The position numbers and the translations under genes were made by a program. The notes under the pieces are model-generated. The model was not told where the DNA came from. It was given only the letters and a program-made list of their open reading frames with translations, and searched no databases. From Halobacterium jilantaiense (lineage in GTDB: Archaea > Halobacteriota > Halobacteria > Halobacteriales > Halobacteriaceae), in assembly GCF_900110535.1 (NCBI RefSeq), contig NZ_FOJA01000001.1:806001-870000 (forward strand): a stretch of DNA of 64,000 nt. The letters run 5' to 3'. Below are positions 1-64,000 of this stretch, piece by piece. Numbering within the stretch: the first letter of the stretch is position 1; every line of letters starts with the position of its first letter.

Positions 1-503
1 GCGCGCTCGTCGGGAGCGTGGGCGTGATTAGTTCCGTCACGAAAAACGAGAAGGTTCCGTCGCAGTGGAAGTCTGCTCCCGATAAGGGGACGGCCGGTCC
101 GGCCGACGTGTCGCGGGCCCGGGCGGCGACCTTCCGGGAGTCCTTCCTGAACGTCGTGATGAACGAACGCGGTGACGAACTCGAAGTCGACCGCGAGACG
201 GTCGGTGAGGCGAAGCTGTACGCCGGCAACCGCGCGGTCGAACTCGGATTCGCCGACGAGATCGGCGGTGTCGAGACGGCGATTCAGGACGCCGCCGAGC
301 GCGCTAACCTCTCGAACTACGATGTCACCTACCGCAACCCGACGTCGGGCGGTCTCATCGGGCTGCTCGCTGGAAGCGGTAGCGCCGAAGACGTCGACGC
401 CGAGGACGCGTTCGTGGCACCGGAACTCTGTGGGAAAGACTACCTGGCGTATGCTCCTCAGGCGGGGCCCGACCTAGAGGTGATCATGAATGCGTCCTGC
501 TGA
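1..503 (+). CDS. S49 family signal peptide peptidase (SppA-like), C-terminal part
   Basis: Partial gene entering from the left edge; the first in-frame codon starts at base 3, so the GTG at 18 is internal. The visible 166 residues begin with the conserved S49 run GSVGVISSV and continue with the helical segment typical of SppA (RESFLNVVMNERG, then LYAGNRAVELGFADEIGG). S49 peptidases are membrane-bound serine proteases that degrade residual signal peptides; the nucleophile serine and the membrane anchor lie outside the window. The next gene starts inside its last codons (14-base overlap), which suggests co-transcription. Confidence 0.85.
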   Translation, partial: ALVGSVGVISSVTKNEKVPSQWKSAPDKGTAGPADVSRARAATFRESFLNVVMNERGDELEVDRETVGEAKLYAGNRAVELGFADEIGGVETAIQDAAERANLSNYDVTYRNPTSGGLIGLLAGSGSAEDVDAEDAFVAPELCGKDYLAYAPQAGPDLEVIMNASC

Positions 504-1467
504 TCTCGCTTCTCGTGCCGGCGCGTTCGTGCTGGTGGCAGTCGTCATCGCCAGCGCCATCGTCGGCGGCGGCATGCTCGCTGGCGGCGGAGGCGGATAC
601 TCCCCCAGCGAACTCACCGTAGAGGAACACCAGTCGGTCGACATCGCCAGTCCGCCCGCCGAAGAGGGCTCGATCGACGTCTCCGCGGCCACGAGCGGGA
701 AGGTCGTCGTCATCGACGCCGCCCACCAGAACAACGTCGACGAGATTCAGCTGCGCCCGCTGGTGAACGCGCTCACCGAGAACGGCCACTCGGTCCGGTT
801 CTACCGGCCCGACCGCGGCCCGAGCGGCGAAGCGCTCAACAAGGCGTTACAGGACGCCGACGCCTTCGTGTCGGTCGCGCCCGACAACCGCTTCTCGACC
901 GGTGAAGCGAAATCAGTCGAGGACTTCCTCGACGCCGGCGGCCGCGTGCTCGCGGCCGGCGAGCCCGAGACGGGTGGGCTCGGCGGCGGTAGCATCTTCT
1001 CCATCAGTGTCAGCCGCGGCGGTGCGACCAGCGCCGAGTTCGCGCCCGCGCTGTCCCCGCACGGGCTGACTGTCGGGAGCGGCTACCTCTACGACACGAC
1101 GGACAACGTGAACAACCACGCGAACCTCCGCGTGTCGCCGGCCGGTGAGAGCGACCTCACGGCAGGCGTCGAGGAGGTCGTCGTCCACGAGGCGACGCCC
1201 GTGACCGGCGAGAACGTCCTGCTGCGGACGGACTCGTCGACCGAACTCTCCACGACGCGGGACGCCAGCGACTACGGCGTGCTCGCGCAGTCGGGGAACC
1301 TCGCGGTCCTCGGTGACAGCTCGGTCCTCGACCCCGACTGGGCGTACGTCGCCGACAACGAGGTCCTCGTCGGGAACCTCGTCGACTACCTGGTGACCGG
1401 CGAGCGGACGCCGATGCCGGAGCCGAGCGGGTCGGACTCCGGACCAGGTCCAGCGCCGCGCCGGTAA
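490..1467 (+). CDS. DUF4350 domain protein, membrane anchored
   Basis: Protein of 325 residues. An N-terminal hydrophobic segment (about residues 10-32, ending in a glycine run) is a membrane anchor or uncleaved signal. The body begins with the run KVVVIDAAHQNN, then an Rossmann-like segment on opening the dossier of a 'DUF4350' protein: predicted to bind or sense something outside or at the membrane, function unknown. The C-terminus is Pro/Gly/Ser-rich. It overlaps the S49 protease gene by 14 bases, so the two probably form one transcript. No catalytic residues can be assigned. Confidence 0.75.
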   Translation: MRPADLASRAGAFVLVAVVIASAIVGGGMLAGGGGGYSPSELTVEEHQSVDIASPPAEEGSIDVSAATSGKVVVIDAAHQNNVDEIQLRPLVNALTENGHSVRFYRPDRGPSGEALNKALQDADAFVSVAPDNRFSTGEAKSVEDFLDAGGRVLAAGEPETGGLGGGSIFSISVSRGGATSAEFAPALSPHGLTVGSGYLYDTTDNVNNHANLRVSPAGESDLTAGVEEVVVHEATPVTGENVLLRTDSSTELSTTRDASDYGVLAQSGNLAVLGDSSVLDPDWAYVADNEVLVGNLVDYLVTGERTPMPEPSGSDSGPGPAPRR

Positions 1468-1632
1468 GCAACGCGCCACCGAACACCCACGGCAGTCATC
1501 TTTTCGAGTCGCGTCTGGACCCGGTAGCGCCGCGTATCGGCCGCCGCAGCGTCGGTGCGCTGGCAGCGACCGAGAGGCAGAGTGCGTGTATGGGGCTGGT
1601 GTGACGGCGTCGACGCGGGCGGTGCGTCCGCG

Positions 1633-2988
1633 TCACTCGGTTCGGTCGTCCGCTCGCGGCCGCACCGAGCCGTCGCGCTCGACGACGACTGGCTCCGGGA
1701 GTTCGGGGTCCGGTTTGCGACCGAGCGTGAGCAGGCGCTCGGTCAGCGTCAGTTCCTCCGGGCTCGGACTCGGTTTCTTCACGGACTCGTGTTCGACCAC
1801 GAGATCCCCGTCCTCGGCCTCGATGCGCACCGCACACAGCTGGTACGAGGGGTAGAAGACGGGCGGCAGGATGCCGACGACGCCGTCACGGCGGTGCAGA
1901 CGCTTCAGCCACGTGCCGCTGTTGACGACCACGCCGCCGTCGACGGACTGCACGGACGGTCGGTGGGTGTGGCCGTGACAGAACACGCGGACGTCCTCGC
2001 CGTCCGCGAACGTCTCCCGAGCGGCCCGCTGGTAGGGCGCTTCGTGGTCGACGGTGAGGTCCGTCTCGAAGACGCCGAACCGGTCGATGGTCTGCCGGAC
2101 GTCCCGCCGCAGGAAGTACAGGGGGACGCCGACCAGCAACACGATGCCCGTCGCGGCGACGTTGGTGGCGAGCAGGAACCAGACGGCGGTCCCGGCGGTG
2201 CCGAACTGGCCGAGGGTCGCAGTCGTCCACGTGACGGGCGTCGACCAGACGCCCGCGAGGTCGAGGCCGACGAGCACGACCAGCACGACGCTGACGTTGA
2301 ACAGCAGGAGGAACGGGAGGAGCGCGTACCGCAACAGCGGATTCATCTCCCGGTAGAAGTACTTCGAGAACAGCCAGACGGGCATTCGCTCCGTCGGCGT
2401 GACGGCCTGGACGTCCTTCAGCCAGTTGTACCGGCCGCGGTCCGAGAGCTGGCCCGCGCGACTCGTCACGAGCGTGTTGTAGTAGTAGCCCAGCGGCGTC
2501 GCGTGCTGGTTCCCCCAGTCCTCGATGCGGTTGTTCGGGTCCTGCTGGTGGCCGTGCTCGAAGTGGACGACGTGGTCGCCGACCCGCCGCTCGATGGAGA
2601 CGTCCTGCACGAGGTCGACGTTGTACGCGGCGAACCGTTCGACGTATGCGTCGAAGGCGGCGAGTTCGTGATCGTGGTTCCCCGGCAGCATCGTGATGGG
2701 GACAGTCTCGCCCGTCGCGCGCAACTGCTCGAAGAGCTCGGGGTACGCCTCGACGAGCACGTCGAACTTCTCGATGCCCTCGACGGTCGTGAACTCCCAG
2801 AGCCCGAACGCGTCCCCGTTGACGACGAGTTCGGCGTTCTCGTCGGTGTGTTCGAGGTCTTCGAGGAACGCCAGAAGTTCGTCGAGGAACTCCACCTCCC
2901 CGAGCTGTTCGTCACCTCCGACGTGGAGGTCGCTGACGACGTAGTACGTCCGGTCGTCGCTCGCGTCGACGCCGTCGTCGTCCGACAT
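1633..2988 (-). CDS. membrane metallophosphoesterase
   Basis: Protein of 451 residues with the calcineurin-like phosphoesterase motifs in order: VSDLHVGG near residue 18, a VNGDAFG block, LPGNHDHE, EHGHQ and GHTHRP. Two hydrophobic helices lie between EHGHQ and GHTH, so the enzyme carries a membrane hairpin inserted in the catalytic fold, unlike soluble family members such as LpxH. The substrate is unknown; a phosphoester or pyrophosphate is expected. The ATG at 2988 gives a start shortly before the first metal motif. The long open frame on the other strand here is an artefact of high GC. Confidence 0.85.
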   Translation of the reverse strand: MSDDDGVDASDDRTYYVVSDLHVGGDEQLGEVEFLDELLAFLEDLEHTDENAELVVNGDAFGLWEFTTVEGIEKFDVLVEAYPELFEQLRATGETVPITMLPGNHDHELAAFDAYVERFAAYNVDLVQDVSIERRVGDHVVHFEHGHQQDPNNRIEDWGNQHATPLGYYYNTLVTSRAGQLSDRGRYNWLKDVQAVTPTERMPVWLFSKYFYREMNPLLRYALLPFLLLFNVSVVLVVLVGLDLAGVWSTPVTWTTATLGQFGTAGTAVWFLLATNVAATGIVLLVGVPLYFLRRDVRQTIDRFGVFETDLTVDHEAPYQRAARETFADGEDVRVFCHGHTHRPSVQSVDGGVVVNSGTWLKRLHRRDGVVGILPPVFYPSYQLCAVRIEAEDGDLVVEHESVKKPSPSPEELTLTERLLTLGRKPDPELPEPVVVERDGSVRPRADDRTE

Positions 2989-3035
2989 CTCGTGGGTGTC
3001 ACGCCCCCACGTCTATAGGCGTTGTCGCCGGCTCC

Positions 3036-3368
3036 CTACAGGTCGGTCGTCACGTCGACGACCGTCTTGGCCGTCTCGAAGATGTCGTCGGCCGCCAGAA
3101 ACGCCTCCACGGAGTCGAACTCTCGCGGCTCGGTCGGAATCTGGAGCGCCAGTTCGTCGGCGTCGACGCCGCCCGTGATGCGGGCCAGCGACTGCGTGCC
3201 GCCGGCCTGCACGTGGATCACCGCCTGCACGGTGTCCTCGTCACCGTTCGAGCCCTCCTCAACCTGGACGTGCCGGAGTTCCAGCGGGCCGTCCTGTCCG
3301 CCGTCCGCGTAGTGCAGTGTCGCGGGCACCGCGTCCATCCCCACGAGTTTCGCGCCGAGTGAAGCCAT
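3036..3368 (-). CDS. conserved haloarchaeal hypothetical protein
   Basis: Protein of 110 residues, acidic, with no membrane segment or recognised motif. The reading frame stays open further upstream, but the ATG at 3368 (peptide MASLGAKLVG) is the most plausible start because the upstream part is Arg-rich and shadow-like; an ATG at 3338 is also possible. It lies 47 bases upstream of the phosphoesterase on the same strand and diverges from the potassium channel gene. Function unknown. Confidence 0.6.
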   Translation of the reverse strand: MASLGAKLVGMDAVPATLHYADGGQDGPLELRHVQVEEGSNGDEDTVQAVIHVQAGGTQSLARITGGVDADELALQIPTEPREFDSVEAFLAADDIFETAKTVVDVTTDL

Positions 3369-3456
3369 ACCCGGACTGCCGCCGCGCTCCCGGAAAAGCC
3401 CGCGGGTCGCGGACCGGTCCCGCGGCTGTTTAGTGCGGCGCGCGCGAGGGAGCCGC

Positions 3457-5091
3457 ATGGACAAAGTGCGGCGTCGCACCGCCTACTACTCGCTGGCGCT
3501 GGTGGGAGTGATGCTGGCGTTCGCCGTCGCCTACCACCACGGAATGCGAGTGTTCGAGGGGGAACACAGACAGTTCCTGCACTCGCTGCGTGTCGTCGTG
3601 GAGACGTTCACGACGACGGGCTACGGCTCGGACGCGCCCTGGGAGAGCGCGGAGATGAACGCGTTCGTCGCCGTCATGGACCTCACCGGCGTGGTGCTCA
3701 TCTTCCTCGCGTTGCCGGTCCTGGTGTTCCCGCTGATGGAGGACGTGCTCTCGACGACCGTCCCCCAGACCGTCGAGAACGGCCTCGAAGACCACGTCGT
3801 CATCTGCACGTACACGTCGCGGGCCGACGCGCTCGTCGACGAACTGGAGTCGCGGGGCGTCGACTACGTTATCGTGGAACCGGACCGCGAGCAGGCGACG
3901 ACCCTCTACGAAGACGACTACAGCATCGTCCACGCGGACCCCGAGACCGTCGAGGGCTTAGAAGGCGCGCGGCTCGGGTCGGCGCGCGCGCTCGTCGCCG
4001 ACGTCTCCGACCGGGTCGACGCCAGCATCGTGCTCGCCGCACAGGAGGTCGCCGCCGACGTGCCCGTCGTCAGTGTCGTCGAGGACCCCGACCGATCCCC
4101 CTACCATCGGCTCGCCGGTGCCGACGAGGTGCTGTCGCCGCGTCCACTGCTCGGCCGCGGGCTCGCGTCGAAGGTGACCACCTCGGTCAACACGACCGCG
4201 CCCGCCGCCGTCGAGGTCGGAGACGGGTTCGAGGTGGCCGAGATTCCCATCGACCGCGGGAGCGAACTCGTCGGCACGACGCTCGCGGACAGCGGTATCA
4301 GGGAGCGCTCCGGCGTGAACGTCGTCGGCGCGTGGTTCGCGGGCCAGTTCCAGACGCCGCCGGACCCCGACGCGACGCTCACGAACGGCACGGTGTTGCT
4401 CGTCGCCGGCCAGCAGGCGCAACTGGAACACCTCGGGGAGTTGACGAAGTCCGACCTCCGGCGGTTCGAGCGCGGGGAGACGGTCGTCGTCGGCTACGGC
4501 GAGGTCGGGAGCGCCATCGGTGAGGCGCTCGACGACGCCGGCGTCCCGAACACCGTCGTCGACCGGGAGGCGAAGGCGGGCGTCGACGTGGCCGGGGACG
4601 CCGTCGAGCCGGAGACGCTCCGCGAGGCGGGCGTGGCGGACGCGCGGTCAGTCATCCTCGCGCTCCCCGACGACACCACCACGGAGTTCGCGACGCTGGT
4701 GGTCCGGGACATCAGCCCGGAGACGGAGGTCATCGCTCGCGTCGAGGAGCCCGAGAGCGTCAGCAAGATGTACCGCGCCGGCGCGGACTACGTGCTCTCG
4801 CTAGCGACCGTCAACGGGCGGATGATTGCCTCGGCCGTCCTCGACGGCGCTGACGTGCTGTCGCTGGACCGCCAGGTCGAGGTCGTCCGGACCGAAGCGC
4901 CCGGACTAGTCGGTCAGCGAATCGGGGACGCGCTCGTCCGGTCGGAGACCGACTGCACTATCGTCGCCGTCGAGCGCAACGGTGACCTCCTGACAGCGGT
5001 CGGTCCGGACGTCCGCATCGAGCGCGGCGACAGGCTGGTCGTCGCCGGCACCGACGAGGGCATCAAGCGGTTCAACGAAACCTTCGCGTGA
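3457..5091 (+). CDS. potassium channel with two RCK (TrkA) modules
   Basis: Protein of 544 residues. It has a first hydrophobic helix (about 8-28), a pore helix with selectivity filter TTTGYGS at about 52-58 and a second helix (about 68-95), i.e. the two-TM K+ channel plan. Two cytoplasmic RCK/TrkA modules follow: the first nucleotide-binding segment starts about 113 (HVVICTYTS) and the second at about 343 with GYGEVG (346-351), each followed by a TrkA-C-like region. The first Rossmann loop lacks the canonical GxGxxG while the second keeps it, so ligand binding may be asymmetric. The ATG at 3457 is chosen; a GTG at 3433 only adds Arg-rich residues. Confidence 0.88.
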   Translation: MDKVRRRTAYYSLALVGVMLAFAVAYHHGMRVFEGEHRQFLHSLRVVVETFTTTGYGSDAPWESAEMNAFVAVMDLTGVVLIFLALPVLVFPLMEDVLSTTVPQTVENGLEDHVVICTYTSRADALVDELESRGVDYVIVEPDREQATTLYEDDYSIVHADPETVEGLEGARLGSARALVADVSDRVDASIVLAAQEVAADVPVVSVVEDPDRSPYHRLAGADEVLSPRPLLGRGLASKVTTSVNTTAPAAVEVGDGFEVAEIPIDRGSELVGTTLADSGIRERSGVNVVGAWFAGQFQTPPDPDATLTNGTVLLVAGQQAQLEHLGELTKSDLRRFERGETVVVGYGEVGSAIGEALDDAGVPNTVVDREAKAGVDVAGDAVEPETLREAGVADARSVILALPDDTTTEFATLVVRDISPETEVIARVEEPESVSKMYRAGADYVLSLATVNGRMIASAVLDGADVLSLDRQVEVVRTEAPGLVGQRIGDALVRSETDCTIVAVERNGDLLTAVGPDVRIERGDRLVVAGTDEGIKRFNETFA

Positions 5092-5190
5092 CGGTCCTCG
5101 CCCGCTGAATCGGGCGGTTTCGACCCGCACGCCGGTCATTTCATTCGCAAGACAATTTAAGTGGTGTGCGTGAGTGGGTGGGTACGAACC

Positions 5191-6735
5191 ATGGCAACTG
5201 AACCCAAAGACGGGGTGCTGTACGACGTGTACCGCGAGCGCGTCGGGACTCCGACGACACACGACGAGGTGCGCGGCTACTGGGTGTTCCTGGTGGGACT
5301 GCTGCTGGGCACGGCCGGCATCCTGCTGTTCCTGCCGAGTTCCTCACCGACCGAGGTCGGTGGACTGACCCTGCGCGAAGCGAGCATCTTCGTGTCGGCC
5401 GTCGGGCTGGCGATGCTCGTCGCCGGCCCGGTCATCCGACTACCCCTGCGGTCGTGGGCGAACTACGCCGCGTACGCCGGACAGGCCGTCTGCTTCGCCG
5501 CTGCGGTGTGGTTCGTCGCCGTCTTCCCCGGTGACTGGAGCGTCCAGACCGGCAACGAGCCAGTCATCGCACTGTACGCAGTCGGCCTCGCAATCATCAC
5601 GCTCGGCGGCGTCGTCGCCCCGCTGGTCGCCGGCGTCTCCCGGGAAGACCTCGCGGCGAGCGAGCGCGAATCGGCGGCGCTCGAAGCCGACCTCGCCGAA
5701 GTCCGTCAGGAGCGCGACCGACTCGCGGACGAACTGGCCGACGCCCGCAGTGACGCGGACGCCGGCGACGCCGAACGCGACGACCTGCAGGCGACCATCG
5801 ACGACCTCCACGCCAGCCAGGCGCGCTTCGAACTCTACGAGGACAACGCCGGCCAGTGGCGCTGGCGGCTCCGCCACCGCAACGGCAACATCATCGCCGA
5901 CGGCGGCGAAGGCTACACCCGGAAGTACAACGCCCAGAAGGGGATGCAGAGCGTGCGCCGGAACGCGCTCGGCGCGACCACACTCGTCTTCGAGAGCGAG
6001 GCAGCGGCCCCGGAACCGGAGGAGACGTTCGACCCGGCCGGCGAACAGGAGAGTCAGGCCACCTTCCAGGTCTCCGAGGACAGTGCCGGCGAGTACCGCT
6101 GGCGGCTCCGCCACGACAACGGCGAAATCATCGCCGACGGCGGCGAGGGCTACGCCTCGAAGAGTAACGCGAAACGCGCCGTCAACGGCGTCCGCGAGTA
6201 CGTCGGGCCCGCGGACTACCTCTGGTTCGACCCGACCGGCTTCGAGGTGTACCGCGACGCCGCCGGCCAGTGGCGCTGGCGGCTCGTCCACCGAAACGGC
6301 AACATCCTCGCCGACAGCGGCGAAGGGTACACGCGCCGGAACGACGCCCGGCGCGCCGTCGACCGCGTCCAGGAGCGTGCCGACGATCTCGAGTTCGAGG
6401 TCTACGAGGACAGCGCCGGCGAGTACCGCTGGCGGCTGCTCGCGGACAACGGCGAGATTCTCGGCGACAGCGGCGAAGGCTACGCCGACCGCGGCGGCGC
6501 TTCGGACGCCGTCGACCGGGTCCGCGAGTACGCGCCCGACGCCGACACGCTCGACGTCGGCCGGGCGGCCTTCGAAATCTACGAGGACGCCGGCGGCGAC
6601 CACCGGTGGCGGCTCCGCCACCGCAACGGCAACATCCTCGCCGACAGCGGCGAAGGATACAGCTCCCGAAGCAAGGCCCGCGACGGCATCGAGAGCGTCA
6701 AGCGGAACGCACCGAACGCCGACACCGACGCGTAA
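5191..6735 (+). CDS. membrane protein with five DUF1508 repeats
   Basis: Protein of 514 residues starting at the ATG at 5191. Four hydrophobic helices lie in roughly the first 145 residues, followed by a charged heptad-like segment (about 150-205) likely to be a coiled coil. Five DUF1508 (YegP-type) domains then start near residues 213, 292, 351, 402 and 461, each with the pattern F-x-[IVL]-Y/S-x-D..G..RWRL..NG.I..D.GEGY. Bacterial YegP proteins usually carry two copies and are soluble. Five copies on a membrane anchor is unusual. The role of the domain is not known. Confidence 0.85.
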   Translation: MATEPKDGVLYDVYRERVGTPTTHDEVRGYWVFLVGLLLGTAGILLFLPSSSPTEVGGLTLREASIFVSAVGLAMLVAGPVIRLPLRSWANYAAYAGQAVCFAAAVWFVAVFPGDWSVQTGNEPVIALYAVGLAIITLGGVVAPLVAGVSREDLAASERESAALEADLAEVRQERDRLADELADARSDADAGDAERDDLQATIDDLHASQARFELYEDNAGQWRWRLRHRNGNIIADGGEGYTRKYNAQKGMQSVRRNALGATTLVFESEAAAPEPEETFDPAGEQESQATFQVSEDSAGEYRWRLRHDNGEIIADGGEGYASKSNAKRAVNGVREYVGPADYLWFDPTGFEVYRDAAGQWRWRLVHRNGNILADSGEGYTRRNDARRAVDRVQERADDLEFEVYEDSAGEYRWRLLADNGEILGDSGEGYADRGGASDAVDRVREYAPDADTLDVGRAAFEIYEDAGGDHRWRLRHRNGNILADSGEGYSSRSKARDGIESVKRNAPNADTDA

Positions 6736-6819
6736 CCGTCAGCAATCTCTTTCAGTTTCCGATGAGTGCCGCTCGCCCCGGCGACCGTGTCGTTTCGCTT
6801 CTCGGTCCGAGGCGGACAG

Positions 6820-7455
6820 TCAGCCGTCCAGCGGCTCCCGCAGTGCGTCCTCGACCGGTTCGTCGCCGGCCGCGAGTTCGAACGTCTCACCGTACGTGCT
6901 CGCGGCCCCGAGCGCCGCGACCAGTGTCCGAGCGACGTCCTCGCGTGGAATCTCCACGTCGCTCCTGTCGAGACTGCGGCCCGTTCGAATCCGGCCAGTG
7001 CCGCCCTCGTTCGTCAGCGGCCCGGGCCGGACAATCGTGTACGTCAGGTCGCTCTCTCGGAGGTATTCGTCCGCTTCGCCCTTCGCCCGGAGGTACTCGC
7101 GAAGCTCCGCCGGACTGTTCTCGGGCTGGTCGGCGTTGATGGAGCTGAGCATCACGAACCGCTCGACGCCGTGGGCCTCGGCCGCGTCGACGAGGGCGGT
7201 CGCGCCGTCGCGGTCGACGCCCCACACGTCTTCGCCGCCCGAGCCCGCGGCGAAAACAATCGCGTCGACCCCCTCGACGGCGTGCGAGACGTCCTCGGTC
7301 AAGTCGGCGACGACCGGCTCGCCGCCCAACTCCTCGATGTCCGCGGCCTGGGACTCGACGCGAACCATCCCCCGACTGCCGTGGTCGCTCTCGGCGAGGA
7401 TGCGAGTCACGTGTTGCCCGACCTGTCCGTGCGAACCCGCGACGAGCACGTTCAT
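6820..7455 (-). CDS. NAD(P)-binding, NmrA/atypical-SDR family protein
   Basis: Protein of 211 residues with an N-terminal Rossmann motif (GSHGQVGQHV, residues 7-16) and the atypical SDR pattern: an acidic strand end (VVADLTED), VDAIVFAAG, then MLSSINAD and YTIVRPGPLTNEGG. It lacks the full YxxxK, as many NmrA-like sugar-epimerase relatives do, so a dehydratase/epimerase or redox-sensing role is possible. The ATG at 7455 starts right at the Rossmann strand; the frame open upstream is not coding-like. It is the last gene before the island. Confidence 0.85.
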   Translation of the reverse strand: MNVLVAGSHGQVGQHVTRILAESDHGSRGMVRVESQAADIEELGGEPVVADLTEDVSHAVEGVDAIVFAAGSGGEDVWGVDRDGATALVDAAEAHGVERFVMLSSINADQPENSPAELREYLRAKGEADEYLRESDLTYTIVRPGPLTNEGGTGRIRTGRSLDRSDVEIPREDVARTLVAALGAASTYGETFELAAGDEPVEDALREPLDG

Positions 7456-7918
7456 ACGCGCAACGTCGGCCGGGACAGTGAAGAAGATAGTGGCGAGCAA
7501 CTGGCAGACCCGCCCCGTCGCAGTCGTGGCCGCAGGACGGACACACCCGAAATTGACTCGCTGGCGGCTCCGCGTCCAGACCGCGACCTGGGGGTGCGTC
7601 CCACCTCGACCACCTCCAGAAGCCAACGTTGGCTCGCGACAATCGCAGACGGCGAGACGCCGCAACACGGAGCGTGTTGGTCCCCGGTTCAGCCGGGACG
7701 TTCCTGTATCCTCGGTTTCCGCATTTACGCTCGGTAGCGAAGCGTAGCTCGCACTTCAGAGTTGGACGCGATTCAGGAAGGAATCGAGTGGGCGCTGCAG
7801 GCCTAGAGCATTGGGCGTGACAACCCTTAATTTCGGCCGGTTGAGTTGCTGTAGTGGCAAATCTGTCGTGGGCAGTAGCCGGGGCTCATGCGGTTCGCTT
7901 ACGCGGAGAAAACCGACC
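7456..7918. other. non-coding island junction region
   Basis: 463 bases between the last housekeeping gene and the first integrase, with no convincing gene. The composition falls from very GC-rich to more moderate through here. A short perfect hairpin (5-bp stem CCCGG/CCGGG, 5-base loop) lies at 7683-7697. I see no complete tRNA gene, so the attachment site, if present, is not tRNA-derived or is not recognisable by eye. Confidence 0.5.
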
Positions 7919-8929
7919 ATGAGTCTCGAACCAATCGAACCGGAAGCAGCGCTCGAACTGTTCCTCAAAGATAAAGAAGCGGAACTAGCGGATGCCTCGA
8001 TCAAGGGTCACGACTACCGACTTCGACACTTCGTCCGCTGGTGTCACGAGCAGGGCATCGAGAATCTCAACACGCTCACCGGCCGGCAGCTCCACGAGTA
8101 CCGGCTCTGGCGGCGTGATGACGGTGACCTGAACAAGGTCAGCGAGAAGACGCAGATGGACTCCCTGCGTTCGTTCGTCCGCTGGTTGGAAGCCGTGGAC
8201 GGTGTCGAACAGGATCTCAGCGAGAAGGTGTTATCGCCGACAATCACGGCGGACGAGAACTCGCGGGACGTGATGCTCGACAGCGAGCAGGCGGCCTCGG
8301 TGCTCTCCCACCTGGAGAAGTACGAGTACGCTGGCCCGCAGCACGTCGCGCTCACGTTGATGTGGCACACGATGATGCGCGTCGGCGGCGTTCACGCCAT
8401 GGATGTCGACGATTACAACGCTGACGAGCAATACATGAAAGTCCGGCATCGGCCTGACACCGATACGCCGATCAAGAACAAGGGCGATGGCGAGCGACTC
8501 GTCGCCCTCTCGGACGACATCTGCGAACTCCTCGACGACTGGCTGGAAAACAAACGCCCCGACACGACTGACGACCACGGCAGAGAGCCGTTACTGGCCT
8601 CTCGGGAAGGACGACTGCAGAAGACGACGCTCCGGATGTACGTGTACCGGTGGACGCGGCCATGCGCTCACGGGGAGGAGTGCCCGCACGACCGCGACCC
8701 GGACGATTGCGAGGCAACCGTTCGTGACGCCGCTTCGAAATGCCCATCGAGCGTCAGCCCGCACGCCATCCGTCGTGGAAGCATCACGCACAGCCTGAAC
8801 AGCGACATGCCGGACAGAGTCGTCAGTGACCGGGCGAACGTGAGTCCGAAAGTCATCGAACAGCACTACGACCGACGTACTGAGCAGGAACGGATGGAAC
8901 AGCGGAGGGATTACCTAGATAACCTGTAA
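7919..8929 (+). CDS. tyrosine recombinase / integrase
   Basis: Protein of 336 residues with a SAM-like N-terminal core-binding domain (about 10-130) and a catalytic domain showing the first arginine (MMRVGG), HAIRRGSI (HxxR) and the nucleophile in EQHYDRR. Between the first Arg and HxxR is a Cys/His-rich insertion (CAHGEECPHDRDP, then C-x9-KCP) that looks able to bind zinc. The same insertion occurs in the recombinases at 9.8 and 14.6 kb. The ATG at 7919 is selected; the open frame upstream lacks family features. Its place at the composition boundary makes it the likely integrase of the island or of its leftmost part. Confidence 0.88.
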   Translation: MSLEPIEPEAALELFLKDKEAELADASIKGHDYRLRHFVRWCHEQGIENLNTLTGRQLHEYRLWRRDDGDLNKVSEKTQMDSLRSFVRWLEAVDGVEQDLSEKVLSPTITADENSRDVMLDSEQAASVLSHLEKYEYAGPQHVALTLMWHTMMRVGGVHAMDVDDYNADEQYMKVRHRPDTDTPIKNKGDGERLVALSDDICELLDDWLENKRPDTTDDHGREPLLASREGRLQKTTLRMYVYRWTRPCAHGEECPHDRDPDDCEATVRDAASKCPSSVSPHAIRRGSITHSLNSDMPDRVVSDRANVSPKVIEQHYDRRTEQERMEQRRDYLDNL

Positions 8930-8939
8930 CCAGCCGTCT

Positions 8940-9692
8940 TTAGTGCCCAGGATCGCGGCGTAGAAGGTGCTCATCGATTCGGGCATTAACTTCACTCCAA
9001 AACTGCGCTTCAGTCTTTTGCATTTGTTCGTAATCACGAGCAAGTTCCAACGCATCAACCAAGGCGTCAATCAGCTCAACGGAAATTTCTGCTTCCTCGT
9101 TTTCTAAGAATTCTATCGTTTCATAAAGTTCAACAGCATTTTCACGGATATCTGTATGCCAGTCCTCGAATTCATCTGTAATATCTTCATCTTCTGTCTC
9201 GGCGAGGATTTTATTTAAGCTCCGTTTAGCCATCCCAATCATCAACTCCCGCGGCGGCGTCTCTTCGTGTTCTGAATTATATCGTAGTGACTCGGAAAGC
9301 AGCCATTCTAACCAATCATCTACCTCTCCTCTAATATCCTCTAAGTTTGACTGAGGCGGGTCATAATCCGTATTATGGGCGGTATTATTCCGAAATGAGT
9401 GGATTTGGCGAACATATCCCGAATATTGTTCAGGTTCTTCGAATTGATCCATCAATTCAAAACGGTCGAGGGACTTCTGCCATAGTATCTTCACGTTCCG
9501 CTCTCGATTACCGCTTGTAAACCCCAGATATTCTCGACCAACTGAAGAGAGGGTTCTCCGGAACAGTTCATCAAGTACCCAAACCGACATTCTTCGATGG
9601 GATTTTTCGTCCAAATCAAGGCTATCGAAGAGCTCCAGATAGGAGTCAACTCTGTTATAATGTTCTACATCATCGATATTCCGACTACTCAT
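8940..9692 (-). CDS. hypothetical protein with HEPN-like motif
   Basis: Protein of 250 residues, acidic and mainly helical, encoded by DNA clearly richer in A/T than its neighbours. The only motif I see is FRNNTAH, an Rx4H pattern in a helical setting like that of HEPN ribonucleases, about one-third in from the N-terminus. HEPN proteins are often toxins or abortive-infection RNases, but the resemblance is limited to this short motif. It converges on the integrase with 10 bases between stops. The ATG at 9692 is chosen; the frame continues 39 bases upstream to an alternative start. Confidence 0.6.
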   Translation of the reverse strand: MSSRNIDDVEHYNRVDSYLELFDSLDLDEKSHRRMSVWVLDELFRRTLSSVGREYLGFTSGNRERNVKILWQKSLDRFELMDQFEEPEQYSGYVRQIHSFRNNTAHNTDYDPPQSNLEDIRGEVDDWLEWLLSESLRYNSEHEETPPRELMIGMAKRSLNKILAETEDEDITDEFEDWHTDIRENAVELYETIEFLENEEAEISVELIDALVDALELARDYEQMQKTEAQFWSEVNARIDEHLLRRDPGH

Positions 9693-9837
9693 ATTTCCGG
9701 TGATTATCTCTAGTGGTAAAATAGTAAGCACGCCGCCTGGGTTACTGTTGCCACCGTTATATTTTAATATCGTTATAGTGGAGAAAAGCAGCAGATAGAA
9801 AGTTGAAATCTACCTGCATTCATCATTCTGCCAAGCA

Positions 9838-11019
9838 TTAGTCGTGATTGAATCCTGAATCGGGGTCGTCCTCGGCCTCTCTAAATTCGTCCTCGTAGCG
9901 CTCGCGCTCTTCGGTGTCGTTGGGGAGGTCGTAATGAAGGTCCTGCACTCGTGGTGAGACATCGCACCGCTGCTCAATTCCTTCTGCTGAAACGCCCCGA
10001 TTCTTTTGATCGGTGATGTAGCCCGTTCGGATGTGATGGGGCGCTCGACTACTGGGACACTTGAACGCAGCATTGTTCGTCTGCGCCGCTTCGCACTCCT
10101 GGGGATCACGGTCGTGCGGGCAGTCTAACCCGACCATGCACGGCCGCGTCCACTTGTAGGCGATTTTCTGCAGCGTTGACGCACTCATCCTCCCGTTCCC
10201 TTTCGTGAGCAACGGTTCTCTACCTGCGTCATCAGTTTCCGGCGGTCGCTGGTTTTCGAGATAATCCTGAATGATCTCCGGGACATCACCATAGAGGGTT
10301 ATCTCGCGCTCGCTACTCTCGTCGTTCTTCAGCGGCGTCGCCTGGGTGGTTTCGAACTTGAGCACTCGTTCCTCGTAATCGAAGTGCGGAACATCACGAC
10401 CAACCAATCCGCCTCGCCGCGGCCCAGACTGGCATAGCAATTCCATCGAGACATGCTCGACATCAGCGTACTCGTATTTTCGAAGGTACTCCAGGGCTGC
10501 ATTCGCTATCTCTGGGTCGAGTCGCTTCTCGTCAACACCTTCTCCTTCAGCGTAGTCTACCTCTGGGATTTCGACAGACTTCTCGAAGCGAGCGGGAGCC
10601 ATCCGGTGTTCGACTAGGTATCGGATGAACTCTCGGAAGAGATACAGATCGTCCCGCAGTGTTGCATCAGAGAGCGGGTCCTCGCGCGACAGAGACTCGT
10701 ATTTCCGCCACTTTTCGTACCGTTCGACGTCCTCACTAGTGAGATCCTCTGTTGATTCAACGCGTGCTTCCTCGGTGAGGTACGTCTGGAGGTAATTCAG
10801 CTTCCGCTTGTACTGCCCCGTCGAGTTGACTTCCTCCAGTTTTTTCTCTCGGAAATCACTGAGAACTGCGTCCATCGGACGGGATTTGAGCGAGAGCTCC
10901 GGAAACGATTCAGACATCTCGTCCACGATCGTTGAAGCGATCGCTTCGAGAAATTCCTCTGATGGATCTTCAGAGAGGCGCTGTTTCAGGAACTCTTCGT
11001 CGTCAACGGGGTCAGTCAT
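9838..11019 (-). CDS. tyrosine recombinase with Cys-rich insertion
   Basis: Protein of 393 residues, acidic. The catalytic domain has the first arginine in SGPRRGGL, the HxxR segment as HHIRTGYI and the tyrosine in LHYDLP. The Cys/His insertion between them (CMVGLDCPHDRDPQEC, then KCP) closely parallels that of the integrase at 7.9 kb, so the two share ancestry, although the N-terminal region here is longer. It lies 33 bases downstream of another recombinase on the same strand, so the two are probably co-transcribed. Confidence 0.85.
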   Translation of the reverse strand: MTDPVDDEEFLKQRLSEDPSEEFLEAIASTIVDEMSESFPELSLKSRPMDAVLSDFREKKLEEVNSTGQYKRKLNYLQTYLTEEARVESTEDLTSEDVERYEKWRKYESLSREDPLSDATLRDDLYLFREFIRYLVEHRMAPARFEKSVEIPEVDYAEGEGVDEKRLDPEIANAALEYLRKYEYADVEHVSMELLCQSGPRRGGLVGRDVPHFDYEERVLKFETTQATPLKNDESSEREITLYGDVPEIIQDYLENQRPPETDDAGREPLLTKGNGRMSASTLQKIAYKWTRPCMVGLDCPHDRDPQECEAAQTNNAAFKCPSSRAPHHIRTGYITDQKNRGVSAEGIEQRCDVSPRVQDLHYDLPNDTEERERYEDEFREAEDDPDSGFNHD

Positions 11020-11052
11020 TGGTTTATGGGCTGAGTCTGGTGTCGTGTGGTC

Positions 11053-12357
11053 TCACTCGAAGTCGTCTAGTGAACTGTCGAAGCTGATTCCATCGCTGGA
11101 ATCCGCGTAGGCGTCATCTGGGAGGACGTTCCGGATCCGATGCCTGAAGAATATCCGCCGGTACCGGTCTCGCCGCTCCTCGGTCAAATAGTAGTCGCGG
11201 ACCGACTTCAGGTCTTTTGAGCCTTGTTCCTCGGCAATTTGAGCGATCATCTCCAGTAGTTCGGTTTCCGCGTCAGCGAGGACGTTGTAGTAGGCCGACC
11301 GGCCGTGTTTCGGGGTAGCGACGTCGCCGTCTATGGTAACGTCCGCCCTTCGACAGAGATCTTTGAACTTCTCCCGTGCTTGCTTCGCACACAGGAACTC
11401 TCGGTCGGCTTTCGGGCTCGGGAAGAGGTATCCGTTCCAATCTGGTTGGCGTGCGCGCTTGTCGAGGAGAGTTGCTAGCGTCTCAAGCCCGAACAGGAGG
11501 CTGACTTCGCCTTGGCCGTTCTTTCGCTGTTCTTCCTCGAAGTTGACCACTGGGTTTTGCTGGTCGAACTGGAACTGGTCCGCGTGAATCGCGGGCAGTT
11601 CGCGGGTCCGAACACCCCACACACAGTACCCAATCACCAGCATCCGTTCTTCGTCCGTTTCAGCAGTGATCCAAAGCTGCGCAACTTGCTCGTCGTTCAG
11701 TGGAGTCGGTTCGGCATCCCAGTCCCACTTGAACTCGTCTTCGAGGTTTTCCATCGGGTCGTATTCGATGCGGCCCGATCGTTCGAGCCACTCGAAGAAC
11801 CGGTGTGCAGCACGCAGCTGCTTGAAGGCTGACTCTTTGGACCCGAGTTCCTCTCGGAGATCTTTGACAATCACTTTGAACGTCGTGTAGAGGTCCGTTT
11901 GAAGTGAGGGGTTGTTTGCGTGCGCGATGATGTCACTGTCTCCGTATTTCTCGGCAAACCGCCGCAGGACGTCGTTGAGCCGGGAGCGGTTCGTTTGCTT
12001 TGTCGAATTCTGCCACTCGCGGCATTCGACGCGGTCGTCGAGGTAGTTCTTCGCAAGGCTGATCGTGGCTACATTCTCGATGTGCCACTGGTACCCTTCT
12101 TGGCCACCGGCGGAGGTCAGGAGCACGAAGAATTCTCGCGTGCCCATGTCGTGTTTTTCGCGGAGGACCCACCTGAGATGTGAGTAGCCGTTGTCGTTCA
12201 GCCACCGCACAGCTGGGTAGTCTCTGGGTGATTTCGGCTTTTGGTTCCGCCAATCGTGGAGGATGTCATCCCCAATCTCTTGGAGGCTTTCGAGATTGTG
12301 GGTCCAGTTTCGATACTCATCGGTATCGTCTGGGTCGTCGTCTGATCGATGCGTCAT
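11053..12357 (-). CDS. tyrosine recombinase family protein
   Basis: Protein of 434 residues. The first catalytic arginine is in WGVRTRELPAI, a basic residue follows in EQRKNGQGE, then KHGRSAYYN stands where HxxR normally lies, and tyrosines in VRDYYLTEE could supply the nucleophile. The family is less typical than its neighbours and lacks the Cys-rich insertion. It is first in a two-recombinase operon. A T/A-rich element about 35 bases upstream of the ATG (near 12,390) fits a near-leaderless promoter. Confidence 0.75.
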   Translation of the reverse strand: MTHRSDDDPDDTDEYRNWTHNLESLQEIGDDILHDWRNQKPKSPRDYPAVRWLNDNGYSHLRWVLREKHDMGTREFFVLLTSAGGQEGYQWHIENVATISLAKNYLDDRVECREWQNSTKQTNRSRLNDVLRRFAEKYGDSDIIAHANNPSLQTDLYTTFKVIVKDLREELGSKESAFKQLRAAHRFFEWLERSGRIEYDPMENLEDEFKWDWDAEPTPLNDEQVAQLWITAETDEERMLVIGYCVWGVRTRELPAIHADQFQFDQQNPVVNFEEEQRKNGQGEVSLLFGLETLATLLDKRARQPDWNGYLFPSPKADREFLCAKQAREKFKDLCRRADVTIDGDVATPKHGRSAYYNVLADAETELLEMIAQIAEEQGSKDLKSVRDYYLTEERRDRYRRIFFRHRIRNVLPDDAYADSSDGISFDSSLDDFE

Positions 12358-12803
12358 ATCTCCCCATAAGACAGGGATAGGGATAATAATTACCAGTTAG
12401 CAAATATGTTACTGTAGGGATATTGTGTAGGTAGTAAGAGTGTGTGTCTAGCAAATTTTCTAATCACACCACACCGCCCCCTGGTGGTTCCGCTGAGAGG
12501 ATGACCCCGGCACACAATCCGACCGGTAACCACCATTGACCAGAATCATACGAAATCAATCATATTTGCTCACCTCGGTGTCGTTCTCTGTCACGCACGT
12601 CTCTTCACCCACCACAAAATCTACGTCCTATCCCCCAATCTCACCAAGCATCAGAATCGCCCGTGTGTAATCAAGTGTGAGTAACCACTCGCCGTCCCGC
12701 GTTTTCCAAACCCTACATGTCACACCCCAATATACTAGGCGAAGTGACCATTCCAAAAACTACCGGACTCGAATATGCCTCACAAAATCCCCAACGCGAA
12801 GCC
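12358..12803. other. AT-richer intergenic region
   Basis: 446 bases without a convincing gene between a recombinase start and a hypothetical gene end. It holds the promoter of the recombinase operon at its left end. No direct repeat, tRNA or insertion sequence was recognised; the right end leads into two small hairpins. Confidence 0.5.
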
Positions 12804-12832
12804 GCCCACTAGCGGTGGGGGACGACTCGTCC
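12804..12832 (-). terminator. twin hairpin after hypothetical gene
   Basis: Two adjacent perfect stems: CCCAC/GTGGG with loop TAGCG (12805-12819) and GGACGA/TCGTCC with a one-base loop (12820-12832). They lie within 6 bases of the stop of the minus-strand gene ending at 12,838, so a 3'-end or termination role fits. A remnant of an IS200/IS605 end is an alternative, but no transposase is present. Confidence 0.35.
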
Positions 12833-12837
12833 ACGGC

Positions 12838-13383
12838 CTAAATTGAGTTTGTGTGGTGATGGATCGACTCGACCTGTTCCGTTCCGCCACCATCCTCGAC
12901 CTCGCGGAGTTCACGATCCACGTTCGGTAACAGTCCGTGATCATACTCCCGTGCCGGGTACACCGACACGCACGTCGCGTCTAACTCAGCAGACCCGCCC
13001 GTGTACACAGGCTTCAACACGACCTCTCCACGAGTCAGTCGCTCGTACACTGAATCAGGGAGCTCAGAAATAATCGTCACTCGCGCACCATCCACATCGC
13101 CAGCCGCTAACGCGTCGTTGCTGACACCTGCAAGCCGACACGCCCCTACCAATTCCAAGGAGGGCCGATCTACAGTATCGCTTCCCAGCACTGCTTTGTC
13201 GTGTTTCTCGTGGTAGTACCATGCGACCTTCGCACCACGCGCGGTATCGGTTCTGGAGCTTTGGAACCCAACTTCAGTAACGAATGCTGCTGGCAACTGG
13301 AATTGATTATGCTCGGATACTGACCGTCGCTTCTGCGACGGTAGCACGTCGTCATTCTGGGTCTGTTCTTTTGATTCTGGCAT
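12838..13383 (-). CDS. hypothetical protein
   Basis: Protein of 181 residues, soluble, no recognised domain. After a polar N-terminus comes a segment FQLPAAFVTEVGF that loosely recalls swapped-hairpin DNA-binding folds, too weak for a call. The C-terminus is His/Asp-rich. It stands alone between recombinase genes, with a T/A-rich box 28-37 bases before the ATG consistent with leaderless transcription. Confidence 0.55.
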   Translation of the reverse strand: MPESKEQTQNDDVLPSQKRRSVSEHNQFQLPAAFVTEVGFQSSRTDTARGAKVAWYYHEKHDKAVLGSDTVDRPSLELVGACRLAGVSNDALAAGDVDGARVTIISELPDSVYERLTRGEVVLKPVYTGGSAELDATCVSVYPAREYDHGLLPNVDRELREVEDGGGTEQVESIHHHTNSI

Positions 13384-13410
13384 CAGTTCAAACCCCGTAA
13401 ATGAAACGGG

Positions 13411-13420
13411 TACTTAAGAA
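13411..13420 (-). promoter_or_regulatory. probable TATA promoter
   Basis: On the minus strand the element TTCTTAAGTA lies 28-37 bases before the ATG at 13,383. Transcription starting about 25 bases downstream would begin just before the start codon, the usual leaderless pattern of haloarchaea. The rest of 13,384-13,690 (307 bases) shows no gene; its right end carries the ribosome site of the next gene. Confidence 0.4.
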
Positions 13421-13690
13421 CCCTCGCCGGTCAGACCCAACACCACCTCGTTACAGCAAATCCAGTCAGAGCGAAAGTCGATCCCATGCAGCCCGTCTGC
13501 GGACGTCAATCCCGCCTCCACAAACGCCAATCGGACTTATGTCATGGCCGGTCGTACTCTCCCCCATGCCTGGCGAGGCGTATCGCTCCCGGGAGAACAC
13601 AGGCAATCCAGCAGGTCCCAGATGGGTGCTGAGTGACCACTGGGTGTTCAGCTCCCATGCGAAATCAACCAATGTTCACGGAGGTGCGGG

Positions 13691-14605
13691 ATGACTGGTC
13701 GCTCAGGGGGCTTCGGCGACCACTCTCTGAAAACTCTTGAGGAGTCCAGGAAGACATACCTACAATCGCTTCGAGTGAGCACCGCGGACGCTACGTTCTT
13801 CTCTCACCAGAATGCGCTCCGGAAATTCTTCAGTTGGTACTCTCCGACCGCGAATAAGCCCGATTCACCTGGAAACACTCTCGCCGAATTCGCCAAACAT
13901 CTGCTCACCACGCTTGGCCAAAGCGTCGACACAGTAGCCGGTCACATTCACTCGCTGTTGAACTTCCTCGCGTTCCATCACCAGTCGAGTCCAGACGAAC
14001 TCCGTGTACGGCTTTTCTCCGAAATCCAACTCCTATCATGCCCAGAATCTGCCAAAGAATCCCTAAGCAAAGAGTTCGGTTTCCAGGCTGGTTCGGAGAT
14101 TACACGCTCTGTTGATGCACTTCGAGCATATCTCCGCCAGCGACAGTACGGCACCCGAACCCACGCGTACGTCGAACTCATTCTCGCAGCCAGAGCGCGT
14201 CCAACACAAATCCGACTCCTCAATCGTTCAGACCTCCACCTCGATGAACAGACCGCATCAATCCCTCTCTCTGAGACGTACCTTATCGCCGCAACCGGCC
14301 TCCACAACGAGCAAACTGTTGACCTTCCGCCTGATCTCACGAACGTTCTTGAGACCTATATCGAGCACGAACGAAAAACTCCCTCCCAGTCCGGCTGCCA
14401 GCCACTCTTCACTACGATCCACGGCCGCGCAAGTGTCGGCACGCTTCGACGCAGTGTCAAGCTCGCAAGCGAGAAAGCACGCGACTACCACTGCGCCACA
14501 CGTGAAACGAATCCAGATGACCGGTCCCCTGTTGACTCGGTCACAGCAGTCGTTCCGAGCGACATCTACCGGGTCGCTCTCAGCGATGTTGAGAATACCT
14601 CATGA
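13691..14605 (+). CDS. tyrosine recombinase-like protein without catalytic C-terminus
   Basis: Protein of 304 residues with a core-binding-like N-terminal domain (about 15-120) and a recombinase-like catalytic fold start, where ARARPTQIRLL matches the first Arg motif. HxxR and the tyrosine nucleophile cannot be found: the C-terminus ends about where HxxR should start. A strong Shine-Dalgarno sequence, GGAGGTG, lies six bases before the ATG. Its stop overlaps the start of the next recombinase by 4 bases (ATGA), so the two are translationally coupled. It may be an accessory subunit, or a truncated gene. Confidence 0.7.
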   Translation: MTGRSGGFGDHSLKTLEESRKTYLQSLRVSTADATFFSHQNALRKFFSWYSPTANKPDSPGNTLAEFAKHLLTTLGQSVDTVAGHIHSLLNFLAFHHQSSPDELRVRLFSEIQLLSCPESAKESLSKEFGFQAGSEITRSVDALRAYLRQRQYGTRTHAYVELILAARARPTQIRLLNRSDLHLDEQTASIPLSETYLIAATGLHNEQTVDLPPDLTNVLETYIEHERKTPSQSGCQPLFTTIHGRASVGTLRRSVKLASEKARDYHCATRETNPDDRSPVDSVTAVVPSDIYRVALSDVENTS

Positions 14606-15717
14606 CCGAGCAGTTAGCCAAGTTACTAGCGGAAACCGACGATCCACAAGCCATCAAAGAACTCCTCGAATACGCTGACAACGACCAAACGACGCCCCCT
14701 TCAGCGCAAGACCGGGCGACACTCCAAGAGTTGTGCGAGCGATTCGTCTCCCGTCGCCAGGACCGAAGTCCGGCAACCCGTGCGCAGTACAAACGCACCA
14801 TCCCACCCTTCATCGCCTTCGCTACAAGCCACGAAGTCACCACTCCAGCAGGAATCTCACCAGACCTCCTCGACCAATACATCGACGCCCTCCAAGCGAC
14901 TCACGACTCTGACGCGACGATCCTCACCCACACGAAGAACGTCCGTGGGTGGCTGCGCTGGCTCAACAAACGCGGCCACTGTCCAGAACGAGTCTACCGC
15001 ATCCTCGACAAGGACGAACTTGGGCTCGAACCAAGCGCACGCGACGAGGCGCTCCCCACCACCGTAGCCAACACGATTCTCGAACGACTCCGCCAGCAAC
15101 GCCAAGGTTCCCTCAAGCACGCCGTGCTCGAACTGCTCTGGAACGCCGCCCTCCGAATCGGTGGCCTCCACTCACTCGACCTCCAAGATTTCGACCCAGA
15201 AAACAACGAACTCCGTGTCCGTCACCGTCCCGAGCAGGGTACACGATTAAAGAATGGCAGCCAGAATCACGGACGCGGCGGCGACGGCGAACGCAACATC
15301 CTCCTCGACGATGCTGCCACTCGAACGCTCGACCTCTACACGCAGTACGAGCGCACCGACATCACAGAACCCCATGGCCGCGACCCGCTGTTCACGACTA
15401 GCCAGGGTCGAGCATCCCAGTCAACGCTTCGCCGAACCGTCTACGAGGCAACGAGCTGCCGCTGGCATCCTACGGACCCGGATCCGCCAGACTGTAACGG
15501 AGATTGTGACCCGGACGCGGCCGTGTGTCCGTATTCGTACTATCCCCATGCGATTCGACGCGGGGCAATCGTTCACCACCTGAGTGGTGGCCTCCGTCCT
15601 GATCTCGCCAGCCAACGATTCGACGTCTCAATTCAGACTCTCGAAAAGCACTACGACCCACGCTCGAAACGCCGTCGGCGCAAGGACCGTGCCGACTCTG
15701 TTCGTGACGCCTGGTAA
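14602..15717 (+). CDS. tyrosine recombinase
   Basis: Protein of 371 residues with complete catalytic motifs: ALRIGGLHSL (first Arg), HAIRRGAI (HxxR) and LEKHYDPR (tyrosine). A Cys-rich insertion (CRWHPTDPDPPDC, GDCDPDAAVCP) sits just before HxxR, in the same place as in the recombinases at 7.9 and 9.8 kb but with different spacing. It is coupled by overlap to the catalytically incomplete recombinase upstream, suggesting a heteromeric recombinase. Confidence 0.87.
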   Translation: MTEQLAKLLAETDDPQAIKELLEYADNDQTTPPSAQDRATLQELCERFVSRRQDRSPATRAQYKRTIPPFIAFATSHEVTTPAGISPDLLDQYIDALQATHDSDATILTHTKNVRGWLRWLNKRGHCPERVYRILDKDELGLEPSARDEALPTTVANTILERLRQQRQGSLKHAVLELLWNAALRIGGLHSLDLQDFDPENNELRVRHRPEQGTRLKNGSQNHGRGGDGERNILLDDAATRTLDLYTQYERTDITEPHGRDPLFTTSQGRASQSTLRRTVYEATSCRWHPTDPDPPDCNGDCDPDAAVCPYSYYPHAIRRGAIVHHLSGGLRPDLASQRFDVSIQTLEKHYDPRSKRRRRKDRADSVRDAW

Positions 15718-15904
15718 TCATCGGTCTTAGAGTACCACCTAGTGGACGTTCTACTACGGACTCACGGGCGGCACTAAGATTGACTGTGACGACCTCCAGT
15801 CGGTCTCCTGCGCCTAGTGACACACGCACCCCAGCGGCACCACCTCTCGTTTGGCTACGAGTTTATAGCCACTGTCCAACCCCGGTTGAACGCCAGAATA
15901 TGCA

Positions 15905-16813
15905 TTATACGACTTCCACAAGTTGATTCGCTAATGCTTCGAGTTCGCCCGTTTCGTCGATCGCTGATAGCCACCCGCTGGGAAGCTGCGATGCTCCAAA
16001 TCGTGCTCCCGAGACTGCACCGGCAACAGCACCAATCGTATCGGTGTCTCCGCCGCGATTGACTGCAGTGACGATTGCCTCTTCAGCACTGTCTGCCGAG
16101 AGCCCGTCGTGGAGCGCCGTCTGCAGTGAGTGGACCACGTAGCCTGACGTCTCCAACGTGTCGGGTGTCTCGCCACGAGTGAGCGGTCGCAGCGCGGCCA
16201 TCAACTCGTCAGGGGTGTCCGAGCCAACGTATTCGAGGGCATCCTGCAGCGGCGCATCTGCGTCTTCAAGCAAGCCAGCCACGGTGAGGTTCAGAATCGA
16301 GCAGCCATCGGTACACCGCGGGTCAGCGTGCGTAATCCGCGAGGACTGCCGACTCACCTCGACGAGTCGCTCCCAGTCGGTCGCGTACGGGATGGCGAGC
16401 GGTGGACACCGCATCACGCTCCCGTTGCCCGCATTCTGTCCCTCTGGACTCTCCTCCCACACGTGCTGGCCGGCTTCGTCCCACTGGTCGCCGTGTTTGA
16501 GGCGGCTCAGCGACTTCATCGTCATCCGGCCGATGTCGAACGGGTCACTATCGTACCACGCAACGAATCGGTCCGCGATGTCCCCGGGGTCGAAGTCCTG
16601 CTGTTCGACGAGACTCCGCGCGATACACAGGGCTTGCTCGGTGTCGTCCGTAATTGTCCCCGCAGGCTGGTTCCACGTCCCCTGCCCAACCATCTCAGTC
16701 AGCCGGCCATGTTCCGCTTCAATCTGTGCTGGCGACGAGAACTCAACCGGCCGACCTAACGCATCTCCACACGCTAACCCGAGAAGGACGCCACGGGCGC
16801 GATCCGAATCCAT
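15905..16813 (-). CDS. ADP-ribosylglycohydrolase family protein
   Basis: Protein of 302 residues. It begins with RARGVLLGLACGDALG, followed by TDDTEQA (metal-binding Thr-Asp-Asp), GNGSVMR and, near the C-terminus, NRGGDTDTIGAVAGA, the hallmark Asp-containing segments of the DraG/ARH fold. The family removes ADP-ribose from proteins or nucleic acids using two magnesium ions. In an island it could be an antitoxin for an ADP-ribosyltransferase or a counter to viral ADP-ribosylation, but no partner transferase is recognisable next to it. Confidence 0.9.
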   Translation of the reverse strand: MDSDRARGVLLGLACGDALGRPVEFSSPAQIEAEHGRLTEMVGQGTWNQPAGTITDDTEQALCIARSLVEQQDFDPGDIADRFVAWYDSDPFDIGRMTMKSLSRLKHGDQWDEAGQHVWEESPEGQNAGNGSVMRCPPLAIPYATDWERLVEVSRQSSRITHADPRCTDGCSILNLTVAGLLEDADAPLQDALEYVGSDTPDELMAALRPLTRGETPDTLETSGYVVHSLQTALHDGLSADSAEEAIVTAVNRGGDTDTIGAVAGAVSGARFGASQLPSGWLSAIDETGELEALANQLVEVV

Positions 16814-16856
16814 ACGTCACTCAACAACGACCGCTGAGAAAAACATCGGGCATCAG

Positions 16857-17126
16857 TCACTCGCTGGGCCTCATTCCGGTCCGGAGATTCTCCCGATACT
16901 CCGCCCACGCCTGGTACATCTCCACTCGTTCCTCCTCGGTCATTGTGTCATGTTCGTCCTCGTCGTAGAACGGGAGGTCGTCTTTTTCAGGCATCGCCAT
17001 CACCCGCGAAAGCGGGTAGAGCTGCTCGTAGTAGTGCTCCAACACCCAGTCTTCACCGTGCTCGTCGACAGCCTTCTGGATGTACGGGGTGGCCTCTGGA
17101 TAGTCGTCCGCGAGTGTCTCAGTCAT
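16857..17126 (-). CDS. small acidic hypothetical protein
   Basis: Protein of 89 residues, rich in Glu, Asp and Tyr, predicted helical, no recognised domain. It lies 43 bases upstream of the ADP-ribosylglycohydrolase on the same strand and may be its operon partner. Function unknown. Confidence 0.55.
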   Translation of the reverse strand: MTETLADDYPEATPYIQKAVDEHGEDWVLEHYYEQLYPLSRVMAMPEKDDLPFYDEDEHDTMTEEERVEMYQAWAEYRENLRTGMRPSE

Positions 17127-17179
17127 TGGTCCTCATGTGCTGCTGGGTCGGGTTGCTTTCGTGCGTGTACGGGGGCGGC

Positions 17180-17536
17180 TCAAGCGGTTGTGAATTCCGT
17201 GAGCGAGTGGTTCGAGCTGTCACTGTTCCACTTGCCGATCTGGATGAGCCCGAACGTGTCGAGGGGCGCGTCAAGCTCGTCAGCGATCTGGGTTTGGATT
17301 GTAGTGGGGAGACTGTCGATGGGGATCGCGGTGAGCGCGTGCTGGGTGAGGAAGTAACTGGTTGCGAGACTCGTCGGGGCGATGACGATGACGTTCGCGC
17401 CATCGATATCGTCGAGTGCGAACTGGGCATCTCGGTACTGGAGGATGGTTGCATCGAGTTCGTCGATGGGGAACAGACAGCCGGCGGCACCGTATTCGAT
17501 ACTCGCCCCGGCCGACCCGAAATGCCCTTTGAGCAT
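17180..17536 (-). CDS. hypothetical protein
   Basis: Protein of 118 residues with alternating hydrophobic segments, no recognised family. It diverges from the CBS-HEPN-like gene. Its start codon is part of one copy of a repeated element (GAGCAT/ATGCTC) that also forms an inverted repeat about 20 bases upstream, suggesting autoregulation. Function unknown. Confidence 0.5.
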   Translation of the reverse strand: MLKGHFGSAGASIEYGAAGCLFPIDELDATILQYRDAQFALDDIDGANVIVIAPTSLATSYFLTQHALTAIPIDSLPTTIQTQIADELDAPLDTFGLIQIGKWNSDSSNHSLTEFTTA

Positions 17537-17567
17537 AATTAGATACAGATATATGCTCTATGAGCAT
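17531..17567. promoter_or_regulatory. inverted-repeat operator candidate
   Basis: The hexamer GAGCAT occurs at 17531-17536 and 17562-17567 and its complement ATGCTC at 17553-17558; the last two form a perfect 6-bp inverted repeat with a 3-base spacer. A TATA-like run (GATATATG) lies between them. The layout, between divergent genes and overlapping one start codon, fits a repressor site. Confidence 0.4.
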
Positions 17568-17644
17568 TAGTTTTGTGGTGGTGATAGCTCCGACCCATAT
17601 CTGGCGACCCTATTTTGAAGATGCCACCCTCCGCAGCGGTCAAT

Positions 17645-18502
17645 ATGCCCCGTGATCTCTACGACTGCACTGCAGCCGAGCTCGCCACCCACTCTGTTGA
17701 GCACCTCCAACGCGACACGCCACCACACATCGCTGCCGAATGGCTCGCGGAGAACGGTTATGACGCCGCGCCCATCTACAGCGACGACGACCCAGTCGGC
17801 TTCATCCACAAAGACGACGTCACGACCGACGACGACGGCGACACCCTCGACGCGCATCTCACACCGCTCACAATCGACCACCTGATCAGCGGCGACACCC
17901 AGTTCACCGACGTCCTGTCTGCCCTCATCGAGCAACCAGTCTACTTTCTCGGCGGCCACAACCACGTCACCGGTATCCTCACCCGTGCCGACCTAAACAC
18001 CGCTCCCGCCCGCATCTACCTCTTCGACCGCATCACGTACCTCGAAGAACACCTCCGCGAACTCATCCTCGACACGAAACCCGACTGGAAAACCACACCC
18101 GTCACCGCAGCCGAACTCGACGACATCGAAGCCCGCTACGAAGACGCACAGGCCGCCAACGTCGCCTTAGACGAACTCCACTACGCCCAATTCTCCACAC
18201 TCGAAACCATCGTCACCAGCGTCGAAGCCTGCTGGGAAGCCTGCGAGTTCTCGACGAAAGGCGCTGCAGACACACGACTCCACGAAATCACCGAACTCCG
18301 CAACGACGTCGCCCACGCAAACCTCCTCGTCGAAAACACCGACAGCAACGACTTCCTCACCACCGGCCGCACCACAGAAAACCTCCACAACACACTCGAA
18401 ACCATCAACAACGTCCTCACAGCCCTCCAAGACCACGGGTATAACCCAAGCACTACACCCACAGATACCTCGCCCACCCCCGGACCTCACCCGCATTCGT
18501 AG
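17645..18502 (+). CDS. CBS-domain protein with HEPN-like C-terminus
   Basis: Protein of 285 residues. The first half (about 1-115) reads as a CBS pair (VEHLQRDTPPHIAAEWLAE, then PVGFIHKDD, then HVTGILTRADL), a fold that usually binds adenine nucleotides. The second half is helical and contains ELRNDVAHANLL, an Rx4H motif as in HEPN RNases. This suggests a nucleotide-gated HEPN, but the HEPN call rests on one motif. The ATG at 17,645 starts at the CBS domain; two in-frame starts 24-30 bases upstream are possible. Confidence 0.7.
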   Translation: MPRDLYDCTAAELATHSVEHLQRDTPPHIAAEWLAENGYDAAPIYSDDDPVGFIHKDDVTTDDDGDTLDAHLTPLTIDHLISGDTQFTDVLSALIEQPVYFLGGHNHVTGILTRADLNTAPARIYLFDRITYLEEHLRELILDTKPDWKTTPVTAAELDDIEARYEDAQAANVALDELHYAQFSTLETIVTSVEACWEACEFSTKGAADTRLHEITELRNDVAHANLLVENTDSNDFLTTGRTTENLHNTLETINNVLTALQDHGYNPSTTPTDTSPTPGPHPHS

Positions 18503-18653
18503 TGCCTCCATTTACAACCGATATCCAAACCCATCTCATCATCGTCCGGCAGGAAACTCTCGACAGACGCCGTCATCACCAACTACGAACACGTAGGGCA
18601 CGGTCGGTCACGCGCGAGCGGTGTGATGTGTCCGCGATGGTGCCTGAGTTCTA

Positions 18654-18709
18654 TCTAGGAGCGAGTCTAGGAGTGCGTCTAGGAGCGATAATCTAGGACG
18701 GTTCTAGGG
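18654..18709. repeat. iteron-like TCTAGG repeats
   Basis: Five copies of TCTAGG(A/G) in one orientation begin at 18654, 18666, 18678, 18692 and 18703, spaced 12, 12, 14 and 11 bases, close to one helical turn. They end 44 bases before the start of the small zinc-finger gene at 18,753, just ahead of its TATA-like element (GATTTATTGA, about 18,721). A regulator binding site, or a remnant of a replication origin, would look like this. Confidence 0.55.
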
Positions 18710-18752
18710 TTTGGTGCCGGGATTTATTGATTCTGTGTTGGAACGTGGAGGT

Positions 18753-18965
18753 ATGCCTTCAGATGACCCGCCGTTTGAGTTCGACGAGATCATCGGCGAT
18801 GTGACCCAGGAAGACGGCGAGTACGCGTGCCCGATTTGTGGAGAGTACGAGTCAGACTCCGTGCGGAGCATTAAAGGCCATATTTCCGGGTCAAAAGATT
18901 CCGTACACGAAGACCTTGGCTGGAACTACGAGGACGAAATCAAAGCCACGGCGAACAACCACTGA
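18753..18965 (+). CDS. small zinc-finger protein
   Basis: Protein of 70 residues with YACPICGEY (CxxC) followed by KGHISGSKDSVHE, a C2H2-type finger suited to nucleic-acid binding. The ATG at 18,753 follows a TATA-like element by about 25-30 bases, so the mRNA may be leaderless. The iteron-like repeats upstream may be its own regulatory sites. Small C2H2 proteins of this kind are common regulators in haloarchaeal plasmids and viruses. Confidence 0.65.
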   Translation: MPSDDPPFEFDEIIGDVTQEDGEYACPICGEYESDSVRSIKGHISGSKDSVHEDLGWNYEDEIKATANNH

Positions 18966-19001
18966 CTACGGTCAGTCACGCGCCACCGCGTAGCTTCCCT
19001 G

Positions 19002-19298
19002 ATGACTCACACGACCACCGTTGAAGAAATCGAACTAGACACGGATCAAGCCCTCTCCGGGAACCGCTTTGATACGGTCTGCGAAGCGTGTGGAACTGCT
19101 GCCAGATTTCGCACGACTGGAGAACAGAAAGCCGTTGGAGAGACGCTGGACGCGCATTGCTATCATTGCAACTCGGGCCGGTTTCCAGGACTCGGGGAGA
19201 CCCAGCGCTTTCGAGTCGTTGACTTAACTCCAGACCCGGCCACCAGCCCTAACGACCCATCGAGGCCCCCCGTGTATCGTGCTGATGAGTTGGAGTGA
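19002..19298 (+). CDS. zinc-ribbon-like small protein
   Basis: Protein of 98 residues with two CxxC knuckles (VCEACG and HCYHCN) 30 residues apart, the pattern of a zinc ribbon. It lies 36 bases downstream of the small finger gene, probably in one operon, and overlaps the next gene by 14 bases. Exact function unknown. Confidence 0.6.
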   Translation: MTHTTTVEEIELDTDQALSGNRFDTVCEACGTAARFRTTGEQKAVGETLDAHCYHCNSGRFPGLGETQRFRVVDLTPDPATSPNDPSRPPVYRADELE

Positions 19299-19827
19299 CG
19301 GGCTCTCACACCCCGCTGTAGAACTGCCACTCCCGCTCGACGATGCAACACACGAATTCGAAGTGCCACCCGACACAACGCTCTTTTTCTGGACCGCTCT
19401 CGCTGTCGGGACCCCCACCCGAATTCCCTCGACCCAGTCTGCTCTCGGCAGCCAGCTGTTTCACGAAACAATCACTGCCGAAGACCAGCTGTCTTGCTCG
19501 CTCTCGATCGCCGGCGAGTCCATTCCCCTTGTTGCGGATTCTGTCTACCGAGACGGCGACTATACCGCAATAGCGAGGTGGATTGCCCACGCCCCCATCG
19601 AAGACCCCACGTCTGTCCACATCCGATTCACGACCACCGGACCCCCTCCCATGAAACAAGTCGATGACGTCGTCCTCTGGACGAAACACGGGACACCAAT
19701 TCCCTGGGGGACATCCATCGAGACCACTGTCGAACTCACGCCCGCAGATTCACCACCACACACCTTCCCAACCCACGAAGAACAACTCTGGAACCGCCAC
19801 ACCGTCTACACACCACGCGAACAATGA
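19285..19827 (+). CDS. hypothetical protein
   Basis: Protein of 180 residues from the ATG at 19,285 (a GTG two codons earlier is possible). Predicted mostly beta, rich in Thr and Pro, no membrane segment and no recognised motif. The overlap with the zinc-ribbon gene indicates a shared transcript. Function unknown. Confidence 0.55.
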   Translation: MSWSDGLSHPAVELPLPLDDATHEFEVPPDTTLFFWTALAVGTPTRIPSTQSALGSQLFHETITAEDQLSCSLSIAGESIPLVADSVYRDGDYTAIARWIAHAPIEDPTSVHIRFTTTGPPPMKQVDDVVLWTKHGTPIPWGTSIETTVELTPADSPPHTFPTHEEQLWNRHTVYTPREQ

Positions 19828-19918
19828 TCCGAAAAGAAGGCCGCTGGCTGTGTGGCTGCGTAGCGATGCCTCTCACTGGGTATGAGCGCTCACCTGCTCT
19901 ACCTCAGCGCCGGCTGCG

Positions 19919-20863
19919 TTAGTCGAGGGCGGTCCCGGGCGTGCGGGCGTCCTCGTCGTTGATTCGGGCAGCTACTGCGTCCGTGACCGCGTCGATGCCG
20001 TCTGTGAGCGGTACCTCGGACTGGGAGTCGTCCGGCTGCCCGATTTCTGGCGGGTCAGTCCCATAGATCGTCGTGCAGTTCAGCGATGACGGTCCGTACG
20101 GATCGACCTCGACGTGGAAGTCGAAGCGCCGGTCTGCGATCGTGATGGCATTCGTCTCCGCCACCACATCGACGTCCTCCAGCGACACGTTGCCGTGGAC
20201 GGTGAGTAAGAGCACCGCCCCCTCGGATACCTGTTCAGCAACGGTGATCTGGACGACGTTCTCACGGCCGACCTCGTCGAGGAACTCCTCGCAAAACGTC
20301 CCGAGTTCTCGTCGCGTTTCAACCGCGTCGCAGTGCCGGCGGACGACCGCCTCGATCGTCTGCTCGCCTGGCTCCGCCAGGTCCTCTAGTCGCTGACGCG
20401 TCCAGCGGTCAAGGACCACGACTTCCGGATTCTCAATTTCGGCTTCGAACTCCGGGTCAGCGGCCAGCATCGCCAGCCGTTGGGCTGCCGCAACGTTCTC
20501 CTCGACACGCGCCAACAACTTATCAACCTCCCTGGGCGTGATTGCCTCCGATTCGACGGCGGCGGTGTGGAACGGACCGTCGTCCACCGCTAGCACCAGC
20601 GCGATGCCATCCGTGATCACGACCCCTGGCTCCTGCGCCATCAGCTTCGCCAGCCGCCACACTTCGGCTTCGAGTCGCGTCAGCCCCGTGCCGGTTGCGT
20701 GGGTCTGGATCTGTTCCTCGATGGCGTCGTGAAGTGTGTGCGCGTGCTCAGCGACCGTGTCCCACGAAACGTCGTCCGGCAGTTCACCGTGGGTCGTCCA
20801 GTAGTCAGCGATGCGATGCACCTGACTTCTCGCGTCCGCTACAGGTTCTGTAGTAGTCTGCAT
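19919..20863 (-). CDS. hypothetical protein
   Basis: Protein of 314 residues from the ATG at 20,863; the frame stays open about 250 bases upstream, including a Cys/His-containing stretch, but the protein-like composition begins near this ATG. It has helical regions in the first 180 residues, then a beta-rich segment with VLLLTVHGNVSLEDVDVV. I recognise no family or catalytic motif. It faces the zinc-ribbon operon tail to tail. Confidence 0.55.
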   Translation of the reverse strand: MQTTTEPVADARSQVHRIADYWTTHGELPDDVSWDTVAEHAHTLHDAIEEQIQTHATGTGLTRLEAEVWRLAKLMAQEPGVVITDGIALVLAVDDGPFHTAAVESEAITPREVDKLLARVEENVAAAQRLAMLAADPEFEAEIENPEVVVLDRWTRQRLEDLAEPGEQTIEAVVRRHCDAVETRRELGTFCEEFLDEVGRENVVQITVAEQVSEGAVLLLTVHGNVSLEDVDVVAETNAITIADRRFDFHVEVDPYGPSSLNCTTIYGTDPPEIGQPDDSQSEVPLTDGIDAVTDAVAARINDEDARTPGTALD

Positions 20864-21638
20864 AGTTTCGATTTGTGTACACTGCGGATGATGAGCGGGG
20901 AATCTGGCCCCGAGGACCGCGTCACAGTGCGGCCGAGGGCACCGTTCTGCCCCCGTCGGTTCCAGTTTCTCATCACGTCCGACAGCACCCCGGATTTGAA
21001 CGACCCACATAAAAGGATTAGCCCCCGGCCACCCCCCGATAACCCCAGAAAACGAACCCATCAGGCCGTTTACCCCACAATCTGAGATTAGATATCTAGT
21101 TATAGGATGACGGATTTCCATATTCCATATTCACGAAAGCATAAGAATACCGACACCGAATCTGAGAAGTTGAAATATCGCTCGCACCGTCACGCCCACC
21201 CGCTCCCCCAACAACGAAATGTTGAGAATCGCGGCCCAGAACCGGCCTCGAACTACAACGCCAACGAGACCCGCTCACCACGACCAGTTCAACCAGCACG
21301 GACAACGCAGGCTTCCGCCTCTGCGTCACCTCCGCAAGCACGGCTATCACGCGCTACAGTTGCCCACCACTCGTCAGTTCCCACCAGCGGCTTCTTCATC
21401 CCCAGCAGCCACCGCGCCCGATAGCTCACTGGCCTCACCGTCAGTCCGAAGCGTCCCCCCATTTCCCGGTACTCTCCCGTTCATCCCTACCGGCACCAAC
21501 ATCCAACAAAGGGTGTTATAGAAGAGTCACTACAGTTGGTTAGATCGGTAAATACAGGGAAATCACTTACCAGTGAAGTCTACGATCTCTCTGACCTCTA
21601 TCAGGAGGTGCATGTGAGATATAGACGGTTCTTTGAGT
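20864..21638. other. long non-coding stretch
   Basis: 775 bases with no supported gene; short frames on both strands have low-complexity Pro/Ser/Arg compositions. A TATA-like element on the minus strand near 21,013-21,020 could drive the gene ending at 19,919, with a leader of about 125 bases. A tRNA T-arm-like string at 20,992-21,001 does not pair and is not called. Confidence 0.4.
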
Positions 21639-22088
21639 TTACTCCAGTCCAGCGATTTCGATGCTACGTACGGCTCCCAAATTCGTATCCCAGTGTCGAT
21701 TGTAGGCCTTACTGTACACGCCAACCGGGGACGTTGCCTCAACGTGGGGATCAACCAAGAGGTAATATAATGTCGTGTTTTTGAATCGGATCTGGTGGCG
21801 CGCTCGGTTCGGATCCGCATAATAGACTGATCGAACGGAATCAAGAACCCCACTCTTGGACTGTAGTTGGTCGCTCTTCGAAGACTCGTATTGCACGGTA
21901 ACATTCACTTCCGGGACCTGGCCGTCGACCGCAGAGGCGAACATCCGAAGTACGTCGTCGGAAACAGTGACTCCCGAAGCTCGGTCGAACGCTAACTCAA
22001 ACTGTTCGATGCGCTCAGCGACCAGTACTGCCGTCCAGAGATCGTAGTTGAGGATGGCATCTCGCCCGCCTGTGTCATCGAATACATC
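21639..22088 (-). pseudogene. gene remnant lacking a start
   Basis: An open frame of about 149 codons with protein-like composition (for example LNYDLWTAVLVAERIEQFEL, then VNVTVQYESSKSD and RHQIRFKNTTLYYLLVDPH) runs from right after a stop at 22,089-22,091 to a TAA at 21,639. The first Met is 55 codons into the sensible part and no start precedes it, so the 5' end appears lost. No family recognised. A start at an unusual codon cannot be excluded. Confidence 0.45.
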
Positions 22089-22306
22089 TCACTGAAAACT
22101 GTAGCAGGACACTGCTGAATTGAGAACGTATAGTTGAAACCCAATCATACGATACTAAACACGGTCTCAGGCTCCCTACGCCGACTCCAGTAACTGACGC
22201 ATCGAACAAAGTGGACTGCATCAACGAGTTGCTGAATATCCCGGCAATCGAGTATACTACTGGCGGTGCCCAGCACTCACCGATTGGTCGTCGGGCGGCG
22301 TGACTG

Positions 22307-23026
22307 TCACTGCGTAGCGACGGGGCCGAGCCGCGTCAACTGCCCACCTTCGATCAACTCCCGCAACCCATCCTTCGACGGAAATCGCCGCGTAAGGTTA
22401 TCCATCGGCTCACCAGGCGCAAGCGAATGATAGTAGTGCGCGTCGGGATCGGACGCGAATAACCGGCGTTGGCTCCCACCGAAGTCGAAGAGCCCGAGAT
22501 CAAGGTACAGGCCTTTCTGTTGGATGCGCGCTGCGCCTTTGCGATACCCGAGGATCTCGGCCGGCACCAAATCTTCGAGAGCTTCGACAGGCATCTCGAA
22601 ATTCCGGTACGTAATCGGCTCCCCCAACGATAACGTTTCGAGGCGAGGACTGTACCGGCCGAACTCGACCGATTGCTGGAGATCACCGCCAAGCGCTTCC
22701 CGCGCATCCTCGATCTGCTCGATGTGGTCCTCGTGGAACACCCAGTGGATGATTGCCCCCAGCCGCAGTGCCTCCCGGGTTTTCTCACGGTATGGCTGGT
22801 CGCTGCCGGCGACGAACTCAATCCAGCGGTTCACTCCTTCCCCGAGGATCAGGCAGTCAGGGACGCGGTCCGCCATTTTCCGCTCGAACCGGTACTCACC
22901 AGGATAGTACGGGTCGCGCTCCTCGCGTTTCCGCGCCGCCAACTCCACCTTCGGCCACAGATGCGCCTGCGACTCCGTCCCCGCAGTCTGCAGCTCCTGG
23001 ATGTCTGCCCGCGAAAACTCCGTCAT
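22307..23026 (-). CDS. CoiA-like / PD-(D/E)XK-fold nuclease candidate (HRAMP locus)
   Basis: Protein of 239 residues from the ATG at 23,026 (a GTG lies two codons earlier). Residues 57-72 read VPDCLILGE then RWIEFV, followed by SDQPYREKTREAL, which recalls the CoiA/restriction-fold core where D57 and E70 would bind metal; the usual lysine after E-x is replaced, so activity is uncertain. It is the last gene of the minus-strand RAMP operon, 67 bases after the exonuclease gene, and may be one of the varied nucleases associated with these loci. Confidence 0.55.
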   Translation of the reverse strand: MTEFSRADIQELQTAGTESQAHLWPKVELAARKREERDPYYPGEYRFERKMADRVPDCLILGEGVNRWIEFVAGSDQPYREKTREALRLGAIIHWVFHEDHIEQIEDAREALGGDLQQSVEFGRYSPRLETLSLGEPITYRNFEMPVEALEDLVPAEILGYRKGAARIQQKGLYLDLGLFDFGGSQRRLFASDPDAHYYHSLAPGEPMDNLTRRFPSKDGLRELIEGGQLTRLGPVATQ

Positions 23027-23093
23027 CCCCACTCTCCCTGCTTACCGCAGTCACTCGTCCACGTTACCGTCGCTGCTGTCGTGTTACTGTGTC

Positions 23094-23771
23094 TCATGAG
23101 TCTGTGATTGTTGGCGTGAGTGATTTCACGTTGAAATCTGATTTACTGCAGTACGATTCCGCGAGCCGGCCGAGCGCCTGCGTCCGCAACACATCCGCCA
23201 CGTTGTGCACCACCACGTCACCGAACCGCCCGGCCTCGAACGCCGATACGGCCTCCTTGCTCGCCTCGAACGGATCGAGGCCACTGTACTCGCCACCGCA
23301 CAGCGTCTCATACACCCCCACCAAGTCTGACTGGGACTCATCGCCGCTCGCGTCACTCCTAGTGGTGTTGAATCGCCGGGAGATGAGTGGCATCAGGTCC
23401 GCGTACGGGACGTCGCTGAACGGCCACGCGAGGCCATGTTGGGCGAGGCGCGTCCGCAGGAACGGCAAGTCAAACCCCGACTTCCACCGCTCACCATTGT
23501 ACGCCAGCAACAGGACCTCGCGGTCACAGAGCCTCCGCCCAACAAACTCTCCCACCCCCTCCAACAATTCTCGTTCACTCTCGTGGACGGACACCACCAC
23601 GTGCTCGTCAACACGCTCCCGCACTCGTGTCTCAAGCCCGGTCACCGACCGGCCACCCGTCTGCACGAACACCCGGACACCCATCGGCACTGCGAACCCG
23701 ACCACCGTCACTGCATCATCGACGCCGAACCCGGTCGTCTCAATATCGAAGGCGACCGATTCGAGCACCAC
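23094..23771 (-). CDS. DEDD 3'-5' exonuclease (RNase H-like fold), HRAMP-associated
   Basis: Protein of 225 residues. FDIETTGFG (D9, E11) is exonuclease motif I, YNGERWKSGFDLPFL supplies motif II and VVHNVADVL motif III, with His where many relatives have Tyr. This is the DnaQ/RNase_H_2 fold, which digests nucleic acid 3' to 5' using two metal ions. The start is GTG and overlaps the stop of the upstream RAMP gene, so the two are translationally coupled. This ties the nuclease physically to the RAMP complex genes and suggests it is the effector or trimmer. Confidence 0.8.
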   Translation of the reverse strand: MVLESVAFDIETTGFGVDDAVTVVGFAVPMGVRVFVQTGGRSVTGLETRVRERVDEHVVVSVHESERELLEGVGEFVGRRLCDREVLLLAYNGERWKSGFDLPFLRTRLAQHGLAWPFSDVPYADLMPLISRRFNTTRSDASGDESQSDLVGVYETLCGGEYSGLDPFEASKEAVSAFEAGRFGDVVVHNVADVLRTQALGRLAESYCSKSDFNVKSLTPTITDS

Positions 23772-24706
23772 TACTCATCACCCCCAGCCTCCTTCCGTGA
23801 CTCAACGCGGTCACGGCCAGCCGGTCGGAGCCGAAACTCACCGAATCCAAGCCGTGAATGCGTCCCAACCCGCAGCACGCCATTCACCGCCGTCTCCACC
23901 GGCCGATCACCACCATAGTTGACGACCTGGCCGTGATCGACGAGTTCGAGCTCGTACGTGTCGTCGCCGTCGACGAGCCGCCCTGTCCGCTGTCGCAACC
24001 CACCTGTCAAGTCGCCCTGCACATCCCACCACCACGGCACCGCCTGGGCATCACCATGCGGCGACTCACTCCCAAGGACGTACGGCGACACCACCTCCAA
24101 CTGGTAGCCTTGACCCGCATCCGCTAAGCCCGAATAATCGAGGTCGTCGAGCTCAACGAGCTGGGTGTCCGCGACCGACAACTCGCCAAACCCGTAGTTC
24201 CGCGCCCCACCAACCTGAATCCCATCTAGGACGTCCTCGTCGAGCGGGAGGACGGTGTCGTCAGGGGTGTGGAGGTAGCAGTGCAGGAACCACGACATCG
24301 TCCGGGTATGCGCCCGCATCTCCACAGGGCGCGCAAACTGCACACTATCTGTGAACGCAAGCCGCCCACCATGACTGGCGAGATCGTGCGTGTTGTGCGC
24401 GTCCCGCGGCCGCGAATCCAGCAACCACCGCTGCCCGGGATCACGGAACACGAACAAATCCTCGTACGCCGCAACCTCAGGCAACGACATCCCCAACTTC
24501 CCCGCATACCCATCCCTTGAGTGAGCAGCGGGGTACTCTCCGTACTCGCCCGGCACAAACAACCCATGACTCACGTGCAGCGAACGCCCCGCGACGTCGT
24601 CAACGCGGCGCGCTAACGCATTGTAGAGCGCATTCCCAGAGACGAAGTACGGATGGCCGAGATAGTGCCCGTCCACCTCAAACAACACCTGCTGAATGGC
24701 CGTCAC
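23771..24706 (-). CDS. RAMP-superfamily protein with two glycine loops (Cas5/Cas6-like)
   Basis: Protein of 311 residues from the GTG at 24,706. It contains two glycine-rich loops, VGGARNYGFGEL at about 165-176 and VGTHSRLGFGEF at about 280-291, as expected for two RRM-like RAMP domains; Cas5, Cas6 and Csx10 proteins have this type of loop. The first loop is almost the same as that of the Cas7-like protein encoded 2 kb upstream. RAMPs bind and sometimes cut CRISPR-type RNA. No conserved catalytic His/Lys set can be assigned by eye. It follows a 397-base structured gap and overlaps the exonuclease gene. Confidence 0.7.
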   Translation of the reverse strand: MTAIQQVLFEVDGHYLGHPYFVSGNALYNALARRVDDVAGRSLHVSHGLFVPGEYGEYPAAHSRDGYAGKLGMSLPEVAAYEDLFVFRDPGQRWLLDSRPRDAHNTHDLASHGGRLAFTDSVQFARPVEMRAHTRTMSWFLHCYLHTPDDTVLPLDEDVLDGIQVGGARNYGFGELSVADTQLVELDDLDYSGLADAGQGYQLEVVSPYVLGSESPHGDAQAVPWWWDVQGDLTGGLRQRTGRLVDGDDTYELELVDHGQVVNYGGDRPVETAVNGVLRVGTHSRLGFGEFRLRPAGRDRVESRKEAGGDE

Positions 24707-25103
24707 ACCACACCACCCCCAACACACCGGCGACCACACTGACTCGCCAACCACCAACCACGAACACGCCTGAATTCCAGTGACTCCTGCTCACATGGAC
24801 ACGCAGATGTCAGGGAATGGGCTGCCCCCGCAGTAGCAGGATGGGCGTCAAACCGGCACTGGGGCTGGCGACGGGGAACATGCATCGCCAGCCAGCGACG
24901 GGCACCTGGGCGGGCACGGGCTGCCACCACGCAGCCCACCCGCCCAAACCCACCCTGAGGGTCACGCCCCGGAGTGCGAGTTGTGGCACGCCCACCACAG
25001 CCCGCCACACGAGCACCACCCCGTCGGTGTGAGCGGTGCCCCACCACGAGCACCACCCACACCCCACACTCGGGGCCACCACCACGCCCCCAACCCACCG
25101 GCA
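24707..25103. other. structured non-coding gap inside the RAMP operon
   Basis: 397 bases with no supported gene between two genes of the operon; other junctions in it overlap or have short gaps. The stretch holds two strong inverted repeats (24,863-24,946, listed separately), a small ACCC/GGGT hairpin near 24,952 and, at its right end, a 13-base direct repeat (CACGAGCACCACC at 25,008-25,020 and 25,045-25,057, period 37) within CAC-rich sequence. Confidence 0.6.
24863..24946 (-). ncRNA. candidate structured RNA of the RAMP operon
   Basis: Two perfect or near-perfect hairpins lie side by side. One has arms GGCTGGCGA (24863-24871) and TCGCCAGCC (24885-24893), 9 bp with a 13-base loop. The other has outer arms TGGGCGGG (24907-24914) and CCCGCCCA (24939-24946) plus inner arms of 7 bp (24918-24924 with 24931-24937) around a 6-base loop, 15 bp in all with a small internal loop. 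The operon is read on the minus strand, so that orientation is assumed. No homology to a known RNA is claimed; a terminator or mRNA-processing element is possible. Confidence 0.4.
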
Positions 25104-25916
25104 TCACCTCCCACCCCCAAAACCCGCAGCACTACCACCACCCGATTCGAACCGCCGGCAGTAATCCTCGATGTACTGCAGCGCCGTCGACCACGACCGG
25201 ATTCGCCGCAGCTGCGCATCCAGAACCCGCCACTCACGGCCCGAATCAGCTTGGAAGGGATGCTCCGGCAGCCGACTCCACACATCCGCAAACGACCGCA
25301 CCGGCCCACCACCAAGCCGCGCTGCGGGCCGTCCATCAGGCTCGCCAGTCACCGTCAACGCAACCCCAGCCGTCTCTAAGACTGTCCGATGCGGCACCAC
25401 ATCCGGGGATCCCTTACCAGCAGGTTCGACGGCGAGGTACAGGTCCTCGAAGTCGTAGCCAGCACGATAGTTGTCGAAGAGCGCGGCCGCCAGCAGCGTG
25501 TGGTACTTCAGCGACGTATACGGATAATATACCGATTCAGAGAAGACCCCGACCTCCCGAGACGCCAACCACGCTGCGTGTAACTCCACCGGGTCGTCCA
25601 ACTGAATCAGGTCACGAATCGCCGGCCACACGCTCGCCGTCTCGACGAGCGGTGAGATACTCCCCGACACCAACGAAAGCCGGTACGGCGAGTCATGCCC
25701 CTCGAACGTCTGTGAGGGCTCGCCACGTGGCCGACTCAGCAACGCCGCATCACCATCCGCCCCACGCGGCACAGCCTGGTTTACGCGCACGCCAGCAACC
25801 CAGTCCTCGGCATCCGCATGCGACCGCAACCGCGCCTTATGCACATCATGCCGATACACCCCCACCAACGGCGCACTCTCCGTCTCCACCACCGCACTCT
25901 CAGCAGCGTCACTCAT
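25104..25916 (-). CDS. uncharacterised HRAMP-locus protein
   Basis: Protein of 270 residues from the ATG at 25,916, overlapping the preceding small gene by 8 bases. It includes a conserved-looking aromatic segment (YYPYTSLKYHTLLAAALF, then YRAGYDFEDLYLAVEP) and a Gly/Ala-rich C-terminus. I recognise no domain. By position it matches the uncharacterised conserved protein said to accompany the Cas5- and Cas7-like proteins in HRAMP loci, but a diverged Cas5 is also possible. Confidence 0.6.
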   Translation of the reverse strand: MSDAAESAVVETESAPLVGVYRHDVHKARLRSHADAEDWVAGVRVNQAVPRGADGDAALLSRPRGEPSQTFEGHDSPYRLSLVSGSISPLVETASVWPAIRDLIQLDDPVELHAAWLASREVGVFSESVYYPYTSLKYHTLLAAALFDNYRAGYDFEDLYLAVEPAGKGSPDVVPHRTVLETAGVALTVTGEPDGRPAARLGGGPVRSFADVWSRLPEHPFQADSGREWRVLDAQLRRIRSWSTALQYIEDYCRRFESGGGSAAGFGGGR

Positions 25917-26190
25917 CACCACCACCCCCAGCAACCTCACCCGCCACCTCCTGCTCTTGGGCGGTCCGCAACTCTGTCGAGGGATCCACCAACTCATCCA
26001 CCCCACCCCGGGCGTCCGGCTCTAGCTCGCCACCACGACTCGGCGTCGTCTCGCTACCTGCGTCGTTAGCTGGCTCGGTACGCTCGTGTTCCTGCGCCGT
26101 CCGCAAATCCACCGACGGCTCAACCAACTCATTCAACCCTGTATCATCCGTCTCAGGACCGCTGTCATCCTTTTCGGAGTCGTCAGGCAT
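25909..26190 (-). CDS. small acidic protein with a duplicated motif
   Basis: Protein of 93 residues from the ATG at 26,190. It is very acidic, probably disordered, and contains the same block twice: LNELVEPSVDLRTAQEHE and VDELVDPSTELRTAQEQE, about 42 residues apart. It overlaps the Cas7-like gene before it (8 bases) and the next gene (8 bases), so it is a true member of the operon. It could be a linker or a short peptide binding two copies of a partner. No match known to me. Confidence 0.6.
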   Translation of the reverse strand: MPDDSEKDDSGPETDDTGLNELVEPSVDLRTAQEHERTEPANDAGSETTPSRGGELEPDARGGVDELVDPSTELRTAQEQEVAGEVAGGGGDE

Positions 26191-27127
26191 CACGCACCAC
26201 CTCCCCAGTACGCGCCTCAACACGCGCCTGCAACGCCCGCACAAACTCCGGCCGACACTCCTCGGCCCAAAGGTCGTCTTTTTCCTCCATCGCCGACGTC
26301 GCCGCCTTCGCCCGATCAAACACCCGCCGCACCTCACGCTCACTGTACAACGGATTAATCACCCACACATCAGCGATCCCGGCCCCGAAATTCCGAGCGC
26401 CACCAACCTGGAACTCAAACTCATCGCTATGCGCGTCCAGGAACGACACAGCTTCAAGGAGCAGCCCGACGAACTCCGGCTTCAACTCCCGAAGCGACAA
26501 CTTCCACGTCCCCTCGACGTTTCCGAGCACATCTCGGTCCGCTTGCCGAAGCGGCTCCCCACCGTCTTCCTCGTTCCGCGACCGCACCTGATTCGAAATC
26601 TGCCGATAATGCGCCTCCGCCTCACCGTCTAGGACATCCACCTGCCGGCGAATCGGCGAAAACGACACCGGACGACGCAGCAACTTCCCAGGTTGCGAAC
26701 CGAACCCACCAAACAGGTCGTAGATGACACAACCCGCATCGTGGTCACCCAGGCATGCCCCCTTCTCGTGGTACCCCGAGTCGAGATCACGCTCGTACGT
26801 CTCCGCACGCATATAATCCGCATTCGGTTCTCCGGGATGGCACGCAGTCGCGCCAGCGATCTGGACGGCTTCCTCGCACCCGTGCCGCAGCCACCCCGAA
26901 AGGGTGAACGGTGAGATCTGCCCCTCGATCTGATTCATCGGATCGTCCGACTCGTATCGCTCAGCGGACGCGTGATGCCGATCCGTGACGATGCCGTCTC
27001 CTGGGGACAGCAGATCGATTTCGAGGCCGACGTACACGTCTGGCAGCAACATCTCCTCCACCGACCGCGGCACGTCCAGCTCGACATCGAGATGCGAATC
27101 CGCGAGCCACGACTCACCCGACTTCAT
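26183..27127 (-). CDS. Cas7-like RAMP protein (HRAMP)
   Basis: Protein of 314 residues. GQISPFTLSGWLRHGCEEAV corresponds to the helix entry of Cas7-type RAMPs (PxSSLrGxLR in typical members); a Cys-containing insertion (CLGDHDAGCVIYDLFGG) follows, recalling the zinc-bearing Csc2/Csm3 group, and the glycine loop VGGARNFGAG lies at about 241-250. Cas7 proteins polymerise along a guide RNA. No Cas10, Cas8, Cas1 or Cas2 gene is in the window. The ATG overlaps the stop of the upstream zinc-protein gene (4 bases). Confidence 0.75.
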   Translation of the reverse strand: MKSGESWLADSHLDVELDVPRSVEEMLLPDVYVGLEIDLLSPGDGIVTDRHHASAERYESDDPMNQIEGQISPFTLSGWLRHGCEEAVQIAGATACHPGEPNADYMRAETYERDLDSGYHEKGACLGDHDAGCVIYDLFGGFGSQPGKLLRRPVSFSPIRRQVDVLDGEAEAHYRQISNQVRSRNEEDGGEPLRQADRDVLGNVEGTWKLSLRELKPEFVGLLLEAVSFLDAHSDEFEFQVGGARNFGAGIADVWVINPLYSEREVRRVFDRAKAATSAMEEKDDLWAEECRPEFVRALQARVEARTGEVVRDA

Positions 27128-27669
27128 CGCTCACCACCCCAGAACAACCCACGAACCACATCACTGTCTGGGCGGCTCGTACGACGCTGCGCCTCGTCAA
27201 GGGACACCTCTGCTGACGCCTCGTGTGTTTCTGGTTCCTCAACGTTAGACGCGACGTTCGCAGGCGACCCACCATCCGGGATCTTCCGCACCGACTTCGT
27301 CGCCGCCGAACTCACCCCCACCACCACAGGATCCAACAGCACCGGCCATGACGACTGGGTCGCCCCGTCCGAGCACAGCCCGATGCGACCCTCGACAAGC
27401 AATTCCCGCACACCAAGCGTGTACTCCGTGGGAAGCTCATGACCCTCGTCACCACACACTACGTAACCAACCTGAAACATCACCTCGCCAGCCGGCCGAA
27501 ACACGTACACAAAAACCGCATCACCCTCACAAAAAGAAGAGCCGCACACCTGACACGTCGCGGCCCCTTCCCCGAGCGAAAAATCATTTAATTGATGTAT
27601 TTCTTCAAGGAGTTGGTTATCGATGCTCTCTTCATCAACTGACTCTGATTCGTCCATGGGTTCTTGCAT
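27124..27669 (-). CDS. zinc-binding protein, first gene of the HRAMP operon
   Basis: Protein of 181 residues if started at the ATG at 27,669. After an acidic N-terminus, TCQVCG and SSFCEGD and later VVCGDEGHE provide several Cys/His ligands as in a zinc ribbon. The C-terminal third is polar and probably disordered. Start choice is uncertain: ATGs at 27,759, 27,705 and 27,657 are in frame, but the TATA box at 27,772-27,780 puts the transcript start near 27,750, which excludes the first. It heads a transcript of at least four overlapping genes. Confidence 0.6.
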   Translation of the reverse strand: MQEPMDESESVDEESIDNQLLEEIHQLNDFSLGEGAATCQVCGSSFCEGDAVFVYVFRPAGEVMFQVGYVVCGDEGHELPTEYTLGVRELLVEGRIGLCSDGATQSSWPVLLDPVVVGVSSAATKSVRKIPDGGSPANVASNVEEPETHEASAEVSLDEAQRRTSRPDSDVVRGLFWGGER

Positions 27670-27760
27670 ACCTCTGGAAGAGCCCAGCTCGGATGTTACA
27701 GGCATCCGGGCATTCTCGTGTGATCGTGCCCCGTGGAGCCGAGCCTTCCTACCAGCCATT

Positions 27761-27780
27761 ACTGCATGCAGTCATATAAA
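27761..27780 (-). promoter_or_regulatory. HRAMP operon promoter with palindromic operator
   Basis: On the minus strand TTTATATGA (27,772-27,780) is a good archaeal TATA box. Directly downstream of it, between TATA and the expected transcription start near 27,750, lies a perfect 12-bp palindrome ACTGCATGCAGT (27,761-27,772). A repressor bound there would block the promoter. It is the clearest operator-like site of the operon. Confidence 0.5.
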
Positions 27781-27871
27781 GATTACTGTGGGTAGTAACT
27801 ATGGTGCCCGCAGGAATATAGGGACTATCCGCAGTAAGAATTACTTTGACGCAGGGTGGCGAAGTGGCGGT

Positions 27872-28084
27872 ATGGTGGACGATCAGTATCGGGGACTCCT
27901 CACTGAACGAGAACGAGAGATCATACGAGGAGAAGCTGACGTATCAGACAATTACCGCTATCGTGTTGTTAGTCGGATTCGTACAAAAATCGAAAGTATC
28001 GATGAAGACGTCGAGATTTTATCGGATAATCGGGAAGATTTGCTTGAAGAACTACGGGAAGTGGTCTGTGCAGATGGAGAATAA
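27872..28084 (+). CDS. small hypothetical protein
   Basis: Protein of 70 residues, acidic with basic patches, helical (ERERE, then RIRTKIESIDEDVEIL). The ATG at 27,872 is chosen; the frame is open further left, but that part covers the divergent promoter. It is 17 bases ahead of the TBP-like gene and probably co-transcribed with it. No known function. Confidence 0.6.
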   Translation: MVDDQYRGLLTEREREIIRGEADVSDNYRYRVVSRIRTKIESIDEDVEILSDNREDLLEELREVVCADGE

Positions 28085-28101
28085 GTTATTGAGAGGTTGC
28101 A

Positions 28102-28650
28102 ATGGAGATCGTTAGTACAATGGGGACCGGTTCGCTCGGGCGCGAACTGAACTTAGAGCCTCTCGTCAGCGATCTGCAGTCACAAAATGGTGGGGTAGTA
28201 GATGCGAATTTTCATGGAGACGCTATGGTGACCATCCGATTAGAGGAAGGTGGACCCGCCTACACAATCTATCGAACTGGGTCGTTCCAAATCCGAGGTG
28301 CCGAGACTGAAGAGGGGTTGGCTCGGGCTGAGAGACGTTTCCGAGAGGAATTAGATGAACTTAAAATCGAAATAGACGGTTACGATTTTGAACATGTAAC
28401 TTCGGTATTCATGGAATCTCTTGACCGAAGGGTGGATCTTGAAACTGCGATGATCGCTCTTGGTCTGGAAAATTCCGAATATGAGCCGGAGCAATTCCCC
28501 GGGCTCATTTATCGCCCTCCCTCTTTCGAGGTCACCTTGCTGGTCTTCGCAAGCGGGAAGATCATCATTGGTGGAACTACTGACCGGAGCCAAGCTCTTG
28601 ATGCGGTGGATCACCTACGGGAACAGTTGAGTACCATTGAACGCGTTTAA
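28102..28650 (+). CDS. tbp: diverged TATA-box-binding protein
   Basis: Protein of 182 residues, the normal size of archaeal TBP, with the two-fold repeat: GSLGRELNLEPL and later DRRVDLETAMIALGLENSEY followed by the hallmark EPEQFPGLIYRPP and VTLLVFASGKIIIGG. The first repeat is degraded: the PG(A/L) stirrup is replaced by an AYTIYRTGSFQIRGAE segment without the usual EPExFPG. TBP nucleates transcription with TFB. Haloarchaea keep several TBPs, and extra copies on islands may direct specific gene sets. It converges on a second TBP gene only 9 bases away. Confidence 0.85.
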   Translation: MEIVSTMGTGSLGRELNLEPLVSDLQSQNGGVVDANFHGDAMVTIRLEEGGPAYTIYRTGSFQIRGAETEEGLARAERRFREELDELKIEIDGYDFEHVTSVFMESLDRRVDLETAMIALGLENSEYEPEQFPGLIYRPPSFEVTLLVFASGKIIIGGTTDRSQALDAVDHLREQLSTIERV

Positions 28651-28659
28651 AATCCGTGC

Positions 28660-29199
28660 TTAGAAGAGAGAATCAATCTGCTCTAAGAGGCCAGTGACTG
28701 ACTCCTCAGCCGAATCAACGTCTTTTGCCCCAGTAATAATCACCTTTCCAGAACCGAAGATTAACAGCACACAGTCATGGTCTGTTGGTCGATAGATTAA
28801 TCCAGGAAACTGCTCTGGCTCATACTCAGTGATTTCTAGCCCCAGTCCGATAGCAAGCGCTGAGAGATTCAGTTGTTGGCCAATGTCTTCCATACAGACA
28901 TAGTTCTGAATTTTATACCACTCGTCCTCGGCCTTCGGAAGGATACTCTGGTTTGTGAGTAATCGGAGGAATTCCGAGCGAGTAGCAGATGCTTCGTCCG
29001 CTGAGTCTGCTCCAGTGATAATGTACTTGCCCGTACGGTAAACCGTGATCAGCGGTGCAGAGTCATCAAGACGGAAGTAGGCACCTGGATATTTCTCTGG
29101 GTCGTAGTCAACGACTTCACTCAATTCACGTGCTACGGTCTCAAGGTCTAGCTCTATACCCAGAGAGCCCGAAGCGACGACGTTCTCCACGCTGACCAT
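28660..29199 (-). CDS. tbp: TATA-box-binding protein
   Basis: Protein of 179 residues. It starts VENVVASGSLGIELDLETVA, the standard TBP opening, followed by YDPEKYPGAYFRL and TGKYIITGADSAD; the second repeat has YEPEQFPGLIYRPTDHD and SGKVIITGAK. The stirrup motif is thus present in both halves, though the first is altered (PEKYPGA). It would act with a TFB at promoters. An A/T-rich run about 35-40 bases before the ATG (near 29,236) may be its own TATA element. Confidence 0.92.
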   Translation of the reverse strand: MVSVENVVASGSLGIELDLETVARELSEVVDYDPEKYPGAYFRLDDSAPLITVYRTGKYIITGADSADEASATRSEFLRLLTNQSILPKAEDEWYKIQNYVCMEDIGQQLNLSALAIGLGLEITEYEPEQFPGLIYRPTDHDCVLLIFGSGKVIITGAKDVDSAEESVTGLLEQIDSLF

Positions 29200-29397
29200 T
29201 CTGTAATCCTCTATGTCACGTCACTCGTCTCGCCGAATAATAACCTACGGTAACTGACTGTCTCGGTCGTCGGTCTTTGCTGGATGTACGAACTGCCAAG
29301 AATCGCAGCTGTCCAGAGGTGACGTAGGTTCATATGCGAAAACGACAGGAATTCTCCTCGAATGATTCACCGACAGCCCGCGACGGTTTGCCAAGAG

Positions 29398-29405
29398 TAT
29401 ATATG
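29398..29405 (+). promoter_or_regulatory. TATA box of methyltransferase gene
   Basis: TATATATG lies 31-38 bases before the ATG at 29,436, the normal distance for a haloarchaeal leaderless or short-leader transcript. It is the reason for preferring that ATG over the in-frame ATG at 29,334, which would place the promoter inside the gene. Confidence 0.5.
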
Positions 29406-29435
29406 ATGATGGAGAGAATGGCCGTCAAGCGAAAT

Positions 29436-32400
29436 ATGTCTGTCCGAACTTCCATTGAAGATCTCGATTCAATCGAAAACGGAGGCGATGTCATCGACTA
29501 TCTGCTCGACTCCGGGGGACTAAACTACAGTACCTTTGTAGAGGTCCCGAGCGGGATAAAGCGTAACCAAGGGAGAAACGATTGGTACGAAGCTCACTTA
29601 GTCGATGAGAACGGTGACGGGGTCATTCGATACATCGAACTCGAAGCATCTGGGGATAGCCCTGCGTTTAGCGATCTGAAGCGACACCTGAAACGACACG
29701 GTAGTCCGATCAACGAACTATTCACTGTCATTGCATACAGGAAATCGGACGAGGGACCACTGACTAGTCCCCTGAACGATGATCTCACGTTCCTTCATAT
29801 TGAGGAGCAGTTCTCTTCAGAAGACGTTGAGGTGACCTTCGATCTCAACTACTTCACGGTCAAGCGGTTCGGCGTCGAGCCTGCGTATCTCGACTATCTT
29901 GACGACCTCTCCGTGGACTCTGGACAGGGTCGAACGAGTCTGGGAGGCGATGTTGAGGATGTCTTCTCCATCCGAGAGGTCACGCGGAGCTTCTACCAAG
30001 ATTTCGGGGAAATCTTCCGCGAGGATCTTCAGGATGCAATTCACGACTTGGAGGATCCGGAGGAGAACCTGAACGCATACACGCGAACGGTCGTCAATCG
30101 CGTCCTGTTCTTGCTATTCATTGAGGAGAAGGGGTGGCTTGACGGGGATGTAGACTACGTAGAAAACAAGTACGAAGAGGTGGCCGAAGAGAACGATCTG
30201 CACGTTTACGACGACTTATTCGAGCCACTGTTCTTCGAAGCGCTCTCCGAGGAGGGGACAACGGAATCGGACCGCCTCGGTCAGATTCCCTTCCTCAACG
30301 GCGGTCTGTTCGAGCGCAAAGATATCGAAGAGGACGTCGAAATTGACGAGGCGTTCTTCGACAAGCTCCTCAGCCCGGAGGATGGCGACGATGGCGAACC
30401 GGAAGGATTCCTCCGGCGATACAAAATCTCGCTGCGTGAGTCAAACCCCAGCGAACAGGAACTCGTCGTCGATCCGGAGTTCATCGGGCGTATCTTCGAG
30501 ATGTTCATGCAGGAGGACGAGCGTTCAGAGGTGGGCGCGTTCTACACTCCGAAGCCTATCACTGCCTACATGACGAAGAACGCGCTCAAGCAGCACCTGC
30601 TGGGGGAAACCGACATCTCCCACGAAGAGGCTGTGTCACTGGTTAGTGACCACATCGCCCCCGACTCGCTCACCGAGGATCAGATCGAGGACGTCAATAA
30701 CGCTCTTCGCTCTGCGACCGTACTGGATCCGGCAGTGGGTAGTGGCGCGTTCATCATCGCCATGCTGGAGGAACTCGTCGCCGTCTCGGAAGCGCTCGAC
30801 GATAGTACTGGCGACGACCGAAGCCGGTTCCAGCTGAAAGAAGAGTTCATCGCGGACACGCTCTACGGTGTCGACATCGACGCTGGCGGTATCGAGCTGT
30901 GTAAGTTCCGTGTCTGGCTCCACCTAATGCAGGATCTCGACGTAGACCACGAAGAGTTCCTCGACTCAAACGAAGAGTTTGCACTGCCCAACCTCGGGTT
31001 CAAGTTCTTCGTTGGTAACAGCCTCGTCGGCGAGCATGACCCGACAAACGTCGAGGCCCAGCAAGCCACCCTATCGGGAGGACTCGACGATACACTCGAT
31101 GAGATTCACGATGTTAGGTCCAAATACCAGACCGCACATGGTGAGGAAAAGGACCGGCTTGCCGAGCGACTCGAAACACTTACAGACGAGCTGGAGACCC
31201 AATTAGCCGTCGAAAAGAGTGACTGGATGACCGAGGTTGCCGAAGAGACTGACGAAACCTTTGCGTGGACGCTAAACATTCCGGAGGTCATTCTGGACGG
31301 TGGTTTCGATATTGTAATCGGTAATCCACCGTACGAGGGACAGTCTCAACAAGACTATATTGGAGAACTTGCCCGCTTCTACGACGAAAAGTACGACTTC
31401 TATAAAACGATTCCGCGGATGCGCCATGATCTCTATCAGAAGTTCAATATCCGTGGATGGGAACTGACCCGAAAGGGTGGCGTATTGTCATACATTACTA
31501 GTGATACGTTCTACACTATTGGTTCGAAACAGACGACACGAAATCTGCTTCAACAAAATGAACTTGATATTCTGTTGGACGCCAACTCGGAAACATTCGA
31601 CGCTACAGTAGATCCTGCGATTTTCTCCCTTCGAAAATCCCCTCCTGATGAAACCCATATTATGGCGTATATCGATGCTTCAGACACCAATATTGATCTT
31701 TATCGTTCTCTCATCGGTGACCTATATCGAACGACGGATTCAGATCTTGAGGATAACTTGCTTGGGTGTGACGAATTTGCAACTCCGTTGGATCTCCAAG
31801 AACCTACGCGAGGATATGCGGTGAAGCTATCTCTGTTCAATCGGACGCTTCGACACGCATTCTTTGAGCCCACGGAGGTGAATCTGGAGATACATCAGAA
31901 ACACATGGAGCGAATTAGGACTCTCGCTGAGGAGTGGGAAGACGCCATTAGAGATTCAACTACCTTAGAAAATAATTTAGAGCGTATTGAGGGCGACCAC
32001 CTCTCACAGATTGAACCTGGCGACACCTCTATCGTTGGTTTACTTACACTTGGTGGGCAAGGCCTTGCTACTGGCAACAACGAGGAGTACCTAGCGTACA
32101 TCGACGGCTCGCGCGGAGCACGAAAAGTAAAGCAAAGAAATGAAGAAACATTCACCTACGGTGAGAAAAACGAGAACACCTTTAGTTCCGTTAGCAGAGT
32201 GATTACCGAAGAGTATCTTGCAGATGTCGACTCAATGTCCGAAGATGAGCGGCTGAATGGGCTTGACTCCGACCGCAAAGACACCTGGGTGCCAATAGAG
32301 AAGGGTTTCAAATCAGACGAGATCTACTATAAGGCGAAAGATTCGTACATCAACTGGAGTCGAGATGCAGTCAAAGGGATTGACGATGACGGTCTCATCC

Positions 32401-32798
32401 GAAACCCGGGATACTACTTTGACCCCGGGATATTCTCCTCCCGGGGAGGATTTTCGGAGCTCAAAGTTCGCTACACAGACGACTCGGTTATCGATAGCAC
32501 TGGTGTCGTTCTTGTATCTATTGACGAAGATGTAGTCTCGGCCAAATACCTTAATGGATTGCTCAATTCCGAGGTCTGCGAGCATATTACGGATTCTTTC
32601 ATCAACTCCTCTGGAAAACAGGCGACAGACATGCGCCATATCCCTATCCCGATACCAACATCAGAAGAGGAGCAGATGATCGAAGAACTGGTCGACGAAG
32701 CAATTTCAATCCAGAAGGGAGAGGGTACAAGAACTCTATCAGACGTACAGAGCGAAATTGACGAACGCGTCGAAAAGCTATACAATATCTCGCTATGA
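29436..32798 (+). CDS. Eco57I/PglX-type adenine-specific DNA methyltransferase
   Basis: Protein of 1120 residues. An N-terminal region of about 390 residues precedes the methyltransferase core: AFYTPKPITAYM near 370, SAM-binding DPAVGSGAF at about 431 and the catalytic NPPY at 630-633, an N6-adenine methylase. The C-terminal part (about 900-1110) resembles a target-recognition region. Such large one-chain enzymes occur in type IIG restriction, BREX (PglX) and class 1 DISARM (DrmMI). No nuclease motif was seen in the N-terminus. Its stop overlaps the start of the helicase gene by 4 bases. Confidence 0.87.
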   Translation: MSVRTSIEDLDSIENGGDVIDYLLDSGGLNYSTFVEVPSGIKRNQGRNDWYEAHLVDENGDGVIRYIELEASGDSPAFSDLKRHLKRHGSPINELFTVIAYRKSDEGPLTSPLNDDLTFLHIEEQFSSEDVEVTFDLNYFTVKRFGVEPAYLDYLDDLSVDSGQGRTSLGGDVEDVFSIREVTRSFYQDFGEIFREDLQDAIHDLEDPEENLNAYTRTVVNRVLFLLFIEEKGWLDGDVDYVENKYEEVAEENDLHVYDDLFEPLFFEALSEEGTTESDRLGQIPFLNGGLFERKDIEEDVEIDEAFFDKLLSPEDGDDGEPEGFLRRYKISLRESNPSEQELVVDPEFIGRIFEMFMQEDERSEVGAFYTPKPITAYMTKNALKQHLLGETDISHEEAVSLVSDHIAPDSLTEDQIEDVNNALRSATVLDPAVGSGAFIIAMLEELVAVSEALDDSTGDDRSRFQLKEEFIADTLYGVDIDAGGIELCKFRVWLHLMQDLDVDHEEFLDSNEEFALPNLGFKFFVGNSLVGEHDPTNVEAQQATLSGGLDDTLDEIHDVRSKYQTAHGEEKDRLAERLETLTDELETQLAVEKSDWMTEVAEETDETFAWTLNIPEVILDGGFDIVIGNPPYEGQSQQDYIGELARFYDEKYDFYKTIPRMRHDLYQKFNIRGWELTRKGGVLSYITSDTFYTIGSKQTTRNLLQQNELDILLDANSETFDATVDPAIFSLRKSPPDETHIMAYIDASDTNIDLYRSLIGDLYRTTDSDLEDNLLGCDEFATPLDLQEPTRGYAVKLSLFNRTLRHAFFEPTEVNLEIHQKHMERIRTLAEEWEDAIRDSTTLENNLERIEGDHLSQIEPGDTSIVGLLTLGGQGLATGNNEEYLAYIDGSRGARKVKQRNEETFTYGEKNENTFSSVSRVITEEYLADVDSMSEDERLNGLDSDRKDTWVPIEKGFKSDEIYYKAKDSYINWSRDAVKGIDDDGLIRNPGYYFDPGIFSSRGGFSELKVRYTDDSVIDSTGVVLVSIDEDVVSAKYLNGLLNSEVCEHITDSFINSSGKQATDMRHIPIPIPTSEEEQMIEELVDEAISIQKGEGTRTLSDVQSEIDERVEKLYNISL

Positions 32799-35700
32799 GT
32801 GAGGACCCAGTCCCTGATTGGTCTGGCTACTCTGACGTCCTCGACAACCGCGAATACGATGTTGCCGAGCGGGCGAATGCTCTGGCTCCCGAAGCCGAGA
32901 CCGTCCGAATTGCCGTTGGGTACTTCTATCTCGGTGGTTTCGATCTCCTGAAGGAGAACCTCCGAAGAGCTGAACGCGTTGAAATACTCATCGGAACCGA
33001 TACCGATCAGCGTACCATCGATGAACTGGAACGTGGGTTTGCTGACGACTTAGATGAGTACGACCGCTCTGAAGCTCAAGAAGGTATTAATCGGCTTTAC
33101 GAGCTCATTCAGGAGGACAAGGTGGATGTGCGTGTGTACGACGACAGTCGGTTTCATCCGAAGCTCTATCTCTTCGAGCACCCCGCGGGTTCTCCGGACC
33201 TCGGCCGGGCGATTATCGGCTCCTCAAACCTCTCCGCCAGCGGTCTCCGCGGAAATGTCGAACTGAACGTCGAAAAGAAGGACAACAACACGATCCGGTA
33301 TCTCGGCGAGTGGTTCGAGGAGATCTGGGAGGAGGCCAGCGAATTCGATACAGACCTGATGGTTGCCGAGATAGAGGAGTCGCAGTTCGGAGATGACCTG
33401 CCGGACACCTCTGAGGGAGGAACATCGGTCGCAGAGGTGGAAACGATTTCACCGTACGAAGCGACGAAGCGGTTTATTGTCGAGCAGTTTTCCCGAGACG
33501 TCCGAGAGGGCACCCTACTCCAGGACATCACTGGCGATTACGAAGAACAACTCACAGCGTTCCAGCAGGACGCATTCAGAGCAGCGCGTCGCCCGCTCGA
33601 AAAATACAACGGCGTCGTATTAGCTGACAGCGTCGGTTTAGGGAAGTCGTACATCGGTGCCCCACTCGTGCAGGAATACACGAGCTCCCGAGATGATGTA
33701 CTCATCATCGCCCCCAACCGACTGGAGCGGATGTGGATGCGGGACCTCCTTGATGCGGACACCGGCGAATTTCCGACGACCGCTGAGAAGACGTTTATGA
33801 GTTTCAATAAACTCTCCCGCCTGTCTGAAAAGGAGATCCAACGGCTCCGCGGAGTTGATTTGATTCTCGTCGACGAAGCCCACAATCTCCGAAATACTGG
33901 AACACAGCGCTACGATAAACTCCAGTCAATCGGTCGAAAGGGCAAGAAGTTCGTGATGCTCACTGCGACCCCGATCCACAACTCCGTTCGAGACGTGGAC
34001 AATCTGATCAAGGTGTTTGCCGACGACGACGACTTCGATATTGAGCTGAAGGGTTTGTCACCGAGCGAGATTTTCAAGCAGTACGACCTCCTCTCCAGCG
34101 AGGAGGACAAATCTGCGAGCACTCAGAGTCGGCTTTCGGACCTCGAAGAACTCATTGAGTCAATTATGCGAGAGGTAATTATTTCGAGGGACCGGAAGTA
34201 CATCCTCGAAAATTACGAGGAAGTCACCATCGGAGACCGGGCCATTAGCGTCCCTGATCGAAATCCGCGTCTTGTCACACCGGACGACCCTCGTCTCGAT
34301 GAACTCTATAGTGACATCGTCGATACAGTCATCGGGGCAGATAACTCCGAGAACTCCGGGTTGAATATTCCCTACGTTAGCGCAGATCGGTATGACGCTG
34401 ATGGAGACGAGGAAGAGGAACTAATCATTGAGTACCAGAATGCGAGCATTCTGATGCTCATCAATCTCCTCAAACGTCTTGAGAGCAGCCTTGCCGCTTT
34501 CGAGACTTCTGTTGAACGTCTTATGGAACGAGAGCGCATCACACGTCACATCGCTACTGGTGACTTGGATGATGCGAAAAACCGGAGTGACGCCGTTGAA
34601 CAGATACGGGACACATTTGAAGACGACTTCGCCAAAGATATTGACTTTGAGGAGGTCGCAGAAGCCCTCAATAGAGTCAGCCCCTCGAAGAGGGACGAGA
34701 TCGTAGCAGACATTGACGAAGACCTTCAGGAACTTGATCGTATAAAGCGGCAAGCACAGAATGCACTCCAGACCAAAGAAGACGGCCGCACTAAAGACGC
34801 TAAGGCGGAACGTCTGCGTGGATTAATTGATCGAGAGCTATCGGACGAGAAGGTCCTCATATTCAGTCAGTACGTACCCACGATCACGCATCTCTTCGAG
34901 CAACTAACTGGCGAGAATCCAGCGCACACCAACGTTGCTACGCTCGGTCACGATCCGAGTAACCCTACTGTCGGATTTGTCCACGGGGGCAGTGGGTACG
35001 ATGAGAGGATTGTTGAGCGATTCGCTCCAGAAGCCCAAGAAGCCGACGTCACCCCCGGTGAAGAGATTGACATCCTGTTTGCAACCGACGTACTAGGGGT
35101 CGGACAGAATCTCCAGGATGCGCGAGTCATCGTGAACTACGACCTCCATTGGAACCCGATGAAGATGGAGCAGAGAATTGGACGTATCGACCGCATTACG
35201 ACGCGGCATGACGAGCTGTTAATCTATAACTTTGCTCCGACAGGCGACCTGCGGAAGCAGCTCGGACTTGTTGAGCGGATTCAAGAGAAAATCGAAGATA
35301 TCGCAAACACCTTCGGCCATGCTGCTCCCATCCTGGATACGGCCGAAGAGCAAGTGCATAAGACGCTCATGACCTATGAGCGATTAGAAGAAGGTGGTGC
35401 GGAGTTCGGGGACGAACGGTTGGAGGGTATCGGGTCGAAGTATGACGATCTCAGAAACGTCGTTCGGACATTCTGTGAAGAGAATGATGTCAATGTCGAG
35501 GAGCTTCGGGAAACCTACGATGCCGTCGCAGGTAGGTCGGAACCGCAATATTTCGTCGCACCCGGCGAAGAAGGATATGTCTCGCTCGCACACTTAGAAC
35601 ACAGTAGTGGACGCACCGAATGGCGAACCACCATTTTCGATTCGGATCGAGTACAAAGCACTACAATCGGGGGACAAACAGTCTTCACCCAATTCCCACG

Positions 35701-36160
35701 GCTGGAGACAGATGACGTTCGAGTGTTCGAAACTATCTCTTCCCCTGATACCACTCGCCAAACGATCCCGGAGGATGATTTTGAGGAGTTGAAATCCTTT
35801 GTAAGTGAGCTAGGTACCCCGAGCACGTGGCAAAACGACATATTGAGCAGGCAGAGCGGCGATAGCGACGTCGTTACCGACATCAAACAGTTATGCCGGC
35901 AGATTGCGGACAGCGACGAAGACGTAAGCGGAGAAGCAGAGGAAATCCTCGAACTCTTAGATGATCACGAAATGAGCGACTGGGCCGAGGGACAGTTGCG
36001 CACGATATATCGGAGACGTCGTAGATATGGGACCAACGGCACAATCCGAAGGATACACCACAAACTCACAGAGGAAATTGAGCTAGTTGATCCAGAAACC
36101 GTTACAGAAGCAGATGTCGCACTTGCTGGCCAATTAGATAACAGCAAATCCGAGACCTAA
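32795..36160 (+). CDS. PLD-SNF2 helicase fusion (DrmD-like)
   Basis: Protein of 1121 residues. The N-terminal domain is phospholipase D-like: FHPKLYLFE (HxK at 121-123) followed by GSSNLSASGL, one HKD-type site. A SNF2 superfamily-2 helicase follows, with Walker A GLGKS at 281-285, DEAH at 360-363, LTATPIHN, and a helicase C-domain ending in QRIGRIDRI. It would translocate on DNA and may cut it or position the complex. It is coupled to the adenine methylase by overlap, as drmMI and drmD are in class 1 DISARM, but drmABC are not adjacent. Confidence 0.87.
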   Translation: MSEDPVPDWSGYSDVLDNREYDVAERANALAPEAETVRIAVGYFYLGGFDLLKENLRRAERVEILIGTDTDQRTIDELERGFADDLDEYDRSEAQEGINRLYELIQEDKVDVRVYDDSRFHPKLYLFEHPAGSPDLGRAIIGSSNLSASGLRGNVELNVEKKDNNTIRYLGEWFEEIWEEASEFDTDLMVAEIEESQFGDDLPDTSEGGTSVAEVETISPYEATKRFIVEQFSRDVREGTLLQDITGDYEEQLTAFQQDAFRAARRPLEKYNGVVLADSVGLGKSYIGAPLVQEYTSSRDDVLIIAPNRLERMWMRDLLDADTGEFPTTAEKTFMSFNKLSRLSEKEIQRLRGVDLILVDEAHNLRNTGTQRYDKLQSIGRKGKKFVMLTATPIHNSVRDVDNLIKVFADDDDFDIELKGLSPSEIFKQYDLLSSEEDKSASTQSRLSDLEELIESIMREVIISRDRKYILENYEEVTIGDRAISVPDRNPRLVTPDDPRLDELYSDIVDTVIGADNSENSGLNIPYVSADRYDADGDEEEELIIEYQNASILMLINLLKRLESSLAAFETSVERLMERERITRHIATGDLDDAKNRSDAVEQIRDTFEDDFAKDIDFEEVAEALNRVSPSKRDEIVADIDEDLQELDRIKRQAQNALQTKEDGRTKDAKAERLRGLIDRELSDEKVLIFSQYVPTITHLFEQLTGENPAHTNVATLGHDPSNPTVGFVHGGSGYDERIVERFAPEAQEADVTPGEEIDILFATDVLGVGQNLQDARVIVNYDLHWNPMKMEQRIGRIDRITTRHDELLIYNFAPTGDLRKQLGLVERIQEKIEDIANTFGHAAPILDTAEEQVHKTLMTYERLEEGGAEFGDERLEGIGSKYDDLRNVVRTFCEENDVNVEELRETYDAVAGRSEPQYFVAPGEEGYVSLAHLEHSSGRTEWRTTIFDSDRVQSTTIGGQTVFTQFPRLETDDVRVFETISSPDTTRQTIPEDDFEELKSFVSELGTPSTWQNDILSRQSGDSDVVTDIKQLCRQIADSDEDVSGEAEEILELLDDHEMSDWAEGQLRTIYRRRRRYGTNGTIRRIHHKLTEEIELVDPETVTEADVALAGQLDNSKSET

Positions 36161-36276
36161 CTGCATCAGGATGACTCATACTATCCCCGCTAGAATCTCA
36201 GTAGTTCCTTTCAACCGGATTTACTGAAAGACCGGCGGCTTCATACCGCCTGACAAGAGTAAGTTAGTGGTATCCG

Positions 36277-37593
36277 ATGGGTTCTGGGAATGAGTTGACT
36301 GAGTTGTATGATTCTCTGTCTGTTCTGTATGGGTCGTTGCCTTCTGGGGTGGATTCGGAGTGGAGATTGGCGTTGCGGTCTGTGCTGTACGGTGATGAGT
36401 TGTTGGCTGATGAGGCGTCGTGTTTTGGCGCTCAGCAGAAGGAGCGGAATTTGGGGAAACGGAAGGATTACGCGCGGCGACAGGGGAATGGGGAGCGGGT
36501 GACGGAGTTTTCGGCGATTACGGTGGCGGAGCCGCGAGAGGGGGATCGTCGGTATGTGCCGTCGGGTGCGGAGTTACCGGTTGCGCCGGCGTCGGGAGAA
36601 GTGCTTCCGGTATACGTTTCGTCGGGGGAGGTTGATTGGGCGATCTCGTTGCTGGCTGAGTTCCCTGCTGAGCCCGCGGCTGATCGGCCGGGTGACGGGA
36701 GCGAGAGGTTGCTTGACCGAGATCGAGTTCAGCGAGCGCGCAACAGTACGGAAGCGGGAGTTGGTGGTGATGCGACGACGGTGCTGTTTGTGAGTGATAC
36801 GCATCTCGGGTATGAGAATCGTGCGGAGACTGGGAGTGGGAAGGCAGTGCCGTGGATTGATGAGATCAATAGTCGGGACACGATTCGGCGGGTGCGAACG
36901 CTTGCGATGGAGGGGGATATTGATGCGGTGATTCACACCGGTGATTTGCTGGATCACGAGGTGGATGCGGTGACGCTTGATGCTGCGGAGTCGAGTTTGC
37001 GTGATTTGGCTCTCTGTAATATCCCAGTGTACTGTATTTTGGGAACGCACGATCACGGGGCGGCGGATCCGTACTATTCGAATTCTGTGGATGGGATTGC
37101 GTGGGTGAAAGATCAGGTGCGGAACGAGTATCTTATTGAGTTGTCGGCCAGTCCGACATCGGTTGCTGGCGGGCCACTTGACGCGTATGGGGTCTCGGCG
37201 GAAAACGTTGGAATTGGTGATGTCGGGACTTACGAGTCGCTTGGGTGGCGTCCATCGGAAATTGCGTTCGGAGCATCGTCGCCTGGGCCGAACGTACTGT
37301 GCCTACACGACGGGGCGACGCCGTACCGAGAACGTTCGACTGCAGATGTCGATCTCGACGAGTTGCTGGCACAGTCACGCGTATCGTTTGATTGTGTGCT
37401 GGTGGGTGATGAGCATCGACCCAAGCACGATGATTTCGAGCATGGGTACTCGTTCGAGACCGGGGATGGGACGCCCGTATTATACACCGGACCTGCAGCA
37501 CGCGTTGGTCCGGCGTACCGGAATCACGATGCCTTCATCACGGAGCTCACGATTTCAGCCGAGGAGGTCTCGTGGACGCGGCATTCAGTGTGA
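36277..37593 (+). CDS. Mre11-like metallophosphoesterase with helical N-terminus
   Basis: Protein of 438 residues. The first 165 residues are polar and of unknown fold. The phosphoesterase domain then has FVSDTHLGY (172-179), HTGDLLDHE, LGTHDHG in place of the usual GNHD, LCLHDG, and LVGDEHRPK where GHxH is expected. It resembles the nuclease subunit Mre11/SbcD but is not paired with an ATPase on its strand. Codons end in G/T more often than in the housekeeping genes, a sign of separate origin. Confidence 0.75.
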   Translation: MGSGNELTELYDSLSVLYGSLPSGVDSEWRLALRSVLYGDELLADEASCFGAQQKERNLGKRKDYARRQGNGERVTEFSAITVAEPREGDRRYVPSGAELPVAPASGEVLPVYVSSGEVDWAISLLAEFPAEPAADRPGDGSERLLDRDRVQRARNSTEAGVGGDATTVLFVSDTHLGYENRAETGSGKAVPWIDEINSRDTIRRVRTLAMEGDIDAVIHTGDLLDHEVDAVTLDAAESSLRDLALCNIPVYCILGTHDHGAADPYYSNSVDGIAWVKDQVRNEYLIELSASPTSVAGGPLDAYGVSAENVGIGDVGTYESLGWRPSEIAFGASSPGPNVLCLHDGATPYRERSTADVDLDELLAQSRVSFDCVLVGDEHRPKHDDFEHGYSFETGDGTPVLYTGPAARVGPAYRNHDAFITELTISAEEVSWTRHSV

Positions 37594-37769
37594 CGTGAGA
37601 GGAGTTGTCCCGTGGAGGAGTCGTGCAGCTCAGTTGCGGGGTGTCGTAGAACAATTCAACAGGCGGTCGATTTTGGGTGGGACTGATTGATGGTACACAT
37701 AGCTCTAAAATATCGTTGCGAGATGACACAGCTATAGTCATGGGCGGAACATACCGAATGCGCTATATT

Positions 37770-40700
37770 CTACAGGTCAACTGGTAGCGCGGTTTCTGGT
37801 TCGGCGACGGACCGGTTCGTCCCTTGTTGTTGGCGAACGTGGATGCGGTGGTCAGCACTGTCTATCAGGCCTTCGTCGTGGCTGACGACGATAGTTTGTT
37901 TGACGCCCGCTGTGCGCATCGCTTCGACGACATCGTTGAGGCGGTCAACGTGCCCATCGTCGAGGTGAGCCGTTGGTTCGTCGAGGATGAGGGGTGGCAT
38001 TGGGACGTCGTCTTCGAAGCCTTCAGTGAGGAGCCGGTAAATTGCGCCGCGGAGCGCGAGATTGAACACGGCGGACTCGCCGCCGGAGAGCTTGGTTGGT
38101 GGGAGTTCGCCGCCGCCCTTCTCGATGAGTGTAGCGTCGTATTCTCCATCCAGTTTGATGTCGGCATATGCGTCATTGCGGTACAGGGTGTCGAACATTT
38201 CTTGAAGTAAGTCTTCGAGCCGGTGAACGTTTTGCTCCCGCAGATCTGCTCGAAGGTTAATGAACATTTCTTCCAGCTCGGTGACTTGGTTGTTGAGCGC
38301 TTTGACGGCGGTCGCTTCGCGTTGCCGCGTGTCGCGTGTATCCCGGAGTTCGTTCAGCTTCTTGAGTTGTTGCCCAAGGTCACCGAGGTGTTCACTGACA
38401 GCACGCTCTGTGGCTCGTAAGTCCTCAAGCTCTGCATCAAGCGTGTCGAGTTCATCCGTGATTTCCGCGACAGTGTCTTCAGCTTCTTGGAGCTTCTCCG
38501 GGTTGAACGAATCAGTCGCGTCGGAGTACGCTTTAATTTCTTCTTGTAGGTCAGTGTGCGTGTCAGTGACAGCGGTCGCTTGCGTTTCGAGTTTAGTTTT
38601 GGCGAGTTCGAGATTGCGTTCGGCGTTGGTCCGTTTGTCGACTGCCGCTTCAATTTGACTCAGTACGTCTTTTCGTGCAAGGGAGCGGGTAAGGTATGCA
38701 AGAGTGCGTTCCGATGCCCGGGTGAGAACAGTCGCTGTAAGATGTTGCACGACGGCTTTGAATCGTGTTTCGTGGGCTGTGTGGCGTGCCTCTCTGGCAT
38801 CGAGGTGATGTTCAGCTGCGTCTTCGTGCAGCGGGGTGAGATCTGTATTCGGGTCGACTTGGATTGCGCTGGTGGTCGTGCCCGTTGCTGCAACGGTGAC
38901 GGTGAGCTCCTCTCCGTACAGGTCTTGGGCTGTCGCAAGGAGATTAGCTGCTTGCTCTTTTTGCTGTTCTAATTCTGTGATGCCGTCGTCAAGTGCTTCG
39001 ACCAGCTGTTCGGCGGAGTCTCGTTCGTCCTCCCATTGGTCGCGGTGTTCGACGTTTGGCGCACCGTCGACTGGACGGCCACACTCGGGACAGTTGCCCT
39101 CGTCGAGTAACTGGTCGGCTTGCTCGATTCGTTCGCCAAGTCGCGTTGCCTCATCGCGGTAGTGGTCTTGTTCTGCTTGAAGCCGCTCAATTCTGTGTTC
39201 TATGCGTTCAGCTAGAGCTTCAAGGGCAGTGTCTGGGGTCTCATCTGCGGTGGCAATGGTAAACGGTGAGTCGTCGATGTCAGCCTGCAGTTGGTCTCGC
39301 TTTTTTGCTAATTCACTGCGGCCTTGACGGATATTTGCAATGTCGGCTAGGGTTGTAGCGGCGTCATCAAGTGCTGTGTCAACTACCCGGTTGTGTTGTT
39401 GGGTATCTTGTTCGAGACGATCTGCTTCGCTGCGGGCTTCCTCCGCTGCGGTTTCAAGCGCTTGCAGTCGTTCTCGAATGTTTTTCACGAGGTCTCTGGT
39501 CTGGTCTTGGGCGTCCTCAGCGACACTCAGTTCGAGTGATTCCGGGTCTATGTCAAGACCTGGTGTCGGTACTCGAACTAACGAGACCTCGATGTCTACA
39601 GTCGGGTTAGTCAGTGGGTCAACGGCCGTTTCATCGACGGCATCCGTTGTACCAATCGTATCGCCATCGGTGTCTTCTGTCTCGCCCGTCACTGCAGGAG
39701 TTAGGGGTGCGGTTGCTGTTGGAATATCTGTCAGTATATCATCAGCTGTCGCTGCTGTTTCGTTCGCCGGCTTGTCGTTTGATTCCGGCACAAGAGAGGT
39801 TGCTATCTCACGAGGGTCAGTGTCTGGTTGTTGTAAGCTCCCATCCACTGTCGCGTCCGCTACTTCATTTTTTACGGTAGCATCAGCTTTCTCTGCCACC
39901 TCTGTGACGATGTCGTCGACAGCACCGAAGTCCGTGGTGAGATCACCGGTTCCGGCTGCAAAGAGCGAGGTCAATTCGTCTTGGTGCTGCTTGACGTTGG
40001 ACTCGGCGTTGTTGTACTCGTTTTGTAGCGATTGGTACTCGGTGACAGCACTCGCCAAGTCCTCCATGTGCGTCGCTGCAGTGTCTCTAGTTTCTTCGAC
40101 GGTCTTTCGTGCGTCTTCTTGTGCGTCGACAACCTCCTCGGCGTCTGCTTTCTCACCTTCTAGTTCCTCTATATCTGCTGTGATGGCGTCACGCCTGTCT
40201 TCGAGTGCAGATTCAAACCCGTGCAGTTGCTGTTTTCTGGACTGGATTCGGGGTTCGTTGTATTCCTCAATCTGCGTCGTGAGTTCCTGGACTTGATCTT
40301 CTTTCGTATCAGCAACGCGACCGACGCCAGTTCCGATGCTATCCATGCGAGCTCGATACCGCTCCAATTTACTCATCTGGAGCAGGTTGTCGATGATTCG
40401 CTGGCGTTGTTTCGGCGTGGCGTCGATAAGCCGAGAGACGTCACCTTGTTGGACGTACGCGCTGTTGAGGAAATCCTCAGCGTTTAACCGGAGTTCTTCT
40501 TCAATCAGATCATCGATAGCACCGATTTGGTTAAGGTCTGGTTTGCCCGGTGGCGTGGTAAGATCCGCCTCTTGATACGTGTCTCCTCGAACACGGATTT
40601 CTCGGGTGACCTCGTAGGACTCACCGCGATGGGCAAAGGACAGTGTTACTTCAGCAGTATCCTCATCGGTTGTCACCACATCGTCCATGGTGGTACCACT

Positions 40701-40862
40701 ATCTAACGCGTCACTGCCGTACAGGGCAAAGAACGCGGCTTCCAATAATGAAGATTTCCCGGACCCGTTGTTCCCATACAGGACAGTGACGCCGTCCTCG
40801 AAACGCACTGATTCGTCTGTGAAACACCGCCAGTTTTGAACGTGGATTCGTTGAAATTGCAT
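37770..40862 (-). CDS. rad50: Rad50/SbcC-like ATPase
   Basis: Protein of 1030 residues with the SMC plan: Walker A GNNGSGKSS at about 30-38, a long coiled coil, zinc hook CPEC at 591-594, a second coiled coil, then LSGGE signature and LILDEPTAHLD Walker B with VVSHDEGLID. It dimerises through the hook and opens DNA ends for the Mre11 nuclease. A long Asp/Thr-rich segment (about 330-460) interrupts the first coil, unlike usual Rad50. It lies 34 bases downstream of the Mre11 gene, one operon. Confidence 0.9.
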   Translation of the reverse strand: MQFQRIHVQNWRCFTDESVRFEDGVTVLYGNNGSGKSSLLEAAFFALYGSDALDSGTTMDDVVTTDEDTAEVTLSFAHRGESYEVTREIRVRGDTYQEADLTTPPGKPDLNQIGAIDDLIEEELRLNAEDFLNSAYVQQGDVSRLIDATPKQRQRIIDNLLQMSKLERYRARMDSIGTGVGRVADTKEDQVQELTTQIEEYNEPRIQSRKQQLHGFESALEDRRDAITADIEELEGEKADAEEVVDAQEDARKTVEETRDTAATHMEDLASAVTEYQSLQNEYNNAESNVKQHQDELTSLFAAGTGDLTTDFGAVDDIVTEVAEKADATVKNEVADATVDGSLQQPDTDPREIATSLVPESNDKPANETAATADDILTDIPTATAPLTPAVTGETEDTDGDTIGTTDAVDETAVDPLTNPTVDIEVSLVRVPTPGLDIDPESLELSVAEDAQDQTRDLVKNIRERLQALETAAEEARSEADRLEQDTQQHNRVVDTALDDAATTLADIANIRQGRSELAKKRDQLQADIDDSPFTIATADETPDTALEALAERIEHRIERLQAEQDHYRDEATRLGERIEQADQLLDEGNCPECGRPVDGAPNVEHRDQWEDERDSAEQLVEALDDGITELEQQKEQAANLLATAQDLYGEELTVTVAATGTTTSAIQVDPNTDLTPLHEDAAEHHLDAREARHTAHETRFKAVVQHLTATVLTRASERTLAYLTRSLARKDVLSQIEAAVDKRTNAERNLELAKTKLETQATAVTDTHTDLQEEIKAYSDATDSFNPEKLQEAEDTVAEITDELDTLDAELEDLRATERAVSEHLGDLGQQLKKLNELRDTRDTRQREATAVKALNNQVTELEEMFINLRADLREQNVHRLEDLLQEMFDTLYRNDAYADIKLDGEYDATLIEKGGGELPPTKLSGGESAVFNLALRGAIYRLLTEGFEDDVPMPPLILDEPTAHLDDGHVDRLNDVVEAMRTAGVKQTIVVSHDEGLIDSADHRIHVRQQQGTNRSVAEPETALPVDL

Positions 40863-40896
40863 GACTTAGTGAAGTAGTAGCGTTAGCTAGTGCTGT

Positions 40897-42348
40897 TCAG
40901 TCGTTGATTTCCTCAAGTGCGTTCTCTAGGAGTTCCTCGTTATCGACTTTGTCACCACCGCCAACAGCAGTCGATACTGATTCATCTGCTGTGTCTGCCG
41001 CCTCACCCTCGCTACTGGTATCGGGAGCAGCAGATCCGTCAACGTGGAGTGCGTCGGGTGATTCGCGCTCAAGGACTGTTGTAACAGTTTCTTGGGCTTT
41101 GTCAGTGATGTTACTGTCTGCAGTTTGGTCAGTATTCATCGCCATTTCGAGGAACAGATCTGCCGTTTCTGTGATGATGATGTCTTCGCGTCGTTCTTCG
41201 ACGGCGGCATCAACATCTGCAAATTCGACCGCTTGGTAATCTCGTTCGTCCTCAAGCAGATCTCGGCGATCGCTGACTCGTGTAACCAAGGCTCCAAGTT
41301 CGGTACCTAAATTCTCGATTGGGCCGACTGGAACCCGTTCGTGGACAACACGATCAGGCGCGTCCCCGTCATCGTCAGCTTCTGGCAGTGAATCAGAAAC
41401 CGGCGGTTCCTCCTCAGCAGCCATTAGCGTCACTTTCAGCACAGAGTCATCCAGCGAGTCGACTTTCTCTCTAATTGTTTGTTCGACGGTTTCGATACCT
41501 TCCCCGCGGTGCAGTGGGACATCAACATAGACGAATTCGCGGGCGCTTTCGATGACTCGACGGTCGATGTGCTCTTCAGGATCGACAGCACCGTTGGGCG
41601 GGACTGTTACGAGCGAATATGTCCGGGGGTCGCGCTGGTCTGCCATCGTCCGCTCAGTGGAACCAGCGTAACTGAGCGGGATTCGCTTTGAGCTTGGTGA
41701 GGTCGCTGTTGCTTGGTCACCTTCAGGTGTGCTATCTGAGTCCGCTGAGTCGAAGTTGCTGTCGGGACGACCGCTACTGACGAGTCGATAATCAGCTCCA
41801 TGGTCATCGCCGACAAGCATGAGGTCAAAATCAACCGGGCTTTTTGCTAAGATTCGCTGTGTACTCCAGTCGCCGTGCCCGAATGGTTTGAATAGACCGT
41901 GGCCGACCAGGATGGCGCTGTCAGTCTCAGCAGCTTCGAAGTGATAGTCAAGTCGATCGCGCTGTCCAGGTGGGACGTGGTCTAAACCGTAAATCGTCGT
42001 ATCGGCTACTCGGGTTCCGGCCGCATCCAATCGAGTAGCTAGCCCAATCTCCTGGAGTAACTCGACCCAATTACGGTCATGTGTTCGTTCGTGATTCCCA
42101 ACGATTAGTAGAAACGGAATATCCGCGTCCTGTAGGCGTTGGAGTTCAGTTAGGACGGTTTGGAGTGGTGTGATATCAGGTCGACTAGTATGGAATAAAT
42201 CGCCGGCGTGAACAACGGCGTCAACGTCTTGCTGAATTCCAGCTGATACGACCTCTGCAAATGCTTCAGCGAAATCTCGCCGACGCTCATCCAAATGATA
42301 TTGTCGATATCCTAGATGCGTATCACTAGTATGTAGGAGCCGTACCAT
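40897..42348 (-). CDS. mre11: Mre11/SbcD-like nuclease
   Basis: Protein of 483 residues with HTSDTHLG (6-13), VVHAGDLFH, LLIVGNHERTHD and ILVGHGLF, the metal-binding motifs of the Mre11 nuclease. The last motif reads LMLVGDDHGADY instead of GHxH, so one metal ligand is changed. The C-terminal half is acidic and low-complexity, ending in a Glu-rich helix that could bind the Rad50 coil. With the Rad50 gene it forms a complete MR complex. The island pair may process invading DNA or act with the helicases and Argonaute. Confidence 0.88.
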   Translation of the reverse strand: MVRLLHTSDTHLGYRQYHLDERRRDFAEAFAEVVSAGIQQDVDAVVHAGDLFHTSRPDITPLQTVLTELQRLQDADIPFLLIVGNHERTHDRNWVELLQEIGLATRLDAAGTRVADTTIYGLDHVPPGQRDRLDYHFEAAETDSAILVGHGLFKPFGHGDWSTQRILAKSPVDFDLMLVGDDHGADYRLVSSGRPDSNFDSADSDSTPEGDQATATSPSSKRIPLSYAGSTERTMADQRDPRTYSLVTVPPNGAVDPEEHIDRRVIESAREFVYVDVPLHRGEGIETVEQTIREKVDSLDDSVLKVTLMAAEEEPPVSDSLPEADDDGDAPDRVVHERVPVGPIENLGTELGALVTRVSDRRDLLEDERDYQAVEFADVDAAVEERREDIIITETADLFLEMAMNTDQTADSNITDKAQETVTTVLERESPDALHVDGSAAPDTSSEGEAADTADESVSTAVGGGDKVDNEELLENALEEIND

Positions 42349-42533
42349 TTCGATGCAAGGTTATTTTACCGCACGTTGGATAAGTCTACGGGACAACACG
42401 TCCGTATAATAGGGTGATTATAGTGGGCTGCTTAACTCGATACGTATGGAAAGAGGAAACAAGCCAACACTTAGTTTGAACGGACATCTCATCGATACCC
42501 AAGTGCTGATAACCGTCACTGTCGTCTCCGATA
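42349..42533. other. intergenic region before a pseudogene
   Basis: Together with the pseudogene it covers the 505 bases between two intact genes. Its left end holds the divergent-side promoter of the Mre11 gene: an A-rich run near 42,363-42,370, about 20 bases before the ATG. Nothing else is recognised. Confidence 0.35.
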
Positions 42534-42781
42534 ATGCAGCGCTTTTCGAAGAGAGATTGCGTCCGAGTCGGTATTCCTGATGAGACTGACCCCGATTATC
42601 AGGAGTATCACGGGGAGCAGGGCGAGTTGTTGCAGTATTGAGTGATGATGCGAATTCATTCACCGCTGAGGAGCGAGATGCCAAGCTCTATCGGGTTGTG
42701 CTTGATTTAGGTGAGACAGCCGATTTCGGTGGCGTGACTTGCGGCCACCAATCGCCGATTCCTCACAATCGTAGTTTCTGA
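42534..42781 (+). pseudogene. frameshifted small haloarchaeal protein
   Basis: A frame from the ATG at 42,534 gives SKRDCVRVGIPDETDPDYQ and then EYHGEQGELLQY, ending in a TGA at about 42,627-42,630. In the next frame the same protein resumes as VVAVLSDDANSFTAEERD and AKLYRVVLDLGETADF, ending at 42,781. The two halves join into one small protein of a type common in haloarchaea (pattern RVDIPDETDPD..YHG). One frameshift near 42,625 breaks it. Confidence 0.7.
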
Positions 42782-42853
42782 AAGCCCCCGACCTGATTCA
42801 GATTCGATCCCCCTGGGGAAAGGATCATCATCCGGCTCTGTTACTGTATTTGC

Positions 42854-43840
42854 ATGTCTCCGGATCGGCTCCGTAGTATTGTTCCGATGTTTGGTGGGGG
42901 GACGCGGTACGTTGAGACGTTGGATGCGATTCTTGAGTTCGTGGATGCGCATCAGCCGACGTTGGATGAACTGGTGGGCTGGCATCGTGGTTCATTCCCG
43001 AATGTGTCGAGCCGGGATTCGATTATGCGGCGGGTCAAGTATTTACAGCAGGTTGGGTTCCTCCGCCCGACGAACGAGCATTGGGAGCTCGGTGAGGCTG
43101 GGCGGGAGTACGTTTCGGAGGGTGATGTGACGACGTTGCTGCGAATTATGTGTGATCGGAACGTCGGGCTGCGGAGTCTATTGTATGCGTTGGCTGCGGG
43201 TTCGATGACGCTCGCGGAGGTGAGTAACCAGCAGCTGGATACGCATCCGGAGTTGGGGTGGAGTCGCGGGGAGACGGACATGGCGAAGCAGCGAGTGAAT
43301 TGGCTGCGGAGCATGGGGCTCGTCGAGAAACGCGGTGACGAGTACGCGTTGACGGATGACGGCCTACAGTTCGTTGAGTCTGCGGTTGAGGAGTGGGCTG
43401 ACTCTGAGTGGACGCCGTCGGCGAGCACTGACGGAATGCATTCCGGGACCTACGAAGCAACCGTCCACGCACGATCGTTAGATCCGGAGTTCCGTGCGAC
43501 GGCGCTCTCTCGTCATGGCCGCACATGCCCGGTTTCCGGGGTGGATCATCCAGGGCTGTTGGACGTGGCGCACGTCCTGTCGTGGAGTGAGTATCCCGAA
43601 CACAGGGCTGATCTCTCGAACGTGCTGGCACTCAGCAAAACACACCACGCGGCGTTTGACCGAGAGCTGTTCACGATTGATCAGGAGTACCGGCTGTGCG
43701 TGAATCCAGAGTTCGAAACGGAGAGTGACGTGTTACAGCGGACGGTCATCGACCGGGAGGGCGAGCGGATCTCGGTTCCAGATGGGGGTTTAGAGCCACA
43801 GTACGTTGCGCAACATAATGCGTCGCTTGAGTGGGTGTGA
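42854..43840 (+). CDS. winged-helix HNH endonuclease
   Basis: Protein of 328 residues. Two repeated winged-helix-like segments (about 20-80 and 105-180, with RVKYLQQVGFLRPT and RVNWLRSMGLVEKRG) precede an HNH nuclease domain at the C-terminus: CPVSGVDHPGLLDVAHV, SNVLALSKTHHAAFD, RELF. Such HNH proteins can be modification-dependent restriction enzymes (McrA-like). It lies alone on the plus strand beside the Mre11/Rad50 pair and the exonuclease operon. Confidence 0.82.
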   Translation: MSPDRLRSIVPMFGGGTRYVETLDAILEFVDAHQPTLDELVGWHRGSFPNVSSRDSIMRRVKYLQQVGFLRPTNEHWELGEAGREYVSEGDVTTLLRIMCDRNVGLRSLLYALAAGSMTLAEVSNQQLDTHPELGWSRGETDMAKQRVNWLRSMGLVEKRGDEYALTDDGLQFVESAVEEWADSEWTPSASTDGMHSGTYEATVHARSLDPEFRATALSRHGRTCPVSGVDHPGLLDVAHVLSWSEYPEHRADLSNVLALSKTHHAAFDRELFTIDQEYRLCVNPEFETESDVLQRTVIDREGERISVPDGGLEPQYVAQHNASLEWV

Positions 43841-43942
43841 AAGTAGATATTAAGAGTAAACCGGATTGTCAGAGGATTATCTCATGTATTGGTGAATTGG
43901 GGGATCCTTCCTCACCTGGGTTGGGGATGGTAGGTGTCGAGA

Positions 43943-44953
43943 CTAGTATTGCGGTTCGAATGCCATGTCCTCGGCGGGGAATGAGTATTGACTGAGGTTG
44001 TTGTTTTCGCAGATGTCTTCTAGGCGCTGGGGCTGGATGTAGTCCTTGTTGAGGAGGTGTTCGAAGACGACTGATATTTCACCGCTGTCAACGGCGGTGA
44101 TGATGGCGAGGTCGGGGTTGTCGTAGTCGGGTTTGATGACGTAGTCGCCGACGGTGAACGGTTGGTCGGCGTACTCTAGGTTGGTGTGTTTGTAGTCGTA
44201 GAGATGGATTTCTTGGTCGACGCAATACGACGCTAGCTTCGCGGGGTGGATCGTCCGCCAATCGCCGGGTCCTTCGTCGAGTGTACTGGGGAACGCCACT
44301 CGAACAGCCTCGCCCTCTAGTTCTTGCCCGTAGAGTGTAGCGTTTTCTTCGGGCGGGAGGACTTCGACGACGACGCCAACTGAACTGTCCTCGTCGGTGG
44401 CTTTGATGACGCGGTCGCCGGGCTGGAAGGGGTTCTCAGGCTTCTGGTTGAGGTGGGCAGTGTTAGGACCGAGGTCGTGGAGTTCATTCATCGGTCGCGT
44501 AGCGAGGTGCGCGAGCTTTTCCGGCTCTTCTCCGGAATACGCTTCTTGGGTGTGGACTTTCGATTTGAGGGTTTCGGTGCGTTCCCAGCCGAGGAGGATG
44601 AGGGCATCTTCGTTATCGCGGTGCCAGACCATAACCAAAATGTCGTCGTCAGGGTCGTTGTCCAGGAGCTTCTCGGGTTGGAACGCGGAGACATCGCGTG
44701 AGGTCTTGACGTCAACAGTGTAGTCGAAGACCTCAAAGTCGTAGCTGGAGAAGCTCTCCGAGTTACATCGTCGGATTGCTTTCTCGTTCTTCCAGGTCCA
44801 CATTTCGACGGGGAGATATTCACGGCAGAACTGTTCGAATGCGAGTTCGCCAAGATTACCGATTCGTTTGACGTTGATATCATCAGCGCCCTGGATGACG
44901 GCTTGATGGTGGGCGCGCTCACGATCTATTTCACCGGGCGTGTAGAGATACAC
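43943..44953 (-). CDS. PD-(D/E)XK nuclease-like protein
   Basis: Protein of 336 residues starting with GTG. NLGELAFEQFCREYLP followed by SYDFEVFDYTVDVKTSRD carries the E...D...(V)DVK pattern of restriction-like nucleases (catalytic D, D and K). The C-terminal half has three beta-rich segments (GDRVIKATDEDSSVGVVVEV and GDYVIKPDYDNPDLAIITAV) like small SH3/KOW folds for binding nucleic acid. It heads the 3' part of a minus-strand cluster of nuclease genes. Confidence 0.75.
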   Translation of the reverse strand: MYLYTPGEIDRERAHHQAVIQGADDINVKRIGNLGELAFEQFCREYLPVEMWTWKNEKAIRRCNSESFSSYDFEVFDYTVDVKTSRDVSAFQPEKLLDNDPDDDILVMVWHRDNEDALILLGWERTETLKSKVHTQEAYSGEEPEKLAHLATRPMNELHDLGPNTAHLNQKPENPFQPGDRVIKATDEDSSVGVVVEVLPPEENATLYGQELEGEAVRVAFPSTLDEGPGDWRTIHPAKLASYCVDQEIHLYDYKHTNLEYADQPFTVGDYVIKPDYDNPDLAIITAVDSGEISVVFEHLLNKDYIQPQRLEDICENNNLSQYSFPAEDMAFEPQY

Positions 44954-45104
44954 TGTCTGTGACTTACCACCGTGGCTGATATAGATAGCGTGGATTACCG
45001 GGAAAGTAAATCACTCCCGTCATGGGTTGTGGGCGGATCTACAGTAATGAACGTCGTCAGTTAAGACAGTCTCGGATGGGTTACACGATCTGATCGAGTA
45101 TCGC

Positions 45105-47015
45105 TCAGTTCTCCCCTTGCATGAAGTCCGGCTTAATCTCTTTTAGGATGTTGTCTGATTCCTCGACCTCGTTGTCTGGGAGATAGAGTGCATTGAGACC
45201 AGATTTTTGGATGCCGGCTTGGAGGATGTCCTCGACGAATGGTCGGGAGATAGTTCGGTAGAATTGTTGCTCGCTGAGCGCGGCGATAGTTCGAGGGACG
45301 AATCGTGCGTGATGGAGGGATTCGGCTCCAATGGCGGCTTTGAGTGGGTCTGGGATGGTTTGGAGAGCGTTCGCTATGCCGTGCCAGAGGAGTTCGTTTC
45401 CGACAAGTACCGTGTTGCCGTCGCGGTGGTAGAGAATGGTCGTGTCGCCTTGGTTGTCGCACTCGTCTAGGATGGCTTGTGTGTCGATGGCATCGTAGAA
45501 GACGGCTGTGCAGGCGGCAATAGGGAGGAGGTGGAACGAGAGGGGTTTGTCAGGCAACCGATGGTGGGCGTTGAGATTTGTGACCAGTTCGGGGAATGTC
45601 CCTGGGTGGAATGGGGTTCCTGCGAGGAGTCGCTGGAGAAGTCGGTCTCGAATGTCTGGGTCGTTGATCTCGATATCCGTGATGAATCTCTGGAAGACGT
45701 CAGTTTTGAGTGCTGCTGTGGGGCCAACCGTCTCAATAGCTGTCGAGAGTGTGGCGGCGAGCTTCCGTTTTGGCTCTGGAGTGGATGATGACGGAAGGCG
45801 GAATGAGTGTGTTTCGTCACCGGTGGAAATTTCGATTTCGCGTCCGGTGTTTGGGGCTTTCTCCGAGAGTGTAATGTTGGTGGCGTAGTAGGTGTCGTAG
45901 CGGTGGTCAACGTCGAATGAGGCGGTGTCGCCGACCTCCGCGTCGTCGGGGAGCGCGTTTACGGCCATACAGACGGTGCTCTTATCTCGGGTTCTGATTC
46001 GACCGAGGTATTGGTCGGGCCGGTCAACGATAATTCCGTCAGTCTTGTTTGGTTCTTGGCCGAGAGCGGACAGAGAGGCGCGTATTTGGTCATCTAGCCA
46101 CTCTCGCTGTGGTTCCGGGAGTTTCGCTTTGACGTCGGTGATTGTCCAGCGGTCCGAGAGTGAATAGTCGTCAACGAGGTGGAGTGTCCATAGTAGGCAG
46201 GGAAGAATAGTGATCAGGTCTGTCGCTTGCTGAGTCGAGAGGTGGTGGCCGTCATGAACGACGCGTACGAGTTCGTCATTGGTGACGCGAAGGCCGAATT
46301 CGCGGTCAGTTCCCGGGGCGATGGTTACCGGCCAGTCAAAGCTGAGTGAGTCCGGACGGCAGTCTGCGAGGTTCCAGGTAACGTCGGTTGTGCTGAACGT
46401 GAAGGATGGGGAGCCGTGCTTGTTGACTTCGAAGGCCCGGGGTGTAATCGGGTGGTTGCGAACGAATTCATAGACAGAGGAATCGAACGTGGGTGGGTGA
46501 CTGCAGGCGGCGCGAAGCTCTTCTGCTTGCTCTCGGGAGACCGATTGGTCGTCGCGGAGGTCATCGAGCGCTGTGACTGTCCGCTCGGAAAGAGAATCTG
46601 AATCGGGGTTGCTATTTGGCCGGAGGGAACTGAGCTCGGATTTCAGGTCGTCGACGGCACTCGGGTTGAGTTCGTCAATGTCTGCGTGGTTTGGGGCTTC
46701 GTTTAGGATGTAATAGACGTGGTCCAAACTCTCTGAGTCGAGTTCCGGGATATCGGTATCATCGATTGGGTTGAGATCAGTTTGTTTTGCAGGATCGCCT
46801 GTGCCAGTACTCCCGGTCCAGTGGAGCCCGGCGTTGAAGAGACGTGATGTGAGTTCATTTGGAACGGCATCGCCTGGCTGGAAGCCGAGCGACCGGTAGA
46901 TCCGTGCGGTTATCGCTGGCGTTTGGAGTGGATAGGGATGAGGGGCACTCCAATTGACATTAACGTAGTAGCCTGATTTAGGATACGAGTCAGAATATTC
47001 GTGGAGGACCGGCAT
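45105..47015 (-). CDS. large unknown protein in nuclease cluster
   Basis: Protein of 636 residues with no recognised catalytic motif. The start is rich in aromatic residues (YYVNVNWSAPHPYPLQTP), a middle segment near 330-380 (YLGRIRTRDKSTVCMAVN, then GDTASFDVDHRYD) resembles a small OB/TRAM-like beta barrel, and the C-terminal quarter is helical. A short hairpin lies immediately before its ATG. The unknown lies inside a cluster of nucleases and helicases, 151 bases from the PD-(D/E)XK gene, so it could be a sensor or structural partner. Confidence 0.6.
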   Translation of the reverse strand: MPVLHEYSDSYPKSGYYVNVNWSAPHPYPLQTPAITARIYRSLGFQPGDAVPNELTSRLFNAGLHWTGSTGTGDPAKQTDLNPIDDTDIPELDSESLDHVYYILNEAPNHADIDELNPSAVDDLKSELSSLRPNSNPDSDSLSERTVTALDDLRDDQSVSREQAEELRAACSHPPTFDSSVYEFVRNHPITPRAFEVNKHGSPSFTFSTTDVTWNLADCRPDSLSFDWPVTIAPGTDREFGLRVTNDELVRVVHDGHHLSTQQATDLITILPCLLWTLHLVDDYSLSDRWTITDVKAKLPEPQREWLDDQIRASLSALGQEPNKTDGIIVDRPDQYLGRIRTRDKSTVCMAVNALPDDAEVGDTASFDVDHRYDTYYATNITLSEKAPNTGREIEISTGDETHSFRLPSSSTPEPKRKLAATLSTAIETVGPTAALKTDVFQRFITDIEINDPDIRDRLLQRLLAGTPFHPGTFPELVTNLNAHHRLPDKPLSFHLLPIAACTAVFYDAIDTQAILDECDNQGDTTILYHRDGNTVLVGNELLWHGIANALQTIPDPLKAAIGAESLHHARFVPRTIAALSEQQFYRTISRPFVEDILQAGIQKSGLNALYLPDNEVEESDNILKEIKPDFMQGEN

Positions 47016-47323
47016 TGCCTAACCCCCCGAAAGTGGGGTGGCCGGAAATACCTGCGTACTTCGGTGAACCGATGATCGGATGGGAAGTGTACTGATGTGG
47101 TGTTTAAGTTGGAGTCGTGGGGGGTGGCTGGTCGGGATGATGGTGTTGTCCGTCGCGGAAGATCGTATCTGAGACATCGGGAAGCGGGTTCGTGCCGTGG
47201 TCGAAGACGTCGTGGTAGGTATGGTCGTGGCGCGGTGCATGATTGCGCTCCAAGTGCCGTTTTCGAGTGTGCTGAATGTGGCCTCTGTTAAGAGTTTGAT
47301 TCGGGTAAGACGATGGATGAATG
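47016..47323. other. intergenic region with hairpin
   Basis: 308 bases with no well-supported gene. A stem with arms ACCCC/GGGGT (loop CCGAAAGT) lies about 10-20 bases before the ATG of the 636-residue protein gene and could control its translation. A His-rich frame of 81 codons on the minus strand is not convincing, though its composition is not clearly non-coding. Confidence 0.4.
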
Positions 47324-48334
47324 TTACAGCTTGAATAGCGGTTCCACATCAGAGATGGCGTACCTGTATACCATCTCGTGTAAAGCTCGGTGTTCCGGGC
47401 TACCTTCTGTACTCGTGAGAAGCTTCTGGCCGAAGTACGGGATGTCGCTTCCGCTTACGGCGGAATCGTCCAGTGGGCGATCTTCGTCAAAGTTCCCGAG
47501 TTCTTTCTGGTTTCGCCGCCACTCCGTCGGATCCATGCCGTGATTATAGATATCCCAGTGTGTCTCGGGGACATCTGCGACAGATTCTAGCGAGAACCCT
47601 GGTCGCTTCAGATCTTCGTGGGTCAGTTGTCCAAACAGATCCTCCACCCGCTGAATGGTGGCTTCATCTTCCTGCGGAGCTGCTTTGCAGGCTAGTTCGG
47701 CGCGTGCTCGGATATGCCCCAAATCAAATCCGCCATTATAAGTGAGTAGTGTAGTCCCATCCCGTGTTTCTAACCATTCACAGAGTTCGTCGATGAGGTC
47801 TAATTCTGCTGCTGGTGATGAGTTTTCTCGGAAGAGGACGTCGGCTTCGACCGGAACACCCGGCGACGGTTGATAGCCAACACCGATGCACAGAAGTTCA
47901 AGATGGTTGGAGTTTGAAAGATCCAGCTCAGATTCTTTGACTGTCTGGATCGTCTCGATATCGAGCGCTACCCGACCGTCAGTCACATCGCCGGATGTAG
48001 GTTCTACGACCTCCTCTTGCTCTTTGGCACCGGAAATGAGGTCTTCAGGAGGATCGACCGGTTCGACTCGCATATCTCCGAAATTCGGACGTAATTCTTT
48101 CTGGCCTTGATAGATATTACCTGACGCGTCTTGAAACAGGAACCATTGGTTCTCGACGAAATCGTATTCTGGACTTTGGTCGAATAGCGTGATCTGGACA
48201 TCGTTTCCGTCGATATCGGTGAGAAGCACCCGTGCTCGAACGTTACTACCTTCGTGAATTGAATCTATCCGGGCGACTATACTGATTTCCTGATTCTGTT
48301 CGATGTCTGCGGCTACCGTGGTAGGTAATTCCAT
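47324..48334 (-). CDS. OB-fold plus DEDDy exonuclease
   Basis: Protein of 336 residues from the ATG at 48,334. The N-terminal 100 residues form an OB-like barrel (VARIDSIHEGSNVRARVLLT, FDQSPEYDF), followed by an RNase H-like exonuclease: VALDIETI (motif I), LLTYNGGFDLGHI (motif II) and YRYAISDVEPL (motif III, Y-x3-D). This is a DEDDy 3'-5' exonuclease related to B-family polymerase proofreading domains and to RNase_H_2 proteins. It is the second of three such exonucleases in the window. Confidence 0.8.
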   Translation of the reverse strand: MELPTTVAADIEQNQEISIVARIDSIHEGSNVRARVLLTDIDGNDVQITLFDQSPEYDFVENQWFLFQDASGNIYQGQKELRPNFGDMRVEPVDPPEDLISGAKEQEEVVEPTSGDVTDGRVALDIETIQTVKESELDLSNSNHLELLCIGVGYQPSPGVPVEADVLFRENSSPAAELDLIDELCEWLETRDGTTLLTYNGGFDLGHIRARAELACKAAPQEDEATIQRVEDLFGQLTHEDLKRPGFSLESVADVPETHWDIYNHGMDPTEWRRNQKELGNFDEDRPLDDSAVSGSDIPYFGQKLLTSTEGSPEHRALHEMVYRYAISDVEPLFKL

Positions 48335-48428
48335 ATAGGCCCTCAACTAATGGACACAATAAAAACGGTCTGGATGATGTTAGATCCTCTTGCTAGACTT
48401 GTCGGAATGATTGTGGCCACCGGGTACG

Positions 48429-51185
48429 TCAGGAGTAGAAGACGACGGGGCGACGGTCGCCTCCGTGTTCGTCGTCGGGGATGTGTTCTGCGAGGTCGCC
48501 GCGGGTATCGTCGCCGAGGAGTTGGTTGAGGACGTCGATGGCTGAGGCGCGGAGGAGAGGTTTGTTGTCGTTGCCGCAGTGTTCGTCGAAGGTGCAGGCG
48601 GGGCAGCCGTTGGGTTGGCCGCAGTGGCAGTCGCGGAGTTGGTCGCGGGCGCGTTCGGCGAGGGCTTCGAAGTTATTGTAGATGGCGTGGGCGAAGCCGA
48701 GCCCGCCGTCGACGCCGTCGTAGATGAACCACCCGGAGGAGCGGGTGCCGTCGAGTTCGTGGGTGCGTTGTTCGATGGCGTTGGTGGCGGCTTGGAAGGA
48801 TTCGTTGAGTGTGTCGGTGATGTCGTCGTAGTCGGGGTGGCTGTAGTGCGTGTCCATGACGAGTGTGGCGAGGCCACCGAGGTCGTTTTTGTCGACGCGG
48901 AGTTCCAGTGGAGCGGTCTGAATGGTTGCGTGTTCGGCGGCGTGGAGACCGGCGATGTAGCCGAGGTGGGCCATGCCGGCGGTTTCTGGATCGACACCGG
49001 TTTCGACGCCGTAGTCCTGGTATTTGTGGATGAGTGCGGTTTCGATGGTGTCGGGGACTTCAACCCAGCAGAGCTGGGTGTCCATGAGGATTGGTGGGAC
49101 GTCTGTGGGGAGGGCTTGGGTTTTGGGTTGGCTGCTCTCGATGTACATCTGGTCGTAGGCGTGGTGATGGACGAGGACGGTGCCGCGGCCGAAATGGAGT
49201 GTGAATCCGTTGATGTCTCGTGTCTTTTCGGTGTCTGCGTCGAGGACGTTGACTTTGCTTCGTGTTCGGGTGTAGTAGTCGCGGTCGACGGGTTCGAGTT
49301 CGATGATTGGTTGTGGGCGGTCCTCGTTGATGGCGGTGACTTCGAACTGTTGACCGTTCAGCAGGCGGACTGCGCCTTCGTGGTAGTCGCGGTAGGCGCG
49401 GTTCTGTTCGACGGATTCTAAGTCGAGGCCATCGCCGAGCCCCCAGCCAGTGGGATCGACATTGTCGGCAAGTTTGAACTGGTAGTCGGTGTCGCTGGTT
49501 CCGTAGAGGTTGACCCGCGTTTGCGGGCGGCTGGGACCGGCGTAATGGGCGGCGGCATCCAGATACCCTTCGATGTAGCCGGCTTCGCGCCACATCTGGA
49601 CGGCGTTCCGGAGTCGCTCTTCGCTGGCGAAGGCGTCGCTGTCTGTTTCGTCGAGGGCGATTTCGTCGGCGGCGGCGAGGACGTGAGTGGCGAATACGGC
49701 GTTGTTCGAGGTGTCGATAACGGCATTTTCGACGTCGTTCTCTAGGAGGTAGTCGGGATTGTTGATGATGTATTGGTCGATGGTGCGGTGGTCGCCGACG
49801 AGGACGGCGAGGCTGCGACTGGCTTCGCGGCCGGCCCGACCGATGCGCTGCCAGAACGCTTGCCGTTGCCCGGGATACCCCATGAGGACGGTGGCATCGA
49901 GTGACCCGATGTCGATGCCCAGCTCAAGGGCGTTTGTAGTGGCGAGCCCGGTGAGTGCGCCGGCTTTGAATTCGTGTTCGCGGCTGTGGCGGGTGTGACG
50001 GCCGAGGCCGGCATTGTATGCTTCGATGGAGGGTGTTTTCGACGTGTCGTAGTCGCTGGTGTTTGCTTGGCGGTGTTTGTTGGTGCGTTGGACGCTGAGT
50101 TCGGTGAGTTTCCGGCTCGGGCAGAACAGGAGCGTGCGAATGTCGTTGGCGGTGAGGTGACTGAATATTCGCGGTGCTTCGATGCTTGCCGGCACTCGCT
50201 CTGCGACAAACGTCTCAGCTTCGTCGTTGTCCGTCTCCTCGGCGGCGTCTGTGTCACTGGTTGTGGAGTCTTCGTCGGGGAATTCGACGACGTCTTTGTG
50301 GGGGTCTGCTGCTTGTGTTTGGTCGCGTGGCGGGGGGTTCCAGAGGATGATGTCTCGGGGGCCATGTGGAGAGCCGTCGTCATCGATGACGGTGACGGGC
50401 TGATTGATGAGTTCTTGGGAGTGGGCGTGGGGGTTGCCGATGGTGGCGGAGGTGAGGACGTACTGTGGGGTGCTGCCCCAGTAGTCGGCGACGCGCTGCA
50501 TGCGGCGGAGAATCCACGCGACGTGCATACCTTCGATGCCTGTGTAGGTGTGTGATTCGTCGATGGCGACGAGGTCAAGTGCGCTGTAAAAGCGACTCCA
50601 CTTGTCGTGGTGTTCGAGGTAGACGTTGAGGCCCGCGAAGTTCGTGAGGATCACGTCGGCTTCCTCCCGAATTGCCCGTCGGTCGCCTGTTGTGTCGCCG
50701 TCGTAGATGCGGACGCGGATGTCCAGTCCGAGGTCGTCGTAGAGGTCGTTGAGGGCTTGCTTCTGGTCTTTCGTCAGCGCTTTCATTGGGTACACGCACA
50801 GCGCTGTCGAGGCGTTGTTCTGTTCGGCTGCCCGCGAACCATCCGGGTTGAGAACGCCCGCATCGAGGAGATTCCGCGCGATTTGGAGGGCGTAGATGTG
50901 GGTTTTCCCGCTGGATGTTGAGGTCGTGACCGTCACATTCTCACCGTCGGCGAGTGCGGTGAGGGCTTCGGCTTGATGGCTGAACAGCTCGAATGGGTAC
51001 TGATCGGCGAGTGTCGCCCGTAGTACTGAGTCTGTTGGGGTGGTGTTGGCTGGTCGTGCTGGGCGTTCAATCGTTTGGATGAACTCGGAGTCCGCGGAGA
51101 GGCTCTGGCGGGGGAAACTGTTGATGACTGTATCGGCGTCGACTACTGTGTCGTCTGGGTGGTGGGAGTGGTTGGTGTCTGTCAT
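48429..51185 (-). CDS. DEAD-box helicase with DUF1998/MZB domain (MrfA-like)
   Basis: Protein of 918 residues. The helicase core has TSTSSGKTHIYAL as Walker A, AIDESHTYTG as the DEAH-type box and a C-domain with GYPGQRQAFWQRIGRAGR. The C-terminal part carries CHCGQPNGCPACTFDEHC, the four-cysteine site of DUF1998 helicases such as Bacillus subtilis MrfA, a 3'-5' helicase of mitomycin repair; DrmA/DrmB of DISARM are related. It is 2 bases behind the exonuclease gene, so the two form an operon. The likely role is unwinding or pumping DNA for an exonuclease. Confidence 0.87.
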   Translation of the reverse strand: MTDTNHSHHPDDTVVDADTVINSFPRQSLSADSEFIQTIERPARPANTTPTDSVLRATLADQYPFELFSHQAEALTALADGENVTVTTSTSSGKTHIYALQIARNLLDAGVLNPDGSRAAEQNNASTALCVYPMKALTKDQKQALNDLYDDLGLDIRVRIYDGDTTGDRRAIREEADVILTNFAGLNVYLEHHDKWSRFYSALDLVAIDESHTYTGIEGMHVAWILRRMQRVADYWGSTPQYVLTSATIGNPHAHSQELINQPVTVIDDDGSPHGPRDIILWNPPPRDQTQAADPHKDVVEFPDEDSTTSDTDAAEETDNDEAETFVAERVPASIEAPRIFSHLTANDIRTLLFCPSRKLTELSVQRTNKHRQANTSDYDTSKTPSIEAYNAGLGRHTRHSREHEFKAGALTGLATTNALELGIDIGSLDATVLMGYPGQRQAFWQRIGRAGREASRSLAVLVGDHRTIDQYIINNPDYLLENDVENAVIDTSNNAVFATHVLAAADEIALDETDSDAFASEERLRNAVQMWREAGYIEGYLDAAAHYAGPSRPQTRVNLYGTSDTDYQFKLADNVDPTGWGLGDGLDLESVEQNRAYRDYHEGAVRLLNGQQFEVTAINEDRPQPIIELEPVDRDYYTRTRSKVNVLDADTEKTRDINGFTLHFGRGTVLVHHHAYDQMYIESSQPKTQALPTDVPPILMDTQLCWVEVPDTIETALIHKYQDYGVETGVDPETAGMAHLGYIAGLHAAEHATIQTAPLELRVDKNDLGGLATLVMDTHYSHPDYDDITDTLNESFQAATNAIEQRTHELDGTRSSGWFIYDGVDGGLGFAHAIYNNFEALAERARDQLRDCHCGQPNGCPACTFDEHCGNDNKPLLRASAIDVLNQLLGDDTRGDLAEHIPDDEHGGDRRPVVFYS

Positions 51186-51187
51186 GG

Positions 51188-52711
51188 TTAGAAGTCGGTG
51201 AGGCCGGCTTGTTGGCCTGTGGCTCCCTGGGAGCCGCTGTCAGTCATGTCACGGCGCGGTGCGTCTGTGAGTGCTTGATAGACGTGCCAGAGTGCTTCAC
51301 AGTCATCTCGACAGTATGTCTTGTGGCGGTCCCAGTCTGGCTCACTCTTGGGATTGTCTGGGTTCCGCATGAACTCTTGGTAGGCAGCGGCCGTTTGCGC
51401 GCCGGTGAGGCCTGTTTCGGTGGGGTCGTATCCGAGGGCGCGTGCGACGTGCCCGAGTTTGTTCGTGCGACCAGGGAGGAGCGCGTTTCCGTCTCGGACA
51501 GCCCACTTGTAGAGATCGTACGTCCACATTTCGTCCCACGCGTCGGTGTATTCTGGATGGTGTTGTTTGAGGAACTGTTCGATATGCTGGTAGTCGAAGT
51601 TGTGGCCGTTCCACGTGAGGAGTGATCGGTTGCTATGGTTGGCGAGCAGCCATGTGGTGAACGCTTCTAAGACGCTTGCCGGGTCCCGGGGGTCGTTTGT
51701 TTCGACGAAGGCTTGGTAGGTGTCTGTCGCGGGGTCGTAGATGCCGAATTGCCAGATGATCGTGGGCGAGAGTCCATCCGTTTCGATGTCCAGGCAGAGT
51801 GGTGGACGGTCGTCACGGGTCTTGACTGGTGTCCGATTCGAGACTACGAGCGGGTTGCCTGAGGCAATGACTTCGGCGTGGGCGTGAATCTGTTCGGCCG
51901 TCTGCTGGCCGATCCCGGGGAGGTCGGCCAACTTGCTTACCGAGAGATCGCGGACATCTTCTGTCGTCCGACACCCTACGTTGCGGAGTCGTTGGGCGGT
52001 GGCTGGTCCCACACCGTTCAGGGCTGTGAGACCGAATGATTCGGTGTCGACTGCTTCTGCGGCAACCGTTCCATGAGCTGTACAGGAGTATCGAGCGAGT
52101 TTCGACTGGGCTTGGTCAATTGCACCAAGCCCAGTAATCGGTACGGTTACTGCTGATCCGTTGTGGGAGAGGTCCCACTCGTGGTAGTACTCTGTCGGCT
52201 GGCCACCTGCGAGAACGGTTACCGGCTCGGGAAGGAGTGCGCTGATGGCGGCGATTTCCTTGCGGTTTGGGAGTGTTGTCGAAAGTGTCGTCGGGTCCCA
52301 GTCTACCGATAGTTGCGGAACAAACAGGTACGTCGCTGCCTCGCTGCCAGTCTGGCGGGTGCCCGACTCGATTTCCGACTTGAGGTATTGGAGGGTGGTT
52401 TGATTTTGGACAGCAAGGATGTCGATAGTGGGATTGGGTGATGGTGAGTCTGTGACCTCGTGGAGGCCGGCATCAGAGGTGTATTGGAAGTGCTGAATGT
52501 GATTGCCGTCCCGGCCAAGCTTTGGATATGTAAACGGAGTCTCTGTAGTGGCTTCTTGGATCGCTGCGAGGGCGTTTGGATCCCGTGGGCCAGGGATTGT
52601 GATGAAATCTGGCGCGAAATACTGGAGAGCGTCCTGGATTGCAGGTTGAGGGACACGTTCAAGCGCGGGCGCAGGGAATGTCAGTAAATCCAGAGAGGTG
52701 TCAAGCGCCAT
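51188..52711 (-). CDS. RNase H-like exonuclease with helix-hairpin-helix domain (MrfB-like)
   Basis: Protein of 507 residues. The first 220 residues are unfamiliar. Two helix-hairpin-helix motifs follow (LNGVGPATAQRLRN and LPGIGQQTAEQIHA, about 230-280) that bind DNA without sequence preference. The C-terminal exonuclease has LDIETDGLSP (motif I), NGHNFDYQHIEQF (motif II) and YCRDDCEAL (motif III), the DEDDy pattern of YprB/MrfB. The gene starts at the ATG at 52,711 next to an A/T-rich box at about -30 and precedes the helicase gene by 2 bases. MrfA and MrfB form such a pair in bacteria. Confidence 0.85.
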   Translation of the reverse strand: MALDTSLDLLTFPAPALERVPQPAIQDALQYFAPDFITIPGPRDPNALAAIQEATTETPFTYPKLGRDGNHIQHFQYTSDAGLHEVTDSPSPNPTIDILAVQNQTTLQYLKSEIESGTRQTGSEAATYLFVPQLSVDWDPTTLSTTLPNRKEIAAISALLPEPVTVLAGGQPTEYYHEWDLSHNGSAVTVPITGLGAIDQAQSKLARYSCTAHGTVAAEAVDTESFGLTALNGVGPATAQRLRNVGCRTTEDVRDLSVSKLADLPGIGQQTAEQIHAHAEVIASGNPLVVSNRTPVKTRDDRPPLCLDIETDGLSPTIIWQFGIYDPATDTYQAFVETNDPRDPASVLEAFTTWLLANHSNRSLLTWNGHNFDYQHIEQFLKQHHPEYTDAWDEMWTYDLYKWAVRDGNALLPGRTNKLGHVARALGYDPTETGLTGAQTAAAYQEFMRNPDNPKSEPDWDRHKTYCRDDCEALWHVYQALTDAPRRDMTDSGSQGATGQQAGLTDF

Positions 52712-52891
52712 TCCGATTAATCAAGGCAGGCTTGCCAAATAAGTGTGACTTTGGTGGGGTGAAAGTGGAGCACTCTCCGAGTGATTGTAATTACGAAAAC
52801 AACGCCGAGCTTTGGACGTCCTTTCGTGTCCTCTGAGGTCTCGGAAACCCTCTATCAGCCCCGCGATATAGCTCAGCTATTAGTGTCGACC

Positions 52892-52926
52892 CAGACCGCA
52901 TAACGTCGGTCTGCCAAACTTTATAC
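52892..52926 (+). promoter_or_regulatory. Argonaute promoter with inverted repeat
   Basis: TTTATA (52,920-52,925) lies 26-31 bases before the ATG of the Argonaute gene, as for a leaderless mRNA. Directly upstream is a perfect 7-bp inverted repeat, CAGACCG (52,892-52,898) and CGGTCTG (52,907-52,913) with an 8-base spacer, a likely regulator site or activator-type element. The 239-base divergent region also drives the exonuclease-helicase operon. Confidence 0.5.
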
Positions 52927-52950
52927 GCCGTTGGGGAGTGTCGTGACCTT

Positions 52951-55179
52951 ATGAGCGAGGTGCCCTCTACGGATCCGTTATCCCAACAGTCGAGTGCTGA
53001 ACCCGGGACATATCTTCTTAACGCATATTCTAGGAGCCAACTGAATGATGTTTCAGTTACGCAGTATCGGCTAAATGTTGATGGTGGTGTAAGTGGTGAT
53101 AGGACGGCATTTACTGCCTCCGCTGCCTATTCGTTGGATCAAGAGCATGGGACACCTGTATCAACAGCGGGTACGATGAGGGTTCTCTCTGCAACGAGTC
53201 TCTCTCATACAGTCTATGTCTGGGGTCAGCGTGTCGAGGTGGTTGAAGAGAAGAAAATCACGCTCAATCCCGAGAACCCACGGGAACGAGAAACACTTCG
53301 AGACTTCGTACAATCGTGCCTCCGACGAGCAGTCCCGGACGAAAAATACGATTACAAGTTCATCAATGAGATCGTTCGGAGGGAGCCGGAGTTTACGTCA
53401 AAGAAATTTGCTGCTCACCCCAAATATGAACTCAGTATCCAGATTACGAACTCCGGTACTGTTCTGGCTCATGTTGAGTCTGGATACACTCTTCGAAGCA
53501 GAATGACCCTTGATGAGCTGTATACTAAGTCAGAAAATCCGCGGGGTATGAAAGCAGCCCACGACCCTGAAAGATATTCGAGGGAAGGGCAGGGATGGCT
53601 CCGCGGCTGGAGTGATTTACACTATAACGATCTCATTGAGGATGCTGGTGCCTCGATCGCAGAGATGCATGAAGGAGTAGCCGATGAGGAGTGGCGTCAA
53701 AAGCTGATACAGGAAAACCCCAGACTACTCAAAATCAAGTACGGGAGTAACATCCGCAATCAAGCTCCTCATTTCCTCAAGTTAGCACCTCGAATTGAAC
53801 AGGTCAAGGACGAGGACTACGACTTTTTCCAGCGGTTCATGTCTCGCCGTTCGATGATGCCCGGCGAGAAGTTCGAATACACAAAAGAGTTCATAGAGAA
53901 CCTCTCGTGGCTACCGGTGCTGGAATTAGAATTTGAACCCGGGCCAACCAACGACGGATATGACCGAATAGACATTAGGGGGACTCGGGACCGGTTAATC
54001 TTCCAGAATAGTACACCAGCAAACAATCCTTCTACGGGATTACGGCAAAGCGGAGTGTATCAGTCCCCCGGACAGTATCGCATCGGCGTTCTAGTGCCAG
54101 AGGCATGGGACGACATACAGCAGGAGTTCCCCGGACTAATCACAAAAGGGTTAGCTGAGATACAGGCACCAGGCGGTGTCACAAAGTACGAATACGAATT
54201 AGGAGACATCTCAAACTATACGCCCATCGCTCATCGACTCCACGATGAGACGGAAGTCGTCGTAGCAGTCGTACCCGATGAGGGAGCGTCGGAACAATTT
54301 GGCATTGAAGACCCGCATCATGAGGTCAAACGGACCCTGATGCGGCAAGGCGTTCCAACACAGATGACGACAAAATCCACGGTGGATGAGCTCATCAAGC
54401 TGGGCGCTGATATCGGAAACGATAAAATGTTGAATATTCTGAGCGCCGTGGTCGGCAAGGCTGGTGGAACTCCTTGGCACATTCACAATCTGCCAGGCGA
54501 GACCGACGCATTCATGGGATTAGACGTATCTCATGACCAGTCTTCTGGCAAGCATACTGGCGCGAGTGCGAGTGTTGTACTATCTGACGGGACAACGTAT
54601 GCCGCCGAATCCACGGTCGGTCAAAGTGGAGAGGAATTCTCGGCAGAGCACGTCCAACAGTTCGTTCGGGATCTCGTCTTTGACTTTGCGATGGACCAAG
54701 GTACAGAGATTAATCGACTCTGCATAATGCGTGATGGAAAAGTCCCAGAGGATATCGACGCGATCCAAGACGGGCTTAGAGGAGTATCTGCAGAGATTGA
54801 TATTGTGGGTGTACGGAAAAGTGGCCAACCCCGGGTTGCGGAGTATGATGGCACGCACTTCCAGGTTGCAGAGAAAGGGATCGCGTTCGTCTCAGATAAG
54901 CAAGGATATGCGATAGTCCATGGATCTGGCAAGCCCGAGATTAAAGATGACAACAGCGTGGGAACCCCTCAGACCTACCGAATCACCCAACACTCTGGTC
55001 CAACGGATATAGAGACTCTTGCTCGACAAGCATACTGGCTGTCCGAGGTCCACATCGGTAGTCCAGTCCGAAGCCCGCGGCTTCCGATTCCAATCGAATA
55101 TGCTGACAAAGCAGCCGGCTATGTGAGTGATGAGATTGTTTCTCCCGGGACTGTTATAAAAGGCCCCGCGTACATTTAG
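52951..55179 (+). CDS. ago: long prokaryotic Argonaute, catalytic tetrad present
   Basis: Protein of 742 residues, with an N domain at the start, PAZ-like and MID regions in the middle, and a PIWI domain. The PIWI shows the DEDD tetrad: D525 (GLDVSHD), glutamate-finger candidate E561 (GQSGEEFSAE), D595 (MRDGK) and D719 (EYADKAAGYV), so slicing is expected. The end resembles Natronobacterium gregoryi Argonaute but lacks its N-terminal extra domain of about 150 residues. Argonautes use short DNA or RNA guides to cut invading DNA. It diverges from the exonuclease-helicase operon, which could supply guides or degrade targets. Confidence 0.92.
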   Translation: MSEVPSTDPLSQQSSAEPGTYLLNAYSRSQLNDVSVTQYRLNVDGGVSGDRTAFTASAAYSLDQEHGTPVSTAGTMRVLSATSLSHTVYVWGQRVEVVEEKKITLNPENPRERETLRDFVQSCLRRAVPDEKYDYKFINEIVRREPEFTSKKFAAHPKYELSIQITNSGTVLAHVESGYTLRSRMTLDELYTKSENPRGMKAAHDPERYSREGQGWLRGWSDLHYNDLIEDAGASIAEMHEGVADEEWRQKLIQENPRLLKIKYGSNIRNQAPHFLKLAPRIEQVKDEDYDFFQRFMSRRSMMPGEKFEYTKEFIENLSWLPVLELEFEPGPTNDGYDRIDIRGTRDRLIFQNSTPANNPSTGLRQSGVYQSPGQYRIGVLVPEAWDDIQQEFPGLITKGLAEIQAPGGVTKYEYELGDISNYTPIAHRLHDETEVVVAVVPDEGASEQFGIEDPHHEVKRTLMRQGVPTQMTTKSTVDELIKLGADIGNDKMLNILSAVVGKAGGTPWHIHNLPGETDAFMGLDVSHDQSSGKHTGASASVVLSDGTTYAAESTVGQSGEEFSAEHVQQFVRDLVFDFAMDQGTEINRLCIMRDGKVPEDIDAIQDGLRGVSAEIDIVGVRKSGQPRVAEYDGTHFQVAEKGIAFVSDKQGYAIVHGSGKPEIKDDNSVGTPQTYRITQHSGPTDIETLARQAYWLSEVHIGSPVRSPRLPIPIEYADKAAGYVSDEIVSPGTVIKGPAYI

Positions 55180-55547
55180 TTCGTCTCCTACTCTGAACAT
55201 GAAATTGATTCCCGGTTTCAGTGACGAATCTCAAACAGGGAGACGAAGACCTAATTGATCACTTGCGGAACCCCCTTGGCCTTTGTACCTGACCTGTGCT
55301 TACGGCGCGGCCGGCATTCTGCTAGCAAGCACAACTGACGGTCGAGTCCTAGGCGACTTTTGGAGATGAGGAAGTATTCACGAAGCTATCGGGGTGACAG
55401 CAGGGAGTGTATGGTGGACAAGATCACGAATGGAGGGCGAATGCGAAATCGTGCCGGAGACCGGCTGGATAACTCAAATACGCCGATTCCCTTCAGCTAT
55501 TTGGGGAATAACAAGGTCTATATGACGGACCAATTGAAGTATTCAAT
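55180..55547. other. gap after Argonaute
   Basis: 368 bases without a supported gene. A 63-codon frame (55,360-55,551) is of low-quality composition. Nothing else is recognised; the right end contains the start region of the next gene. Confidence 0.4.
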
Positions 55548-56543
55548 ATGAGCCCTTCTCCTGCAGACTGGGACGACTTTGAGCAGGAGGAGGAACTCCG
55601 GACTGACGTTCATCTAGCTATTGACTTGGCTCTCGATAGCATTCTCGATAATCGTGGAAGGGAGATTACTGCTGTTGAGGAGGAAAAGCTGACTTTCTTT
55701 GCGATACGGGACCTGAACATCGACCTAAGTTACAGTTGGTATCTTGCTGGTGGGAATACGGAGGTTGGCCCAACCCCTACACCTGACACCAGCTACACTC
55801 CGGGGCAACAGTTCGGGACGATTCAGCAAGATACTCCAACTACAGATCGCCTGACACGGTTGCGGAATTATTTCCGGAATGAGACCTTCTTTGGGGACTA
55901 CAATCTTGCTAAGGTTTGGTATACGGACCGATATACCTTCCTTCGAGACTATTACAGCAAGTTCGCGCCTGAAGAATACACGGACCTTTACATCACCTCA
56001 GTCAACATCCGAGAGAAGCTTACAAACTTGGACAACCTGATTGCTACAGAGTCCCAGAATGCTACTCTCGGTGATTTTGGGGGAGGTGGGTCAAACAGTC
56101 TTCTGGAATCTGCAGACGAGCGTGAAATCCGATATCTCATCTCGGATTTTCATATGGATTTGACAGCGACCGATGAGTTATCCCAGACGAAGCAAGTCGT
56201 ATCTGCAGGAACTGATTTGATTGAACAGGTGCTGTTCAAACTAACCCAAATAGAGGGAACCACTCGGGAGCAGCGCCGTCTCCTCAATAATCTCTCTGAG
56301 CTTTTCTTCTATTACATATGGAAGTACCCTGCGCTCCTAATTTCCGCAGACACGGCGACTGGGCCAAACGAGGACATTATTCGACTCAATCGGCTACAGG
56401 AGTTCGAGAGGTTCAACCAACAGGTGGAATCAGAGATTTCCAGACTAACTGATCACTTCTATGAGGTGGGGCTCCTCCCCAATGCACAAGATATCGAGGC
56501 TATCGATATGGATTCTGAAAACAATATCATTTATCCCGAGTGA
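55548..56543 (+). CDS. hypothetical helical protein
   Basis: Protein of 331 residues, acidic and mostly helical, with aromatic clusters (RYTFLRDYYSKFAPEEYTDL) and a C-terminal segment LFFYYIWKYPALLISAD that may pack inside the protein or touch a membrane. No family was recognised. It is 18 bases ahead of the PIN-domain gene, so the two are probably one operon. The size is larger than a typical antitoxin. Confidence 0.6.
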   Translation: MSPSPADWDDFEQEEELRTDVHLAIDLALDSILDNRGREITAVEEEKLTFFAIRDLNIDLSYSWYLAGGNTEVGPTPTPDTSYTPGQQFGTIQQDTPTTDRLTRLRNYFRNETFFGDYNLAKVWYTDRYTFLRDYYSKFAPEEYTDLYITSVNIREKLTNLDNLIATESQNATLGDFGGGGSNSLLESADEREIRYLISDFHMDLTATDELSQTKQVVSAGTDLIEQVLFKLTQIEGTTREQRRLLNNLSELFFYYIWKYPALLISADTATGPNEDIIRLNRLQEFERFNQQVESEISRLTDHFYEVGLLPNAQDIEAIDMDSENNIIYPE

Positions 56544-56561
56544 TGTAGATATCCGAAATTA

Positions 56562-57215
56562 ATGAGTTCCAATGGGGATGCCAACTTTGACACCTCCGTT
56601 CTCGTAAACTACGTCTATACAAAGCTCCCCGGTACAAATGAAGACGACAACGATGCGGTCCGATTACTCGAAGACTCAGGGTTGAATCGTGTAATCGGTG
56701 GAAAGGCGAAAGGAGAGTTCACAAGTCTCTGTGATCGGCGGGAGGTAATCTATGACGATTTGCTGGACTGGCTGGAAGACCACCCGGAGTCCAATATTTA
56801 CGAATACGACGTTTCATCGCGTCCAGTTAGTGCCTCAGACAACGATACGGACCACGTTCGGTTTGACATTCAATGCGGATGGGGGGAAGAGCCTCGACGG
56901 AAACAACTCTCCGACTTTCGCCGGCTGTCCCAAGGATTGGACACGATTCGTCGAGATATCATTCGGAAGTTCCTAGACGGTATCTACCCCCAGTTCTCGA
57001 ACTCGGAGTTATCAGAGGAACTCGGAGATCTCGACTTAGGTCACGATACCCAGATAGTAATCGATGCAGTAGAGATTCACCGTGAGGATTCGATTGACCT
57101 CCTTGTTGGGTCAGATAATGACCTCACGAGCAACGATACAGCAATCAACAATCGGATTAGCTCAGTAGAAGATCAAAGCCTTGAGCTTCGGATTCTGGAA
57201 CCCAGCGACGTGTAA
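56562..57215 (+). CDS. PIN-domain protein (possible ribonuclease)
   Basis: Protein of 217 residues. It begins FDTSVLVNYVYTKLPGTN, typical of PIN (VapC-type) nucleases with the first catalytic Asp, then GGKAKGEFTSLCDRRE with a Glu, and near the C-terminus DTQIVIDAVEIHRED and GSDNDLTSNDTAINNRI with further acids. PIN domains cut single-stranded RNA using metal ions. As the second gene after a hypothetical protein it could be a toxin part, but no small antitoxin is present. Confidence 0.7.
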   Translation: MSSNGDANFDTSVLVNYVYTKLPGTNEDDNDAVRLLEDSGLNRVIGGKAKGEFTSLCDRREVIYDDLLDWLEDHPESNIYEYDVSSRPVSASDNDTDHVRFDIQCGWGEEPRRKQLSDFRRLSQGLDTIRRDIIRKFLDGIYPQFSNSELSEELGDLDLGHDTQIVIDAVEIHREDSIDLLVGSDNDLTSNDTAINNRISSVEDQSLELRILEPSDV

Positions 57216-57334
57216 AAACTCCCTATCGACCGGGTTCTGAGATCTTCTCGCAACAGCAGTCTGTGAACTCCCCTATCTGAAGCAAGCGGTTGTTTCAGCC
57301 CCTCTTCTAAATATAGAAACCGCAGTGACGACTA

Positions 57335-58618
57335 CTATACTTTATCTAAGCAGTGTTGAGCTGCTGCTTGCAGTTCGTGGACGTATTCGTCGTAGGTGGT
57401 GGCCGGTTCGTCTGTTGGAAACTCGAAGGAACGCAACTGCTGATCTCCGACGGTGGACGTTGCTGTTGTTTCTTCACGTCCGGGGTAGATGAGGATGCCG
57501 GGGATGTCGAGTGTGAGGATGTAGGAGGTGAGTTGGTAGATGTCTGCTGCGGTTGGTGATTCGCTGTGTGTTTTCCATTTGGCGTCGGCGACAAGGAGGG
57601 GTTCGTCGTCGGTGTTGCGGATGAGGACATCGGGGCGCATGGAGACTGCGTGTGGGCCGTCGATGAGGTTGGGGATTGTGGCTTGGTCTTCGACGCGGTG
57701 GGTGGTGTTGCGTGTGGCGTCGCGGAATGCGCGTTCGACGATGCGTTCGAAGACGTGGTTCATGTTGACGAAGAGGGCGAGCGAGCGCTGTGTGCCGGCG
57801 CGCACGTCTTCGAAGAATTTGCGTTCGAGGACGAGTGTTGCTAACTTTAGTAGTGCGGCGTAGTGTTCGTTGAGTCTGGAGAGTTGGATGTTGCGGATGT
57901 CTGCGGGCGTGATGCTGGTGGTGGTGGTGTACTGTTGGAGGCGTTGGGATTGGGTGCGCAGTCGGGCGGCGAGTTTGTCGTCGCTGACGAGGTACAGCAG
58001 TGCTTGGAGGGCGGCGAGGACGGCTTGGTTGAGTTGGTTGTCGGTGGTGTGTTCGTCGTAGTTGACGGCGAAGTCGGTTGTGACTGGCGACGGTCGTTGG
58101 AGTTGTTGCTGGACGTTGATGCGGCCTTTGACTTGGGTTTCGATGGTGTTTGTAGGGACGTAGTCGCGGTGGAGGCCTTCTGCGAAGACAGACTGGAGCT
58201 CAGCGTGAAACAGCGTGCCGATGGCGTCAAAGAACGACGACGCGCTCGTGAATTCGGTTTCCTCGTCGAGGGTGTCGACTGGTGTGTCGAAGGCGTATTG
58301 GAGTGCCCAGAGGAGGCGGGTGACCGTTGTTTTCGGGGTGACTTCGATGCGGAGGCCGCTCGGGAGTGTGAGGACACCGACGTGTGCGTCGCTGGAGAGC
58401 ACGACTTGCCCGTCTCTTTGAAACGTGGCTGTGATGGGGGTCATCCCGAACCGCTCTTCCATCGTGTCGAGGAATTCGGCGTCCGCGTCCGAGACAGGGA
58501 ATGGCTCCGTGTGGTCGTGTTCACCGAGTGAGAGTGGCGTTGTCGGTGGGTCAGTCCCGACTGCTGCGTCGTCGGTGATGGGTGGGCCGGTCCCGCCGAG
58601 AGGGGTGATGTTACTCAT
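57335..58618 (-). CDS. mcrC: McrC-type subunit of a modification-dependent restriction system
   Basis: Protein of 427 residues from the ATG at 58,618. The McrC signature is present: GVLTLPSGLRIEVTPKT near the N-terminus, and near residue 340 MRPDVLIRNTDDEPLLVADAKWK, the D-(x)n-D-A-K core of its PD-(D/E)XK nuclease. McrC supplies DNA cutting in the McrBC complex. Its start overlaps the end of mcrB by 8 bases, so the pair is coupled. The C-terminus is shorter in motifs but not truncated. Confidence 0.9.
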   Translation of the reverse strand: MSNITPLGGTGPPITDDAAVGTDPPTTPLSLGEHDHTEPFPVSDADAEFLDTMEERFGMTPITATFQRDGQVVLSSDAHVGVLTLPSGLRIEVTPKTTVTRLLWALQYAFDTPVDTLDEETEFTSASSFFDAIGTLFHAELQSVFAEGLHRDYVPTNTIETQVKGRINVQQQLQRPSPVTTDFAVNYDEHTTDNQLNQAVLAALQALLYLVSDDKLAARLRTQSQRLQQYTTTTSITPADIRNIQLSRLNEHYAALLKLATLVLERKFFEDVRAGTQRSLALFVNMNHVFERIVERAFRDATRNTTHRVEDQATIPNLIDGPHAVSMRPDVLIRNTDDEPLLVADAKWKTHSESPTAADIYQLTSYILTLDIPGILIYPGREETTATSTVGDQQLRSFEFPTDEPATTYDEYVHELQAAAQHCLDKV

Positions 58619-61304
58619 GCTCGGCGGCACGGTCGACGAACTTGCGGATGGCGGCGGCGAGTGCCTCGGCGTCGTCCATCGAGAGGTCGTCGACTGCGAG
58701 TTCGGGGCTCTCGGAGGATTCGGCCTCGACGTTCCAGTCGTGGGTGTACTCTGGGATTGATTCGAAGACGGTTGCGGCGTCGGCGACGAATTCCGGCGAG
58801 ACGACTGCGTTTTCGTTCGAGGTGAGCCAGTCCCAGCGGAAACCGATTGTCCCGTCTTGTTCGAGTTTCACGATCCCCACGTTCGGGTTGACTCGGTCTG
58901 ACTTCACCATCAGCTTCGCGTTCTGTTCGCCGCGACCTGGGTCAAGCTGTGCGACGTCTTCGCCGGCGTCCATGATGGTGTTGAATTTCGCTGCGTTGTC
59001 CTCGGTGAGTGTGTGCTGGATTCGCTCGCGGAACGTGTCCGGAGTTCGCTCGCCGTTCGCCCACGAATCATTGAGTCCGTCCTGCGAGGACGGTGCTGGC
59101 TCGTTCGTTGTGTCGGTTGGTGAGTGGGTGTCTTCAGCGAGCGGGACTGGGTCGTCGATCCCCGCAAGGGTGCAGAGGACGTCGTAGAGTTCTGTCGCTG
59201 TGAACGGTTGGATTCGTTCGGTGTCCCAGTCGAACCAGATGGACCCGGTATCGTCGAGGAGTTCCTGACGCAGCCGCTCCGTCTGGCCGAAGTAGTACTC
59301 CTCCAATTGCGGGAGGATGTCGTACCGCCACGCGTCAACGATGTCTGGGACGGAGTCATGCCCCATGAGGTACGTGTGGCCGAGCTGCTTTCCCTTCCCG
59401 AGCTGCGGGGCGTCTAAGATGCGAGTGTTGAGCTCCTCGACCGCGAGGATACTGGCTCCAAGGAGGCGGTCGCGGTCGGAAATCTTGGACGCGCGGTCGT
59501 GGACAAGAGCGGCAGCATCACGGTCGATGCTAGCGTCCGTAGCAAGGACGGTGTCGAGGTCCGGGGGGTAGTCGATGAAGCGGAAGCGGCGTCGAAGCGC
59601 GGTGTCGACCAGCGCAATCGATTGATCGGCCGTATTCATCGTCCCAATGAGGTAGAGGTTTGGCGGGAGCGTGAACGACTCCCCGGAGTGCGCGAGTTCG
59701 ACCTCGTACGTCGTTCGTTTGTCCGCTTCGAGCAGAGTGATGACTTCCCCGAAGATTTGAGCGAGATTGCCGCGGTTGATCTCGTCGATGATAAGGACAA
59801 ACGGCGGTGGGGATTCGTCGTCCGGCGTCGCTTCGAGGGCGTCGGTGGCGTCCGCGGCGATGCGTTTCAAGACGCCGTCTTCGACGTCGTACGTGACGGT
59901 GCCGTCGTCGGTCGCATCGGCTGTGAGACCTTCGAGGAAATCCTCGTAGGAGAACGACGGGTGGAACGTGACCGTCCGAACTTGAGGCTTAGTCGGCGGT
60001 GTCGACGTCCGTTCTCGTGTCCACCATTCGGCGAACTGCTTGGCTTCGTAGGTTTTGCTCGTTCCGGGCGGGCCGTAAAACACGACCTGTTTGTTCTGTT
60101 CTAGCTGGCGTTCGATTGTACCCGCATTCTCGGGTTTCACATACGGCCCACCGGGCGGTCCTATTGATCCCCCTTCTGGCGGTGACACACCGGCTTTCTG
60201 GAGCAGGTACTCTGCGGCATCGTCTGAAAGCCGGGACAGGTAGGCTTGTTTGAAATTATTGTGTGAATCCAGGACGTAGTACTCGTCGGTGCGGTACTGG
60301 TCCTCCCCGAGCGTTTGTTTGAGACCGGCATCGACTATAATCGGGTCGTCGAACCAGTGGATGTCAACGCCAATGCGCTGGAATTCTTCTCCTTGGAACG
60401 TGTAGGTCTCGTGTTCGCCGGTCGCTACGGAGTAGGCGACGAGCTCGTCCTCGTAGTGATGAAGAATGATGTCACCGGCTTCGACCGTTTCGAGATCGTG
60501 ATGCCAGACGTTATCGACCTTGGCTTTGAGGTACTCGTCGATGAGCTCAGGCTCGTTCGACTGATTCACCCAGTACGGCGTGGGATTTGCGTCACTGAAG
60601 TCTTTCAGATCTAGAGTCGATGGGTCTCCAATACGGGTCCCATTGAGGACAGTGTCGTAGAGTTCAGTGGCAACGGCTGATCGTTCGTCCTCGATGCTTG
60701 ATTCGTCGGCTTTGTCGATGACGTTGAACAGTTGATCGACTTCGAGGCGAATTGGGACTGTGAGACCGTGGTCCGCGTCGGCGGTGGCGTGTCCGACGAC
60801 ACGCTCGTACGTATCGAGGAAGGCTTCGAATGCTTCAACGCCGTCGGTGTAACTGGTGGGCGTGTCGTATCCGAAGAATGCGAGGCCGCTCTCAGTGGCG
60901 GCGTTAATGATGGGGTAGTCTTCGATGTGAAGGTGGCCGAAGAGCTCTTGAATCGTTGCCTTCGCTCCTAATTGGTCCTCCCAGTCACTATCGTACTGGC
61001 TGGCATCACGGACAGTCTCGATGAGTGCAGCGAGGTCGGCGATAGAGCCATCCCATTTCGACAGGATTTGTTCGGCTCTCCCCCGTTGACTGGCTGCGTG
61101 CATCCGGTCCCACATCGATTTGAACCCGTCTCTCGTGGGGTTCTCAATGAACTCGTCTGCGTGTTGGATGATTTGCTGTGTGCGGTCGTACTGCCCAAAG
61201 TCAAACTCTGCACCAGCCTGCTCAGTTTCTGCTACCTCCGTCCACTGCTCTAGAACGGCTCGCTGTCGTGCAGTGAGAGAAGATGTTTGACCGGTCTGGC
61301 TCAT
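58611..61304 (-). CDS. mcrB: McrB-type AAA+ GTPase with EVE-like reader domain
   Basis: Protein of 897 residues. An N-terminal unknown part is followed by an EVE/PUA-like domain (about 240-330, starting YWVNQ and with HHDLETVEAGDIILHHY), a fold that reads modified bases. The AAA+ motor has Walker A GPPGTSKT (411-418), Walker B DE (507-508 in LIIDEINRGN), and TMNTADQSIALVDTALRRRFRF, the sensor and McrB signature. McrB hydrolyses GTP to translocate and bring McrC nucleases together. The C-terminal 130 residues contain another modified-DNA-like acidic region of unknown use. Confidence 0.9.
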   Translation of the reverse strand: MSQTGQTSSLTARQRAVLEQWTEVAETEQAGAEFDFGQYDRTQQIIQHADEFIENPTRDGFKSMWDRMHAASQRGRAEQILSKWDGSIADLAALIETVRDASQYDSDWEDQLGAKATIQELFGHLHIEDYPIINAATESGLAFFGYDTPTSYTDGVEAFEAFLDTYERVVGHATADADHGLTVPIRLEVDQLFNVIDKADESSIEDERSAVATELYDTVLNGTRIGDPSTLDLKDFSDANPTPYWVNQSNEPELIDEYLKAKVDNVWHHDLETVEAGDIILHHYEDELVAYSVATGEHETYTFQGEEFQRIGVDIHWFDDPIIVDAGLKQTLGEDQYRTDEYYVLDSHNNFKQAYLSRLSDDAAEYLLQKAGVSPPEGGSIGPPGGPYVKPENAGTIERQLEQNKQVVFYGPPGTSKTYEAKQFAEWWTRERTSTPPTKPQVRTVTFHPSFSYEDFLEGLTADATDDGTVTYDVEDGVLKRIAADATDALEATPDDESPPPFVLIIDEINRGNLAQIFGEVITLLEADKRTTYEVELAHSGESFTLPPNLYLIGTMNTADQSIALVDTALRRRFRFIDYPPDLDTVLATDASIDRDAAALVHDRASKISDRDRLLGASILAVEELNTRILDAPQLGKGKQLGHTYLMGHDSVPDIVDAWRYDILPQLEEYYFGQTERLRQELLDDTGSIWFDWDTERIQPFTATELYDVLCTLAGIDDPVPLAEDTHSPTDTTNEPAPSSQDGLNDSWANGERTPDTFRERIQHTLTEDNAAKFNTIMDAGEDVAQLDPGRGEQNAKLMVKSDRVNPNVGIVKLEQDGTIGFRWDWLTSNENAVVSPEFVADAATVFESIPEYTHDWNVEAESSESPELAVDDLSMDDAEALAAAIRKFVDRAAEHE

Positions 61305-61389
61305 CAGTTACCGATACGTGGAATGTCTTGTTCTTGAAAATACCGCATCCAGGGCTCTATCTAGACGAGTGTCGTCTGCACGGCGCTCG

Positions 61390-62796
61390 TTATTGCGACG
61401 AGGGCATTCTGATCTCTGTGCCGTAGACATCTGCGACGGCCTCGGTGTAGATGTCGTCAAGGATGGTGATTAGCGCTGGATTCTCAGCGACGAGTTCGGA
61501 GAAGCCTCGTTGGAGTGCGGTGACGTACGCTGCGAAGAAGTCATCGTGCTCGTCGGGGGCGATATCGTATTCTGCTGCAATCATGTTGCGTTTGTTCCCG
61601 GTGACACTCGCAGCCTCCGGCAACGCAGTCTCGATATCATCAGCGCGTGTATCGAAGTGGTCAGCGACAGCATCATTGAATGACTGATCGTTGGCACCCA
61701 TGTTCCGGAAGTACAGTGTGAGTGTGTTGTCTCGGAGTGCCTGTTCGCGGTCGTTTTCGAGTCGGTGGTGGAATCCGATTCTGGCATCGTTCCGGTTGTC
61801 GGGGCGCTCGTGGAGCACGTCTGTGAGGTCATCCGTGGACCGCCACCAGCCGTGCTTGAAGAGCATCCCCCAATCGGGGCTCGTTGACCGGAACCACCAA
61901 TCCCCGACAGCGTCATTCGCACATTCGAACCGTACGTGATACTCGTTTTCTGAGCGGATTGACCCCTGGTTGGCAGTTTCGAGACGGTCGGAAAGGCGAG
62001 CGGGCCAGTTGTGGGAGAACGTCTCCCACTGGGTCTCGAACGTGGCCGTTACGTCAGCAATGGCGTCGTAGTGGTCGAGGTACAGTTCGATTTTCTCGTC
62101 AACGTTGTCGGTGGGGTCTGACATGCCGGTGATGGATCGAATATCGTCAGCGAAATCGTGGAGCTGTACGACCGTTCGTTGCGGGTATTGTGGTGCGTTC
62201 TCAGCGATGAACGTGGTCAGGACGGATTCGACGAAGGCTGTCCACGTCCAGTTACTGAATTCGGGGTCGTTCGCGTCCGGTCGGTCGGCTTGATGCAGGT
62301 AGAGATAGTACCCGCCAGACTCGTAGTCGTCCTTTGGCACACCGTCGATGTGCGTGACTTCCTGCCGGTAGAACTCCGTCTGCGTGTCCTCAGCGGCGAA
62401 TTTGAGCTCGACCAGCAGGAACCACTCGTTGGGGACTTGCACTGCCAGATCGACGAATCCCGACGACACTGTCTCTCCGTCGGCCTGCTTTGTGAGCTGG
62501 ACTTGCTCGTTGACGACGACGTCTGATAGATCGTGGATGTCCTCCTCGAATCCACAGGTTTCGGGGAGGCCAGTGAGGAATGCGCGGAGGAATTCCGCGT
62601 TCATCCGGTGGGGCTGCTTTGGGTCAAGGAGGTATGCGAAGAGCCGGTTGATGTATACCTCGGCCTTCTGCTGCGTTCCTAACGAGTACTCGATCACGTC
62701 CATCAGCGAACGCGGTGTCTCTGGAACCGCAGTGAGTCGCTCCCACTGGCGTGTGAGCGTCTGCAGTTCACGCCGCAAGTCCTCTATCTCGGACAT
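61390..62796 (-). CDS. PDDEXK_4-like nuclease family protein
   Basis: Protein of 468 residues. VDLAVQVPNEWFLLVELKFAAED is the D...ExK active-site segment of PD-(D/E)XK nucleases, and the flanking pattern (QTEFYRQEV) fits the PDDEXK_4 family often found next to restriction genes. It sits 85 bases upstream of mcrB on the same strand and may be the third part of the module. The ATG at 62,796 is the first in frame. Confidence 0.78.
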   Translation of the reverse strand: MSEIEDLRRELQTLTRQWERLTAVPETPRSLMDVIEYSLGTQQKAEVYINRLFAYLLDPKQPHRMNAEFLRAFLTGLPETCGFEEDIHDLSDVVVNEQVQLTKQADGETVSSGFVDLAVQVPNEWFLLVELKFAAEDTQTEFYRQEVTHIDGVPKDDYESGGYYLYLHQADRPDANDPEFSNWTWTAFVESVLTTFIAENAPQYPQRTVVQLHDFADDIRSITGMSDPTDNVDEKIELYLDHYDAIADVTATFETQWETFSHNWPARLSDRLETANQGSIRSENEYHVRFECANDAVGDWWFRSTSPDWGMLFKHGWWRSTDDLTDVLHERPDNRNDARIGFHHRLENDREQALRDNTLTLYFRNMGANDQSFNDAVADHFDTRADDIETALPEAASVTGNKRNMIAAEYDIAPDEHDDFFAAYVTALQRGFSELVAENPALITILDDIYTEAVADVYGTEIRMPSSQ

Positions 62797-63031
62797 TCCA
62801 GTATCTACCTGAACAACTCAGCGTGACGGCATAGACGCTTTGCCCATACTGCGAGCGGAGAACAGAGACACTGCCATCCTACAGGCTGGCAATTCAACCC
62901 CAGTAATTCACCCCCGTTAATGCATATGAGTTCGACACTTCCTCTGGTGAACATCCGGTGAATAGGTGTGTACCTCAAATTGTTTAAACTTGAGATAGAT
63001 CAATTCGAGACAAGCCAAAAAGCCGGAATTT

Positions 63032-64000
63032 CTACTCCATGAGCTCTTCAAGCGCGTCCAGATGTTCGGTAGAAAAAATCCCCTCCGGGTCAGCTTGATG
63101 AAGGGGAGAATCCTGTGGCACATAGCTGTACACCAGGCCTGCGCAGGCACCAGCTAATGTACCCTGGCGAGTGGTCAATGGTACAGTAGCTCGACTCCCC
63201 AATTCATTGCCCGCTTCAGCACCTTTCATAATTGTTTCAGGGTTCGTCCGTTCGACGAGGTGTTTGTAGGAGGTGGGTGTGATTCGTTCTGCCAAATACC
63301 GAGAAATCCCCACACTGGCCCCAAGCCGTTCAGTATTGAACTCTGAAAGGTCGAATTGCTTCCCAAGAGCAACACCTGCTAGCCCTCGGTCTATTAATTC
63401 ATCAGGGTCAATTGACAGGGAGGATCCAGAGACGTCATTATGTGCTTTGAGTGCCGTCCCACTGAGCGCACTGAGAGCGACAATCCCGGGCGTCGAAATT
63501 GTCGTGAATTTCGCGTATTTAACTGCTTCAGTGCCTACGCGAATACCCGTTCGGACCGACTCTTTCCAATCAACTTGTTCTCGGGCACTTCGAATTCTAT
63601 CGAGGATTGTCTGGTCAATCACCACACTAGATGGAGTTGGCCCTTCCCCGCTACCACTTGAGGAAGAGCGAGTACCGCCATTTGAGTTAGTAAAGTCGGA
63701 AGTTTGGCGAGTTTGGGTCTCTCCCTGAAGACGGCTCGTTTGGTCTGATGTTGCAGCTAGGTCCTCAATGAATCTGACCAGACTATTTACTTCAGAGCGC
63801 TCTGTGTTCGGATGGAGATATACCTCGAATTTCGCTGTGACCGTCGTCAATTTCAGCTTGTAAACCGCGTCAACATCGCTCGTTACCCCGCCCTGTTCTT
63901 GGACATTCCATTCATAATGGGCCGGTGGGGAAACATCTGCTTCGATGTCGATGATTCTGTTAATTTGAACAGCTGCTAGTGCATCTCCGCCGGGATCGCC
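63032..64000 (-). CDS. hypothetical protein, N-terminus beyond the window
   Basis: Partial gene: the frame stays open to base 64,000 with no stop and no credible start in view (the TTG at 63,850 is internal to a protein-like sequence). The visible 322 residues begin with a beta-rich segment (VYKLKLTTVTAKFEVYLH), followed by a Ser/Thr/Gly-rich linker, then a helical Gly/Ala-rich region (GIVALSALSGTALKAHN, GTLAGACAGLVYSYV) that may be membrane-associated. No family recognised. Confidence 0.6.
   Translation of the reverse strand, partial: GDPGGDALAAVQINRIIDIEADVSPPAHYEWNVQEQGGVTSDVDAVYKLKLTTVTAKFEVYLHPNTERSEVNSLVRFIEDLAATSDQTSRLQGETQTRQTSDFTNSNGGTRSSSSGSGEGPTPSSVVIDQTILDRIRSAREQVDWKESVRTGIRVGTEAVKYAKFTTISTPGIVALSALSGTALKAHNDVSGSSLSIDPDELIDRGLAGVALGKQFDLSEFNTERLGASVGISRYLAERITPTSYKHLVERTNPETIMKGAEAGNELGSRATVPLTTRQGTLAGACAGLVYSYVPQDSPLHQADPEGIFSTEHLDALEELME

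Follow-up and report, generated by a model that had tools for sequence, protein, structure and literature searches.

A covarying GUGGUG hairpin array between the p25104 and cas5-like genes of haloarchaeal HRAMP operons

Messenger RNA leaders that fold into several protein-binding hairpins are known from the targets of CsrA/RsmA and from ribosomal-protein autoregulatory sites. CsrA/RsmA-type leaders resemble the module described here in that several hairpins near a ribosome-binding site share a loop but differ in their stems, and a shared mode of control through translational coupling is plausible. Unlike those leaders, the present module is archaeal, carries the loop GUGGUG, lies within a stop-free intercistronic frame and has a putative binder. 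The operon that surrounds it appears to share the composition of HRAMP systems, haloarchaeal operons that likewise bring together Cas7/Csm3-like and Cas5/Cmr3-like genes, nucleases and a third conserved protein. HRAMP has been described as array-less or without mention of an array, and without mention of an RNA element (PMC8730458, PMC12669027), whereas we find an intercistronic module of hairpins and boxes in one clade.

The window, a stretch of 64,000 nt from the chromosome of Halobacterium jilantaiense, contains this operon on the minus strand, in the order p27124, cas7/Csm3-like gene, small acidic ORF, p25104, gap, cas5/Cmr3-like gene, DEDDh-like gene and p22307. The first of these, p27124 (27124..27759), also opens the operon in clade A loci and is followed by the cas7/Csm3-like gene (26183..27127). 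The window's own Cas7-like protein alone gave no match; PADLOC Csm3 matches were obtained for 10 of the 30 members of its family (best 1.9e-4), and Foldseek aligned its model with type VII and Csm Cas7 proteins at an E value of 2.7e-3, on a model (pLDDT 58.5) too poor to serve as the sole argument. A small acidic ORF (25909-26190) with the internal repeat NELVEPSVDLRTAQE / DELVDPSTELRTAQE lies between the cas7-like gene and p25104, and p27124 of locus L194 carries a similar sequence as a fusion. The conserved HRAMP protein p25104 (25104..25916) is kept in clades A and B and likely uses an internal start at MSDAAES. Its AlphaFold2 model (pLDDT 79.8) found almost exclusively Csm1/Cas10 chains among its best PDB matches (E 0.055, probability 0.75); on this weak, model-based indication p25104 might be a Cas10 remnant. 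Beyond the gap, the cas5/Cmr3-like gene (23771..24706) begins with a GTG within GTGA, and the PADLOC match of its product to Cmr3 (8.4e-5) covers a short stretch. It is followed by a DEDDh/RNase H-fold exonuclease-like gene (23094..23771) and by p22307 (22307..23032), which is retained in the operons of many relatives. Two HRAMP features, a diverged Cas7-like and a diverged Cas5-like protein, are thus both present; p25104, conserved in clades A and B, is a candidate for the uncharacterised third protein, and the DEDDh-like gene product for an associated nuclease. Together, these weak but concordant signals agree with the tested features of HRAMP. A type IIG/PglX-like methyltransferase followed by an HKD plus Snf2 helicase, both on the plus strand (29334-36160), places the operon within a defence island.

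The p25104 and cas5-like genes are separated by a structured intercistronic module of 397 nt (24707..25103, minus strand), bounded by the stop codon of an ORF that ends at 25104 and by the GTG start codon at 24706, each on the minus strand; the homologous slot was examined in 37 distinct relatives, whose gaps span 100-700 nt. The original prediction had proposed a structured non-coding RNA in this gap, and the features on which it was built are all there. A perfect 9-bp hairpin pairs 24863-24871 with 24885-24893 (GGCTGGCGA/TCGCCAGCC; 24863..24893, minus strand) around a 13-nt loop that is not of the GUGGUG type, the composite hairpin appears in the minimum free energy (MFE) fold as nine directly stacked pairs (24916-24939) plus outer pairs, and the repeat of period 37 is found at 25002-25021 and 25039-25058 (85% over 20 nt). 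What that list of hairpins had missed is the strongest one, B1 (25026..25063), in which a 16-bp stem closes on a GUGGUG hexaloop at 25042-25047 (covariance model R1, 32.7 bits, E 1.6e-7). The MFE fold of the minus strand shows three adjacent hairpins and a fourth further on, all closing on or near GUGGUG: besides B1, these are the weak B2 (25009..25024; loop 25014-25019, 5 bp), B3 with an interrupted stem (24984..25007; loop 24993-24998; 26.3 bits, E 1.9e-5) and B4, which is the composite hairpin (24916..24939; loop 24925-24930; 28.9 bits, E 2.7e-6). The window therefore has three or four such hairpins, three of them with covariance-model E values below 1e-4, and nothing outside the gap reached E<=0.05 when the window's genome was scanned with the model. 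The fold is more stable than dinucleotide shuffles on the plus strand (z -3.1) and on the transcribed minus strand (z -3.4), with 0 of 100 shuffles as stable. Two GTGGTG-loop hairpins of at least 7 bp occur in the gap, compared with at most one in any of 2000 dinucleotide shuffles; 27 of the shuffles had one and the other 1973 had none. A Shine-Dalgarno-like sequence, GGAGGTGATG (25102..25111, minus strand), overlaps both the stop codon of p25104 and the beginning of the frame that runs through the gap; it also occurs in L118, L119, L115, L049 and L038. In keeping with the earlier statement that no such RNA had been described, the gap gave 0 Rfam matches at the gathering threshold, and we found no description of the module in the open-licence literature searched.

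In the set of 37 distinct gaps from relatives' HRAMP loci, the recurring hairpin has a GUGGUG hexaloop and a stem of 7-16 bp, and the stem sequences are unrelated. GTGGTG was the clear outlier among the 6-mers tried as loops in these gaps: at least five directly flanking pairs accompany it in 27 of 101 cases, the next 6-mer reaching 6, and a coding control gave 5/180. Hairpins of at least 7 bp were found at 36 of 164 sites inside gaps versus 7 of 1027 outside (duplicates included), and four of those seven sit just upstream of a mis-called gap edge. When all 104 GTGGTG occurrences in the gaps were taken without selection, their flanks paired at 62.7% versus 46.1% after permutation (z 10.5), with controls at z 0.3 in coding sequence and at or below 0 in slid registers. 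This is the fair test of the structure; a set of 39 hairpins picked for pairing gave a covariation of 0.947 versus 0.275 +/- 0.028 when shuffled and at most 0.22 in slid registers, and in this set all nine stem pairs vary on both sides. Compensatory base changes thus exceed both compositional and register controls. The preponderance of G.U pairs (43) over A.C mismatches (4) assigns the hairpin structure to the sense-strand RNA, that is, the mRNA. In 18 of 22 strong hairpins the loop falls in the same frame, so a reason at the peptide level keeps some room. A structured RNA in the gap is conserved and covaries across related HRAMP operons. The original prediction had tied its case to conserved length and covariation in related loci, and only the latter was found, gap lengths ranging from -4 to about 600 nt.

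Related arrays are present in Halorubrum, Haloarcula, Halopenitus, Natrinema, Halovenus, Salinibaculum, Halorussus and others. In clade B and in part of clade A, the flanking genes overlap by 4 nt and the module is absent. The Halorubrum/Halopenitus group G2 lacks both the GUGGUG hairpins and the internal boxes, and seven loci of the Halorubrum/Halopenitus group (L061, L062, L064, L066, L069, L070 and L074) retain the open frame without either element; their gaps carry a repeat around ATATGGTCGTGCGGTGAGT, in two to three copies in the longer ones. Two further loci, L194 (G164:C1:219300-229300) and L196 (G253:C34:221600-231600), appear to be HRAMP deletion derivatives with different breakpoints. 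In both, the genes for the Cas7-like, Cas5-like and DEDDh proteins are gone, as is p25104 entirely or almost entirely, and the retained hairpin/box array has p27124 on one side and p22307 on the other. L196 has intact hairpin stems but a broken coupled frame.

The gap had been called non-coding, which holds insofar as we see no conserved protein; the ORF at 24703-25107 on the minus strand nevertheless fills it, and a stop-free coupled frame is retained in relatives. In the window this frame comprises 134 codons and overlaps each neighbour by 4 nt, its GTG start with the upstream stop and its TGA with the cas5-like GTG. Of 32 loci with gaps of at least 100 nt, 30 have a frame without interruption between the upstream stop and the TGA overlapping the cas5-like start, and NTGA is found at 32/32 cas5-like starts. 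The coupled frame contains 6 stops in 4065 codons, all in L072 and L077, versus 154 and 97 in the other frames of the 32 loci. Of 66 indels in four groups of related loci, 60 have a length divisible by three (63/72 with a small fifth group). Differences by codon position in the gap were.18/.18/.24,.16/.18/.20,.19/.19/.16 and.15/.18/.17 in the four groups, compared with.18/.17/.40,.09/.07/.26,.10/.05/.23 and.08/.04/.27 for Cas5 in the same order; between related loci the gap thus lacks the third-position excess expected of purifying selection on amino acids. Divergence in the gap is below that of Cas5 third positions, which suggests constraint at the nucleotide level, to which recombination or composition could contribute. 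From these patterns, the simplest reading of the coupled frame would be a ribosome-traversable spacer with no conserved protein.

Many gaps also contain box A, CACTGGAAACRGGGTGTG, in sense orientation. With at most four mismatches, it had 58 matches inside gaps versus 5 and 5 elsewhere on the two strands in 80 loci. In many relatives the last copy overlaps the cas5-like ribosome-binding site, and short gaps of about 40-57 nt often retain one box-like element at the cas5-like start, the elements ahead of that start being box-like and including the G-rich ribosome-binding sequence. The window has a sole, degenerate copy, CACTGGAATTCAGGCGTG (24765..24782, minus strand).

We tentatively read the gap as a cis-acting RNA array that would control the coupled translation of the cas5-like gene, a reading to which we give slightly less than even weight. 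The module would act as a row of hairpins in the HRAMP mRNA, in which the GUGGUG hexaloop is invariant while the stems covary freely; many relatives add copies of the ORB-like box. Three features suggest coupled translation of the cas5-like gene: a frame without stops, the NTGA start, and a box located at the ribosome-binding site. Ribosomes leaving p25104 could traverse the module and re-initiate at the NTGA. As fixed loops on free stems are most economically explained by a protein that reads the loop, a protein recognizing the common loop or box, perhaps a HRAMP RAMP protein, would bind the array when ribosomes are scarce, and this binding would set cas5-like output relative to cas7-like output as a feedback switch. 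Protein binding, the identity of the binder, the switch and its direction are what we infer as most likely. Since many HRAMP loci lack the module, any such control would be optional, and selection on the frame could also serve ribosome passage alone, without a switch.

Alternatively, the hairpins might be cut from the mRNA and serve as a scaffold or fixed guide for the Cas7-like and Cas5-like proteins, as a component of a HRAMP ribonucleoprotein. This reading, which we consider unlikely, would suit an operon that itself encodes Cas7/Csm3-like and Cas5/Cmr3-like proteins, belongs to a system with no known array (PMC12669027, PMC8730458) and carries several hairpins with one loop and differing stems, reminiscent of a processed array; the two deletion derivatives, moreover, keep the array after loss of the cas7-like and cas5-like genes. 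However, the module is missing from whole HRAMP clades, and excision would not need a stop-free frame. Like CRISPR arrays, the gaps have repeated motifs with unique intervening sequence beside cas7/cas5-like genes, but in place of near-identical repeats and uniform spacers they show stems that are all different and boxes spaced by 24-144 nt. Nor are intervals exchanged between relatives in the manner of spacer replacement: the inter-motif sequence drifts gradually between related loci, with no turnover. No credible phage or plasmid match was found for the three gaps searched, and one gap compared with 382 genomes matched mainly other HRAMP gaps, along with short weak matches. A CRISPR-like adaptive array was rejected on the irregular spacing, the gradual drift and the lack of matches for the three gaps searched; judged by the sequence features tested, the module is not a CRISPR array. 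The guide role originally proposed also fares poorly, given this drift, the lack of protospacer-like matches for those gaps, and the absence of the element from clade B and part of clade A. Quite improbable in our estimate is a combined version, in which the effector's mRNA would itself carry a hairpin array, fixed and non-adaptive, to be bound by the Cas7-like and Cas5-like proteins, with the ORB-like boxes pointing to invader replication origins as a fixed target; if it were true, the hairpins would supply the RNA that this array-less CRISPR derivative has seemed to lack.

Another alternative, which we regard as doubtful, takes box A as a double-stranded DNA site, a putative variant of the origin recognition box (ORB) bound by Orc1/Cdc6, with the gap as a regulatory or titration site and the hairpins as a separate matter. 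Box A closely resembles the Orc1/Cdc6 box: it and the cas5-proximal terminal element share core bases and the pattern of degeneracy with archaeal ORB motifs carrying the halophile G-string (PMC4164010). Relaxed matches elsewhere cluster beside AAA+/Cdc6-like genes. Gaps that contain boxes alone are no more structured as RNA than expected (mean z -0.34), and box A may therefore work at the DNA level; as an RNA hairpin it was rejected on weak covariation (z about 3) and this same lack of structure. Unlike archaeal ORBs, though, the HRAMP copies all point in one direction, with no inverted copies, lie inside a translated operon with no orc1/cdc6 gene in the window or in clade A loci, and form a subclass of their own (CACT, RG at positions 11-12) as opposed to the CACC boxes elsewhere in the same genomes. 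The window, moreover, has only the degenerate copy, and the covarying hairpins and the open frame would be left unexplained. By the sequence features tested, the module is not a conventional origin. An inverted pair of ORB-like boxes, CACTCGAAAYCCGGGGTG, occurs elsewhere in the window's own genome (G000:C1:43821-45374) and may mark a host replication origin. Spread of the box by viruses was dismissed, the exact box being absent from IMG/VR and a looser form giving six single matches.

That the gap encodes a fast-evolving small protein is very improbable and largely refuted, for although a single open frame with overlapping start and stop at its two ends in nearly all loci and indels mainly in multiples of three would suit it, the third-position excess is absent, copies of box A fall in every one of the three frames (40/25/3), the composition, being basic and rich in cysteine, differs from that of haloarchaeal proteins (D+E 6.9%, K+R 16.1%, C 5.4%), and the gap ORF has no protein-family matches.

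Until now no RNA has been obvious for the HRAMP effector. A covarying array in its operon that ribosomes could read through would offer a defined RNA for binding tests and a cis-element that can be mutated, and the question of which RNA the HRAMP proteins handle becomes directly testable. The module is also a case of a functional RNA hidden in what looks like an open reading frame, so that gene-calling programs may report a protein there.

Follow-up and report, generated by a model that had tools for sequence, protein, structure and literature searches.

An OB-less Argonaute of Halobacterium jilantaiense beside one of several exchangeable DNA-end-processing modules, with the OB domain encoded on a neighbouring exonuclease

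Introduction

The haloarchaeal system APAP, described from Natrinema pellirubrum, joins a prokaryotic Argonaute (pAgo) to the PLD protein AgaP; according to the accessible portion of its description it is found in 28 of 63 species that possess an Argonaute, some of them with a helicase gene nearby (Cheng et al., PMC11442185). A RepA domain is reported for NgAgo and the OB-fold pAgos in the available part of PMC10908814. Eight OB-fold pAgos, together with UvrD and PDDEXK proteins encoded in pAgo operons, figure in the accessible sections of Ryazansky et al. (PMC6299218), and nuclease and defence genes as neighbours of pAgos in those of Makarova et al. (PMC2743648).

The source of the DNA guides used by prokaryotic Argonautes is an open question. 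For E. coli, functional work has tied RecBCD-type machines to it: as far as the available text of PMC10269773 goes, RecBCD shapes the guides that pAgos bind and is not required for making them. In the main texts of the open literature that we searched, neither Mre11-Rad50-HerA-NurA nor MrfAB nor end-processing modules that replace one another are reported beside haloarchaeal Argonautes. Here we describe an Argonaute locus within a stretch of 64,000 nucleotides from Halobacterium jilantaiense (the window) and compare it with the Argonaute loci of other haloarchaea.

Results

The Argonaute gene and the element that precedes it are as follows.

52951 to 55179, forward strand: Argonaute gene (ago) of the long-A type, 742 aa from its ATG, recognised by Pfam, PADLOC, phmmer, alignment and an AlphaFold2 model
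52920 to 52925, forward strand: TTTATA, a TATA-like promoter element read by eye, 26-31 bp before the ATG of ago

The open reading frame encodes a complete long-A-type prokaryotic Argonaute. Piwi is its sole Pfam domain (residues 454-726, E=7e-15), the PADLOC pAgo model PDLC02388 covers residues 12-742 with 1065 bits, and phmmer against solved structures places CpAgo and CbAgo at the top (E ~1e-30). That the architecture is the full-length N-PAZ-MID-PIWI is seen from the fold: an AlphaFold2 model built on a 20-row alignment (pLDDT 82.6, pTM 0.80) has CpAgo as its best structural match (9jh8; Z 32.1, 695 of 742 residues, ~20% identity), followed by CbAgo (6qzk, Z 30.5), KmAgo, human AGO1/2 and TtAgo. 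A search of the genome (2.95 Mb, 2 contigs) with the protein itself as query gave no second Argonaute match at E <= 0.001. The position of TTTATA probably fits a leaderless haloarchaeal transcript of ago.

The initial annotation held that all four catalytic PIWI positions could be placed, and proposed alignment to long-A tetrads as a check. The alignment bears this out: D525, E561, D595 and D719 are present, are invariant in all 20 aligned haloarchaeal Argonautes, and stand opposite the D, E, D and D of CpAgo in the phmmer alignment. The CbAgo chain 6qzk has alanine in the columns of D525 and D595, which we take to be the catalytic double mutant of that protein. The geometry of E561 belongs to a low-confidence region of the model, the glutamate-finger loop just before it (558-560) having a pLDDT <50. 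The MID motif for the guide 5′-end is Y/H-K-Q-K, and the window Argonaute has H456, K460, Q471 and K503 at these positions; across the 20 haloarchaeal proteins K460 and Q471 are conserved in 20, K503 in 15, and position 456 is Y, H or F. A hydrophobic C-terminus of similar kind is common to all 20. In its sequence the protein looks like a slicer, and guide-directed slicing is predicted.

The same annotation had noted that the extra N-terminal domain of NgAgo is missing, and this too stands: the 742 aa begin at the N domain, and no OB/RepA domain was found at the N-terminus in either the 20-row alignment or the upstream frame, which remains open for just 38 more codons. The absence is common to a whole clade. 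Of the 391 genomes sampled from the class, 53 have an Argonaute match (E <= 1e-10); the nearest group comprises ten of these 53 loci, including the window, and its other nine Argonautes are 44-63% identical and without an N-terminal extension. A sister set, ~33% identical, carries an additional N-terminal domain of ~100 aa. Halarchaeum acidiphilum, found by a named scan, has an Argonaute 91% identical to that of the window, and a plasmid search adds Haloglomus halophilum to the OB-less proteins. In the tree the OB-less clade has a support of 100/100 over 12 rows (L152 and L162 dropped as too short, L071 absent, L056 represented by its C-terminal 504 aa only); some forks within it are weaker, and the programme flags long branches, several of them in the clade. 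Types A to D were assigned by best tblastn match, type A being the OB-less clade; the tree divides type B into two groups. In the H. acidiphilum draft the Argonaute lies in two overlapping frames (L056:9881-12228), owing to a frameshift or a sequencing error.

Upstream of ago, on the opposite strand, lie three genes.

51188 to 52711, reverse strand: MrfB/YprB-like exonuclease, 507 aa, HhH and RNase_H_2 (DEDD) domains, with D308, E310, D373, Y466 and D470 present
48429 to 51185, reverse strand: MrfA/YprA-like SF2 helicase, 918 aa, with DEAD, Helicase_C and MZB zinc domains
47324 to 48334, reverse strand: OB-exonuclease, 336 aa from the ATG at 48334, an RPA/Teb1-like OB domain followed by a DEDDy exonuclease

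The first two form the divergent exonuclease-helicase operon already recognised in the initial annotation, ~240 bp from the start of ago; with a DEAD-MZB helicase and a DEDD exonuclease in one operon, it belongs with MrfAB. The third gene went unmentioned there. Its product has no meaningful Pfam match, yet its model (pLDDT 84.4) shows a beta barrel and then an exonuclease fold, and five residues (D124, E126, D203, Y324 and D328, numbered without the start Met) are invariant in 11 of 11 homologues. Foldseek matches it to Teb1 OB-B, to the OB of MM0293 and to family-B polymerases, which contain an exonuclease domain of the same kind. The identity of the OB domain came from three comparisons: in tblastn against Argonaute loci the OB-exonuclease matches the N-terminal domain of OB-bearing Argonautes; the profiles of the Argonaute OB domain and of the OB-exonuclease find each other with E values between 1e-13 and 1e-26; and hhalign aligns the two over 95 columns at 24% identity, with a probability of 99.8%. 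The domain missing from the Argonaute is thus encoded in the adjacent operon – in trans, and fused to a DEDDy exonuclease with intact catalytic residues.

A second issue is how far this domain is specific to Argonautes. Full-length relatives of the OB-exonuclease stand directly divergent from an OB-bearing ago in two Halosimplex genomes (L057, L063), and at L115 (genome G150) Argonaute, exonuclease, helicase and OB-exonuclease follow one another on a single strand. The idea of a partner dedicated to Argonaute is weakened by full-length homologues at loci without one (L116-L128), and the idea that OB-less Argonautes always lie near an OB gene was rejected: among the fetched clade-A stretches, the window alone has such a gene. 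The domain is also present in a 1596 aa protein encoded on the second contig of the window genome (L170). Housekeeping RPA is not a favoured explanation of the match, given that in the window genome the Argonaute OB profile finds the OB-exonuclease at 2.7e-14. Of the 12 genomes searched with this profile, 10 have one weak chromosomal place each (E ~1e-4 to 3e-3), which we infer to be RPA itself. Neither OB profile matches the N-terminal domain of two type-C Argonautes. In haloarchaeal nuclease systems the OB domain is a portable component, and it is not a signature of Argonaute.

Two further observations concern this domain. At L169:1492-2514 and L171:1301-2371 (both forward strand) it is fused to a Mre11-like phosphoesterase. 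At L123-L128 (for example L125:2179-15980) a conserved multi-gene locus, with no Argonaute in the fetched stretch, combines two MrfA-like helicases and a MrfB-like exonuclease with a divergent OB-exonuclease and two further proteins, of 1155 and 715 aa; it looks like an undescribed defence locus.

Relatives of the window Argonaute have end-processing modules of more than one kind. A module is found nearby in 11 of 13 clade-A loci: MrfAB-like in the window, L031, L032 and L164 (where the exonuclease is known from annotation alone); AddAB-like at L033, L034, L035, L036 and L039, with a Mre11/Rad50-like pair besides at L035; and Mre11-Rad50-NurA-HerA at L056, the H. acidiphilum locus, whose draft sequence has HerA and Argonaute each in two frames and one HerA piece without a Pfam match. 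L037 has Rad50-NurA-HerA, and a Mre11 match lies 8.6 kb from its Argonaute, just outside the fetched stretch. The two loci without a module, L038 and L071, lie on truncated contigs, either 7.3 kb in total or ending ~0.6 kb past the gene. The arrangements at L031 and L032 are near-identical and not independent. Each module occurs in two or three separate places of the Argonaute tree. The clearest case of exchange is that between the window and L056, where Argonautes of 91% identity stand beside different modules.

De novo clustering of proteins encoded within 10 kb of Argonaute at the 53 loci extended this picture. Two clusters occur mainly with OB-bearing Argonautes, a PLD protein of 706 aa at 27 loci and an AAA/DUF4143 protein of 559 aa at 24; an AddA-like protein (UvrD + PDDEXK_1) is present in 22 of the 53 neighbourhoods, and Rad50-like proteins in 14, MrfA-like in 11, MrfB-like in 9, NurA in 7, HerA in 7 and AddB-like PDDEXK proteins in 5. 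Four type-C loci have Argonaute and a MrfB-like exonuclease on the same strand, 81-94 bp apart. All 15 loci of types C, C2 and D (L047-L050, L115, L129, L130 and L151 among them) have a DUF2797 protein of ~300 aa near Argonaute, at a median distance of 43 bp.

As a control we used a second kind of defence gene, McrC, with 23 genes in the same genomes (one of them within the window), in tests that treat genomes as unrelated. The Mre11 profile finds 120 places in the 53 Argonaute genomes; a Mre11 lies <=15 kb from Argonaute in 25 of 53 cases versus one of 23 for McrC (Fisher p=1.4e-4), the uniform expectation being ~1. For any of Mre11, AddB or MrfB-like exonuclease, among the matches listed, the counts are 33/53 versus 4/23 (p=3e-4), and 32/52 versus 3/21 (p=2.2e-4) when the window genome is removed. 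Taken singly, neither AddB (7/53 versus 2/23, p=0.45) nor, among the matches listed, the MrfB-like exonuclease (9/53 versus 1/23, p=0.13) is enriched over McrC, although both exceed the uniform expectation of 0.2-0.3; the AddB list omits small fragments and joins two pieces in genome G124, and the MrfB-like list consists of the matches listed, by which the counts are lowered or blurred at most. AddB occurs in 87 and the MrfB-like exonuclease in 154 of 391 haloarchaeal genomes, mostly without an Argonaute nearby. No module is dedicated to Argonaute.

The window Argonaute sits in a long, low-GC accessory island, which also encodes an Eco57I-type methyltransferase, a SNF2/PLD helicase, an HNH protein, McrBC, a PDDEXK_4 nuclease and a Mre11-Rad50 cluster.

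40897 to 42348, reverse strand: Mre11-like phosphoesterase of 483 aa, separated from ago by 10.6 kb that include other genes
37770 to 40862, reverse strand: Rad50/SbcC-like ATPase, 1030 aa, with Walker A motif GNNGSGKS and a CPEC zinc-hook motif
36277 to 37593, forward strand: second Mre11-like metallophosphatase, 438 aa, in the same cluster, its link to Argonaute uncertain

The G+C content of ~68% falls to 50-64% past ~8 kb and stays low (8000-64000). Two genes at 55548-57215 (331 and 217 aa) recur near the clade-A Argonautes of Haloferax elongans (L031), H. denitrificans (L032) and Halarchaeum acidiphilum (L056). Searches of PADLOC, NCBIfam and, above cut-off, Pfam assigned them to no family, and a methyltransferase-like gene lies alongside at L031 and L032; they were left out of the module. 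Pfam, NCBIfam and domain searches returned no named function for 45105-47015 or 43943-44953. The 133 kb second contig of the window genome carries an AddAB-like pair (L172:5566-12752), the AddB of which is 62% identical to that beside the Haloprofundus Argonaute; an AddAB-like machine could therefore act in trans.

Discussion

We propose a coupling between the predicted slicer and a DNA-end-resection module, which would supply guides, finish off targets, or both; we give this coupling about an even chance. The helicase and nucleases would open and trim the ends of foreign or broken DNA, and the resulting short single strands would be loaded into Argonaute as 5′-phosphorylated guides. Argonaute would then slice matching DNA, exposing new ends, from which the module would degrade it. 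The OB domain – in cis in sister Argonautes, here on an exonuclease – would act on single-stranded DNA at the hand-over. In the window the module would comprise the divergent operon of (putatively 3′-5′) exonuclease, helicase and OB-exonuclease, with the Mre11-Rad50 pair 10.6 kb away. Argonaute and module would be physically coupled, material would flow from module to Argonaute and back, and the purpose would presumably be defence. As to DNA ends as the source of guides, a parallel may be seen in the effect of RecBCD on the small DNAs of E. coli pAgos. The initial annotation had suggested that the operon could process guides or targets; that suggestion now has behind it end-processing neighbours that recur, and that are exchanged among close relatives, while the mechanism itself is still conjectural.

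The proposal can be widened, and here we are more tentative, thinking it possible rather than probable: haloarchaeal Argonautes may be the sequence-specific half of a two-part surveillance of DNA ends, served by a plug-in resection machine and a portable OB hand-over part. The same portable OB domain is found on Argonaute, on DEDDy exonuclease and on Mre11-type phosphoesterase.

A further account, which we consider plausible while doubting that it is correct, has a long-A Argonaute standing alone in a defence island, with guides that it makes or scavenges and with neighbouring nucleases that are independent defences. Unrelated systems do gather in such islands, and McrBC, an Eco57I-type methyltransferase, a SNF2/PLD helicase and a PDDEXK_4 nuclease are all neighbours in the window; moreover AddB and the MrfB-like exonuclease are common without an Argonaute nearby, and neither singly is enriched over McrC. 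This account has difficulty, however, with the frequency of Mre11 near Argonaute as compared to McrC (25/53 against 1/23), with the short intergenic distances and shared-strand operons seen in several lineages, and with the presence beside close relatives of three modules that have a single biochemical theme. A repair unit – the MrfAB-like operon mending lesions and Argonaute helping to finish replication or resolve ends, roles reportedly proposed for TtAgo and for SeAgo/LrAgo – is improbable at a locus that is accessory (Argonaute in 53/391 genomes, relatives on plasmids, a low-GC island), even if the closest named relatives of the operon are the mitomycin-repair proteins MrfAB (Pfam names MZB 'MrfA Zn-binding') and pAgos aid the division of E. 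coli under gyrase inhibition (PMC10269773).

The proposed coupling of slicer and resection module bears directly on the guide-source question. End-processing machines are here linked to Argonaute genetically, repeatedly and interchangeably, and in genetically tractable archaea, so that the question becomes testable by deleting and swapping modules. Attention is also drawn to haloarchaeal Argonautes beyond the APAP type.

Comparison with known systems makes clear where the locus is familiar and where it departs. In its full-length fold, DEDD tetrad and length of ~750 aa the protein is like the Clostridium long-A pAgos CbAgo and CpAgo (6qzk, 9jh8), from which it differs in sequence (~20% identity over the structure). 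With APAP, as set out in the accessible portion of PMC11442185, it shares a haloarchaeal long-A pAgo, an intact tetrad and an auxiliary nuclease alongside; the N. pellirubrum Argonaute (L042), however, carries an OB domain that the window protein lacks, and no member of the PLD cluster, to which AgaP would belong, lies within 10 kb of the window ago, though the clade-A relative L037 has a PLD neighbour. NgAgo and the OB-fold pAgos are likewise long-A with an OB domain in the locus, but there the domain is in cis, whereas in the window it sits on a separate exonuclease. MrfAB (YprAB), as described in the available part of PMC12458937 – a text in which the words 'Argonaute' and 'pAgo' are absent – resembles the operon in its DEAD + MZB helicase adjoining a DEDD exonuclease; the window has in addition the OB-exonuclease gene and an Argonaute alongside. 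The protein thus adds to the known long-A Argonautes, and what is new is the arrangement of the modules.
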